The position numbers were made by a program, and so were the translations under genes. From Anisus vortex (taxonomy: Eukaryota; Mollusca; Gastropoda; Planorbidae): a DNA stretch of 64,000 nucleotides. The stretch spans positions 15,531,624 to 15,595,623 of the forward strand of contig OX421509.1 in the NCBI GenBank assembly GCA_949126835.1, read 5' to 3'. The number at the start of each line of letters is the position of its first letter. Within the stretch, counting starts at the first letter, position 1. The notes below the pieces were generated by a model. The model saw nothing but the letters and a program-made list of their open reading frames with translations. It was not told the origin of the DNA and made no database searches. Shown here in pieces: positions 1 through 64,000 of this stretch.

Positions 1-716
1 CTGAAATACATTAATGCTAAACTGGAGAAAAAACAACTACGAGGAAATCAAGGTTGAGACACCAAGTCACAAGAAAACAAGGTGAAAAAACTCACAACAT
101 ACATGTAGAAGAACAGAAGAACAATACATACACAAAGAGGTCTACGCCTTCAAGTATCTTGGGTTATCACTAAAAGGGCCTCCTATTGACTTATTGACAA
201 GATGTACGAAAGCGTGTTAAACCAAATACTGCTACTTCTGGTAATTTTGCTTTCTGCAATAGTAGCATGCTCCTTTTTTTAAAAAAAAAAATGCTGTGAC
301 TTTATATCTGTAGCTACGGTATAAGCTTGGGCTTATGTATTTTTTTAACGCAGGGCAATTTAGCTTTTTGTTAAATAAAAAGACTTGCCTATTTTTAACC
401 CCATAATAATATTTAATTGAAATTACTTTCCTAAATGTTTTCAGTAAAAAATAATAATATATATATATTTAAAATTAAGCTTATTAGATCTAGATCTATA
501 TTATAGCTCTGTTCTTCGTTGTTTATCAAATTATTATCTGTAGCCTGTACCCTGTAGTCCTATATAGGCCTATACATATATATATATATATATATATATA
601 TCTTCTATTCAATAATTGAAGCAAATATTCATTGAATTAGGTGTATTGAATAATTGGTTTGAAGGTGAATTATAAAATCGTAAAGAGAAGTTTTTTTTAA
701 TTTATTTTTCTTTCAG
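1..716. other. Intron of the aminopeptidase gene
   Basis: AT-rich sequence with no supported exon. It holds a short (TA)n run at about 578-601 and a pyrimidine-rich tract before the acceptor at 715-716. Confidence 0.6.
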
Positions 717-857
717 GTATATTCAGTGGTTACTGGATCCTTCAAAAATAAAGTCACAAGATGTGAGATACGTTATTGCCTACTTTTCTAAAACACCATT
801 ATCCCGCATGGTGGCAGTGCAGTTTGTAATGAGTCAATGGAATGAATTGGTTTCCAA
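717..857 (+). CDS. aminopeptidase exon (ERAP1_C-like)
   Basis: The acceptor is tttctttcag just before 717 and the donor is gtaagtg at 858. It enters in phase 2 (one base completes a codon) and leaves two bases. It encodes YIQWLLDPSKIKSQDVRY and then the AVQFVMSQWNELVSK helix. Confidence 0.88.
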
Positions 858-3800
858 GTAAGTGCATAAATAACTGGTAAAATTATATAAACAATATTTG
901 TGAATATTTAGTGTTTGGTAATTCTTGTAAATTATTAGGGAGAGAATCCTACGTGAAGAACAAGCTGGTTTCAGAGCTGGAAGATCATGCAATGATCAAA
1001 TCTTTGTCCTGCGTACCATAGTAGAACAGTCATTGGAATGGAACTCCTCTTTGTACATCAACTACATAGATTTTGAAAAGGCTTTCGATAGCATCCACCA
1101 CCCAACGCTATGGAAAATTTTGGAATCATATGGATTCCCAGGCAAAGTCATTAACATCCTGAAAGACATCTATACTGGTAACCAGTGCTGTGTACGTCAT
1201 GAAAACCAACAGAGTGAATGGTTTCAAGTGAAAACAGGTGTCCAACAATGATCTGTGATCTCACATGTTATCTTTTTAATAGTAATGGACTGGGTCATGA
1301 GGAGAGCTACTGCAGACAAACCCCGAGGCCTAGTATGGGGGCTAACTTCCTATCTAGAAGACTGCGATGTTGCCGATGACATAGCTCTGCTCTCTCATTC
1401 TCAATCAGATATCCAGAAGACAACAAGAGTAGAACAATTAGCCAAAAGTGTTGGACTAAAGATTAACTCCGGCAAAACCAAACTCATGAAAGTGAAGACA
1501 AGAAGATCTCAAAAGACAAATGCCAACGGGGTAGAAATAGAAGAGATTGAAAGCTTTAAATACCTTAGCAGCCATATCTCAGCTAATGGAAGCATAGACA
1601 TGGAAATCTCCACCAGACTAGCTATGGCAGCTCAGACCTTCAACAAACTGGGAAAAATATGAAAGTCATCCTCTCTGCAGCTAAGAACAAAACTGAAACT
1701 ATACAAGTCAAATGTACGCTCAGTCCTTCTCGATTCTGCAGAGACCTGGAAGACCAATACCAAAATTGAAGCCGCCTCAAAGGGTTTGAAGGAAGATCTC
1801 TCCGACGTATGCTAAAGATTAACTGGGAAGACCATATCTCCAACAGTGAAGTTCGCAAGAGAACTGGAATAAGATAAGATAAGATAAGATAAGATTGCTT
1901 TATTGATCCAAATGAATGGAAAATTGACTTGATTACATAAATTCCGTTTTTTTCAGCATACCTAAAACAATATTAAAGAACCATTTGTACTCAAACACAA
2001 TAGACATTCACGCACACTATCATACCATTTATCATACAAGAAAAAAGTAGGCCTATTATTTAGGAGTCAGCTATTGAGCCATCGTATTTACTGGCTGAAA
2101 GGTGATTCTTTTGAAAGAGTCTTACTGACAGTGGAACAAAAGAGTTCTTAAATCTCTCTGTTCTTGCCCTTATTGATGAAAAGAAGATGGAGATGGCTGG
2201 GTCACGTCCTCCGCATGGAGCAGCGCATTGAAATGGACACCACCAGGAAAAAGGCGAAGGGGAAGACCAATGGGAACGTGGAGGAAAACAATGGATGAGG
2301 AAGCAAAGGCCACCAACAAAACATGGCATGAAATCAGATGGCTCGCCCAGGATAGGAAGACCTGGTGGAACTTTGTTGCTGCCTTATGCTCCACGAGGAG
2401 CGATAAAGAATAAGAGAGATTAGGGATGTTAAAACCAGTTTTGTTTATCAAAACCAGTCTTCGGTTCTATAAAACCACTATAAAAACATATTTTGGCCCC
2501 CCCCCCCCTCCCGCGCAATGTCACAAGTTACAGGCCAGAAAAGCCAAACGTGCGCAATTTTATAGGTATATTTGAAAAATAGTTCAACAAACTTAATTAG
2601 TGTTTGCAGGGCATTCAAGAATTGATTTGTGTGAATACAATATGATTTTGTACACATTACCATAGAATTCTTTAGAACTAATAAAATCTTGGCTAATTAA
2701 TTAAAACCGATAATAGCTTTCAATAGTGATAATCAAATTTGCGATTATCATTGACCATAATATTAAGAAGCATATAAGAAGAGGATGACGATATTAATCC
2801 AGGATGCTTTGTATGCAAAAGTGTACGCAATCCAGTGGTACTGCCACTGCTCCGGCTTATCTGTTGGGAACATAGTTTACACCGAGCCATCGTTAAAGAA
2901 GTTTTTTCAAAATTTTCCCACACACTGGATTGATTTATTCTACTAGCCATGTCAAAAACTGTTTTTCTATTAACGTAGACAAATATAATTTCTTGTCGAG
3001 GTAAATATGAGAGAAATGGCAGTTTTAAAAGGAATAGTTACCAAGAACACACCGTGGACTTTGACTTATAAAAAAATGTATTGAAAGGTTTTGCGTAACA
3101 CCAATCAAAAGAATGTGTATTTAATAGTGCCGTTAATAATAAAGCACAGACTAGCCAAATTGTTCAGGGTCACAAAGAAGGACTAGCCGGCGTCATTGTG
3201 TAGGCTACATCAAAGAGGAGCGCACATCTAAAAGATAAGCCAAAAAGTAAAAAGATTCATGTTAATTGTAAATGTAAGTTAACATTTGGTTTGATGTTGT
3301 TTTTAACGCAAACCATATTTGGTATTTGGAAAAAAAAGAAACTCAATATCTAAGACTAAATTGTGTTAGCAAGGCATTTCAAGAATTGTTTTGTGTGAAT
3401 CTAACATGATTTATTAAAAATAGTTCCATCAGAACAAAAAAAAAGGCTATGCTACTTGAAGTAATGAATACCTTCTAACCAACAAACCAAAATTGGGTTT
3501 TGAAAATCAAAACCGGTTTTTTGTTTCAAAACCGGAATCCGGTATTCCGGTATTCATTTAACATCCCTGTAAATTATGCCTTTATTTGCTTTCATGTAAA
3601 CTTTAACATGAATTTAATCTATGATTAATAATAATGTATGAATATAATCCACAATTGGTGCTTTTTATTCTTGAATGAAACATTTTCTTAATTGAACACT
3701 TTACTGTTAGTATTCTTGACTGTCAACATAATAACCCTGGTTTTAATCCTGCCCTCATTCATCCTCTGCCTACTTTTGAGTTGAAGCAAGGATGTATTGA

Positions 3801-5332
3801 TCTTTCTGGAAGTAACGTTGGATTTTGTTTTAAAAACAGTTGAACAGTCGCAGACTTGCCAAATATAAAATAAACACATCAAAATTAGGTTGCCAGATAC
3901 CTTTACAGTCAATACAGCACACATTAAAAAATTACAGGACACCATTGCCATCATTTTCCTTCTTGGTATCCGGGTATACGCCCATGGGAATATTGTGTAT
4001 ATTGTTATAAATGTAAGATATTTTACATTTTAAAGCTTTTCTTTTATGCAGGACAGTCTGTTGAAATACTGGCCAGTCTGATACAAAACCAGACAACTGG
4101 CAAAAAAGGAATTTCCCTTTCTGAAAATACCCTAGAAAAACCCAAGAAGTATTCTATGTAATAGCCTACAGAGTAAAATATTTCCTTTCAATATTTCAGA
4201 TTTGGCAATGACCAGTTCATACTGAGAGATATCATACAAGAAGTGACATCATTTGTCAACACAGAGTTTCAGTTGAAGCAGGTAGATTTGTTCAACTATA
4301 CATCTAATTGTTTCAATGATATTCATAAATAAAATAAATTCAATTAAACGTCTTTACTCATTCGTTTTGAAATTTAAATGTCCGGGTTGGCCTATAATTC
4401 TTCTCAATATATATAATAAATATAATAGACCTATATTAATATATGATTGATAAAAAATTCTTACTGGAGGAGCTCTCCCTTTTTTTCATGGAGGAATTAA
4501 TACCACATCTCAAAGACTGGCAGCTCAGCTGTATCATACCATATTGGCATAAGAAATATAATTTTTGTAGGGGTGTTAGGTTTAGGTCTCTTTTTCCAAT
4601 CCTGGTGAGTGCTGAAATTACCATAAGATATTTTGTATTTGGAACCTACAGCTGTTGGAATTATCTCAATGATAAAGATGGGGGTGCAGTCTCCAATTTA
4701 AGAATCCTGGTGAATGCAGAGAATATTTTTAAAGTCTAAATTTAAGAGTTGCCTTACAGTTTAAATCTGATGGTTGTGGTATGGTAATGGGGCATTTATT
4801 TAGCTAGCTATGGCTACTGAGACTAGTGAATTTTGATTCAGTTTCTGAAACAACTCTGTAAAGAGAACTCTACTTTAAATAGCTTTCAAACTATTTTTGA
4901 AAAAACTTTTTTTTTTCATTGCAAAAATCTGTTTTTTTCCAATACCACAAAGTTTGAAACAATATTTCAAGAAAATACTCCGAAAGTTGCAAGCAAGTCT
5001 GTAGAAAATGCTTTGGCACTCATTAAGTAAGTTTACTGATTATGGACAATTAATTATTTGAAGACGGCTAGTTGGTCATAAATATTGGTAATATAAATAG
5101 GCCTACAGATGAAAATGTTTTATTATTACAACTATTTATTTTCTTATGCCTCTAGAGAGGCATCATAATTAAGAGGATAATGTTACTTGGAATTATTGAC
5201 TGTTTTATTTTGTCCAGTAGCATAGGCCTACATGTTATTATAAAAGTACTATACAATTCCAGGGCCAACATTGGATGGATGAAAAGCAACTATGACAAGA
5301 TCACAGAATGGCTTGAACATCAAAAGTATTGA
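717..5332 (+). CDS. M1-family aminopeptidase, C-terminal part (4 exons; 5' end outside window)
   Basis: Exons 717-857, 4200-4281, 4953-5026 and 5263-5332 join in phase with GT-AG introns and end at TGA 5330-5332, giving about 120 residues. Motifs in order are YIQWLLDPSKIKSQDV, DIIQEVTSFVNTEFQL, SKSVENALALIK and ANIGWMKSNYDKITEWLE. These align with the ERAP1_C-like end of animal aminopeptidase N and glutamyl aminopeptidase: the 'Y..W.L.P..I..QD', 'TEFELQQ' and 'KANIKWVKEN' blocks. The family removes N-terminal residues from peptides, usually as type II membrane ectoenzymes. The HExxH zinc site would be encoded left of the window. The first intron holds a LINE and a hAT-type insertion. The C-terminal identity is clear; the exact paralogue is not. 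Confidence 0.88.
939..2413 (+). mobile_element. Decayed non-LTR retrotransposon (LINE) reverse transcriptase fragment
   Basis: One frame reads EEQAGFRAGRSCNDQ, then FEKAFDSIHHPTLWK and the catalytic-box region ADDIALLSHS, which are reverse transcriptase motifs. The C-terminal part at 2172-2413 reads KRRWRWLGH and, one frame over, GKRRRGRPMGTWRK and WLAQDRKTWW, typical of the post-RT region of this LINE group. In-frame stops at 1250-1252 and 1660-1662, a frameshift near 2235, loss of the 5' endonuclease region and an internal insertion (about 1870-2165) show that it is dead. It lies in an intron of the aminopeptidase gene, in the same orientation. Confidence 0.88.
1870..2165 (-). mobile_element. 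Retroposon-like insertion with (TCTTA)n tail inside the LINE
   Basis: This block splits the LINE between its KRTG and KRRWRW motifs. Its left edge is several copies of TAAGA, which on the - strand is a (TCTTA)n 3' tail as seen on some LINEs and SINEs. No coding content was recognised, and no target duplication could be fixed with confidence. Confidence 0.45.
2421..3569 (-). mobile_element. hAT-type DNA transposon remnant with BED zinc finger
   Basis: The ends are inverted repeats: AGGGATGTTAAA at the left and TTTAACATCCCT at the right. On the - strand 2720-2950 encodes SSVWENFEKTSLTMARCKLC followed by a His pair in LLHTKHPG. This C-x2-C ... H-x3-H layout is a BED zinc finger, the N-terminal DNA-binding domain of hAT transposases. 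The rest of the transposase is not visible. No matching 8-bp target duplication was found. It sits directly after the LINE end. Confidence 0.7.
2720..2950 (-). pseudogene. BED-type zinc finger fragment of a hAT transposase
   Basis: A 76-residue frame. Residues 10-50 carry the BED signature: conserved VWENF, CKLC with the two zinc cysteines, then LRTLLHTKHPG with the two histidines. It ends soon after the finger without the catalytic RNase H-like domain, so it is a transposase fragment. Confidence 0.7.
4200..4281 (+). CDS. aminopeptidase exon (ERAP1_C-like)
   Basis: The acceptor is atatttcag and the donor gtagat. It completes the Lys codon left by the previous exon and encodes FGNDQFILRDIIQEV and TEFQLKQ, the counterpart of the aminopeptidase N 'LIQ.VT..FSTE.ELQQ' block. 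Confidence 0.88.
4953..5026 (+). CDS. aminopeptidase exon (ERAP1_C-like)
   Basis: It encodes FETIFQENTPKVASKSVENA and LALIK. The acceptor is the first AG after the T-rich tract at 4909-4940; the donor gtaagt is strong. The phases fit both neighbours. The acceptor is the least certain boundary. Confidence 0.8.
5263..5332 (+). CDS. aminopeptidase terminal exon and stop
   Basis: The acceptor is attccag. It encodes ANIGWMKSNYDKITEWLE and four further residues before TGA at 5330-5332. An ATTAAA hexamer at 5383-5388 is a possible poly(A) signal. The 16-bp tandem array starts about 205 bp downstream. Confidence 0.88.
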
Positions 5333-5535
5333 AACTAAAGTTTTGGACTGACTGTTGCAGAGTAAGGGATTTTGGATCTGCCATTAAATCTGTCAGAGCA
5401 GAATGTGATTTTAATGCTAGTCCCAGTTAAAGAATTTCTTTTCACAGAGGACACAATAGACAGACTACTACGGTTTTGTAAAGTAAAGTTTTTGCATTGT
5501 ATGTTGGACATAAACAGGAATGTAAACTGATGCAA

Positions 5536-6105
5536 AATAATATATTTGTCAAGAAATATATTTGTCAAGAAATATATTTGTCAAGAAATATATTTGTCAA
5601 GAAATATATTTGTCAAGAAATATATTTGTCAAGAAATATATTTGTCAAGAAATATATTTGTCAAGAAATATATTTGTCAAGAAATATATTTGTCAAGAAA
5701 TATATTTGTCAAGAAATATATTTGTCAAGAAATATATTTGTCAAGAAATATATTTGTCAAGAAATATATTTGTCAAGAAATATATTTGTCAAGAAATATA
5801 TTTGTCAAGAAATATATTTGTCAAGAAATATATTTGTCAAGAAATATATTTGTCAAGAAATATATTTGTCAAGAAATATATTTGTCAAGAAATATATTTG
5901 TCAAGAAATATATTTGTCAAGAAATATATTTGTCAAGAAATATATTTGTCAAGAAATATATTTGTCAAGAAATATATTTGTCAAGAAATATATTTGTCAA
6001 GAAATATATTTGTCAAGAAATATATTTGTCAAGAAATATATTTAACAAGAAATATATTTGTCAAGAAATATATTTGTCAAGAAATATATTTGTCAAGAAA
6101 TATAA
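5536..6105 (+). repeat. 16-bp tandem array, about 35 copies, in the presumed aminopeptidase 3' UTR
   Basis: The unit is tatttgtcaagaaata and is almost perfectly conserved; one copy near 6040 reads ttaacaag. Because 16 is not a multiple of 3 and the unit has no stop in any forward frame, all three + frames stay open for 182-190 codons. They encode the same cycling 16-residue peptide (NIFVKKYICQEIYLSR). This follows from the unit and is not evidence of a protein. Confidence 0.95.
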
Positions 6106-6109
6106 ACAT

Positions 6110-7465
6110 AAATGAATGGGTTAATGTGATTTAATTGAAAAAGGGAACAAGTTGAAATTGTCATATTGTTTAATTGTTGTTTTTAAATGCATTTAAATTT
6201 TTCAATTTTTATCATATTAAGTTGGCTTATCTGTTGACTTATAAAACAACAACAGATATCAGCTTGTATATTTTAATATGATAACATGGGAGTTTTATTG
6301 AATTGGAAAAAGGTAGAGTTTCATCTTATTTACTTGTTGTAATTAACTAGAATTGATATTTGTGATGCAACCCCACAAAATGGTACTGAAGTCGGCAAAA
6401 TAGGACAATTAGTGTTAGGTATTGATTTAAAGCTAATTCATTAATCTACATATTGGTGAAAAAATCTTTAAAATCCATTAATTAGTTCAAAAGTTATTTA
6501 AAATTACATAAGTAAAGGTAAGGGAAGTACTTTTGGAGAAAAATGAAAAATAAAACTGTACCGATTTTTTTAAAATTGAACATTGCAACAGATAATTAAT
6601 TATTTCCAGGACAAACAAATATTAACCAATCGTCATGAAATTTAACAAACATAATCGTAATGAATTAATACACAAGCTGTTAAAGTTCTAAATGCTATAG
6701 GTAATATTTATTATATTTTTATACAATTTAATGTTTTGAGGACATTTTGCGTGATCTTATACAAAATCTGCATAAAAATACATTTTTTTTAGTAATTTCT
6801 AAAAATCATTTTAGCTTGAAAATTTTACAGCTATAAGTTAAGGAATTCAACATTACAAATCAATAATAATGTAAAAAAACGACCTAGGACCCTTTTCTTC
6901 ACATTTTTTGCATTTATTGAAAAATCTGATTATAATGATTTAGACATTCATATATCTTCTTGAACTGCATTTGGGTATAAAAAGGGTTGCCTAAACTAAT
7001 CAGAAGAAGCAACAAAAGAAAAATAGAACTTAAAACACTTCTCAGCGTAGAGCACAATAATCTTCTTTATAGAAGGAGTGTCTCTAGGATATGTGTCTAA
7101 TTCTTACCCTTTGTAAAACTATTTTGTCTTGTGGTTTGTCACAGCTGTTAGAAGTCTTGAAAGTTTGTGCTTATTACATTTTTTATGCAAATATTTAATG
7201 TACATAATGTACATTGATATGACATTGTAGTGCATGTTTTAGTTTAACCATCATAAACTACTGTGGATAGTGAGGTCATTAAATATAATTGTCATTGGAT
7301 TTAAATATTGCTGTTCCTTTGTATTTTTTGTGGCATTTACCGCCTCAAGTATGAAACATTAGCCCTACATTAGGCAAAATCCTACATCCTACCTGTTTTT
7401 AAAGTCACATATTTTATATTTGAGATGCTTTAGTGTTACTTTAAAAAAAAATTTTTTATTAGTTC
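6110..7465. other. Intergenic AT-rich stretch containing a dispersed repeat
   Basis: No gene seen. About 6365-6940 is one of three copies of a roughly 600-bp family (others at 42890-43460 and, inverted, 54570-55215). The remainder has no recognisable feature. Confidence 0.6.
6365..6940 (+). mobile_element. Non-autonomous dispersed element, family D, copy 1
   Basis: It begins near CCCCACAAAATGGTACTGAA and contains 'attggtgaaaaaatct', 'tttggagaaaaatgaaaaa' and 'gacctaggacc', all shared with 42890-43460 and with the reverse complement of 54570-55215. The right terminal repeat seen in copy 2 is missing or decayed here. Confidence 0.6.
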
Positions 7466-7490
7466 AAGCACAATGGCTCGGGGCCATAAT

Positions 7491-7745
7491 AGCGACTGTC
7501 AAAACAGCGACTGTCAAAACAGCGACTGTCAAAACAGCGACTGTCAAAACAGCGACTTCAAAATAGCGACTTCAAAATAGCGACTGTCAAAACAGCGACT
7601 TCAAAATAGCGACTTCAAAATAGCGACTGGGCAAAATAGCGACTGTCAAAACAGCGACTTCAAAATAGCGACTTCAAAATAGCGACTGTCAAAACAGCGA
7701 CTTCAAAATAGCGACTGGGCAAAATAGCGACTGTCAAAACAACTA
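7491..7745 (+). repeat. Left subterminal array of the MULE
   Basis: About 15 copies of two related units, gcgactgtcaaaaca and gcgacttcaaaata, plus gcgactgggcaaaata. The same motif appears inverted at about 8448-8555. Confidence 0.9.
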
Positions 7746-8126
7746 CTCTCATTTGAGCGACTACACAAGGGTGACGTAATCAGGTTGGCATTTCGACTTT
7801 TAAGACCCCCCCCCCCTTTTCGTACTGTTAACAAACCGAACTAGGAAATAATAATTTAATTAATTTTTTTATGGAATTAACGAAATACATTTTTATGAGA
7901 CCTTATATATCGCGACTATTTTCGAATTTTCCAGAAAATACGCAATATATTTTCTCATATAATATAATGTGATGCTAGTCTAGGGTTGCCAGACGTCCGG
8001 CAAAAGGAGGACATTTCGTCCTTTTTAGCCCTGTGTTCTCCATGCGGCAGGCAAAGCTAAAAATATTTAAAATGTCCGGTTTTTGTACGCCAAAGGTTTT
8101 AGGAATCTTTTTTTTTTTTAAACTTT

Positions 8127-8450
8127 TTGTGTATTTGTTTTACTGTCAATAAGTGGATGGGACGGGTAAAGCAAAACACCGTAGTTTTTAGCAGCACATA
8201 TCAGTTTCTTCAAACCTTGCACGACTCCGAACATTGGATGTGTGATGGCACATTCAAAGTATCACCAAACCTATTCACCTATTCTATCAAGTATACACTG
8301 TGCATGCTTTGATACGGAACAATGTGCTTCCCTGTGTCTTTGTTTTGCTGCATTCATTGAAGCATTTCCTCAAACGCATATCTACGGCTGTTACTTTCAC
8401 TTGGGACAATCGCTCTGGATTGTTGTGTTTTCAAACAATCGCTATTGAGC
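8127..8450 (+). pseudogene. MULE transposase fragment (frameshifted)
   Basis: The frame starting at 8127 contains WMCDGTFKVSPNLF, with the first catalytic Asp context of MULE transposases. The next frame, from about 8310, continues with ASLCLCFAAFIEAFP and YGCYFHLGQSLW, the conserved C-x-FH block. At least one frameshift and missing N- and C-termini make it non-functional. Confidence 0.72.
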
Positions 8451-8599
8451 AAGTCGCTCAAATGACAGTCGCTGTTTTGTTTGTCGCTGTTTTGAAACAG
8501 TCGCTATTTTGAAGTCGCTCAAGTGACAGTCGCTGTTTTGATAGTCGCTATTTTGCCCGGATGCCAAGCACAATATATAGAGTTAAAATGACAAATTTG

Positions 8600-9960
8600 T
8601 GGCCATTACTTTAAAATAGTTCATATTATATGTCAGTATAAAATCAATTCTCCTGAATCCAGAGCATGCTATTTGATACTCACCTTGTTTTGTATGAAAA
8701 GCAGATTTAATTCTGGACAACACACTAGAGTCGTAGGCATCCTTCTATCTCAAGAGACTTTGGCTGGAGTTTTTGTTTATGTGGCTGAGCAGACCGACCC
8801 TCTTGCATGTGTGTTCCATCAGTTCTCGCCTTCAGCCAAACTCTTTTTCTTTTTTGGGCTCCTCCGCCAGGTGTATCCCCTTTCTGACAGCAAGGCACCA
8901 TGTGGAGCGATTGTCTTCTTGCACTCGCAGTCATTCACTTCAAAACTGGCTTCCGTCATGTTCCTTCAGCAGAAATTTTTGTAATGGAGGTGTGGGCGAC
9001 CTGTTTTTCTCTTCCCAATGGCCAGCTCTCCTCATAACAGGTCCTATTGGGAATATGACACTGAGAGTTCAAGAGGGGAACTAGAGCAGGTGGCTTATTT
9101 TTTTTAAAACAACAAGGTCTGTGGCTAATTGTAACAACTTAGGAAAACAGAAAAAAAGAAGATTTATGTGTAATTTTTTTATTATGATTTTGAATTAGAA
9201 TTTTTATGAATTTTTTTTACCATAGGTGTAAATATCAATTATAGATAGACATAGATTTATTTTCTGCAGGCCTATTTTTTTTGTGTACCTAAAAACTACA
9301 AAGATTATGACCTCTTCAATTGTCTTCTACTCTTAGTGCTTCCATAAACTGGTATTTGGCTTTTAAAGATGTCCTCACAAGTATTCCCCAAAAAAAATTT
9401 TGATAACTGAATTAATAAAACAAAATATTAGAATTAAATGTTAGTGTTTTGTTAAAAGTTAAAATCATTTTTTTTTTACATTGTGCATTTTTAAAATGAT
9501 TTATTTTGATACATTGTTCCAAACATTTTTTAAATTAGTCTTTGACTATTTGCACAATGATTGTGCCTTTAATATTATTTCATATTAGTTGTAATAGTTT
9601 ATTTTTCTCTAAGTGTAATTTTCAAGCATTTTAAATAGCCTCTAATTATTGTAACCACTGTGCTAATTTTCAATCTATTATTATAATGTCAGGCTTCGAT
9701 ACTATATGTTTGTTCACTTTGTAAAAGTTCCTCATTTAGAGAAGCTATAGATTTGTTTTTAAGTGACTATGGATTATTCTATTCACACAAACTCTAACAA
9801 GATGAAAATGTATTAAATAGATAATTTAATTCATGTGTCCAGATTAAATTACTGTATATAGATCTACATATTTTCTATAACATTTTTACAACAAAAATCT
9901 AATTACATCATACACTTGTTTTTTTAGAGTATTTATACGTATCTTATATTTAGTTTAATA
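8600..9960. other. Intergenic stretch with a dispersed repeat fragment
   Basis: Part of 8940-9075 (gtaatggaggtgtgggcgac and the following bases) recurs at 59120-59215 (gtaacggaggtgcgggcgac), so it is a dispersed repeat. Open frames here do not resemble known proteins. The rest is AT-rich with nothing recognisable. Confidence 0.5.
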
Positions 9961-10066
9961 CAATGTTCCTCATCCGAAATTGCGCTTACAACAGTGTACA
10001 TACTATTAGCTTAACAGTTTATTTCATGGACACAAACATACACATACAGAAGTTAGACTGTGAATG

Positions 10067-10230
10067 TAGCCGGCTGGTCCAGCGGTTAGTTCACCGGACT
10101 GTCACCAAAAACCAACTGACAGGTCGCAGGTTCTATCCCTGCCACCGACGGATCCCTGTCGCCCTGCTGGAGTTTTGGGCCTAGTGGACGTAATAATCTT
10201 CTATCTAGAAGGAACGTCTATAAGCTTATA
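10067..10230 (+). mobile_element. tRNA-derived SINE
   Basis: It carries an A-box-like segment (ctggtccagcggttag) and a B-box-like segment (ggttctatcc) about 45 bp apart, followed by a non-tRNA body ending near gaacgtctataagctt. A copy in reverse orientation lies at 62615-62783, which supports a dispersed SINE over a tRNA gene. Confidence 0.75.
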
Positions 10231-10689
10231 AGAAGATTTATGCTTAAAGAAATATTTAGTTGACTCTTATAGGATTTAAGTGTCAACCTGCAAGTTGAAG
10301 ACAGCAGGGGGCATTATTCTTCACACAATTAATACCCTTGATATTATGGCTAAAGCAACTAGGATAACTCTTGTTTCACTAGTCCTTTGTATCAAAAAAA
10401 TTAGCTTGAGATACTTTTGTATTGAAGGAAATGGATTTTCAGAAGGTTTAAAATATCTATAGGGTACTTGTTATGTTCCTGTGTGACATTTATAATCTCT
10501 ATAATCCATTACACAATACATGATTTATGGACTGTTTAGTTATGCTTGTACATACTGTTGTTCATGTAGGTTTTATAAAAAAAAACATTGTCATAATGCC
10601 ATAGATAGTTTTTTTTTCGTATTTCGTCCATAATTTTTTTTTATAATTCCACTCATTAAGTTTTTTTATTTCCACTGTGATTTATGTAA

Positions 10690-10975
10690 ACTAAGGATTG
10701 AAGAAACCATTAATTTTTTTTTAATTTCCACTCTATTGAAGAAACCATTAAATTTGTTTAACTTCCACTCTATTGAAGAAACCATTAAATTTTTTTAATT
10801 TCCACTCTATTGAAGAAACCATTAATTTTTTTTAATTTCCACTCTATTGAAGAAACCATTAAATTGTTTTAATTTTCACTCTATTGAAGAAACCATTAAT
10901 TTTTTTAATTTCCACTCTATTGAAGAAACCATTAATTTTCTTTTATTTCCACTGTGATATATGTATTCTAAAGAT
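10690..10975. repeat. Tandem array, about 37-40-bp unit, about 7 copies
   Basis: The unit is tctattgaagaaaccattaa followed by a T-rich stretch and tttccac. A degenerate copy continues to about 11060. Confidence 0.88.
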
Positions 10976-11609
10976 TGAAGAAACCATTAAAATTTTTTAT
11001 TTACACTGTGATTTTATGTAATTTAAGGAGTGAAGAAGCCATTATCATTACAGGTAAGTTTTTTTATTTCCACTTAAAAGTAACATGACAAGAGAAAAAA
11101 AAACACAAACATATAGTTGTTAGTCTGGTAAACATTTATTAAATTTAAACACATAAATTAAAATGATTACAAAGAATTTATTGATGTTGCTGAGAACATT
11201 GAAATTGAATTAATAAATAAATCACATCATTAGCAGGCACAGTTTTTCAACGAAGAAATGTGATAAGTAATTAGGGAACATACCTGTCAACTTAAAAAGT
11301 CTTGCTTTGAAAAACCTTGGATTTATATTCTATGTCTACAGCCAGGAAAGATGAGGCTCCTCCCTGGGATACCATGAAATGAGTAACCTGTTCAGGTTGC
11401 TTGAAGGGAATTTAAAATGACCAGATAATGCCAGTGTAAGCAATAGTTGAATTATTAACCAGTGTGGCCTAACATTTATTTCTTGCCAACTTTAGTTACT
11501 CTCATTAGCTCAAAAACTGAAGTATAAAAAACTACTAAGTGTCAAATTGACAAGCATGTAAAAAAAAAAAGATTTTATGATGCTAAACGTTTATTATAAA
11601 AAAAAGGGA

Positions 11610-11830
11610 GGGACCAGAGTAAATTGATCCATGGGTCCGGTGAAACGGCATTATTTTCTTTTTTAACATTGTGTGGCCAGCACAATGCTCAGTGGCCTTT
11701 GCTTTTCCCCAACTAAAGTCAGGCTACCATCAGAACTGTGAAAAATACCTTTAACAGTTTTCCAGCCAAATCTGCTGCTGCTTGGTCACAGTGCCCCAAC
11801 TATTATAAATTGTGTACAGTCATACATTCA
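11610..11830 (-). mobile_element. SINE B fragment
   Basis: The segments 'attgatccatgggtccggtg', 'tgtgtggccagcac' and 'ccccaactaaagtcaggcta' match the order and spacing of the SINE at 53768-54040. The tRNA-like head is missing. Confidence 0.6.
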
Positions 11831-12065
11831 ATTAAAAGATTCTGTACAGTCAAAAAATCCAATATAATGTACAATCTTGAAATCCTTTGTAATTCTACAA
11901 TGATGTAACACAATCATGCAATGGGTTATAACTCTACAATCATTTAAATATGTTGGAAACAGAAGAATAAATTGGTTGATGTGATCGTTGGATGACAAAT
12001 GCTAATAATGATGTTGGTCTTGAGTTCATGATCTAACCGGTTATATTACTTAGTGCAGGGAGAAT

Positions 12066-12172
12066 GTAATAAGTAATAGATGATGTACCTAGATGATGTA
12101 CCTAGATGATGTACCTAGATGATGTACCTAGATGATGTACCTAGATGATGTACCTAGATGATGTACCTAAGT
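12066..12172. repeat. 13-bp tandem array, about 8 copies
   Basis: The unit gatgatgtaccta is repeated with few or no changes. Confidence 0.9.
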
Positions 12173-13254
12173 TTTATCAACATGGTGTCAGAAAGGGACT
12201 AACTTATAACAATTCAAACAATCTCTTTAAAAAAAAAAAACAGTCAGTTGTAGCATACACTTAGAAAAAAACAAACAAATGTAACACCTTAGAAAAAGGC
12301 AAATGGCAAAAAGAGTATATTGTATATATATATATATTTCACCTGGGACTACACATTTCAACAAACACAGACAAAGAAAATAGAGAAAATATAAGTACAA
12401 CATTAGAAAAGAAATATTAACCCTTATAGCCCAGCTGATAATACAGGTAATTCTTATACCATTAATTTGATGAAAACAATAAAATATGGATTTTTATTTT
12501 TGCATAGTGGTACAACTTTTCAGCTTGATTAGCTTGATTGTTTTCTGGTCATTCATATATTTCTTTCAGTCTTTTCATACTCACAGGCAAAAAGGCTTCC
12601 ATACATTTCTACAAATTAATAAACAGTGTGTTTCTATTTAGCCAAGGACTTTATAAGAGTTGAGTAACCCAGTCACTCTTTTATATTTTTGGTTCATGAA
12701 GGGTTAAAGAAGACCAGTCATTATTTTGGATAATTCATTAGTTACATTTAAATGCCACTTTAACATATTTTGTGGGTCAAAATTGTCAGACTCATGGGCA
12801 CAATTATAGTCAAGTGACATCAGCATCACAAGCCACCTGGCCCTGAGTTTAACTACAGCCACCATCAATATATTGCCATAAACTCTTAACCCTTCCTCTA
12901 CCTGGCATGTCTATTTCCATTAGCCAATTTTTACTTCTAGCTGGTTCATCTCCTAAAAAGATTTCTAATTGAAAAATAAATTATACCACAGGCAGAACGT
13001 TTAGTTTTTTTTCTTTTTTACATCATATGTTGTTATAACACGTGGCTTTGATGGGAAATGATGCCTGGGACCATTATTGGTCCTTATGGTCTGATCATGT
13101 AGTGGAAGGGTTAATGTTTTAAGATATTAAAGCTAATGGACAAATTGCCTATACCAGACCAAAGTGTCTATTTAAAAAAAAATTATGAACACATCTGTAA
13201 AAAAAACAAATTCACACAATATAGATATATCTCCATATTAAAATATCTTGTAGA

Positions 13255-13400
13255 AAAAGGAAGCTAGACTAGGATGCTAATATATATATATCTCCATATT
13301 CAAATATCTTGTAGTTAGAAAATGGAGCTAAAGTTAGACTAGGATGCTAATATATATATATCTCCATATTCAAATATCTTGTAGTTAGAAAATGGATCTA
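13255..13400. repeat. Two- to three-copy tandem repeat, roughly 75-bp unit
   Basis: Copies share 'gctaatatatatatctccat', 'caaatatcttgtag' and 'gactaggat'. The first copy is more diverged. Confidence 0.75.
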
Positions 13401-14374
13401 AAGCTAGACTAGGATTAATGGAATGCTCAGTAAGTACTTGGCACAAAACCATATACAGTTACAAAATAATTTGAAGTGTCATTTATAATCATTTGAGGGA
13501 CCCAAAGCAATATATGTTTTCACAAAAATATGTTTTAACTGATTAACTACCGTATTAAAAGCAGAAAAAAATCAAGCTGTGGCCGAATTAAATTTCTGCC
13601 CCGTTTTTTTACAAGTGGGTGTGTGTACATATGTGTGTGTTGTTCTCTTATCCACTGATAGATTTTAAAACGAATTATACCATTTTGTAGGGAAATAAAG
13701 TGTGTATAAGATAAATATAAACAAAATTTAGTTAATGTGTTAGTTTAGACAATAATTTATGTTGACATGTGATTAGTTACGAAAAATTAGACGGAAAAAT
13801 AAAAAAATCCCTTTTACCTAATATTTCGTTTTTTCTTAACTGAATTTATAGCTTTCACTCATAATTATTATAAAGTATATTCAAAATCGAACATAATAAA
13901 TCCAAGATGAAATTAATTGAGTGATATTTACACAAACAAGATAAGGTTTTATAATGGAAACATTTTCCGAAAATGAGAAGAAAGTTATTTTTTTCTGCTT
14001 ATTTTTACCGAAATTTAGCACAGAAACTAAGAATGTTTACGCTTTGAAATCAAAAATAGGTTCGTAAATATACTTCCTGCCGGTAACTACAAATTTCGGA
14101 ATAAAATTTAACGAAATAATGCCAATATTAAGCTTTAAACTCGGTGAAATAATCTTGGTGCTGTCAGCGGCTTGCGGTACAAAGTGAATGAATTGCATAA
14201 GCCGCCGTGAGCGGCTCATGGTAGTTAATCAGTTAATGTACTACTTTGTTGTTGTTTAACTTCATTTATAGTGTCATTGGCAATTTGTGTTTGTGCAGAA
14301 AAATATCAAATATATAGAGATAAGTGTTGCCCAAAATATCTTTCACAAGTAAAAGAAATGGCAAATAAATAAAA

Positions 14375-14490
14375 TATTGACACCTATACCACAGATAAGC
14401 CAAAGAATTCCAAAGTTAGAAACAGTATAAAATATTGACACCTATACCACAGATAAGCCAAAGAATTCCAAAGTTAGAAACAGTATAAAA
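14375..14490. repeat. 58-bp direct duplication
   Basis: Two near-identical adjacent copies beginning taaaatattgacacctatac and ending gttagaaacagta. Confidence 0.9.
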
Positions 14491-15242
14491 TCTAAAACAT
14501 AGCAAGAAACCCTTAGCAACAATTAAAACAAATATTTTATACTGACATGAGGGTAAATTAATTTATTGACAGCACTGTCAGTGACAAAGCATTCACACAC
14601 CAAGTACTTCTTCCATCATTTTACTTATTAATTAACTCCATGTATCACTCCAAAAAACACAACATAAAACAATAAGCATAAGCCTATAATGTGAGAAATA
14701 ATTTGTTACATGGTGTGTTTTTTTGGCAAATATTAAACAATTATAAACTGCCCTTGTGAAAAAAAAAATACTGTTTAAGATTTATGCTCATTTTCTTTCT
14801 TTAAATATTGAGTCATGTCTGATCATGTTTTGATTTTTAACATTTCACAGGTAGCCATTTTTTTAAAAACCAATTAAAAAAAATGAAATAGCTGCCAAAT
14901 ACACAAAATAGTTTGACATAACATTTATTATATTTTTTTCCCCTCTTTAAATATTTTAAGTTCTCACAGCTTCAAGTTAATGCTACGAGATAGATAAAAA
15001 GCTCATGAAATAAACATAGACTCCAATAAATATACATTAGTTGTGGTATATAGAAAAATAACTATATGAACACCAAGAAAAAAATAAGTTATCCTTGAAT
15101 ATTGATGTTCAGATAAAATAGTTGTTTTAAAACCTTAATGTCCAATGGCCATCAAGTTCTTAGATCACTGCCTGCATTAATGAATGTATTACCCACAATC
15201 ATTATAATCCCTGACAAATCATACAACAAGGAACTTTCAAAT

Positions 15243-15248
15243 TTTATT
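15243..15248 (-). promoter_or_regulatory. Candidate poly(A) signal of MAN2A
   Basis: An AATAAA on the - strand about 176 bases after the stop codon. It is the first canonical hexamer noticed downstream; the cleavage site itself cannot be seen. Confidence 0.4.
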
Positions 15249-15423
15249 GTTCGATGCCATTGTAAACCTTTCATTCTTTTTTTTTTTGGGCTCACAAGGA
15301 AAAAAAAAACTGTCATCAGTAAATGTGTAAACATAATCACAATTTTTAGCAACAGATGCTGTTCTCAGAAAGCTGTTCTCAGATTGCTGTTCTCAGATTG
15401 CAATACATAGGGGTGCAAACTCA

Positions 15424-15576
15424 TCATGACAGATGGACTTGCACTGCAACTATTTCCATTGGAGGCACTTGCAGTGGCCCACTGGGGTTGATGACTGATA
15501 ACTGTTGGTTCATGGTCAGCGACGTCATGACACTATCTTTGACCACAGCATTGTTGAACATTGAGGCCAGGGTAAC
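15424..15576 (-). CDS. MAN2A: MAN2A exon 25 and stop
   Basis: Residues 1110-1159, ending [13 protein letters not shown] with TGA at 15424-15426. PMEI.....L is the expected extreme C-terminus of the family. Confidence 0.93.
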   Translation of the reverse strand, partial: VTLASMFNNAVVKDSVMTSLTMNQQLSVINPSGPLQVPPMEIVAVQVHLS

Positions 15577-18500
15577 CTGAATCGACAGAAACACAAAATG
15601 TTGTAGGTTTTCAAATACTTCAGTTCCATGTAATATAAAGATGTCAATAGGGTAATAGTGGACAATAGTACAGTTGAATGTCCTAATAAAACTTAGGGTG
15701 TATGCCCAATTAATCCCTATAGTCTAAGCTATAATAAAGTTTTGAGCTTGCACCAAGTCAACAGTCTGAGAAAGACATTTGTATGGATCTAATGGGAAAA
15801 AAATAAAATAAAAGATCTATACTTTATGCACAGGATAGAGAAAAAAAACTACCTTTCCATCCGTGGCCAAGCAGGGCATATGGGGTTGAGGAAAACTGCA
15901 ATCATTTGGAAGATTACGAAGTAACAGCAGGCTGGTATCTTTAGGTACAAATTGAAGCTGTCACAGCAAAAAAACAAACAACAAAAAAACAATTATCTTT
16001 TTTACAAGACAAACAAATGGTTGCATTGATTTAAATTGATTTGAATGGTGGAAAACAAGACTTAAAATGAATGAGGATAAGACCGAGGTAATTCAAATCG
16101 GTGCCCAAGATAAAAAGGCTAAAGTTGAAGGTTTGGAAACACTGATGTTTATGAACTGCAATATCCCCTTTGTAGAAAAGGTAAAAAAACCTTGGTGTCA
16201 TCCTTGTGACTCTGACTCAACTGTGACTCACATTTGTCTTTTGATGCCCACATAAGCAATCTATGCAGCGGCCTTTACATACAGCTGCATAGACTTGGTC
16301 AGATCTGACCTGTAGTTTGACTCAATAAAGAAACATGCCGCTGCTTTTGTACTCTCACGCCTCGACTACTGTAAAGCTCTGCTTACTGGGTAACCCGACG
16401 ATGAAGTGGCCAAATTATGGCGTATTCAAAACTGTACAGCCCGGCTGGTCATGCGTAGAACAATCTGGGATTCTGCAAAAGTTCTCCTGCGCCGGCTACA
16501 TTGGCTCCCTGTGAGAACGAAAATGTAATACAAAGTGGCGATACTTTGCCGTCAGACGCCTACCTATCTGAAGGCAGTAATAAAATCGTATGTTCTGCAA
16601 TGAACACTCCGCTCTGCCGACTCCTCACTTGTAGAGGTGCCCTGTTTCTCTCTGACGACTGTTGGCCAGAGAGCCTTACCTATATTTGGCCTGAAAGTAT
16701 GCAAATCTACTTCCCATCCAACACACCCAGACAAATGCTATCGTTACTTTTAAAAAGAACTTGAAAACACATTATTTTAATATTTACCTGCGATAAAAAT
16801 TTTTAGACCCCTACTGTTGTACTTTTTAGTTGGTTAACACTTCATTTATTTGCTTTGTCGTATGTTTGTAAAAATTTTAGATTATTAATTAGTTGTTTAT
16901 CCTTTTTAGCCTTTTTGCTCAATGTTAACCCTTTATTCAGTCGCCACCTTTCTACCCCTCCAACCCTAGAGTCAAGTTGCATAACTCCGTGTATTGAAAA
17001 CAAATCTGACAAAAAATATTATTAAAAAATTTACTGCAAAAAAAAAATAATTGCAAAGGGACTTACTGAAATTCTTCATAGTAAAAATATAAAGTTCAAT
17101 TCAAACCAGTTGAGATGAAAATAAAGTAATAAATAAAAAGGAAATAGCTGAGCCTACGTCGACAGGTTCCCATTGTCATGGATCATCGTATCAGACTCAA
17201 ATCCCCCTATTTAAAGCCTATACAACTTCTACGATGCTTAAAATAACTCATCGCCCAACGCTTATCTAAATATTTCTGAAATGCCATCAAATTTTAGCAG
17301 AATTAGCCAAAAAAATTTGTTATTTTCAATACTTCACTAAAATTTTATCGATCACGCTAAAAATGCCAAACAAACGTAAAAATAGCGCCACTATCGCTCT
17401 CTTTGGTCAGTTTTAAAAGTTTATATAATAGGCATTTAAAAACTTGCATTGGGATCAAGAAGCAAAACAACATATACTCCAAAGGGGAAACAATTAAATG
17501 CGCTCCTAGCTTACATTTTTTCTTTTTGGCAGTGCCAAATTATTACATTTAACAAAAAGAAGTGACCTCCTAAGTTTGTTGAAGTCAAACTACCTATACA
17601 TCTAAGGGTTATTTTATGATCTTCATTTTTCTTTGCCATTCCCTTGCACTTGAGGGAGAAGTAATACTTCACAGTTATTTTTACTTTCTATTCTGTTTAA
17701 ACCATAAAATGCTTAAATATTTACCTCCTTCTGGTCATCACTGTGCTGAAGCACTCTGAGGTTCAACAGATGTAACTCACAAGGGAGAGAATCAGACAGC
17801 AGGAGTAGTTCACTGGACATAGGCACATCTTTCCCATGCAGACTTCTGGGCATGACCATTATAGGGTGAATCAATGCTAGTGAAGACTGCTGGCCCAGCA
17901 AGGATGGGAAGGATGTGTCAGGATACACTGGCTGTGAACATAGATTTATTGTTTCTATTCATATCTCAATGAGACAGCTTTTACAACTGTTGTATGCTAT
18001 GTATGTTACTAATAAAATAGTCTTGTTAAAATGTTGTATGCTATGTATGTTACTAATAAAATAGTCTTGTTAAAATGTTGTATGCTATGTATGTTACTAA
18101 TAAAATAGTCTTTGTTAAAATGTTGTATGCTATGTATGTTACTAATAAAATAGTCTTTGTTAAAATGTTGTATGCTATGTATGTTACTAATAAAATAGTC
18201 TTTGTTAAAATGTTGTATGCTATGTATGTTACTAATAAAATAGTCTTTGTTAAAATGTTATATGCTATGTATGTTACTAATAAAATAGTATTGTTAAAAT
18301 GTTGTATGCTATGTATGTTACTAATAAAATAGTCTTTGTTAAAATGTTATATGCTATGTATGTTACTAATAAAATAGTATTGTTAAAATGTTGTATGCTA
18401 TGTATGTTACTAATAAAATAGTCTTTGTTAAAATGTTGTATGCTATGTATGTTACTAATAAAATAGTATTGTTAAAATGTTGTATGCTATGTATGTTACT

Positions 18501-21500
18501 AATAAAATAGTCTTTGTTAAAATGTTATATGCTATGTATGTTACTAATAAAATAGTATTGTTAAAATGTTGTATGCTATGTATGTTACTAATAAAATAGT
18601 CTTTGTTAAAATGTTATATGCTATGTATGTTACTAATAAAATAGTATTGTTAAAATGTTGTATGCTATGTATGTTACTAATAAAATAGTCTTTGTTAAAA
18701 TGTTGTATGCTATGTATGTTACTAATAAAATAGTATTGTTAAAATGTTGTATGCTATGTATGTTACTAATAAAATAGTCTTTGTTAAAATGTTATATGCT
18801 ATGTATGTTACTAATAAAATAGTATTGTTAAAATGTTGTATGCTATGTATGTTACTAATAAAATAGTCTTTGTTAAAATGTTGTATGCTATGTATGTTAC
18901 TAATAAAATAGTCTTTGTTAAAATGTTATATGCTATGTATGTTACTAATAAAATAGTCTTTGTTAAAATGTTATATGCTATGTATGTTACTAATAAAATA
19001 GTATTGTTAAAATGTTGTATGCTATGTATGTTACTAATAAAATAGTCTTTGTTAAAATGTTATATGCTATGTATGTTACTAATAAAATAGTATTGTTAAA
19101 ATGTTGTATGCTATGTATGTTACTAATAAAATAGTCTTTGTTAAAATGTTGTATGCTATGTATGTTACTAATAAAATAGTATTGTTAAAATGTTGTATGC
19201 TATGTATGTTACTAATAAAATAGTCTTTGTTAAAATGTTATATGCTATGTATGTTACTAATAAAATAGTATTGTTAAAATGTTGTATGCTATGTATGTTA
19301 CTAATAAAATAGTCTTTGTTAAAATGTTGTATGCTATGTATGTTACTAATAAAATAGTCTTTGTTAAAATGTTATATGCTATGTATGTTACTAATAAAAT
19401 AGTCTTTGTTAAAATGTTATATGCTATGTATGTTACTAATAAAATAGTATTGTTAAAATGTTGTATGCTATGTATGTTACTAATAAAATAGTCTTGCTAA
19501 AATGTTTTGAACTCTTGACAGAAATGTACAAAATGGAGCTTGGTGATAAAAAGGGTTTATAAAAAATTTCAGTCTAGCCAGTTCTCCGAATAGCTGGGAG
19601 GAAAACTGTCAGATGATCAGACTCAACATGCATCAGATAAGAAAAGAGAGACAATGACATAATAAGTATAACATGCATAAGAGACAAATGACCATAAGCC
19701 AATGGACTAGTTAACATTATTTAGATTTTATTGATTTTATTTAGAGGATAGATTGGTTGCATTTGAAGATTAGCTGCATTTTTTATATATGTTTCTCTAA
19801 GATAACAAGACAATGAAGTCATAGAAGACAACACAAAAAAACTAAAAGTATTGAAAGCCTTTGAATAACATTGTAATATATTCTATAAAGTTTTCAAAGC
19901 CTACACTGTAAAATCAAAAATAATTTCTTCTAGAAAAGTATTATAAGCCTACATTTAAATTTTAAAAAGTAATACGTTCTACAAATGATTCCATACCTCA
20001 GACCTAATTGTTCTTCTCTCAAAAAGTAATAGTTCTACAAATGATTCCATACCTCAGACCTAATTGTTCTTCTCTCAAAAAGTAATAAATTCTACAAATG
20101 ATTCCATACCTCAGACCTAATTGTTCTTCTCTCAAAAAGTAATAAATTCTACAAATGATTCCATACCTCAGACCTAATTGTTCTTCTCTCAAAAAGTAAT
20201 AGTTCTACAAATGATTCCATACCTCAGACCTAATTGTTCTTCTCTCAAAAAGTAATCTAAACCTGCTTGGTGTTGGGTGATTGTCTAAAACTCCCTGAGC
20301 TAGTCCTCTGCTATCATCCTGATTTAATCGACGGTCCAGCATAACATCAATAGTATCTGAAACAAAGGAAATATCAAATATTTTTTTAAGCTAGGAGTGA
20401 AAAGTCTTACAACAATAGCATCTAAAACAACTTTCTTTTTCATTATAAAATTCTGTAACTTGTGGCTAAAAATTTGGGGCCCATGAAATTTATTTGCGGA
20501 AAGTAAAATTTCACAGAGCATTAAAGTGCCGTTCTGGTGGTATTATTCAAATCCTAGTAAAACCCCTCACATCTGATTTGGGTCTGGAGATTTATCCCAG
20601 AGTTATCCCATCTCTGATGATAGCCTGGCATAATTTAGAAAGCGGTTGATCCCAGGCACTCTGCTGAACTTTGCATAACCTTTCATAAACACTACCCTGT
20701 ATGTGCTCAATATATTGTTTAACATAAAGGTTTATAAAATGCAGATATAGTACAAATATCTTTTATCAAAAGATCTATATATTGCTTACAATGCAGATAT
20801 AGTACAAATATCTTTTATCAAAAGATCTATATATTGCTTACAATGCAGATATAGTACAAATATCTTTTATCAAAAGATCTATATATTGCTTACAATGCAG
20901 ATATAGTACAAATATCTTTTATCAAAAGATCTATATATTGCTTACAATGCAGATATAGTACAAATATCTTTTATCAAAAGATCTATATATTGCTTACAAT
21001 GCAGATATAGTAAACATAACTTACTGGGACTCAGGTTTGCAGCACCACAGGCTTGTGCTGATAAGACACTGACTCTTCTAAAGTCATCTTGCAGGTAGGC
21101 CATTGTTGGCATGGGGTAGACATTTCCCTGCAGAGTCAACTTCTCATAGAACTTTCTTTTTTGCATCTGTAAAAATATACAGAATTTAAATAAGACAACA
21201 ATTCCAGAATTTTATGTTTTAGTCATTCACAACTAGGCTGGCAAATAGAAGACACACAGTTATCTTATTATATGTTACAGACTCTCATTCTATACAAAAG
21301 ATTATTGGTTCCTACGCTTATCAGTGATTTGAGTCTAGTCTTGCATTTTTATTTGTGTTTTAAAGTTTGTTGGTTTTTTGGTTTAGTTCAGGTAATCCAT
21401 CTTGTGCCCGGATACGGCAAGGGAAAAAAAGAGAATAGTTTGAGTTTGTTCTTGCATTTGGAATAAGAAAAGTGTTTTTATCCTTTTGTTTATTTGAGTA

Positions 21501-24500
21501 TTGCAATAGATTGTTATTGTGTTGTTTTTCTAGGTAAGAATTTAATGCTTTATATATTATTACTACTTTACTCTTTGTTCTTCTGTTTCTAGATTAGTGA
21601 TTTAACTAATAGTGTTACACTAGTCAGTTGTGAATATTCAATAGTAATGAACCTTGTTTCTGTTTGGGACAGTCGTTAACTGACAACAGCACATTGACCA
21701 ATTCAATTTAAATGTGTTTATTCTTTTTATTCCCTCCCCACCCAGTATTCTAATGCATGGACTGTTGACCTTTGCTGTTTGTTTTATTTTCTTGATGTCA
21801 GGTTAAGGTTCATGACTGTAACAACTATCTCAAACACTGTTAGTTAAACTGTTTTTTTAATTACACTTTTATTTGTCCTGGTAATGACCACTTCAAACTA
21901 TCACAGTTACAGTTATTAAACTCTTATTCAAGAAGGCGTGCAAATATTTTTCTCTGTTTAATTTATTAAGAGTTGCCCCCAAACCAAAAGGAAAATCCAC
22001 CAACAAATACACACCAGCACACACTAGACATAGGCACATACCCTGATAAATAGTTCATTAAGAATGTTTAGCTGTTGTTTTATGGAGTAGGTGTTTCAAT
22101 TAATTTCAGAGATATTAAAGTCCGACATTTTCCAAATTATAGCATTTTTATGTTTATCTTCAATATTTCTTAGCTGATTGTACAGATTAGTCATTCTAGT
22201 GGAGTGTTAGTTGGTCTGTATATACTGCCTACATTTAATTACATGAATGATGTCATGGCCCTTAAAGCTGCTGAAGAATGTAAACCATTAATAGCTCACA
22301 TTAAGAGTACACCGGTGGGCTTATGCATGAGGGACAGCCCAGGTTGAGACTCATTGCACTGCTGCAAAGGCCCAGAGACTTGGTAGGGATGAAGCAATGT
22401 GCGCAACAACCTGTCTCACCAAGCCTGGTGCCTGGATGGCAAGGCAGTCTGGAATTTGTGCTACCCAGTGATAGTGCAGGAATACTGTTAATGATCAAGG
22501 GAAAATCTGCTGGTGGCGAGACACAGAGTAATGCATGTGACTGTGTAGACCACACCCCTTTGTTTGCCGCATGCCTTATAGACATACCGTGGGGTGACTA
22601 GTCTTGGACAGGATCTTGGTGTGCCTCTCCCCCCCCCATTCACACCTTTACATTGTTACGCTCTGGCCGTAAGAGCCGGATGGCTCATCTGTTGTTGTTT
22701 TTTATGATTTATTTAAAACCAGTAAATAATGCTTCACTAATCCCATTCAGAAAAGGATAGTTTTTTTTATATTATTCCCAAACGTACGACAAAGTTACTT
22801 CTACTTTCAACTTACAAAATGTTTAAGAAAAAAGTGTGTTGAGTTTTTTATGGACACAGCCCCCCAATACAAATAGACTGTAGTAAGAGAATAAAGAAAG
22901 ACAACAGACAAGACACACAGAAAGGTAAATAAAACAAGAGTAGACTTCTAATGGCAGCAACAAGTCAAAGAAAACAAGTCAACTAGCCTATATATAAATT
23001 CACTTTTTTGTTTTCCCAACTCACCTGAAAGCCATTGAGATCTGAATAAAATGTGTGTTCAGGATTCTCTATATTTGTGTGAATTCTTAGACCAACTTCT
23101 TTGTTCTGACTGTTTCTTATGTCCACAATGTTGAAAATGTCCACAGAAGAGCCATCAGTGCCTAAAATGTGAGAGACAGTGTCATCTGTTAAATTACTAT
23201 CATATTTCTTTATTTGTACAATAAATATACCATAACTAAGTAACAACCAACAAGGTCAGCTTTTTTCCTCTATAATAAATAGGTTTAAGACAAAGGCTAC
23301 ATGTCTTTACAAACAATGAAGTTTAAGACAAAGGCTACATGTCTTTACAAACAATGAAGTTTAAGACAAAGGCTACATGTCCATACAAACAAATAGGTCT
23401 AAGACAAAGGCTACATGTCTATACAAACAAATAGGTCTAAGACAAAGGCTACATGTCTTTACAAACAATGAAGTTTAAGACAAAGGCTACATGTCTTTAC
23501 AAACAATGAAGTTTAAGACAAAGGCTACATCTCTTTACCAACAATGAAGTGTAAAACAAGGGCTACATGTCTATACAAACAATTAGGTCTAAGACAAAGG
23601 CTACATGTCTTTACCAACAAATAGGTCTAAGACAAAGGCTACATGTCTATACAAACAATGAAGTTTAAGACAAAGACTGTCAATTAACAAAACCACCAAA
23701 ATGCTGACCTGGAGAGTTGTGAAGTCTGGCTACGTGGTGAATATATTGAGTGAAGACATGAACCTCTGAGGTTATGGGACCTTTGACTATCTTGATCAGT
23801 TCTGGTTTGGAAGTCAACAGCGGCTGGATTTAAGCAATAGATACAAAAAAATACTACTCAACATTATTTTAATCACACTAAAAACAATAATCAGAAACAA
23901 TGCAATTCAAAGGTTATTGAAAACTGAATGAGAACCTCTACACTAGCTACACAGTGAGAAGAAATCATTTATGAAGAACAGTACTTTATAAACCAATGCA
24001 GTTATACATTATTTATTTGTCTACATTCCTGCTATAGCAGAGACAGATCAATTCATGTTTTATTTTTATTCTAAATCTGTGCTCTCCTTCTTCTCATTAC
24101 CGTGCAGTTGAACTATTTCAACCCCAAACAAGCAATGTCACAGTGTACACCAATAGGCCAACAGCCTTTATGAGGTTTGAGGGAATGAGGAAGGAAAGCC
24201 ATTTTGTAGTTCAATTGCCACTGGGAGGAAAAATCTCCACAAGGGAGAACAACCTTCATTGAACAAAGTCATGCAACTCAAGGTGAGATCTTTCTTTCTT
24301 TTTACCTTGGCTTGTCCATCAGGTAAGAACAGGTAGGCTCCGGATTTTTCATTGGCCATTCGTGTGCCGTACTGAATGAATTCTATTTCAGATCTGAACA
24401 CTTCTCCATCTGGCAATGATCTCACAGACTGAAAAAGAAAAGTTAAAGGTCAATAAAACTTTTTGAAAAAAAAAAATGGAAAAAAAAATAATGAATGAAT

Positions 24501-27500
24501 CTAAGAACGGACAAAACAAATATTCAATCAAAAGTCTATTCACCTACTTGGTCACTATAAGTTATAGCTTGTCAAATAAAAAATTGGCCGCACACTAAAT
24601 GACTTGGCTTTTCACATATAAAATTACTCAGTTTTTTTAATTAATTAAATGATATAATTTTAAGCTAAGTAAAAAGTTTACCCTCCTATCCGTAGTTCAC
24701 AAAAAACCAACAACTAAGTTTGTCATATAAAAATAATTTCAATTTGTTGCTTTAAAACCTATTATGATGGCAGTCAGGTCAAACATCACATGGATTTGCA
24801 ACCCAGCCTCCCCCCTCCCATTTAAGCCAACACACATCAAGAAGAGCCAACAATTACATTGCAATAAAAAATTCTTTTTTAGATTATTTCAGTCAATACT
24901 TTTCCCTAATTCAAGTTTTTAAAACAAATTACCTTTATCCTTCTTCAAATTGGATATATTCCTTATGCCAAGGTAAAAATTCTAAACATTTATAACAGAG
25001 TAAAAATATACATAAATCTCCAGTAATCTTGCAACCTCCAAAAAATACCGGGGAGTTGAACTGTTGAAAATGTTAGCTAAAGAATCTACATATTTTAATA
25101 GAAAGAAAGAATTGAATTGTACCTTCAGTAAACCTGTACTGCCTGAGAATGTGCATTCCAAAAACTTTGTCTCTAGTTTAAAATCTGCTTGGTTGTTTGC
25201 AGTTTCTATTGAGAAAGGCTCACTGAAAAGAAACAATTATATTTGCTGGAAACTTCATAATTGTGACTGTGCTATTCTATACATTGATTTAAAGTGACTA
25301 TACCATTCTATAAATTGATTTCAAAATGAAAATACCATTCTATAAATTGATTTCAAAGTGACAATACCATTCTATAAATTGATTTCAAAGTGACTATACA
25401 AATCTATGATTTGATTTGAAAGTGTCAATACCATTCTATAAATTGATTTGAAAGTGTCAATACAATTCTATACATTAATTTAAAGTGACTATACCCTTAA
25501 ATAGATTGAATTAAAGTGAATATATCCTTCAATAGATTAATAATAGTGACTATGTCCTTCAATAGATTAATTTTTAAGTGAATATATATTTGTTATTGTT
25601 GCCTAAACAACAAGCAAGAATCAAGGTCACCACCTAATCCCTAATAATAAAGGACCATTTCAAAATAGGAAAAGGACATGTTTAAATTTTTTTAAATTTA
25701 TTTTGAAACACTATATTTGATCAAACTATCCTATTGGTGAGAGAAAGGCAAAGGCAAAGTGATTGTGTGGCAAGCACAACATCCAGCTTTTTACTTGCCT
25801 TTACTTGCCATAAATAATGCCAAAATTCATATAGATGTGAATAGACTCAGTGAAAGTCTGTAGAACAAAGACTACATTTTCTTTGTTTGCTCCGAGTTAA
25901 ACCAGAGATCTTCAGAATGCCCATACCCCATAGTATAAATCTATGGCTGCACCATATATAAAATTATACAGATATATGTCAATGCAAGTCTGTAGAACAA
26001 AGACTACATTTTCTTTGTTTACTCAGAGTTCAACCAGAGAACTTCAGAATGCCCTTACCCCATAGTATAAATCTATTGCTGCACCATATATAAACTTATA
26101 TATATGTATAGATATATATACAGTATATATATATATATATACAGTATATATATATATATATACAGTATATATATATTTATATATATACGGTATATATATA
26201 TATATATTTATTTATATATACATATATACTAGCGTCACTGACCTTTTCATGTCCAAAGTTTTATCAGAATTGAGATATGTGACAGAAACTAAATGATTTT
26301 TAACATCCGCGCCATTGTCAACTTTTGTCACTGTGAATTTCCTTATACTCAGTCCAGGTATTACTGCTAGGAAAGAAATCTGTCCAGTGAAACAAAGAAA
26401 CAAAATAAATCAATTAGGAATGGTTAGAAACTAATCATTTACAGGTTTCACTCTTCTATTGTGGCTATACCTCATTTACAGATTTCACTCTTCTATTGTG
26501 TCTATACCTCATTTACAGTTTTCCCTCTTCTATTGTGGCTATACTTCATTTACAGTTTTCACTCATCTATTATGGCTATACTTCATTTACAAGTTTCACT
26601 CATCTATTGTGGCTTTACCTCATTTACAGTTTTCCCTCTTCTATTGTGGCTATACCTCATTTACAGTTTTCACTCATCTATTGTGGCTATACCTCATTTA
26701 CAGTTTTCACTAATCTATTGTGGCTATACCTCATTTATAGATTTCCCTTATCTAATTTATAGATTTCCCTCATCTATCGTTGCTATACCTTTAAACTGTC
26801 AAATTCTTTAAATGTATGTATTTTATGTATAAATTTGCCTGCCTCAATTGTATTATGCACCAAGGTAAATTTTTTAAAGAATAAATGTAACGATAAAGTA
26901 AATGTAGATATATATAGCATAACTATTTAGTATGAATAAAACAATTGTAGAGTTAGTTATTCCCCACTAAATAAGTTGTGTTTAGAGGCAGGGATGGTAT
27001 GACAAATATGTGTAATTCAGGTTGATAGAATCCTGTAAAATACCTTATAAATGTTGGGAGAAATGACTCCTGTAAAATACCTTATAAATGTTGGGAGAAA
27101 TGACTCCTGTAAAATACCTTATAAATGTTGGGAGAAATGACTGCTGTAAAATACCTTATAAATGTTGGGAGAAATGACTCCTGTAAAATACCTTATAAAT
27201 GTTGGGAGAAATGACTCCTGTAAAATACCTTATAAATGTTGGGAGAAATGACTCCTGTAACATACCTTATAAATGTTGGGAGAAATGACTCCTGTAAAAT
27301 ACCTTATAAATGTTGGGAGAAATGACTCCTGTAAAATACCTTATAAATGTTGGGAGAAATGACTCCTGTAAAATACCTTATAAATGTTGGGAGAAATGAC
27401 TGCTGTAAAATACCTTATAAATGTTGGGAGAAATGACTCCTGTAAAATACCTTATAAATGTTGGGAGAAATGACTCCTGTAAAATACCTTATAAATGTTG

Positions 27501-30500
27501 GGAGAAATGACTGCTGTAAAATACCTTATAAATGTTGGGAGAAATGACTCCTGTAAAATACCTTATAAATGTTGGGAGAAATGACTCCTGTAAAATACCT
27601 TATAAATGTTGGGAGAAATGACTCCTGTAAAATACCTTATAAATGTTGGGAGAAATGACTCCTGTAAAATACCTTATAAATGTTGGGAGAAATGACTCCT
27701 GTAAAATACCTTATAAATGTTGGGAGAAATGACTCCTGTAAAATACCTTATAAATGTTGGGAGAAATGACTCCTGTAAAATACCTTATAAATGTTGGGAG
27801 AAATGACTCCTGTAAAATACCTTATAAATGTTGGGAGAAATGACTCCTGTAAAATACCTTATAAATGTTGGGAGAAATGACTCCTGTAAAATACCTTATA
27901 AATGTTGGGAGAAATGACTCCTGTAAAATACCTTATAAATGTTGGGAGAAATGACTCCTGTAAAATACCTTATAAATGTTGGGAGAAATGACTCCTGTAA
28001 AATACCTTATAAATGTTGGGAGAAATGACTCCTGTAAAATACCTTATAAATGTTGGGAGAAATGACTTCATTGTCTGTCCAGAAGGGATCCACCTGAGAG
28101 TGAATTACTTGATCCTTGTGATCTCTGACCTCTACAAATGGCCAAGATGTCCACAGTTGGACAACTTCAGTTCTAGTCTGGCCCAGAGAGTTGTACAGCA
28201 CAACAGACCTGTTCACATGTAAAACAAAAGATATATAGCAACATCCACAGATAAACTTCTCGGAACTAGAACATGATGTTTAATATTTCTAAATAGTTTA
28301 TTTTAAAACTCTTATATTATCTCTATATCTTGCAAAATTTTTACTTTTCTCTCTGAGGTTTTCTGTACAACATCTTTTACATTAGAAATGGCAAGTGGAC
28401 ATGGTGCTAAGTATATGAAAGCAGCCATAAAACCATAGAGACTGGTGCTGAGTATATGAAAGCAGCCATAAAACCATAGAGACTGGTGCTAAGTATATGA
28501 AAGCAGCCATAAAACCATAGAGACTGGTGCTGAGTATATGAAAGCAGCCATAAAACCATAGAGACTGGTGCTAAGTATATGAAAGCAGCCATAAAACCAT
28601 AGAGACTGGTGCTAAGTATATGAAAGCAGCCATAAAACTATAGAGACTGGTGCTAAGTATATGAAAGCAGCCATAAAACTATAGAGACTGGTGCTAAGTA
28701 TATGAAAGCAGCCATAAAACCATAGAGACTGGTGCTAAGTATATGAAAGCAGCCATAAAACTATAGAGACTGGTGCTAAGTATATGAAAGTTGCCATAAA
28801 ACCATAGAGACTGGTGCTAAGTATATGAAAGTTGCCATAAAACTATAGAGACTGGTGCTAAGTATATGAAAGTTGCCATAAAACTATAGAGACTGGTGCT
28901 AAGTATATGAAAGTTGCCATAAAACTATAGAGACTGGTGCTAAGTATATGAAAGTTGCCATAAAACCATAGAGACTGGTGCTAAGTATATGAAAGCAGCC
29001 ATAAAACCATAGAGACTGGTGCTAAGTATATGAAAGCAGCCATAAAACTATAGAGACTGGTGCTAAGTATATGAAAGCAGCCATAAAACTATAGAGACTG
29101 GTGCTAAGTATATGAAAGCAGCCATAAAACTATAGAGACTGGTGCTAAGTATATGAAAGCAGCCATAAAACCATAGAGACTGGTGCTAAGTATATGAAAG
29201 CAGCCATAAAACTATAGAGACTGGTGCTAAGTATATGAAAGTTGCCATAAAACTATAGAGACTGGTGCTAAGTATATGAAAGTTGCCATAAAACTATAGA
29301 GACTGGTGCTAAGTATATGAAAGTTGCCATAAAACTATAGAGACTGGTGCTAAGTATATGAAAGTTGCCATAAAACTATAGAGACTGGTGCTAAGTATAT
29401 GAAAGTTGCCATAAAACTATAGAGACTGGTGCTAAGTATATGAAAGTTGCCATAAAACTATAGAGACTGGTGCTAAGTATATGAAAGTTGCCATAAAACT
29501 ATAGAGACTTGTGCTAAGTATATGAAAGCAGCCATAAAACTATAGAGACTGGTGCTAAGTATATGAAAGCAGCCATAAAACTATAGAGACTGGTGCTAAG
29601 TATATGAAAGTTGCCATAAAACTATAGAGACTGGTGCTAAGTATATGAAAGTTGCCATAAAACTATAGAGACTGGTGCTAAGTATATGAAAGTTGCCATA
29701 AAACTATAGAGACTGGTGCTAAGTATATGAAAGTTGCCATAAAACTATAGAGACTGGTGCTAAGTATATGAAAGTTGCCATAAAACTATAGAGACTGGTG
29801 CTAAGTATATGAAAGTTGCCATAAAACTATAGAGACTGGTGCTAAGTATATGAAAGTTGCCATAAAACTATAGAGACTGGTGCTAAGTATATGAAAGTTG
29901 CCATAAAACTATAGAGACTGGTGCTAAGTATATGAAAGTTGCCATAAAACTATAGAGACTGGTGCTAAGTATATGAAAGTTGCCATAAAACTATAGAGAC
30001 TGGTGCTAAGTATATGAAAGCAGCCATAAAACTATAGAGACTGGTGCTAAGTATATGAAAGCAGCCATAAAACCATAGAGACTGGTGCTAAGTATATGAA
30101 AGCAGCCATAAAACTATAGAGACAATGTTTATTCTAATATAATGTTTCAGGAACACATTTCTTCTACAACTATACAAACTTAGAAGTTTCTATTTAATAC
30201 AGACATGCCTACCCCTAAGGACTAAAAAGAGGAACAATCTTGATGAAAAAGAGGATTTTTCAACAAAAAAGCGGAACACCCTTTATGTAACAATCTTTTA
30301 TGACAAAAAAAAAAAAGAGGAACATACCCATCTATTTACTATTTCACTATTTAAAATGTAGGTAGGCCTACGTTTTACAGACAGTTCGCAATCGATCTAG
30401 ATCTAAGACCTAAGAGCTTCTATTGAGTACAAAGAACATTAGGCCTAAATTCACATTTTTCTTTGCTGAATAAACTCCTCTGAACATTCCTTCCTATAAA

Positions 30501-33500
30501 ACTGTCTGTTTTTTTACAGTTTGAACAAATCAGATTTAAACTTTCTGAGCCAGGACGTTTAGACATTTTCACAATCTTAGCAATACAGTAAAGGAAAATA
30601 AGATTCATTGCCAAACACGTGTAATACCGCAAGAAAACGTTAGAAAAGACTAGAATATGTCTTTTAAAAACCCCATAAAACCCAGGTAATAATAATTATA
30701 TTATTGTGACCTTATTGATGCCTTTGATTTATCAACCTAGACACGGACTATATTTCAACACATGAAAAACCCAAACTTTCCAATTTGGCGTAACAAAACT
30801 AGTAAAAAGCGTAACGGCGTAACAAAGTGTGTTTTTTAATAAAAAAAAGCGGAACAAATACGCCAAAAGCGGAACGGTAGGCATGTCTGATAGTACCTCA
30901 ATCAGTAATCTGGTGGTAATAAATTCAAATATTTTGACATGAACATATATATAATATATTTAAATATTTAAAGCAAGCTTTGCTACATGCAAAATGTGAA
31001 GAATATTAATCTGCAAGGTAAATTCTGGGCAGGTGATTACAAAAGATGTTTTCTACAACTATGTTGGTTAAAAAATAACAACACTTACTTTGGATCATTT
31101 CCCAGCTCCAGCACTGGCCTTGTGGGTAAACTGTCATGACTTGATCTCAGCTGATCCTGGATATTGTAAAATGCATTGTTTGAATAGTCTACACATACAT
31201 TGTTTGAATACATCTATACATACATACACAACTGAAAAAAAAAAAATCATGAACATCCTGAAACACACTCTAGTCATGCTCCCTTTATAAATAACAGATT
31301 AATTAGTTTTTAAAATTCCTCTCTAGTCCCCACAGAGAAGTATAACATGTTACCCCCACCCCGCTTCCTCCAACAATCACATCAGAACTGAGACCAGAAC
31401 CTTCTGCAGCAAGTCTCAGCTCAAGCATTAAGACACCAACAGCTGTTTATGAAGGCAGTGATAGGTGAGGGGGATGGTGAGTCAGGGCTAGGAGACTTAA
31501 ATAATAAGTAGTCACATTGAAAAATATGAACTAGCTTAATTACTTTGTTCATGATTATGTATTTGAACTTTTCTACATTCATAAAAAGATTGAAAAATCA
31601 AATTATTGAGTTAATTTTTGTTCTGTTCATTTAGTGTTTTTTTTATCTATTATGAACATTTGTACAATTTTAGGGGAGGTAATTTAATTTATTCAACTTA
31701 AATTTGTTAATAGCTGATATGCAATAATACAACCTCTGATATTTTAACAAATACCATTCTCAGACATTTTAGTGAAATACAATATTTGATTGCTAAAATT
31801 AAAATAAAAATAAAATCTATAAAATTATCTGCACAAATATTTTCAATGTACTAAATTTAACTCAATATTATGTAACTCCATTTGAAAAAAAAAAGAAGGA
31901 TGAAGCTCTGTAGAACAAATTTACAAAATAAGAAAAAGGTCAAAATCAATATAAGAAGAAAGTAGCTTTTAAGCCTTAAGTTTCATTAACGGATAAGGCT
32001 TTTTTTTTTCATTCATTTATAAAGGGAGTTAGTCTATAGATTTTTAGTTTGACCCCGGAAAAGAGGCGTGGTCTTGAGACTCACTGACATATATTTCTTT
32101 TGGGGGCACAAAGATTTTTGTTTCTTCTTTCCATATAGTATTTTACTAAAGGTGTTGGTTTTTTTTAATTTTATTATAGTTGTTTTTGAACTTTAAACCA
32201 TAAAAACACATGGAGATCTTAAACTAAGAACCTAGGAAGGGAATTGTTAAAAAATAACGTTTAGAGCTTCTTTTTTTTTTTAAGAAAAATTTTTTTTAGA
32301 CTTGGACTCTATGCTTTGGACCTTAATATTATGGTCGATTCTATCGTGATCACTGTGTCATTACTTTTTGTTGAGTTTCTTCAATGTAAAAAAAAAATTA
32401 CGTTTAGAACTAGTTTTGTATCGAAAAAATAATAATTAGACCTATAATGCTTTTATTACTGTCGGCTATTCAAGCTATTGCTTAACTTAGCCCTAGACCT
32501 AGATCGCTCGTTTTGATTAATAAAAAGGCAAATATAATTCTAGATATATTTTATGTTGAATGTTTGATAGAGACAGAGGCAAGAGCCAATACATCTTCAC
32601 GAATATAAAAACCATAGCCATAGCAAATATTATGTTAAATTTTAAAAATATATATATTGTTCGTAGGAAGAGGCTAATATAATAATATATATAGGCCTAT
32701 GTCGTATAGTCGGGCCTATGACCGTATGTCGGCGTAGGCCTAAGGCCTATGTTTTCCATATTGAATATTATAGGCCTATAGATATATAGGCTTATTCATA
32801 TTGTCATTTCATTAGTCCTATGCATGAAATATTATTCAATAACAGGCCTATAACTAAAAATTCATGAAGAAAACACGCATCTGTTTGCAAATATCAAATA
32901 TATAGCATAGCGGACCTTCATATTCGCTTAATTATTTCATGCAATCGCAATCGGTTAATCAACACTTTTCTATAGTAAATAGTTTCAATTGTTTAATAGT
33001 TTAAACTGTTTAAGCTCATAACCTTTAGGCTACTATAATAGGCTAATAGTACCGTAATAGGCTAATAGTAATAGGCCTAGGCCTATAGGCAGGCTAATAA
33101 TTAGGCCTATTATAGTAAACTATATATGATAGGCCGATTCGATATGCTATATTATATTAAATAATAGCTATTATAGGCCTATCCTATAAGCCTATAAGCC
33201 ATAAGCCTATATTTATAATTTATATAGGCCTTTAGGCTACTTTAGCTTAGCCTATTAGGGCCTATAATATATAGCCTATAGCTAGGTCTAGGCCTACTAA
33301 TATGTTATAATCCCGCTTAACTACTTCTACATACAATATTTTAACGATAAAACCCCAGAACAAGTCAAACAATAGCATAGGCCTATGGGACATAGACCTA
33401 GGCCTTTTCAGAATCAAACTGTGATGAGCTTAACTTTGGCTTTTCAAGGTTCTTTTGTGACATCGAAATCGAACAATAAAAAAAATATAAATAATTAAAA

Positions 33501-36500
33501 GTTACGATTTCTATTGCTACAAATAATAACTTAAAACAATATAGCCTACGCGTTGATACTTCAACACAAACAAAGCTTTATAAATATATAACTATGTTAA
33601 ATTTTATTTGTATGCTTAAAGACGATTTACTGATCGGTCGACGCCAATCTGTATTAACATGGTGACATGGTAACCATAGACGCATTAGGCCTAGAATGTA
33701 TAATAAATGTTTTTTGGGTTAAATACTGGTTCAAAAGGTAAAAGAAAAGTACAGTTCGCTCCCTAGCTTCTGGGTATAAAGTTTTTATGAATTAGTTTTT
33801 TTGTAAAATGAAAAGCTAATATAATTACGCCTAAAAACCACTAGGCCCCCAGTAAAATAACAAAGGCGAAGAAGGTTTTATTGACAACTTCTGCCCCCTA
33901 GCCACTGCGCATGCGTAGACATTGACCTCTTTTTTGGAATAATTAATAAAATGAAAAGGTCTATAAGAGAAATGTTAATTTTTTGCTCCCCTTACAGAAA
34001 TGTCACTCACCATGTTGAAGTAAAGTTGTCCCTCCATGTAAGAAAAGTCTGCCTTTGCCTGGGTGAGAAGAAATGTACTGCATGCTGATATAACTGTCTT
34101 GGTATTATGAAGAGCTTGCAGTAATCTAATAATATAATCATTTAGACATCAGTGTTATTAGCAATATGTGAAACATGATAGAGCAATAAAGTACATATCA
34201 GTCAAGTGATGTTTTCATCTATAGGGCTAGCAAAGCCCTATAGACCAGGGCTGTGGAGTCGGTAGATAAATGTTCAGACTCCAACTTCGACTCCTCATTT
34301 TTTTGTACTTCCAACTCCAATTCCGACTCAAGGTACCAAAATTTCCTCCAACTCTTCGACTCCGACTGATAAATGGTAGATAAATGTTCCGACTCCAACT
34401 CCGACTCCAGGTACCCAAAATTCCTCCAACTCCGACTCTTTGACTCCGAAGCTCTGCTATAGACACTATACTTTGACCATAAGGTGCAAGAGGATAAAGT
34501 GGCTATCACAATGCCTAGCTGACTTTACTTTAACCATAAGAGCTTGTTTAAAAAAAATATTAAAACCGCCTAACCCACAAATATTTTTTACCAAGATTCA
34601 AGTCTGAGACATTTGGTGAGCCACAGCAAGTGAACAGCAATAAGTACATTACTCACACTATATATACATTAAAGCACAGTTTCGGGCTCCCTGTCTTCCT
34701 ATGACCTTAGACCAGCTCTCAGTAGAGTAAGTCTTTGAGAATGCGACCAGCACTTCAAAGACTTTTCTTTCTTCTTTTCTTGTGCAAATAAAATAATTTT
34801 TTTTTAAAGAATTATGTAATGGCTACATTTTGAGCACAAAAATTATTAAATTTCCCTTTTTTTTAAAAAGATTAATTTATGGGCATTTTTCACATAATTG
34901 AATTGTTCATGTTTTTCAACTTGCTACATCAATGTTTTGACTAGTTGTCTAATGTGTTAGTGATGTGTTATTTTTTATTTGGAGTATAGCAATTTTTCAT
35001 AAAAATGTGAATTTATAGCTTTGACATCTATGACGTGTATAATTTATGCATTTCAACTATCGATAACAGTTTAGAATGTTCAGAATGAGCCTGCTAATCC
35101 CCCCCCCATCCCCTCAACCTTACACTATTTGCCCTACCCCCAGGGAAAAGCCAAATTTTCAATTTTACTAAATTTGCAAAATAGTTCTTTTTTTCCATTT
35201 AACAATAAAATTATTATTAGAATGTTGTTCACATATATTTAGAAACATTGATCAAGTCTAGCATTCAGTTCAGAGCTGGCTGTCATATGCTGTAGTGTAA
35301 ACAAATACAACTGTACTACCTAAATGTTTAGGAAAAATCAATAAAAGATATTAGTTAGAGTATTTCCTTTACGCCAAGAACTACAATGCTTTCAAAATGG
35401 CCGCTCTGGCAATCCCATGAGGTGTTTAAGTAAATAAAAACTAGTATTTCTAGATAAAATGAAATAAAGTAAAAAAAAAATGATCGAGTGCTGGGTGCAT
35501 CATTTTGGTAAAATAGCCCAGATGGCCAAGCCTTGAGAGCGTCACTGCGGTCTTTAAAAAATTCATATTCCCCCCACTCACCTAGTAATCCTGGTTATGC
35601 TACTGGTCCAAACTAATTCTTGTTTTAAAACTACTGTTACAGGCTGAAAGAATAAACTATTTAAAAAAAAAACACAGTTACCTCTGACCGTAGTCAACAT
35701 GTACAAAATCTTTAGCTGTGCCAGCAATGGCGTCATGATGCTGGAAAAGGCCCAGGGCTCTCCTGGCTTCAACTAGCTTCTGCATAAAGTCTTTGCTGGG
35801 GAAATTGGCTGCAGCATTTTTCCTGGCCTGAACTAGTGTTAGGCTGAAGAGGATTTCTGCGGATCTGAAATTTTATATTTATGGTGAGTACATTTTGATG
35901 AGTACTAGAAAGGTGATAAGTAATTTTGTATCATGCAGGGTTCCTGCACCAAAATCAAATCAAAATTTCAGAAGGCCGCGGGAACCCTGTGTATGTCATT
36001 TAAAGATATTTGGAAACTTTTCTTGGTAAAAAGACCATAAGAAGTGTTTTGCAGTTCAGAAACCCTTATAAATTTATCACTTTTAAATTCAATCCGACTT
36101 AATTAACCAACCTACTTAATTGTTTTTATTACTTCCAGTTTGTTCGTTACAAAGGAAAAATTTAGCATGATAGCGTGTTTTTGTGCGATTAAAAGTGTTT
36201 GTTTTTTTTTAGAATGGAAACTAACCTATATATACCTAGAGATATTAATTTTGTTATCCTAATAAAAGTATTGAATTGTATAATGATCTTTTAAAACATC
36301 AAGCATTATCTTGGCATTTAAGCACAAAACCCACTTAGATAAAATTTAGAATTTTTAACTCTAACATAAAATCTATCCTGCTGTAAGGCTCAGAAAGTTG
36401 GCAATCAACAAAGGAGGATTGGAACAAATTACAAACTTTTGTGAATGGCTGTCTGCGAAGACTACTGGCTATAAAATGGTGTGAAAAAACTACAGATGCA

Positions 36501-39500
36501 ACTGTATGGGAAAAGGACAGCACAAATTCAAATAGATCAAGAAATCCATAAAAGGAGATGGAGATTCATAGGCCACACATTGAGAAAACCGACTACAAAT
36601 TTGACTAGACAAGCTCTTGCATGGAATCCACAGGGTGCAAGACAAAGAGGTAGACCCAAGAACACCTGGCGGGGAGAAGGATGTGCATCTAACCAGGAAG
36701 AGCTGGAGAGAGTTAGAGAAGATAGCCAAAGATATGAAGACATGGAAAAAAATAGTTGATGGCCTATACTTCACTGGTTGAAAATGGCAAAGAAGAAGAA
36801 GACTTAGTTATGGGTTTTCAGTTATTACAGATACAATATTATAAGAAAAAATAAAAAGACCTAATGAAAAATGTTATTTTTACTTCAAATAATTTTAGAT
36901 AATCACACTATAATGGTAACTGTAGATGCTGAAAATGAGAAATTGGACAAAAAGTTTTAGATGATGCTACCAAGTAATTTTTTTTTTACAGAAACATCTA
37001 ATTGTCAAGTCAGTTATTTCCCACTTGATTAATCTTAACCATTATAAGTTGAAGAGCTTATATTTCAAATCATAGAGAGTTTAATGTTTATATTCATATA
37101 CCATTATATATATAAAATTATCTTTAATAAAAAAAACAACATTGCACATAATATTTTACTTTATTCATAATTTTAACAAATCTTTATAAAAAGAAATACA
37201 AATGCAAGGTTGCTTATTATGACCCTTCAATAAACCAAACAGTTTTAAAATGCACATTTTCAGAAACTGGAAGTTTATTTTCAACTATTCCTACTCTGAA
37301 TTTCCAAGTTGCAGAGTTTCAGAGAAGAAAAGAACAGACCATTAGTGTGTGATCAGACTTTAGTAGAATATCTTACTTTAAGTTGATAAGAATTCTGGTA
37401 TTTCTATAAGAATACTATACAGTGGACTTCCAATAAACAAGCAACTTTTTATATTACCTGAGATTGTGCTCTAATACACGATCCATATTTTTTTGCAATG
37501 GTCGAGAGGTGAAATATCCTGTCCAATAATTGTCATCTCTGTCGGCATAGGAGAAGAAATCTCCACTTAAGCTGGATATGCCAGCTGGTTTCTCACCAGG
37601 TGTCGTGCCAGTGTCCTTGTACAATGTGTTGAAATAGTCGCTCAGTGTGCCAAACTGGCCCTGAAGTAGCATTATAGTTATAGGTCAGTAGAAGTCACAG
37701 AAATATTATACATAAAAAATGTCCATAAAAAAATACAATTATAATTTTTTTAAACTTTATTAGGAATCTATTATATCAACCAGGTACAGAAAGATTTTTT
37801 AAAATCATAGTTTAATCTAAGGAAGCTTGTCAAGTAATTATATGAAAAAATTAAATATTAATAAATTTTTATTTTAACATGAAATATTAATATTTGACAC
37901 GATACCATTTTGTTTTTTAAATCATGATTTTATTCATCTGAGTTAAAATGTGATTAAGGATATTTAGGTCTTGCAGGGTAGCAGGAATTAGTTGGCGGAA
38001 GAGACAGACAGTGGGTCGTCATGTTGACAGTCCAGTTTACTAACCACATGACCATACCATAATGCTTCAAAAGAAACGGACAAGCCTTTAAGCTCTAGGG
38101 CAAAATGATGTTCAGGGGTGGACCAAGAAGGGGCTCACCAAGGTCCTGTCCATGCACCAGTCACCCCACACCAAGCCAACAAAGTGTGCCTGTAACATAG
38201 GGTACGGTTTCCGCAGCCACATGCACTACATTACTTTTCCCCAACATATCATTATCGTGCTATTTCGCCTGGTAGCACAAATCCCATTCCATAGGTATGG
38301 GCATCCAGGCACCAGGGTGGGGTTAAGGCGGGATTGCTGCACACGTTGCTTCCTCCCCACTGAGGCTCGGTGCCTCTTGGCGCTACAATAAGACCTCAGT
38401 TGCGCATCAGGAGCTGTCCCTCATAAGTTAGCCTACGGGTGTGCTCTTGATGCTAGAGTACTAGTGGTTTCCACACTTCGCCAGCAATGACACCCATGAG
38501 TACTGAAGTGAACCACATTACCAGCTAGATTCTCTTTACATGGATCAGCATAATAACTGACAGTCAAATTCACTATCTGTACATTAGTCAGTAAAATAAC
38601 TAACTTTACACAAATCAGTATAATAGTGAAAATAGTTAATTTCAGAAAAATGATATGTACTGTCTTATAAAATCAACTTCATAGAACTCAATAAAGTTAA
38701 TCTACCTGGGCTCCCAACTCGGGGTGGTCGTTGATGTATTTAAAAATCCTCTCGTAATTCCCAAACTGGAGGTCAAACTCCTCCATATTCATGTAGCGGA
38801 AATCATCACCAAGAGGAACTAACAGGACATTAGTTCTGTACAGCGTAGCCTTCTTTTTCCATTGGTCCAATATAATGTTAGCCCTAAGTACAAACACATA
38901 AAAGTAATAGATTATTGGTGAGAAAAAGTAAGCCTTTACATTTGAGAAAAAAAGTAAATCAGAGCTTTAGCTTCTGTAGCATTGTCACGGGTAAATAAGA
39001 GCTTTAGATTCTGTATCATTGTCATGGGTAAATTTAAATTAGAGCTTTAGCTTCTGTAGCATTGTCACAGGTAAATCAGAGCTTTAGCTTCTGTAGCATT
39101 GTCACAGGTAAATAAGAGCTTTAGATTCTGTATCATTGTCATGGGTAAATTTAAATTAGAGCTTTAGCTTCTGTAGCATTGTCACAGGTAAATAAGAGCT
39201 TTAGATTCTGTATCATTGTCATGGGTAAATTTAAATTAGAGCTTTAGCTTCTGTAGCATTGTCACAGGTAAATCAGAGCTTTAGCTTCTGTAGCATTGTC
39301 ACAGGTAAATAAGAGCTTTAGCTTCTGTAGCATTGTCACAGGTAAATCAGAGCTTTAGCTTCTGTAGCATTGTCACAGGTAAATCAGAGCTTTAGCTTCT
39401 GTAGCATTGTCACAGGTAAATAAGAGCTTTAGCTTCTGTAGCATTGTCACAGGTAAATCAGAGCTTTAGCTTCTGTAGCATTGTCACAGGTAAATAAGAG

Positions 39501-42500
39501 CTTTAGATTCTGTATCATTGTCATGGGTAAATTTAAATTAGAGCTTTAGCTTCTGTAGCATTGTCACAGGTAAATCAGAGCTTTAGCTTCTGTAGCATTG
39601 TCACAGGTAAATCAGCGCTTTAGCTTCTGTAGCATTGTCACAGGTAAATAAGAGCTTTAGATTCTGTAGCATTGTCATGGGTTAATTTAAATTAGAGCTT
39701 TAGCTTCTGTAGCATTGTCACAAGTAAATCAGAGCTTTAGCTTCTGTAGCATTGTCACAGGTAAATAAGAGCTTTAGCTTCTGTAGCATTGTCACAGGTA
39801 AATCAGAGCTTTAACTTCTGTAGCATTGTCACAGGTAAATAAGAGCTTTAGCTTCTGTAGCATTGTCACAGGTAAATAAGAGCTTTAGCTTCTGTAGCAT
39901 TGTCATGGGTAAATTTAAATTAGAGCTTTAGCTTCTGTAGCATTGTCACAAGTAAATCAGAGCTTTAGCTTCTGTAGCATTGTCACAGGTAAATAAGAGC
40001 TTTAGCTTCTGTAGCATTGTCACAGGTAAATCAGAGCTTTAACTTCTGTAGCATTGTCACAGGTAAATAAGAGCTTTAACTTCTGTAGCATTGTCACAGG
40101 TAAATAAGAGCTTTAGCTTCTGTAGCATTGTCATGGGTAAATTTAAATTAGAGCTTTAGCTTCTGTAGCATTGTCACAAGTAAATCAGAGCTTTAGCTTC
40201 TGTAGCATTGTCACAGGTAAATAAGAGCTTTAGCTTCTGTAGCATTGTCACAGGTAAATCAGAGCTTTAACTTCTGTAGCATTGTCACAGGTAAATAAGA
40301 GCTTTAACTTCTGTAGCATTGTCACAGGTAAATAAGAGCTTTAGCTTCTGTAGCATTGTCATGGGTAAATTTAAATTAGAGCTTTAGCTTCTGTAGCATT
40401 GTCACAGGTAAATCAGAGCTTTAGCTTCTGTAGCATTGTCACAGGTAAATCAGAGCTTTGGTTCTGTAGCATTGTGACAGGTAAATCAGAGCTTTAGCTT
40501 CTGTATCACTGTCACAGGTAAATTTAAATCAGAGCTTTAACTTCTGTAGCATTGTCACAGGTAAATTTAAATCAGAGCTTTAACTTCTGTAGCATTGTCA
40601 CAGGTAAATGAGAGCTTTAACTTCTGTAGCATTGTCACAGGTAAATTTAAATCAGAGCTTTAACTTCTGTAGCATTGTCACAGGTAAATGAGAGCTTTAA
40701 CTTCTGTAGCATTGTCACAGGTAAATTTAAATCAGAGCTTTAACTTCTGTAGCATTGTCACAGGTAAATGAGAGCTTTAACTTCTGTAGCATTGTCACGG
40801 GTAATCGAGCTTTAGCTTCTGTAGCATTGCCACGGATAAATCAAAGTTTTAGCTTCTGTAACATTGACACATGTAAATCAGAGCTTTAGCTTCTGTAGCA
40901 TTGTGACAGGTAATTTGTCAACAGTTTTAAATGTAATGGTTATTTAAAATAATTAAATAAATGAAATGCCACCATTCAGCAAATAGAGATCTTATTTGCT
41001 TTAGACTTGCCTATGCATTGACTATTCTAAAATTGTACTTGACAATGTCCAATGCAATGAATATTATACTATTGAACTTGGCAATGTCAATAACAATGTG
41101 CCAATACAATAACTATTATAATATTGGATTAGGTAGTGCCAATACAATGACAATTATAATATTGGATTAGGTAGTGCCAATACAATGACTATTATAATAT
41201 TGGATTATAGTATTATAATATTGGATTAGGTAGTGCCAATACAATGACTATTATAATATTGGATTAGGTAGTGCCAATACAATAACTATTATACTATTGG
41301 ACTTGGCAATGTCCAATACAATGACTATTATACTATTGGATTAGGTAGTGCCAACACAATGACTATTTTACTATTGGACTTGGCAATGTCCAATGTAAAC
41401 CTAACCCAAATAAAGGTGCAAGGGAGCAATCAGCTAATAACACTAGACAAACCTCTGTCCAACATTGTCATCTGTGATAGCCACTGGGTTTATATTCCAT
41501 GGGCATCTATACGGGCTACCTGGCAAGCGCCTAAAATCAAACTGGCAGCATATGGCAGGCTCTGGTCCACACGTGTGAGGGATGTCATATGAGTAAAAAG
41601 GCATCATGTGAGTGAAGATATCTGTATTTCCAGAGGAGTCTGATAAGAGAGAATGACCTAGTTAATCACACCCTGAGCAGCATTCCCATCAACTAGAAAC
41701 CAAATTTCATGAAGAAAATAAGTGACAACAAAATCACATTTTTTTTTTTATAGAAAATTATAAAAGTAAACTTCTTGCTGCAGGTCTGTAGACCACAGCA
41801 CCAGTTCACAAAAATGGATGTCAGGTTCCATCAGAGTTGGAGGGACTCAGCAAACACATATACTCTAAGAATTATGTTCTCACTTAACCCATTGTTGGCA
41901 CCACACATACTCTAAGAATTATGTTCTCACTTCCCCGACTGTTGGTGCCACATATACTCAAAGAATTATATTCTCACTTAACCCAGTGTTGGTGCCACAT
42001 ATACTCTAAGAATTATGTTCTCACTTAATCCACTGTTGGTGCCACATATACTCTAAGAATTATGTTCTCACTTAACCCAGTGTTGGTGCCACATATACTT
42101 TAAGAATTATGTTCTCACTTAACCCAGTGTTGGTGCCACATATACTAAAAGAATTATATTCTCACTTAACCCAGTGTTGGTGCCACATATACTCTAAGAA
42201 TTATGTTCTCACTTAACCCAGTGTTGGTGCCACATATACTCTAAGAATTATGTTCTCACTTAATCCACTGTTGGTGCCACATATACTCTAAGAATTATAT
42301 TCTCACTTACCCCATTGCTGGCGCCACATGTACTCCAGATTGCGCTCTCGTGCCAAATGTTTCTTCATTGAGTAATGAACTCTTTGTATCAACATGCTCT
42401 TAAAGTTTGATCTCTTCAGCAAGTAGGCCATGGTAGATGAATAGCCGAAGGGGTCAACTGCCCAGCCTGACTGAGGAACATAGCCTTAGGGGAGAAACAA

Positions 42501-45500
42501 CAAAGTTTTCATTGTCAACAAATGTTTGCCAAGTTTTGATTGGTATTTGGCTTTTTATTTCACATGTTTGCTAACTAGGACAAATATTTTGATGAAGTAA
42601 AAAGAAAGGATTACGCAGGTATGCAAAAAGTGCCTTTGTTATTTGCTTTCACTTATTTAAAGAATTATATTTCTTTAACATTCCATTTTATCGTATAGCT
42701 ATGTTCTAATTTATAGGTGTTGATTTTTTCCTATATTTTGCAAATATGGAGAAGTGAACTATGTATGCAGTGTATGAAAATTGTAGATGCAGCTTGCATC
42801 AATATGTGCAAACCAATTTATTAAGGGGGCTCAGTCCATTCTTTGTATAGATCAGTGAGTAATATAGACCTTCAAATTCTGGAAATGTGATGTGCTACCA
42901 AACAAAATTGTAATGAAGTAGGCAAAATAAGATATTTTATTTTAGGTGTTTAATAAAAGCTAATTCATTTTTTTATACATTGGTGAAAAAATCTCTTAAA
43001 TTGATTATACCTAATTAGTTCAAAAATTATTCAAAATTACATAAGGTAAGGAAAGTTGTTTTGGAGAAAAATGAAAAAGAAAATATTTCAGATTTTTACA
43101 CAATTTAGCATTGCAACAGAGAGTTATATATTACCAGGATGAATATATAATAAACAATTTCTATAAAATTTAGCAAACACACTCATAATGAGTCAATACA
43201 CAAGCTGTTAAAGATTTAAGTATTTCAAATAATATTTAGTTGACTTTTAAACATTTTTCTTAATCTACTAATACTGCATGAAAACACATTTTTACTTCAT
43301 TCCTTAAAAATAATTTTAGTTTGAAAATTTTACAGATATATGTTAAGGCATTCAACATTACAAATCAATCATTTCAATGACCTAGGACCATTTTTTCACA
43401 TTTTTTTGCATTTATTGAAAAATCTGTTTTACCTACTTCAGTACCAATTTAGGGGGCAATATTACAAATATTAAAATTCTAGAATGTTCTGATATGCAAA
43501 AAGGAAAAGACTAGTAATTGTTTATTGTGGTGCATTTACAGTGTTTTAACTAACCTAACTTACAGTGTTTTAACTAACCTAATTTACAGTGTTTCAACTA
43601 AGCTAATTAACAGTGTTTCAACTACCGTATATACTCGCGTATAAGTCGCACTTTTTTTACAGAAAATTTTGACAAAAAGTAGGGGTGCGACTTATACAGC
43701 CGACACTGTTTTTGAAAAGTTTGAAAAACATCACTACTCTGTCATAAAGTTTCCTACATAACCCCTATAGTTGATTGGAGTTATGTAGAATTATTAGGAT
43801 ATGCCTTTATTTGATTATGTTTGCCTTATGCACAATTAAAACTATTTTTTAAGGAAAGTTTCCAAATTAGGGTGAATATTTAGTAACTTTTATGTTTAAA
43901 AGGTATGCATTTTTGAGATATTAAAAGGCAGTGTAACCCGGGAAGTCGGAGTGCGACTTATGCGCGGGTCAATGACAACGTATAAGGAAAAAAAAGGAAA
44001 AAAATCTTAAACTAGGGGTGCGACTTATACACCGGTGCGACTTATACGCGAGTATATACGGTAACCTAGAGTAGAGTTCAACCATTTACAGTGTTTCAAC
44101 TAACCTAGAGTAGAGTTCAACCATTTACAGTGTTTCAACTAACCTAGAGTAGAGTTTACTAGTGATGGGACGATTAATCGGAATTGTATCGGAACAATCG
44201 AAATATCAGGATTTTTCCAAAACATCAGGAATCGGAGCTGGATAATTCAGACCCGATTCCGATACCAAAACGATTCTAAACTGATTAGCTACCACAAGCC
44301 ATGTGGAATTCAATTTCAGTTTTGAAAAGTGCTTTGCTGATATGAAAAAGAAAACAAAAGCCGATCAACAAGAAACAAGCAATACAAATGCTACAACCAC
44401 AACAACAAAGAGTCAATTTTCAGCAGCAAGTATTAAAATTAGAACAGAAATATCAAGGTATCTAATATTTAAACTGATTGCAAACAATAAGAATTCTCTT
44501 AGCTGGTGGAAAGCGAACAAAGAAGAACTTCCAAGTTTGGCTCTCCTCTCAAGAAAGTATTTATGTGCTCTGCCTTCTTCAGTAGAGAGCGAGAGAGTTT
44601 TTAGTGTAGGTGGTAATATATACTCGCCAAAGAGAAACCGTTTAGAACCAACAACTGGAGAGATGCTTATGTTTTGTACTACAATTTGCGAGTGCTTCAA
44701 TTTGACTATGATTAAATGCATATTCTTACTATCAACTGATTGAACTGAATGAAGTTTTTCTCATTAAAATGGAATTACTTATATTATTTTGAACACAATA
44801 CGACATCTTTGTATTATTAAAATGGAATTATTGATAGATGTGTTTATATAAAACCTTTCCAATACATTGTTATCTAGCATATTGTAAAGCTTCAATAGCA
44901 AGTTAATAAACTTTTCTAATCAATACTCAACTTTTATATTAATTAAATATGTTAATACCTGGGCACCGTATGTTAATACCTGGGCACCGTATGTTAATAC
45001 CTGGGCACCGTATGTTAATACCTGGGCACCGTATGTTAATACCTGGGCACCGTATTACATATATGTAATAATGGCCAGGAATAGGAATCAGAATTGTATC
45101 GGGAATCGGGATAATTGGATAGATTCAGAATCGTATTGGAATCGTTTGGTATCGTCCCATCACTACCATTTACAGTGTTTCAACTAGCCTAGAGTAGAGT
45201 TCAACCATTTACAGTGTTTCAACTAACCTAGAGTAGAGTTCAACCATTTACAGTGTTTCAACTAACCTAGCGTAGAGTTCAACCATTTACAGTGTTTCAA
45301 CTAACCTAGAGTTGAGGTCAACCATTTACAGTGTTTCAACTAACCTAGAGTTGAGTTTAACCATTTACAGTGTTTCAACTAGCCTAGAGTAGAGTTCAAC
45401 CATTTACAGTGTTTCAACTAACCTAGAGTAGAGTTCAACAATTTACAGTGTTTCAACTAACCTAGAGTAGAGTTCAACCATTTACAGTGTTTCAACTAAC

Positions 45501-48500
45501 CTAGAGTAGAGTTCAACCATTGATTTCCTTCTATGAGTTGATCTAACATAGCATAATAATGTGCATTTGCTTCATCAGTCATCACCCAACCACCTGTGGT
45601 GATTTCAAACTGGCCACTGGCTATTAATCTTAAAATACAAACAAAATTAAATTGTGAAAACAGTTAAAATTGAAAAAACAAAGCAACACTGGAAGGAACA
45701 AACAGCACATAATTTGAATGCACTTTAAAAGTGACATAGCTCTGAATATTTTTTAAATGGTGCTCCAGTTTATAACCTTAACATAATTAGCAATATGTTT
45801 ATTTAAAAATTGAGAAATATAGTTGATATAATAAAAGAAACATGAACAAAAATGTTTAAGCAAGAATTGAATCCTTAAATCCCTAATATCCAAGATAGAA
45901 GTAACTAAACCTTGATTTAGGTAGCCTATAGATCTACTCAAATTGAAAAAATACAACAAAAATGTAAGCACGAAGAGACAAAAATAAAAAAATGTGTAAA
46001 CATTTTGAAGCCAACAGTTTTGTCAATATGTTTTTTTGTTTGTTTGTTGTTGTGTTTTGCCTTTATGTGGCAGTTCAGATGAAACTGCTTTTTTTTTTCT
46101 ACGAGAATTTTAAAGGATTTTTAACTAAATAGTGTGTAGGCTACAGTATTGTTAGTCATAGCCTTAGGCCTATTAATTGGCATTATCGTGATATATTCTA
46201 TTCGCAAGCAAACCCTTACAATAAAAAGCAACCAAACGCCATCTGTTTTCTTAATAGGCCTACTTGCTATCAATATTCATATTAACTTAACAAAATGCTT
46301 TGCTAAAGATATAGTACTAGCCTATTACTGTTCTCTTCAAACCTAATAGTAAGTAGTCAATATATTTTCTAAATAGGTCTACTGTAGGCTATTTTCCAAA
46401 ATAGGCCAGATTAATTACTGTGTTAAATCCTGTCAGTTTGATGTGGTAGGCCTATTAGATATTAGGCCTATTTTATGTGGTAGCCTATAGCTTTTTTTTC
46501 ATACGCATAGGCCTATAGATTTGTCAGCTTGCTTATTTTATTAAGCATATGGCATATGCAAAAATGATATAATGTAGGCCTAATGTCAAGAATACTGGTA
46601 CGAATAAAAATGATGCCTAGACTATATGCATTTGACTAATTATCGGTATCTAGTCTAGTATTTTTACATTGAAAATAGTTTAGAAGATGTTTGCTGATTG
46701 GTTAAATTAAATTTTCCAACTAAATATCTAGGCTAGGGTGATCTAGTGGCTTAAAAGTTAAACTAGTGTACATAATGTTTTTAAAACTTCAGCGTTCAAC
46801 TCAATTGTGTCATTTATTTTTCTCCTCAAATAACACGACGCGAGAGACTTTTTTAAACACATACCGATACTAAGTATGGTACCAAACGCAACACGCTCGC
46901 AGAGTAAAGAGAGTAGAGAAGGGGTGGAGTCTGCTATCGCTTGGTGAAAACTCTCTTAAAATGTCACAAGCGTTGTGACCCGGGGCTAAGAGGGGGAAAG
47001 AATGTTGGATACAAAAAGAACAAAGAGCCTTTTAATTAATGCATTCATTGTTCACCAACCTTTTCACTCTATCACGTAAACTTGTATCAATTTCTGACCA
47101 CCACTTGGAGAAGTAGGAGATTTCTGTGAACATAAATTTATAACTGGGGTTCTGCTCCAGCTTGACTACAAATGAGTTGAGAATTCCCTTCGTCTGTGAG
47201 TGGTAATAGTCATCAAATGTTTTCACCCACCCTAGAGAGGAAAAACAAAGTCACACAAAAATTGACAAAACAATCAATGCATCACAATTTAGCTCTTCTT
47301 TACGCTGCATTTTATCAATCTTTACTCTATGTTTTATCAATCTTTACTCTATGTTTTATCAATCTTTACTCTATGTTTTATCAATATTTATGCTACATTT
47401 TATCAATCTTTACTCTATGTTTTATCAATATTTACGCTACATTTTATCAATCTTTACTCTATGTTTTATCAATATTTACGCTACATTTTATCAATCTTTA
47501 CTCTATGTTTTATCAATCTTTACGCTACATTTTATCAATCTTTACTCTATGTTTTATGAATCTTTACGCTACATTTTATCAATCTTTACTCTATGTTTTA
47601 TCAATATTTACGCTACATTTTATCAATCTTTACTCTATGTTTTATGAATCTTTACGCTACATTTTATCAATCTTTACTAAACGTTTTATCCCCTTTTCTC
47701 TATGTTTTATCAATCTTTACACTACAATTTATCAACCAGTCGGAAAGAAAATGTAAAAAAAAAATGTATACCTGATGTAATGTAATTTATAGCTTTCTTT
47801 TAATTGTAATTTATAAAATTTGTATCTGCACCTTATACAGTCCTTTTTTTTCATCCGGGCAACGCCGGGCAATTTAGCTTGTATCTTATATAATTTGTTT
47901 AGCCAATTGTCACATATTAATAGTACTCGGTACCAAAACACAACTCGCTGGTTCTCTCTCCCAACATTAATTTTGTTGGCAGGGCTAAAACTAAATCATT
48001 TCCTTTTATGTTGACATTACCATATAGGGCGAGCATTTCTTTCAAAGAAGTGTGTAGAATTGTGGAACTATTATTACCGTACAGAGGTGATAATTTTAAG
48101 ACCATCATTTGTTATGGGCGAGTAGAGAAACACGAACTCTTTACCCCTTTAGTGATGGACTAACCTCGACGCTTTTCTTAACAGTATATAAAGGCCCGCA
48201 CTCCTAAAAGGCATCAGTTTTCTGTTGACGATTGTGTGAATCCTATTCCCTTGTGGCTGTAAATATTGCTTTATAAATATATATTCTACCAGACCTGCCT
48301 ACCTTATTGGATTAAATATTTATTGAATGAAATTACTACACCTTGTTACTGTTGTCAAGTATGTGTCTCCTTGTTTATAACACAATATAATAATAATACA
48401 AGTTGGAATACTAAGCAGCTGCAAATACTGGTTTAAGATCGGAATATTGAAAGAAGGATCTGTCGGGTAGCAAAACCTGAGTTTGAACCCAGGGCAAGAG

Positions 48501-51500
48501 AGAGAGAGTGTACAGATGAAAACAACATAATATTAAGTATTAAGTTTACCCTAGGACTAACGAGTGCATCTTCTACACTGCTCTGACAACTACAGGATAG
48601 TGGTCGTAACACAATTGAAAGAAGAATTTAATGAGATACATCTAATAAGAATTGGGTTTTGTGATTAGGATGGATAAAATGAAGTGATTTGAAAATGAGA
48701 ACTTACATATACAGTGCTTCAAATGTCAAGTTGTTTAAATTTTTAATTGTATACATTTTTTTATAGTAATAGTAAAACATGTGTCCAATTATTGAGGAAA
48801 GTTTCAATGTTATATTTTTACAAAATGAAAAACTTATGAATTTATTAGTGCACAATCTAGAAATGGCAGGAAGCAAACATTATCTGTTTAACCAACCAAA
48901 AGAAACACTAGAACATTCAAACAGGTGTAGCTGTAGCCTTTACTATAACTTTTCTCAATAGTTCCAGTTTGTTTTAGCCTAAAGGGTGGATGGTAGTTTT
49001 TTTTACTTTAAACTCTAGTGGACTGGGAAGTTTTTACTAATTTTGCAGATAGAAGAAAATAATCCTCAATCAAATTGGCAAACAAATAAACTGGTAAAAA
49101 TCACATTTTCAAACAAATCATTCAAAATACAAGCTTCCTCAGCAGTTAAACATCTTATTTTAAATAAGAAATCGACGATACATCATGGATTGGCACGGAA
49201 AGAGTTAAGCTATCAAATCTAATTACAATAATAGTAAAATTCAGCTATAAAAATTTAATTCTATTTATGTAATGATTAGTGATTGGCCGGATATGATTTT
49301 TTCACTATTTGCCGGATCCGGATAGTTTACTAAATTTCAATTTTTTTCCTATGTATTTCCGCTTCCGGTTAAACTTAGTTGTTGAAGAAAATTCTTTTGG
49401 AATGTACGGATTTCTGGAGGTACGTTTTTATCGATTTATTTGTTTATTATGTTTATTACCTAGTTATATGTAGTGTTTATATATTTTGTATTTCTTTATC
49501 TACTTTATACTTTATACTACAGTATTACTTTATTTGTATTTGAACTTTGAAGTAATTCTTTACTACCGTGATATTCGGATCCGGCAAAAATCCGCCGGTG
49601 GTATTCGGCAAATCCGGATAGTGCCGAAAATCCCGATATCCAACCCGCATATTCGGCCAAACCCTAGTAATGATTTTATTCTAAGTGTATATAAGAAGTA
49701 ATAAAAGATATGTACTTAACTTCTATTAAGAATTTTATCCAGATATCAAATCTACTTCTATATATCAGCTACTAGATTTAAAACTACACTATTATAATTC
49801 AGTTATAAAATCTAGTTCTTCTGCATCAAACATATCCCCTAAACAAAATTTTACCTGGGTCGCAGTGTGTGTGTGGAACTAAAATGATCTTCAGTTTGTT
49901 GTCCTGTGACCACTGACCAGGCTGGTAAGTGATTTCCCACCCTTGCTTCCAAGCGCCGCCATCAGGATTATCAAAAGGTAACTCGGACACAATATGGTGG
50001 ACCTAGAAAAGAAAAAATCAGAATGTCTTAAGCCATACTCACACCTTTAGTGTTGAGATCATTAAAAACATACAATTTAACAACAATCTTTTGTTTCATT
50101 TCCATTCCGTTTTAATTTTTGATGCCAAAGTAATATTTTGTCTAACTCTATCAGTGTTGGAAAGTACAACTAATAATAATATGGCTTTAAACCATTTATT
50201 TATTTTAGAATAATGAGACTGATTCAACAAAATTAATGTGCCAAATAACCAATAATTCACCAAAACCTTTTATGAAAGAATTATAATTTTTTAAGACTAT
50301 GTCAAGCTAGATAGTTCTTGTGATTTCTAATTCATATTGTCTATTGAAATTTTATATACTCGGAGAAGTTTTATTAAACTAAAATTCCAAAAACTGTGGT
50401 GAACTAATTTGGAAACATATAAAATTTCTGACATTACATAATATTTGGTTAAAAGGTTAAGAATTCTGTAAAAGAAAAAAAACAACAAAAAAAAAAAACA
50501 TTTAACTATCAATGAATATACATAGGCCTTGTATACTGGTGGGAAAAGATTATCAGAAATACTAACATTGATGTCTGCTTTAGAGTTGGCAGAGTTAATC
50601 CATTCACAGTGTTCTGAAAAACAAACAAAATAGCAAACATAATCACAGAATTAGGTTTTTTGACCAAGGTGGTCTCGGTAAACAAACTAAGTGAGCTATC
50701 ATACTGGCCAATCCTCTGTCTCGCCGAAAGCTTTGAACACCTTGTGACTGCAAACAAAAGGAGCGGTGGCCAGTCGCTCGTATTGCATGGCTGGTCTTGT
50801 GGTGCTAATAAAGAACGATCGTTTAAATGGGAAAAAAATAATAAGAGACCTAATCACGAGTTGGGCACGTGTTGGAGAAGGAAAGAAACCAGGGTCAGCT
50901 CAATCTTATTATTTCAAAATAAATAAATTCCAATACTTTTCCATGCACAAATTATCCAAATGAACTTTTCCATGACTTTTCCCAAATTTCTATACTAACC
51001 CAGCAGAATGTCTTTTGCCTGGATCGGAGAATTTCTCTGATTCTTAAATGTTACAGACCCTTCTTATATATTGAAGATACTTGCATCTGATGAGTAACTG
51101 ACATTAGTTTGGGAAAAGTAAAGGTGGCTGGGCATTTCCTGGTCACACTATTCCTAACCTCGTTACACAAGCCCTATGAATCCCTGTGGGCTGAAAGGGG
51201 TACTTTACTTTTTTTTAAAGTGAAAAGTTCAGTGTTCCAAAGGTTAAAACAAATCTTTAACAAAACAACATTTCAAAATGTAAGTTTTTTCAACATGTGA
51301 TCCCCAAAATGAACATTTTCTCTCCTAGTGCCAATTAAACCAAGGACAAAATGCTTTTGATAACAAATTTTATAAGCAAGTATTGTAAGTTTTTCATCTG
51401 ACTCTGGCCTCACTAATATTAAATTAATGAAATGGCCAAAAGTTAACCAAGTTATTATGTTTGTCAGCATTACCTCCAGAAACTCTGACTTCAGGAAAGG

Positions 51501-54197
51501 CTGAAACTTCGTAAGCATCTTCTTTCCGCAAAACTGGCACTGGCTTTTGTGTGCTTGGCTCAGTTTTTGGCTCCTGGTTAAGAAAATTTCCATAGTTAGC
51601 ATACCACAAAAAAAAAGTTGTGCAATGGTCACCATAGCACGTTCCCATAATTCTCTACTATAATACACAGTCTGCTTCTAAGAGATGTTTTTCTGCCAAG
51701 AGAATTAAAAGAACAAATAAAAATATGAAGCCCAAAACATTCAGGAGCATAGGACATGCAGAGAACCAGTTAGTAAATAATTGAAAGAAATCTTCCAGCG
51801 TTATGGATTTACTAAACATCTGTTTTGAAATGTTTTTATTACAAAAATGTATGACTTTTTGAGAGTCAAGGGCCTACAGTTTTTAGTGGTTTCTTTTGTC
51901 AAATCTTGCTTAAGGTGTGTGTGTACCAGCACTAAGCCCAGAGCATTTACTTCCCCGATCAGAGCTGGGAATACTTTGAAATCATTTGAAATGTCCACAC
52001 TTTAACCTCATTATCTTTACCCTCAGATAGGTCATAGGATGGTTTCTTTTTTTAATATAATGCTAATATTTCTACATTACAAAGTGACAGACAAGTCAAG
52101 AACATGAAGAAGAATGTTTACTTGAAGAATGGGAAAGGTACTTAATATAATTAACATAGCCTATGATCCCTGAATAACATAGCCTAATATCATTTTGTAA
52201 GTAAAATAAGTTCAAGAGTGAAATACTTACCGGGGTATATTATTTTTACTTTACCTGTAATGCATTGTTTATTTTCTCAAAACCATCTGGTCCAGACTTA
52301 ATCAAGTCTTCCACCTCCTCTTTTATTCGCTGCACAACTTTTCTATTCATCTCAATGTCTCCTTCCAGTCTGACCATTCTGTTTTCTATTTGCTCCATCT
52401 AAGGTATGAAAAAGGAATAAGATTTTGGACACAGTGTTAAAAGCAAAATTCAATTTCAAGGGTTAAACAATTGCGTCAACAAAGAATACAAAACTGAAAC
52501 AAAGTTAACATGTCTGTATTTGATATAAATGATAATAAAAACAGTTACTAGCACTAATAGCAGAGTGATTCTTTAAAAAACACACCAGAAAATGAGCTGA
52601 AATACAAGATCCATACAAGGTTCTCTGTCATTATCAACTTATATTTCTTAATTTCATTTAACTAAAAGCTGAGTATATATTAACAAACTCAATATGTTAC
52701 AACAGTTAAAAGGCTAAATTGTAAGCCTAAACCCAAAACATCATTTATAAAACACTGCAGTTATACAATCCAAGGTTAGTCTTGGCCATTACAGTGCTTA
52801 TCTATAAACGATATAAGCTCAATTCCCCGGGGATAATTAAATAGGCATGTATAAACTACAGATAAAAATTTGCATAAACAACAAAGAACAGAAGGTTAAA
52901 AAAGATCTAATAATTTTTTTAATATAATTATTATTTACTGAAAACATGTAGGAAAGTAATAAAATTAATATGGTAATCGGGTTAAAATAGGCATGTCTTT
53001 TTTTTTTTATTTAGGACTATCCCTGGCTGAGAGTCCCATAGCCCACATGTCTAAAATATTATTTTTTTTATTTTACTTGCTGAAAACTTTAGGAAAGCTT
53101 TATAAGCCCTGAAATTCTTTACAATCTTTAAAAAAATTTAATATTAATGGAAATGTAAAAAAGTAGCCAACCTATATTGCTATTTATATAGTTTTAATGG
53201 TCAGTGAATAATAGAAAACCTTTCTCATGTATGTCTAAAATATAATTATTAGGGTTAGGGTTATGGTTAGATTTAATTACTGAAAACATTTTAAGAAAGC
53301 TTTAAGTCCTGAAATTCTTTTTTTTTTTAAATCCCTTAATGGTCGATGGGGAGATAATGGACATTGCTAGTCCATTAGTCTTTTCAGTGGGCTTGGTAGA
53401 CTTGGCGGCGCCCATCTCCTCTCCAATTCAGTGGTGGATTTTTTTATTTCAGATTGTCTGCACCCGTGGGTTGAAAACCATGATGTCAGGCTTCTTTACG
53501 TTTAAAAGAAAAGTAGTATTCATGGAAATGTGAAAAAGTAGCCTACCTATATTGCCATTACAGAAAAAGAAAAAAAAAAGAGTTTTCAGTGAGGAATTGA
53601 ACTCAGGTCACCCGCATGGCAGTTTGGGACACTAACCACTCAGCTATGGAGGACACGTGGAAAAGTGTGATCGCAAAAGTAAAATATAATATGATGCAAT
53701 AGGGTCACATGTCATCCAATTTACCAATGGGAATCGGAATCCACACACAAACCTTACTTGATATATATAAGTAAAGTATCCTGCAGGACCGAGTTGATCC
53801 ATAGGCCCGGTGAAGCAGCGTTCACCAGTTTCTGTGGCCACGGCATACTAGGTGATTGTGTGGCCAGCACCATGCACAGCCGCCTTTACTTTACCCCAAC
53901 TAAGGTCAGGTACCCATCAGAGCTGGGTAGACTCAGGGACACCCTCCAGACCCGGGAAAAAATCCTAGCTTGCACCAGGATTCGAACCCGGGATCTTCGG
54001 CTCGCCAGTCAAACCCGCTGCCGCTCGGCTACCGTGCCCCATTTTTACTATATATATATAGATTTAAAAAAAACAATACTTACATTATATGCACTCCCAC
54101 TCTTTGGATATGTGTTTAGCGTATCTAGCATCATGTACAACATTAACATTGTGACCATAAATAAGAGGGCCCCCCATAAAAATGTAAAGCGCTTCAT
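15424..54197 (-). CDS. MAN2A: Golgi alpha-mannosidase II (MAN2A type), complete, 25 coding exons
   Basis: This glycoside hydrolase family 38 enzyme trims alpha-1,3 and alpha-1,6 mannoses from GlcNAcMan5GlcNAc2 in the medial Golgi, committing N-glycans to the complex type. The exons (listed separately) join in phase to 3480 nt, 1159 residues plus TGA; vertebrate members have about 1150. Order: cytoplasmic tail and signal anchor (about 5-24), coiled-coil stem, [12 protein letters not shown], zinc motif HTHCDPGW (H181, D183), nucleophile motif AVDPFGYSS (D295), [15 protein letters not shown] (D431/D432, acid/base), [12 protein letters not shown] (zinc His575), then C-terminal beta domains with [10 protein letters not shown] and [11 protein letters not shown]. 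The loop [14 protein letters not shown] resembles MAN2A2 more than MAN2A1. No stop or frameshift occurs. Four introns carry minisatellites copied from exon ends. Confidence 0.95.
15853..15957 (-). CDS. MAN2A: MAN2A exon 24
   Basis: Residues 1075-1109: [20 protein letters not shown] and then CLATDGK, matching 'ALILHRKGFDC...C....GK'. The donor is gtagtt. Confidence 0.9.
16045..16790 (+). mobile_element. Decayed LINE fragment (CR1/L2-like RT C-terminus)
   Basis: Reading across frames gives [14 protein letters not shown], then CNIPFVEKV, a block comparable to 'RLDYC.ALL.G' and one comparable to 'LHWLPVR', in the order of the RT thumb and C-terminal region of CR1/L2-like LINEs. Many stops and frameshifts are present. 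It lies antisense in the intron between MAN2A exons 24 and 23. Confidence 0.78.
17725..17931 (-). CDS. MAN2A: MAN2A exon 23
   Basis: Residues 1006-1074: [13 protein letters not shown], then [19 protein letters not shown], matching the family SSLPCD.HL.NLRT block. Phase 0 at both ends. Confidence 0.93.
17985..19500. repeat. 44/45-bp minisatellite, about 33 copies, with higher-order structure
   Basis: The unit is atgttgtatgctatgtatg continuing ttactaataaaatagtctttgttaaa. Two subtypes alternate: a 45-bp form (gtctttgtt) and a 44-bp form (gtattgtt, usually with gttatatgc). The order of subtypes repeats itself: 18833-19045 and 19279-19491 are identical at a 446-bp offset. It lies in the intron between exons 23 and 22. 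Runs of the 45-bp form stay open as a cycling 15-residue peptide. Confidence 0.95.
19965..20256 (-). repeat. 56/57-bp array made of the exon 22 end plus its splice donor, 5 copies
   Basis: Reading the - strand, each copy has the last 34 coding bases of exon 22 (ending AATTAGGTCTGAG), the donor gtatggaatc and about 12 further intron bases. Exon-end positions are 20223 (true exon), 20167, 20110, 20053 and 19997. The copied donors are intact. Reading past any donor meets an in-frame TAG (GTA TGG AAT CAT TTG TAG). Confidence 0.93.
20223..20356 (-). CDS. MAN2A: MAN2A exon 22
   Basis: Residues 961-1005: [20 protein letters not shown] and [11 protein letters not shown]. The last 34 coding bases plus the donor gtatgg are repeated four more times directly downstream. 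Confidence 0.94.
20735..21012. repeat. 52-bp minisatellite, about 5 copies, next to the exon 21 donor
   Basis: The unit is gcagatatagtacaaatatc followed by ttttatcaaaagatctatatattgcttacaat. It ends about 12 bp from the donor of exon 21 and contains no exon sequence. Confidence 0.93.
21025..21166 (-). CDS. MAN2A: MAN2A exon 21
   Basis: Residues 914-960: [20 protein letters not shown] and [14 protein letters not shown]. The donor is gtaagt. A 52-bp array starts about 12 bp into the intron. Confidence 0.95.
21180..22300. other. Intron between exons 21 and 20, unremarkable part
   Basis: AT-rich sequence without recognisable exon, repeat array or element. Confidence 0.55.
22320..22610 (+). mobile_element. 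Dispersed repeat family C, copy 1
   Basis: The segment from atgagggacagcccag to tagacataccgtggggtgac aligns in order with the reverse complement of 38110-38435 (shared atgagggacag, ggaagcaacgtgtgc against gatgaagcaatgtgcgc, and ggtgcctggatg). The open frames across it are by-products. Confidence 0.65.
23025..23161 (-). CDS. MAN2A: MAN2A exon 20
   Basis: Residues 868-913: [20 protein letters not shown] and [10 protein letters not shown], matching the family 'VDIR...E.....' and 'FYTDLNG.Q' blocks. The donor is gtgagt. Confidence 0.94.
23270..23675. repeat. About 38-bp minisatellite, about 10 copies, between exons 20 and 19
   Basis: The unit is taagacaaaggctacatgtc followed by tttacaaacaa and taggtc or tgaagttt. 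It ends about 35 bp from the exon 19 donor. Confidence 0.92.
23709..23823 (-). CDS. MAN2A: MAN2A exon 19
   Basis: Residues 830-867: [20 protein letters not shown] and then VARLHNSP. The donor is gtcagc. Confidence 0.9.
24306..24428 (-). CDS. MAN2A: MAN2A exon 18
   Basis: Residues 789-829, containing [30 protein letters not shown] is a family hallmark. Phase 0 at both ends. Confidence 0.95.
25123..25222 (-). CDS. MAN2A: MAN2A exon 17
   Basis: Residues 755-788: [20 protein letters not shown], then [11 protein letters not shown]. The acceptor is tttcttttcag and the donor gtacaa. Confidence 0.9.
25258..25585. repeat. Degenerating array, about 33-bp unit, about 10 copies, upstream of exon 17
   Basis: The unit is accattctataaattgattt then caaagtgacaat. 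Copies diverge progressively away from the exon; the first starts about 40 bp from the exon 17 acceptor. Confidence 0.88.
25850..26098. repeat. Direct duplication, about 115 bp, offset 131 bp
   Basis: Two copies begin aagtctgtagaacaaagact and end ctgcaccatatataaa with few differences. Confidence 0.85.
26098..26222. repeat. (TA)n-rich microsatellite with 'acagtata' spacers
   Basis: Repeated tatatatatatacagtata blocks lie just beyond the donor of exon 16. Confidence 0.9.
26243..26379 (-). CDS. MAN2A: MAN2A exon 16
   Basis: Residues 710-754, starting [20 protein letters not shown], aligning with the family 'ISFRAHIPPLGLKVYKI' strand. A (TA)n tract lies about 20 bp beyond the donor gtcagt. Confidence 0.9.
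26440..26790. repeat. 38/39-bp minisatellite, about 9 copies, upstream of exon 16
   Basis: The unit is tattgtggctatacctcatt followed by tacagttttcactcatc. It starts about 60 bp from the exon 16 acceptor. Confidence 0.92.
27025..28062 (-). repeat. 37-bp array made of the exon 15 end plus its splice donor, about 28 copies
   Basis: On the - strand each unit carries the exon 15 end (TCTCCCAACATTTATAAG), the donor gtattttacag and GAG. The true exon end at 28043 is the first copy read by the transcript; about 27 more follow without a break. Three copies carry ctgctg for ctcctg and one carries gtaacatacc. Donor GT is kept in nearly all. Reading past the true donor meets TAA within the next copy. 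Confidence 0.95.
28043..28208 (-). CDS. MAN2A: MAN2A exon 15
   Basis: Residues 654-709: [19 protein letters not shown], then [16 protein letters not shown]. The last 26 or so bases with the donor gtattttac are the template of the 37-bp array that begins directly at the exon end. Confidence 0.92.
28393..30123. repeat. 41-bp minisatellite, about 42 copies
   Basis: The unit is agtatatgaaagcagccata followed by aaaccatagagactggtgcta. Two variable sites (gcagcc or gttgcc; ccatag or ctatag) fall in blocks, a sign of local homogenisation. It lies in the intron between exons 15 and 14, about 185 bp from the exon 15 acceptor. Confidence 0.96.
30200..30889. mobile_element. Non-autonomous element with 14-bp perfect terminal inverted repeats
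   Basis: CAGACATGCCTACC at the left end is matched exactly by its reverse complement at the right end. Subterminal aagcggaac motifs occur near the right end and once near the left. The TIR looks hAT-like, but no 8-bp target duplication was found. Confidence 0.65.
31089..31156 (-). CDS. MAN2A: MAN2A exon 14
   Basis: Residues 632-653, [20 protein letters not shown]. It aligns with the family DLKQKSQDSLP segment. The donor is gtaagtg. Confidence 0.86.
31160..34010. other. Intron between exons 14 and 13
   Basis: No exon seen. About 32680-33440 is unusually dense in AGGCCTA and related palindromes. The rest is AT-rich sequence. Confidence 0.55.
34011..34125 (-). CDS. MAN2A: MAN2A exon 13
   Basis: Residues 593-631, ending [10 protein letters not shown]. 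The donor is gtgagt. Low conservation, but the phase and position fit. Confidence 0.85.
34246..34456. mobile_element. Short hAT-type MITE with 8-bp target duplication
   Basis: Flanked by ctatagac at 34238-34245 and 34457-34464. The left end CAGGGCTGTGGAGTCGG and the degenerate right end (gactccgaagctctg) are inverted. The interior is made of repeated gactccaactc-type segments. Confidence 0.72.
35682..35864 (-). CDS. MAN2A: MAN2A exon 12 (zinc His)
   Basis: Residues 532-592, containing [20 protein letters not shown]. His575 matches the third zinc ligand. The usual Thr of DAITGTAK is Ala here. Confidence 0.94.
36372..36805 (+). mobile_element. LINE C-terminal fragment (same group as 939-2413)
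   Basis: Frames give [19 protein letters not shown] sequence, then [14 protein letters not shown] and [16 protein letters not shown]. This order matches the C-terminus of the LINE at the left of the window. It is 5' truncated and antisense in the intron between exons 12 and 11. Confidence 0.78.
37458..37660 (-). CDS. MAN2A: MAN2A exon 11
   Basis: Residues 465-531: [38 protein letters not shown] and [17 protein letters not shown]. Substrate-pocket residues of GH38 are conserved. Confidence 0.95.
38095..38440 (-). mobile_element. Dispersed repeat family C, copy 2 (inverted)
   Basis: The reverse complement aligns with 22320-22610: atgagggacagc, gaggaagcaacgtgtgcagc, ggtgcctggatgcc and tgtaggtgg-like segments occur in the same order. 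Confidence 0.62.
38706..38883 (-). CDS. MAN2A: MAN2A exon 10 (acid/base residue)
   Basis: Residues 405-464: [20 protein letters not shown] followed by DDFRY. Asp431/Asp432 match the general acid/base pair. It ends with [17 protein letters not shown]. Confidence 0.95.
38960..40915. repeat. About 37-bp minisatellite, about 50 copies, with 228-bp higher-order repeat
   Basis: The unit is gagctttagcttctgtagca then ttgtcacaggtaaatca. A longer variant (tcatgggtaaatttaaatta) recurs at 39675, 39903, 40131 and 40359, exactly 228 bp apart, marking a higher-order unit. It starts about 75 bp from the exon 10 acceptor. Confidence 0.95.
41060..41398. repeat. About 38-bp array, about 8 copies, near the exon 9 donor
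   Basis: The unit is caatacaatgactattataa then tattggattaggtagtgc. It ends about 55 bp from the end of exon 9 and carries no exon sequence. Confidence 0.9.
41453..41639 (-). CDS. MAN2A: MAN2A exon 9
   Basis: Residues 343-404: [32 protein letters not shown] and [17 protein letters not shown], all strongly conserved GH38 blocks. The donor is gtttgt. Confidence 0.94.
41843..42335 (-). repeat. About 47-bp array derived from the exon 8 end, donors inactivated, about 10 copies
   Basis: The repeat segment cccagtgttggtgccacata aligns with the exon 8 end cccattgctggcgccacatg on the + strand (16 of 20 match), and both are flanked by tctcactta. In the true exon the junction is cttac|ccc (donor GT). 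In array copies it is cttaaccc or cttaatcc (TT) and once cttccccg, so the copied donors are lost. Confidence 0.88.
42311..42484 (-). CDS. MAN2A: MAN2A exon 8 (catalytic nucleophile)
   Basis: Residues 285-342: [20 protein letters not shown], where Asp295 matches the GH38 nucleophile, then [14 protein letters not shown] and YMWRQQW. The donor is gtaagtgag. The 47-bp array downstream is derived from this exon end. Confidence 0.94.
42890..43460 (+). mobile_element. Non-autonomous dispersed element, family D, copy 2
   Basis: The left end (tgtaatgaagtaggcaaaat) and right end (acctacttcagtaccaattt) are inverted relative to each other. The interior matches 6365-6940 and the reverse complement of 54570-55215. 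Confidence 0.65.
43625..44061. mobile_element. MITE with long terminal inverted repeats and TA target duplication
   Basis: CCGTATATACTCGCGTATAA begins the element and its reverse complement ends it. Flanking TA at 43623-43624 and 44062-44063 is a single TA in uninterrupted 39-bp units (caactaacct), so the empty site can be read from neighbouring repeats. TA duplication suggests a Tc1/mariner-like source. Confidence 0.82.
44303..44743 (+). pseudogene. hAT transposase C-terminal dimerisation domain fragment
   Basis: A 146-residue frame. [20 protein letters not shown] followed by [20 protein letters not shown] and [14 protein letters not shown] is the hAT C-terminal dimerisation signature. The N-terminal and catalytic regions are absent, so no active transposase is encoded. 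Confidence 0.82.
44948..45056. repeat. 21-bp tandem repeat, 5 copies, inside the hAT
   Basis: Five perfect or near-perfect copies of atgttaatacctgggcaccgt. Confidence 0.93.
45501..45628 (-). CDS. MAN2A: MAN2A exon 7
   Basis: Residues 242-284: [20 protein letters not shown] and then [15 protein letters not shown]. The last 19 coding bases and the donor gttagt are the template of the 39-bp minisatellite that follows directly in the intron. Confidence 0.93.
45640..47050. other. Intron between exons 7 and 6
   Basis: No exon or element identified. AGGCCTA motifs are frequent at 46130-46600. A locally GC-richer segment at 46840-46990 has no recognised identity. Confidence 0.5.
47060..47231 (-). 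CDS. MAN2A: MAN2A exon 6
   Basis: Residues 185-241, starting [17 protein letters not shown] and containing [15 protein letters not shown]. The 3' end at AAAAG|gttggtg was chosen because it alone restores [11 protein letters not shown] with exon 7. A gtgaac donor five bases downstream breaks the frame. Confidence 0.88.
47310..47730. repeat. 22-bp minisatellite, about 19 copies
   Basis: Units ttttatcaatctttactcta+tg and ttttatcaatatttacgcta+ca alternate, giving a 44-bp dimer in places. Since 22 is not a multiple of 3 and the unit lacks stops in the + frames, long open frames (up to 186 codons) run through. It starts about 80 bp upstream of the exon 6 acceptor. Confidence 0.93.
47760..48450 (+). 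other. Intronic segment with a TATA-like element; LTR origin possible
   Basis: cagtatataaaggcccgc at about 48183 is a good TATA-box match within an otherwise featureless segment. No paired LTR, primer-binding site or coding remnant was found, so a solo LTR is only a possibility. Confidence 0.2.
49277..49666. mobile_element. hAT-type non-autonomous element with 8-bp target duplication
   Basis: Flanked by gtaatgat at 49269-49276 and 49667-49674. The ends TAGTGATTGGCCGGAT and, inverted, TAGGGTTTGGCCGAAT are similar. It lies in the intron between exons 6 and 5. Confidence 0.78.
49855..50002 (-). CDS. MAN2A: MAN2A exon 5 (first zinc-site residues)
   Basis: Residues 136-184: [17 protein letters not shown] and then [13 protein letters not shown], the start of the GH38 catalytic domain. 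His181 and Asp183 are the zinc ligands. Cys182 replaces the Asn of the usual HSHNDPGW. The donor is gtaaaa. Confidence 0.93.
50567..50613 (-). CDS. MAN2A: MAN2A exon 4
   Basis: A short 47-nt exon encoding [16 protein letters not shown] (residues 120-135). The acceptor is tttgtttttcag and the donor gttagt. It fits both neighbouring phases. Confidence 0.82.
51474..51573 (-). CDS. MAN2A: MAN2A exon 3 (stem)
   Basis: 33 codons plus one base (residues 87-119). It is low in conserved sequence ([14 protein letters not shown]...FPEVRVSG), as expected for the luminal stem. The acceptor is tttcttaaccag and the donor gtaatg. Confidence 0.82.
52255..52398 (-). CDS. MAN2A: MAN2A exon 2 (stem)
   Basis: 48 codons (residues 39-86), phase 0 to 0. 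It starts [18 protein letters not shown] and is rich in charged and hydrophobic heptad positions, consistent with a coiled-coil stem. The donor used is gtaaag at 52254. A stronger-looking gtaagtattt lies at 52230, but reaching it would read an in-frame TAA. Confidence 0.88.
53579..53655 (-). mobile_element. tRNA-derived SINE fragment
   Basis: On the - strand, gctgagtggttagtgtccc resembles an A box region and ggtgacctgagttcaattcc a B box region. The insert between them is longer than in a tRNA and the acceptor stem does not close. Confidence 0.6.
53768..54040 (-). mobile_element. tRNA-derived SINE B
   Basis: The - strand begins ggggcacggtagccgagcgg (A box), has cccgggttcgaatcctggtg (B box) and continues into a non-tRNA body. 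Part of the body recurs at 11610-11830. It sits right beside MAN2A exon 1, in the intron between exons 1 and 2. Confidence 0.78.
54084..54197 (-). CDS. MAN2A: MAN2A exon 1 (start, signal anchor)
   Basis: ATG at 54197. It encodes residues 1-38: [20 protein letters not shown], the tail and type II membrane anchor, then the start of the stem. The donor is gtaagtatt. The same exon runs 5' to 54216, behind the acceptor tttattacag, so at least one upstream non-coding exon is expected. Confidence 0.9.
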
Positions 54198-54216
54198 GTT
54201 TCAACTGATCTTTCTA
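54198..54216 (-). other. 5' UTR part of MAN2A exon 1
   Basis: A T-rich tract and acceptor tttattacag end at 54217, just 19 bases before the ATG. This implies an intron in the 5' UTR and a promoter further upstream (higher coordinates). Confidence 0.6.
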
Positions 54217-54569
54217 CTGTAATAAAAAAAAAAGGAATTAAATTTTATAATTAATATTTCAAAGGCAAACTTTTGGTTAGATGTAAGAAGCTAAGCTAAG
54301 GCATTAGACTAATCTTTTAATCACAATTGGTCAAACAGATAAAAAATGAAATCAATTTAAACTATCACAAGTATTCTCAAATCTATTGTAGTTCTTCCGA
54401 TAATTCTTCAAAAACTTAACAGTCTATAGTCTATGTACTTTATGTAGGCCTATAGATGACCAAATTATTGTTTATTGGCTTTGATAAAAGGGAATACTAG
54501 GCTATGAACATCTGACTATGAACATATCATTTCCACAGTGTCAGACTGTGTAGAAAAAAAAGAATATTT

Positions 54570-55215
54570 GTGATACTACCCCCCTTGAACCGGTACGGAA
54601 GTCAGTAAAATTGATTTTCCAATCAATGCAAAAATAAAGTGAAAAAAGGGTCCTAGGTAATTTTTTTATATTATTTTGTATTTGTAATGCAAAATGCCTT
54701 AACTTATATAGCTGTGAAATTTTCAAGCTAAAATTATTTTTAGAAATTACTTAAACATTTGTTTTTAAGCAGCTTTTGTATAAAAATCAAGCAAAATGTC
54801 CTTTAAAGATAAAATTGTTTAAAAATCAACTAAATATTACTTAAAACATTTAAAACTTTTTAAAGCTTCTTGTGTATTAACTCATTATGATTTATGGGTA
54901 TGTTTGCTAAATTTTATGGCGATTGGTTAGCCTAATATTTATTCATCCTGGAAATATTAAAGTATCTGTTGCATGGCTAATTGAATTGTTAAAAATAGGT
55001 GGTGTTTCTCTTTTTCATTTTTCTTCAAAACTACTTCTCTTACCTTTACTTTTATGTAATTTTGAAAAACTTTTGAACTAGTCAATTGATTTTATAGATT
55101 TTTTCACCAATATTGCCAATATATATAGATTAAAATCAATTAGCTTCAAAATAAAAAAACCTAAAACAAAATATCTTATTTTGCCTACTCCAGTACCATT
55201 CCTGTGGGGTTGCAT
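54570..55215 (-). mobile_element. Non-autonomous dispersed element, family D, copy 3 (inverted)
   Basis: Its reverse complement carries ccccacaggaatggtactgg, attggtgaaaaaatct-like and gacctaggaccc-like segments in the order seen at 6365-6940 and 42890-43460. It lies upstream of the MAN2A ATG. Confidence 0.65.
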
Positions 55216-55626
55216 GTTGCATCACAATTTATAAATTGTTTAGGACTATAGGCCTACAACTACAACTAGGCTACATGTGCATCTCTTATAAATCAACCTT
55301 AAAATGATTGTTTACCAAGTGTCAAGCTATTCACAATGATAGTGAGATTTTAAATGTTTAAAAGGACCAAGAAGACAGAAGACAGTGTTATGATGCATAG
55401 TATGAATAAGTGTATCATCATCTGCATGGGCAGCACAGCCATAAGACAAGTAGGGATTAGATATAAAGGCCTAAGCAGCCTAGCCTAGTCATAGTTGATA
55501 TAATGTCCTTTTTTAAGAACAAACTTGAAAGGCTTTCATAGTAGCAGAGTGTATTTAATATTTATATATATAATAGTATTTATTAATTATAGGTAATTAT
55601 AGGCCTAGTTATAGTAGGCTATAGAC

Positions 55627-55948
55627 CAGGGGTCGGGAACCTTTTTGTCTTAGAGAGCCATGGATACCACATATTTTGAAAAGTAATTCTGTGAAAGCCA
55701 TACATTATGTTTCAAATTAAAAATTCAAGTAAATGTGTGCATTTTGTGTAATTTCAACACTAAAAGTACAATAATTATGTCTCTGAATTCCTCTGATGCT
55801 GAGCTGCAGTAGACTTAAGCTCATTTGTAGAATGAAATATTGATATGCAATTTTTTTAAATAATGGAACAGTTGTCTGCGAGCCAGACGCAGCCATCAAA
55901 AGAGCCTTATAAAAATCTGGCTCGCGAGCCATGGGTTCCCGAACCCTG
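55627..55948. mobile_element. hAT-type MITE with 8-bp target duplication
   Basis: Flanked by ctatagac at 55619-55626 and 55949-55956. The ends CAGGGGTCGGGAACC and ggttcccgaaccctg are inverted repeats of the classic CAGGGGTCGG hAT type. Confidence 0.85.
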
Positions 55949-56553
55949 CTATAGACTATAGAACTGTTCTTGAATGATATTTGATATTATATTCAAATTT
56001 TGTCAATTGGCATTTTTCACCTAATATGCATCAGATGCATACATGAGACATGATGAGGTTGCAGGCTGGTCTATCGACTATCTGACTATCGTCACTATCG
56101 GTGTGTCATAATGAAAATAATATTATTTGATATTTTATTTGATAATTATAGAGTCATAGTTAGTCAGTCATAGACTTAAGCTCATTTGTAGAATGAAATA
56201 TTGATATGCAATTAATATTTAGGCCTAGATAAAAAAATCGTCAAAAAATTTTTTTTAAATAATGGAACAGTTGTCTGCGAGCCAGACGCAGCCATCAAAA
56301 AAGCCTTATCTGGCTCGCGAGCCATGGGTTCCCGAACCCTGCTATAGACTATAGAACTGTTCTTGAATGATATTTGATATTATATTCAAATTTTGTCAAT
56401 TGGCATTTTTCACCTAATATGCATCAGATGCATACATGAGACATGATGAGGTTGCAGGCTGGTCTATCGACTATCTGACTATCGTCACTATCGGTGTGTC
56501 ATAATGAAAATAATATTATTTGATATTTTATTTGATAATTATAGAGTCATAGA
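55810..56553. repeat. Tandem segmental duplication of about 350-385 bp
   Basis: 55810-56160 is repeated at 56171-56553, starting tagacttaagctcatttgta and ending gataattatagagtcatag. The second copy has a roughly 34-bp insertion and a short deletion. The duplicated block includes the right half of the hAT MITE at 55627-55948, leaving an orphan right end in copy 2. Confidence 0.92.
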
Positions 56554-56610
56554 TAGTCATAGACAATTTAGACTAGACAAAGACAGTCTGGGATGAGTCA
56601 AATAACGTTA

Positions 56611-56912
56611 ACGAAGTGGCTATTCGGACCCGGTAGACTTAGTCATAAATATTAGTATCGGTTAGTTTATATAGGTTAGTGATGGATTTGTAGTATTTTT
56701 GGTAATAGTTAGTATCGGTTAGGTTATAAAGGATAGGGATAGATTTGGTGTTTTCTGTGCTACTTCTTATAATATATATGGTAAAACAAACATTTTTTGT
56801 GTTTGTTTCCCTCTTTTTTGATGTTTTCTATGAGTTTTAAGGAATTCTGACTGAAGCCGGGTCCGAATAGCCATTTCATGCTAAAGGGACCCGGGTCCGA
56901 ATAGCGGCAGCC
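56611..56912. mobile_element. Short TIR element with GCTATTCGGACCCGG ends
   Basis: Flanked by taacgtta at 56603-56610 and 56913-56920, a palindrome that could be an 8-bp target duplication. The subterminal gctattcggacccgg at left is matched by ccgggtccgaatagc twice at right. Confidence 0.55.
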
Positions 56913-56949
56913 TAACGTTAAAATAAGTGTGAATTGGTCATTCAAGACT

Positions 56950-59900
56950 GAGTCAAGACCAAAGGCCGAGTCAATTAGGGGGCCTACCAATGGACTACCA
57001 AGACTCTTTTAGAGTACACAAGATGAGTCAATGCCAAAGGACTCGGACTCAAGGTATGCAATGGATCAAATCAAGTAAGTAGACTAATGTTCCTAATCAA
57101 GGCTAATCTTCAAAAGTTAAAAATTAGGTTTTAAAAGCTAAGTAATAAATGAAATAATTAAAAAATAATGCCATGTTTGACGATACAGGTGGACGAGGTG
57201 GACTACTTTACCAACTTTTTATATAGGCCTATTTTTTTAATGGCTATTATTTCTTTTTAACTATTTATAATGCATCCATATATCTATTACTTTAACTAAT
57301 GTTAGTAAGTGAATTAAAAAATCTTGTATTTATCGAAGAACATCCATGTTGATTCTATGTGGCAAGTAACAACTTCCGGGTCAATATAGATTAAAAAAAA
57401 AAAATTTGCAATATAATCACTGATCTATCTATATTATGATTTGAAATATAAGCTCTTCAGCTTATTATGATATTAGAGCTCAGTGGAAATATCCGAGTTG
57501 AAGATTTGGTGTAGGCATATTATAGATATGGTGTAGGCCTATCCCCTATAACTATATGGATACATTTTTTGTAGCGTCATTAGTAACATGTCATTTAAAT
57601 ATTGTTTTTGCCGGTTCCTCATTTTAATCGTCCACAGCTACCACTATAGTGTGATTATCTACAATAAACCTATTTATTTTTTCTTATAAATCACTTATCT
57701 AGATGAGTTGAAAAACCCATTATAACACTGTAAAAAACGCAAATGTGACACATAATTGAATATATATATATATATATATATTATAAAGCCTATATACAGT
57801 ATTACTGAGAGAGAGAGAGGGGGGGGGGTGAGAGAGAGTTAAGTGCCCCCCCCCCCCCCAAATGTAAAATTAGACCGATTCGTAAATGGGAAAACTTCCT
57901 ACTCGGAATTTCCGAGTTGCCGAGTTTCCCATAGATCTTAATAATGGGTAAAAAAACAAACCATAATTTATTGTTATTTTACTCCACAGGTGGTGATAAG
58001 TCTGGCCATAGACTATTATTAGATACTAGGTGTTGTGCCCGTCAAAATGACGGAGAGACGAATGATTACAATGTTTTTAGTTAAAAGATATCCCCCGTGT
58101 GCGTATCGGGGTCCTGGAAATGACCAGGTGAAAGAATAACCCCACTGCTAAGTCCCACTTGCATGTCGTAAAAGGCAACTAATAGTGGGTTGGTTGTGCA
58201 TTGGTTATAACCCGGGCACGTAAAACTTATACCCCCTTTTATGGTGCTGTTAGACAGGTCCAGATTGCACTACCCTGGATAGAGATTTTGCCCGGCTCCC
58301 GCTGGGGGGCTCTCGTGTTGGTAGCATGGAGATGGGTGGGTGTAAAGTCGTGAAGGGGCCTGGATCAAGGATGTGACAATTTCACAGAATCTAAAAAAAG
58401 CAACTTTAAATGGCACAACTCATTTAACTTTTGTCCCGATTCGTGAAACGGCATAGGCGCCTATAGCCTATAGAGGACAAACATATATATATATAAATAT
58501 AAACAAACTTACGGTAATTATATATATTGATGAGTGTACTAGTAGGCTACTTACTAGTAGCTATGCCCGTCAAAATGATGGAAAAACAATAATATCTTCA
58601 AAGAAAAGTAAAAAAAATTACAATAAAAAGCTTAAGTAAAGTGATAACGTTTCTTTCAATATTTAATATTTATAATAATTTTATAGTCATTTAGTTTTTG
58701 TTCTTTTTTACAATAATACTATCAAAAAGTAAAAAAGATACACAAATACCAAACTATAAAAACTAAATTTAAAAAAAAAGTATTACGGAAAAACCCAATT
58801 CCCCCCCCCCCCCCCCAAAAAAAAAAAACACCATTTTTTTGAAAGCAAGGGAAAACTCCGGAAGGAAAGGACCAAACAACACAAAAATATTTGAAAGCAT
58901 TTTGAAAGGGACATCATTCTGTATTTTTTTAATGGTGCTCCAGTTTATATCCTATTAACTTATTAAAATTAAAATGAACGAATAAATCAATATAGTTGAT
59001 ATAATAAACATTTATTTTGGAGAATGTTTCCAATTTTATACGTTTAAAACTTTTGTCCCCATCAGTAGGGGCCCATATCAGTTAATGTGTTTATGCTGGC
59101 TGCTCTCATGTCACTCTGGCAGTTATCTTTGTAACGGAGGTGCGGGCGACCTGTTTTCCTCTTTCCAGCTGATAATTCTCCATATAGGAGGTCCTTGGGA
59201 ATTCAACCCAACCAGTAAGCTGAGTAGCCTACATAGCCCTTTTATATTTCAGAAGTGTCCAGACGTGCTATAGACGACGCATCACTTGGTAGCCTACTTC
59301 TGGGTGGTCAATACCTCTAAACAGCATACGCTTTACTTTCACATTACTGAAAAACTCTCCCAGTTTTTTTTTTTCTTGAAATAGCCTATTTCTTATATTT
59401 CTAAAAAGGCCCTAGTTTTGGTTCTAAAAAAAAAACGCCATTTTATACATTCTTAAGCAGCCATCACTTTTTATACATCATAATGACCCACTTTTTAAAG
59501 GCAACCTTTTTTTTTCTTAAAAAATGCCCAACTATTTAAAAAATGGCGCTAAGGAAGCGGCCGCTTCCATCTGCCCCCCCCCCCCCTCCCCGACTACGCT
59601 TCTGATTCCACCCGATGGATGTGTGTTGTTAACAAAATCATTTTGGTTAAGTGACAGCGAATGGTCATAAAAAATCTTTTTTTTTTATTGTCTAAGCGTC
59701 TTAAATAACTTCTTATGTTCACGTCATAAAATATAACTGGCAGTAGGCTACTTGATGTTGCCAACTAGAGTCCTTCCACAGAGCGTGAGGCCAAAGGGTA
59801 TTTAACTTTTCATTATGGCTCTCTCGAACCGCTCTAAACCTTTATATTATATCCTTATTTTTTTTTTTGGGGGGGGGGGGGGGTTAAGAAATACGCTAAA

Positions 59901-60300
59901 GTCTAAAGGATACATACATGTTGTCACACTGTCTAGTTGTTGTAATAAATAATAAATGCTATATGGCCTTTTTATGTGAACTTTATTTTTTTTAAAATAC
60001 TAAAAGCAAAACAAAAGCTTAAATTGTGTAAAAAAAAAAAAAAAAAAAGAAGGGTAAAAAAAACCAATAACAACGCAGCTAATTCAGTGTGCAGGGACTA
60101 AACTATGTAATGTAAGTAAGAAGTCAGTGTTGGAACTAGACTATAGCATTTATAGTTCAGTGCAATTGTATTAAAACATCACCTTAACACTTAACTCACT
60201 TAACATAGAGTAACATCGTATCTTATCTCAGGCTGCTATGGTGTAGACCTATGGTTCCAGTAAATTTCATCAAATAAAAAATTAACCGTGATTGAACAGA
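56950..60300. other. Region upstream of MAN2A, downstream of the protease-like gene
   Basis: No coding exon recognised. It contains a dispersed repeat at 58085-58400 (cttgcatgtcgtaaaaggca), another at 59085-59215 shared with about 8940-9075, and several long C or G homopolymer runs. A non-coding first exon and promoter of MAN2A should lie here but could not be placed. Confidence 0.5.
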
Positions 60301-60320
60301 GTAAAATATCACCTCTAATA

Positions 60321-60326
60321 TTTATT
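60321..60326 (-). promoter_or_regulatory. Candidate poly(A) signal of the protease-like gene
   Basis: AATAAA on the - strand about 117 bases past the stop codon. Confidence 0.45.
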
Positions 60327-60442
60327 TTTGTCTAGTTTTAAAAGTTTCAAAATTGAATGCATTTTTTTTTAAAGAGTGATAGTGTTTCACATCTAACTGA
60401 ACCGGAACACACAATAGTACAAAATAAATATGTTCTTTTGTG

Positions 60443-61371
60443 CTAGTCACATCCGGTTCCACTATAATTAAATCCGTTATTGTTGTCATATCCACTGTGG
60501 ACAGGGTTGTACCACAATGTCCACTTCCGCCCCAGTATATACAGAGTTGCACCACTTGACCCTTGACATGTTGGGGTTGTGTAGTTATATTTGACATATG
60601 GGTGACCTTCTGAAGACTTGTTGCCCGTCTCGTCCCTGAATGTCCACTCGCCAATGGACACATGTTTCGGGCATCCATGAGGATGGGCAACGGTGATGAC
60701 CAGCCTATCCGTGGGTTCGTCGTACTTGGCAAGAAGTTTCTTATGAAGATTGGGATATTGGCTCCACTTCGGCTTAATTTTCTCGAGCAAAGAGATGTTA
60801 TGGGTGACACAAGAAAGATGGCAACGGTCGTCGTTTTTATCAGCCCTCTCCATGTCCACGCCTTCCAACAAGATGGGTTGTTTAGCATCATCCATGGTGT
60901 TGAACTCAAAGTGACACTCGGAGCAAAGAGCTTCATGCTTGTCGTAAACTACATGGACAGCGGTGATAACTCGAATCAATCCCCATTCCTTCTTCGGATT
61001 ATCCGATCTTTGACATTCCCGACATGGGCAGGTTTTGGCGTCTTTCTCTTTGTAAAGCCAAACGGTTCCGATTCTCCCTGTGCCGAAATGGGGTTCGCAG
61101 CTTCCTCTTAGCTCAGATAATGGGTATGGATCACCGGATTCTTCCTTCAGTGGCCTTGCCTGGCTCACACAATTGACCGTTATTTTGACAGTTAAAAGTG
61201 CTATGATATGTACAATCTGCAGCAGATCGTAGTCTCGGTACCGCTCTGGAAGATACAACATTGAAAACTCTGGGTAAGGTATGAAGTCCTTGTGTCTTGA
61301 TTTTTTTTCGCAGTTCAAAACTTTGGTTGGTGAAGCAACAACTTCTGCACATAGATTTATTTCATGCCGAC
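60443..61371 (-). CDS. Protease-like gene exon 3 (protease-fold domain)
   Basis: The acceptor is ttactgtag. A single 308-codon open stretch runs to the stop at 60443-60445 and holds the TAVHVV and QGSSGATL motifs. An AATAAA hexamer on the - strand at 60321-60326 is a plausible poly(A) signal. Confidence 0.75.
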
Positions 61372-63104
61372 CTACAGTAAAAATAAAGTAAGAGAATGTA
61401 GATTTTAAATACCATGACTTTTATTGCGTCAATCAGTTCATCCAACAATCAATCCATTTCTAAATCTATCCATCCATCAATCTGTTAAATAATCTTTTCA
61501 TACATTAACTTTCTGCAAATCCATTCACCAATCAACACTTTAACCTTTCGATTCATGCAGCCTTTCACTTTCATCCAGCTATTTATATAAAGTTCAAAAT
61601 ATCTAATCTATTGTCTGTGTCAGTCAGTCAGATGTATTTGTCTGTGGCAGTCAGTCAGTCAGATGTATTTGTCTGTGGCTGTCAGTCAGATGTATTTGTT
61701 TGTGGCAGTCAGTCAGTCAGATGTATTTGTTTGTGTCAGTCAGTCAGATGTATTTACCTGTGGTAGTCAGTCAGTCAGATGTATTTGTCTGTGGCAGTCA
61801 GTCAGATGTATCTATAGCAGTCAGTCAGATGTATCTGTGGCAATCAGTCAGATGTATCTGTGGCAGTCAGTCAGATGTATCTGTTTGAGTCAGTCAAATT
61901 TTTGGTCTGAGTCTGTCAGTCAGATGTATTTGTCTGTGGCAGTCAATATGGGTTAGGCATAATTCTGTCCGTCTGCAACTTTAGCTAGAAGGTCACCGGT
62001 GTCAGTTGTTTCCCTGTCAAAATGGATAAAGCAGGGTTAGGCTCGGTGCCTCTAAAAAAGGGGTTTATGACCCCCCCCCCCTCCCATCCTCACTCCCCTT
62101 CTCCACAAATCTATTTTTGGAGACCCAAGTTTTTATAGATGGCCCTAAGTTAATCTCTTTAGATATTCCTCTTAAAGACGGATGTTTAAATTTAAGTTGC
62201 ATTCACATTAATTTAAAATAATTTTCGTTTTATTTATTATAGTTCACTATTTATTTATGACACTTTTCGATAATTTGATGTGATACACCAATACGTGTTC
62301 TCGTAGTTTCTACTTTCTACACATTTCTAGTACGTATATTTCCTTTGCATTCTCCTCGGTGAGAATTTATTCTAGTAGAGCTACTAGACTACAGAATCTG
62401 CACCTAAACTCTAAAAGGCATGCATATGTGTAGTAAGTTGTTCTTGTTTTGCGTAGTAGGCTAATGTGAGTCGATTATGACGAAACTTAATATCCCCTAG
62501 TAAAGTTTGATGTAGTTGTTGTTCATACGTCCAAGCATCATATTCTTTAAACGTTCTCTTGTCACATTCTAATCTAGTGGCTTGAGTGTATTATTGCATA
62601 TAGTGAACCAGACACCTTATAAGTTTACAGACGTTCCTTCTAGAAAGAAGATTATTACGTCCACTAGGCCCAAAACTCCTGTAGGGCGACAGGGATCGGT
62701 CGGTGGCAGGGATAGAACCCGCGATGTGTCAGTTGGTTTTTGGTTGACAGTCCGGTGTACTAACCGCTGGACCAGCCGGCTTCAACACTAGCCTAGACAG
62801 ACGACAAAAAACCCGGGACAAAACAGTAAACTCTGTCAATTTACCTCTATAACGTTCATGAAGCTTTAAGTTTGTAGAATCAACTTGAGCTGTGTCTGAC
62901 ATAACTGCCTGTGTATCTTTAAAGAAAAATACATATTTTAAAAACATATTTGTAAAACATGACAGAAAAGTCTTAAATATTTGGTATCTGGCGTCCGTCA
63001 CTTCTTAGTTAAACTTAATTTTTTAATAGCATAAATGAACCGTAGGCTAACTGAAATTAATTACCTGATTTAGTAATCTGGTCGTCTGCTTTGAAATCCT
63101 CCAT
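60443..63104 (-). CDS. Putative trypsin-like (PA clan) protease-fold protein, 3 exons
   Basis: Exons 63065-63104, 62845-62916 and 60443-61371 join in phase to 346 residues plus stop. Residues 127-150 carry CEPHFGTGRIGTVWLY. His177 sits in RVITAVHVVYD, resembling the TAAHC region of trypsin. Ser310 sits in TCQGSSGATLY, a GxSG motif. Many cysteines occur (CPCREC, CSECHF, CHLSC). The catalytic Asp is not obvious. No clear signal peptide is seen; a hydrophobic stretch near residues 86-106 could be a membrane segment. The start ATG 63104 was chosen because an acceptor-like ttcttag lies just upstream, but the frame is also open to 63260. The substrate is unknown and the fold assignment is inference. 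Confidence 0.7.
61612..61945. repeat. Irregular tandem array of CAGT and cagatgtat motifs
   Basis: Repeats of (cagt)n followed by cagatgtatttgtctgtgg, with unit length varying from about 24 to 36 bp. It lies in the intron before exon 3 of the protease-like gene. Confidence 0.88.
61950..62610. other. Intron of the protease-like gene
   Basis: Nothing recognisable apart from a C-rich run at about 62070-62100. Confidence 0.5.
62615..62783 (-). mobile_element. tRNA-derived SINE, inverted copy
   Basis: The - strand gccggctggtccagcggtta and gggttctatccctgcc match the A- and B-box regions of the SINE at 10067-10230, and the tail (gtggacgtaataatcttctt) also matches. Confidence 0.78.
62845..62916 (-). 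CDS. Protease-like gene exon 2
   Basis: Encodes DTQAVMSDTAQVDSTNLKLH and then ERYR. The acceptor is ttctttaaag and the donor gtaaat. The phases match exons 1 and 3. Confidence 0.65.
63065..63104 (-). CDS. Protease-like gene exon 1
   Basis: Encodes MEDFKADDQITKS plus one base. The donor is gtaatt. The upstream frame remains open, so an earlier start or exon is possible. Confidence 0.6.
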
Positions 63105-63606
63105 TTTGTTGAACTGGATCAACAGGCAACAGGTGTCACGAGTAGGCCTAAGAAATAAAATTCCCGTTTTTTTTCTTAACTTAAGGCATTCACTGGGATA
63201 TTTTTTAGGCATTCGGAATTTCGGTTTATTTTTACCTGCACGTATTTCCTTAAATGTCATAAAATCAATAAGAGGATATATTTAGCCTTGTGTGGAAACA
63301 AAACGATTTACCGTTAAAGTGTGTGTGTGTGTGTGTGTTTGTGTACAGATATCATACTCGCAAAGGTCACAAACATATGACAAACATGTTCTTTTCTTAA
63401 GCTTTTATGTTCTTTTCTCTCAAATTTCTCTTCATTTCTAGAATGTTCTCATCCTTTATCTTATTGTTCTTCTTTTCTCTACGTGATCTTTCCCCGACAT
63501 AATTTCTTCTTTACTCAAAATGTTATCTAACATTTTTTCTTCTTTTCTCCTTCATTATATCTTTTTTTCTTTTCAGTCTGTCCTTTTCTTTATCGGTATT
63601 CTTCTT
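63105..63606. other. Upstream of the protease-like gene; (GT)n microsatellite
   Basis: A short (GT)n run lies at about 63319-63338. The rest is pyrimidine-rich sequence; no promoter element could be fixed. Confidence 0.5.
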
Positions 63607-63614
63607 GTCTCTAC

Positions 63615-63833
63615 CAGGGCCGTATTTAGGATTGTGGGGGCCCAGTTCGCAAATTTATGTTGGGGGTTCTCGTGGCCTCGCCCTGCCTTCCACATAGGCT
63701 TAGCTGATTGGACTGGAGCGCTTAAAATTATAAAGCAATAATTGAATTTTATTTTACATTTTCAACTAAAAAAAATCTTTTTGGGATGTGTGGGGGCCCC
63801 TGTTCCAATGGAACATGCCTAAATACGTCACTG
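63615..63833. mobile_element. hAT-type MITE with 8-bp target duplication
   Basis: Flanked by gtctctac at 63607-63614 and 63834-63841. The ends CAGGGCCGTATTTAGGA and, inverted, CAGTGACGTATTTAGGCA match, as do ggggccc motifs just inside each end. Confidence 0.85.
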
Positions 63834-64000
63834 GTCTCTACAGGCTTTCATATTTTCTTTATCTGTATTGTTATTGTCTCTACAGTCTCTCATCTTTTAC
63901 TTTATCTGTATTCTTCTAGTCTCTTTTTTATTATATTTCTTTTTCCAGCTCATTGAGCTTCAATCTCCATTTGTTTAAGTTTAATTTTTAACTCAAAATT

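Follow-up and report, generated by a model that had tools for sequence, protein, structure and literature searches.

The intron that follows coding exon 15 of a freshwater-snail gene for a Golgi mannosidase, alpha-mannosidase 2/2x (MAN2A), opens with a minisatellite whose repeat unit is the end of that exon together with its 5' splice site. The array probably arose by a tandem duplication over the exon-15 donor, grew into the intron and has been tolerated because the exon-proximal donor would be the one used. It is not isolated, as exons 7, 8 and 22 of MAN2A are also followed by units made of an exon end and its donor. Positions below refer to the window, that is the whole stretch of 64,000 nt of Anisus vortex DNA that was analysed.

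Exon 15 of MAN2A and its array

A search with peptides of the window gave Biomphalaria pfeifferi alpha-mannosidase 2x (P0001) as best homologue, and this protein was used as template for spliced alignment. The model obtained runs from ATG to stop through 25 coding exons without internal stop and encodes 1159 aa, with an identity of 79.6% to the Biomphalaria protein, 74-77% to those of Bulinus and 67% to that of Physella. These identities point to a freshwater pulmonate snail that is closer to planorbids than to Physella. At the join of exons 15 and 16 (NIYK|ISFLAV), no residue is inserted in any of the 12 aligned homologous proteins. This continuity supports the proposed end of exon 15, within a comparison of proteins that does not extend to the intron positions of those species. 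The original prediction had named the gene as MAN2A and placed the end of exon 15 at 28043; the 25-exon homology model bears this out, and so does the check on protein homology, where all 12 aligned homologues agree with that end.

TRF analysis described the array with a period of 37, 28.0 copies, 99% matches and a score of 2046. The authentic donor at 28042 is followed by 27 decoy GTs at 37-nt steps down to 27043, and the GT is kept in 27/27. Twenty-three of the 27 full units are identical, three carry a G>C change after ACAG and one a T>G change at intron +5. Each unit consists of 26 nt of exon-like and 11 nt of intron-like sequence, 25 nt matching the true exon end, and the real donor has a common context from -25 to +11 (36 nt) with 26 of the 27 decoys. 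The predicted array of about 28 copies of a 37-bp unit, with near-identical donors 37 nt apart, is thus confirmed as one real donor plus 27 decoys, and the range first given for it (27025-28208) comprises exon 15 plus the array. The stop that had been expected on reading past the real donor lies at intron +36, inside the first unit. A 74-nt dimer of the array gave at least 12 matches in the 863-Mb assembly, every one inside the array. The TRF score and the confinement of these matches rule out a chance or low-complexity origin, and with no copies elsewhere among the matches an introner or other dispersed mobile element was rejected as the source.

Table 1. Coordinates of MAN2A features and of the tandem arrays at its splice junctions
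Feature	Description	Position	Strand	Basis
MAN2A (alpha-mannosidase 2/2x)	whole coding region, 25 exons	15427..54197	(-)	spliced protein alignment
Exon 15	coding exon, 166 nt; donor TAAG|GTATTTT at 28042	28043..28208	(-)	spliced alignment and homologues
Exon 16	next exon in the model; acceptor ttcactggacag|ATTTCT	26243..26379	(-)	spliced alignment
Exon-15 array	37-bp minisatellite, 28 copies; copy 1 is the exon-15 end and donor	27031..28067	(-)	TRF and reading by unit
Exon-7 array	39-bp unit, ~9 copies; last 21 nt of exon 7 and donor GTTAG	45165..45521	(-)	TRF and overlay
Exon-8 array	47-bp unit, ~10 copies; exon 8 end and donor	41855..42335	(-)	TRF and overlay
Exon-22 array	57-bp unit, ~5 copies; last 34 nt of exon 22 and donor GTATGG	19964..20256	(-)	TRF and overlay
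Array past exon 21	52-bp unit, without exon-21 sequence, with GTAAGC; begins 12 bp past the exon-21 donor	20738..21012	(-)	TRF and overlay

Every one of the 355 junctions modelled in this genome, array-bearing ones included, entered the donor and acceptor matrices. With 6.89 bits the real exon-15 donor stands at the 39th percentile of 355, and none of the 27 decoys falls below it. The real donor can thus be told from the decoys neither by its strength nor by its close surroundings; since the decoys match it in matrix score, the choice must depend on position instead of strength. The 3'-splice-like end of the unit, ttttacag|GAG, is present as had been noted; with 7.8 bits it ranks at the 50th percentile among 355 acceptors, a level reached by 31 of the 1925 other intronic AGs in MAN2A.

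Junction arrays elsewhere in MAN2A and in dynein genes

A self-similarity scan of the 24 MAN2A donors gave scores of 43-64 at exons 7, 8, 15 and 22 and of at most 23 at the remaining donors. None of the 24 acceptors of the gene reached the cut of 36 in the scan for acceptor duplication, the best being 29 (exon 22) and the others at most 21. Six of the eight decoys of the exon-7 array equal the real donor in strength, and the other two have GC; more copies of this array are found at 44062-44157 and 43534-43624, beyond two transposon-like insertions. All four exon-22 decoys are as strong as their real donor. At exon 8 the real donor persists but the GT is lost in 9/9 decoys; with its unit diverged from the exon as well, this array is probably older. 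Predicted RNA accessibility of the real donor exceeds the decoy mean at exon 15 (0.087 vs 0.039) and exon 7 (0.0034 vs 0.0013) and is reversed at exon 22 (0.0015 vs 0.014); predicted single-strandedness would favour the real donor 2-3-fold at exons 15 and 7 and disfavour it about 10-fold at exon 22. With no consistent effect over these three exons, RNA structure that hides the decoys was rejected as an explanation.

The Bulinus truncatus protein model of MAN2A (P0003) contains a run of 12-aa repeats, 378 residues in total, where exons 7 and 8 join. These repeats would most simply be an intronic array annotated as coding.

As an independent comparison set, portions of 20 dynein heavy chain genes were picked from a larger AAA1 match list for this assembly; they comprise 331 introns and 41 arrays. 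Their exons were modelled with six snail dynein proteins. Fourteen of the 20 genes are single 10-kb pieces for which the best template is often a paralogue, so the position of some junctions may be wrong; all seven counted cases were inspected by eye. Arrays were retained by our own cut-offs (a minimum period of 12, no fewer than 2.4 copies, a length of 60 bp or more, and a position wholly within the modelled span), leaving out those inside exons as well as the 12-nt artefactual first exon of L026 and its array. Arrays straddle 5 of the 331 donors (L010, L013, L025, L026 and L028), with only 8-9 exon bases inside the array in two of these five cases, and 2 of the 331 acceptors (L014 exon 10, 82-bp unit; L022 exon 2, 57-bp unit). 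In the acceptor arrays the true site comes last, after all of its upstream decoys. The L022 units are open and in frame, and a leak would add 19 residues per unit. At both donor and acceptor arrays the true site, as judged by reading frame rather than by splicing, would be the exon-proximal copy, which gives the shortest exon; this is what exon definition would favour.

A stop lies inside the first unit in 7/9 donor arrays, exon 15 among them, the exceptions being L010 and L025, where no stop precedes the first decoy. In 3/9 donor arrays (MAN2A exon 8, L010 and L026) no decoy comes to within 2 bits of its real donor, which may hint that intact decoys carry a cost.

Known donor-containing repeats

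The exon-15 array is contiguous with an exon donor that homology identifies as authentic, and each decoy is donor-competent by matrix score, as in arrays of the ABCA7 and IFI6 kind. On these two features it belongs with the donor-containing VNTRs, which are its direct precedents; its recurrence is unusual. Human IFI6 (6-16, G1P3) has a minisatellite with a 12-bp unit. It was reportedly described by Turri et al. in 1995, and two of its downstream repeat units serve as donors and lead to three mRNAs (PMC4526556). The IFI6 repeat donors make mRNA variants, whereas the snail array is known from genomic sequence alone.

For human ABCA7, one study (PMC5954066) describes a VNTR in intron 18 whose 25-bp unit includes the exon-18 donor, with alleles of 12 to ~427 units. 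The first donor is canonical; retention of one unit accounts for 2 +/- 1% of transcripts, unaffected by length, and PTC transcripts rise under cycloheximide (PMC5954066). For the choice among equal donors, ABCA7 offers a precedent with data. Like the exon-15 array, the ABCA7 array is described there as starting at and including the authentic 5' splice site, with many copies, downstream decoys and a next donor that shifts the frame. In contrast, its unit is said to begin with the donor GT as its first two bases, whereas the snail unit repeats 25-26 nt of exon end too; and it concerns one polymorphic site, whereas the snail arrays occur at several exons of one gene and are known from one assembly. 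The same study reports that exon 19 skipping grows with array length and that alternative transcripts together exceed the canonical one in some brain samples (PMC5954066). On this account the ABCA7 array is not harmless, which counts against reading the snail array as tolerated.

A study of intron gain by tandem duplication (PMC4974935) describes fission-yeast genes in which a 24-bp AGGT segment is present in multiple tandem copies and spanned by an intron. The likeness lies in an AG|GT-containing segment duplicated in tandem; in those cases the duplication gives rise to a new intron within an exon, whereas in the snail an existing donor is duplicated and a new intron is not needed. Intron gain was rejected for the exon-15 array, where the segment spans a donor already needed by the protein model and, relative to 12 homologues, no extra coding piece is found between exons 15 and 16. 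Searches of a limited literature collection brought up no account of minisatellites arising repeatedly at splice junctions of a mollusc.

Proposed origin of the array and choice of the donor

We propose that a 37-nt segment on the border of exon 15 and intron 15 (25-26 nt of exon end plus 11 nt of intron start) was duplicated in tandem and then would have expanded within the intron to 27 extra copies; the copies themselves are visible in the sequence, and the succession of steps is our reconstruction. Because the duplicates sit on the intron side, exon 15 and its own donor are intact, and MAN2A would stay functional if the exon-proximal donor is chosen. Most likely, this first donor would be chosen by exon definition together with the order of synthesis, being nearest to the exon-15 acceptor, closing the 166-nt exon and being transcribed first. 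The reading frame points to its use. By analogy with ABCA7, a small leak to the second donor would be expected; leaked transcripts would run into the stop present in the added unit and would then be expected to undergo nonsense-mediated decay. Such decay is not guaranteed at all arrays (L010 and L025 have no stop ahead of the first decoy, the acceptor decoys of L022 are open and in frame).

It is possible, although we hold this tentatively, that minisatellites of the snail lineage arise preferentially at splice donors, through a mutational bias (tied, for example, to transcription or the AG|GT context), as opposed to random placement in a repeat-rich genome. For permutations in MAN2A, 15 of 26 in-gene arrays were kept, after dropping an AT-rich one (26086-26229), a 132-bp repeat of 1.9 copies, the fragment at 44062-44157 and eight short arrays (15353, 15963, 24465, 31174, 32694, 32978, 33183 and 38572). 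The seed model drops unit-length seeds at random positions of introns from which the array length has been subtracted; we deemed it the right one because arrays grow after birth. A donor is straddled by four of the 15 arrays, where random seeds would give 0.28-0.34 (the observed number being reached in 0/400 and 2/5000 trials) and random whole arrays 0.68-1.02 (7/2000 and 4/400), but this excess comes from the very gene in which the pattern was first found. In the dynein set, the seed model yields 1.51 expected donors for the 5 straddled (Poisson P 0.019), and 6 arrays begin 0-30 bp past a donor versus 2.46 expected (P 0.039). However, the acceptors are about as expected (2 vs 1.51, P 0.44), as are the zones 31-80 bp past donors (5 vs 3.24, P 0.23) and 0-80 bp before acceptors (6 vs 5.7, P 0.50); placement of whole arrays in the first 252 introns gives 4.6 expected donors for the 5 observed, with 214/400 trials as high. 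Moreover, the small exon overlap of two of the five dynein cases and array cut-offs of our own choice weigh against a donor hot spot, for which the case is modest.

Arrays also lie close to exons in general: 12 of the 15 MAN2A arrays are within 80 bp of an exon vs 3.8 expected (0/2000 trials), and in the dynein set 20/35 vs 9.9 under the seed model (0/400) or 16.0 with whole arrays (32/400). This general clustering was not kept as a main claim, the dynein excess being weak under whole-array placement.

The decoys might instead have a function, as extra U1-binding sites that aid exon definition or block early polyadenylation, or by producing a poison isoform that tunes the mRNA level. Retention of the GT and of the full score in 27/27 exon-15 decoys would fit, but in an array so nearly uniform the intact donors may merely reflect recent expansion. 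At exon 8 it is the decoys that have decayed and the real donor that was kept, and longer ABCA7 arrays are associated with reduced expression and increased exon skipping rather than with a benefit (PMC5954066). We consider a function of this kind unlikely. An invisible form of recursive splicing, where AAG|GT acts as acceptor and donor and a cut from the first donor to a later AAG restores the same junction, has in its favour that every exon-15 unit contains AAG|GT; but as an acceptor the AAG is weak (5.26 bits, 22nd percentile of 355) and the array could be removed with the intron in one step. We hold such splicing to be improbable. Use of the units as 26-nt microexons is very improbable: although their acceptor and donor are at the 50th and 39th percentiles, 26 nt shifts the frame, adjacent units leave merely an 11-nt intron, and the 12 aligned homologous proteins, which are from other species, have nothing inserted at the exon 15/16 join. 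An assembly artefact, which the 99% identity of the units might suggest, is hardly credible for an array of just 1 kb in a 30.45-Mb contig, with a variant base in 4/27 units and similar arrays at unrelated loci.

On present evidence, the exon-15 array is without evident function and is tolerated rather than functional. Junction arrays of this type seem to arise repeatedly as a side effect of repeat-rich DNA and to be tolerated by splicing.

Significance

Intronic arrays may be taken as coding, as probably happened in the Bulinus truncatus model, and the present arrays might be a warning to gene annotators. How one of several equal 5' splice sites is chosen is commonly investigated in constructed minigenes. 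The exon-15 intron offers a natural set in which a real donor stands before decoys, 26 of 27 with the same 36-nt context. Its sister arrays hold four (exon 22) or six (exon 7) intact decoys or decayed ones (exon 8), and mirror-image acceptor arrays occur in other genes. More speculatively, the 5' splice junctions of this lineage could be hot spots of minisatellite birth, giving a natural series of context-identical decoys of varied age and copy number that the spliceosome would read through by position alone. The recurrence of such arrays within one gene and one genome makes them well suited as a natural test of how 5' splice sites are chosen.

Arrays at the MAN2A exons

At MAN2A exons 23, 17, 16, 10 and 6, a gap of 51-70 bp separates the acceptor from the end of a large intronic array on its upstream side, which would place the array ends just upstream of where the branch point is expected; at the exon 15 acceptor, the gap is 193 bp. 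Two transposon-like insertions, both bearing terminal inverted repeats, split the exon-7 array (window 43534-45165), and the ORF carried by one of these insertions encodes what we take to resemble the end of a hAT transposase. At the exon 7/8 junction, the Bulinus truncatus protein model P0003 contains 378 aa of VLIFSNGEMIES-type repeats after HQWLNSSL, which are absent from P0002, a second Bulinus model.

At window positions 931-1662 and 5482-6134, putative reverse transcriptase-like ORFs were seen by eye, together with a 16-bp array. This array has 35 copies, and its three open frames give YICQEIYLSRNIFVKK-type repeats.

Positions of arrays and inserted elements
Feature	Position	Description
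Insertion 1, exon-7 array	window around 44160-45165	transposon-like; terminal inverted repeats; carries ORF
Insertion 2, exon-7 array	window around 43620-44068	transposon-like; terminal inverted repeats
Large MAN2A intronic arrays	window 17988-19506, 25274-25571, 26435-26776, 28402-30123, 38954-40913, 47297-47735	
L022 exon 2 array (dynein gene)	about 1133-1533, sense coordinates	acceptor-straddling; 57-bp unit

Dynein loci

Among the matches listed to the dynein AAA1 domain, only G000:C3:44060004-44060933 is both near-full-domain (positions 1-310/327) and in a single open frame (354 aa, no introns); a retrocopy, foreign DNA and contaminant DNA are all candidate origins of this intronless match. 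In L022, one of the dynein heavy chain genes modelled from the same assembly, the units of the exon-2 array are open and in frame. Use of the decoys (extra splice-site copies) would add multiples of 19 aa adjoining the AAA1 P-loop.
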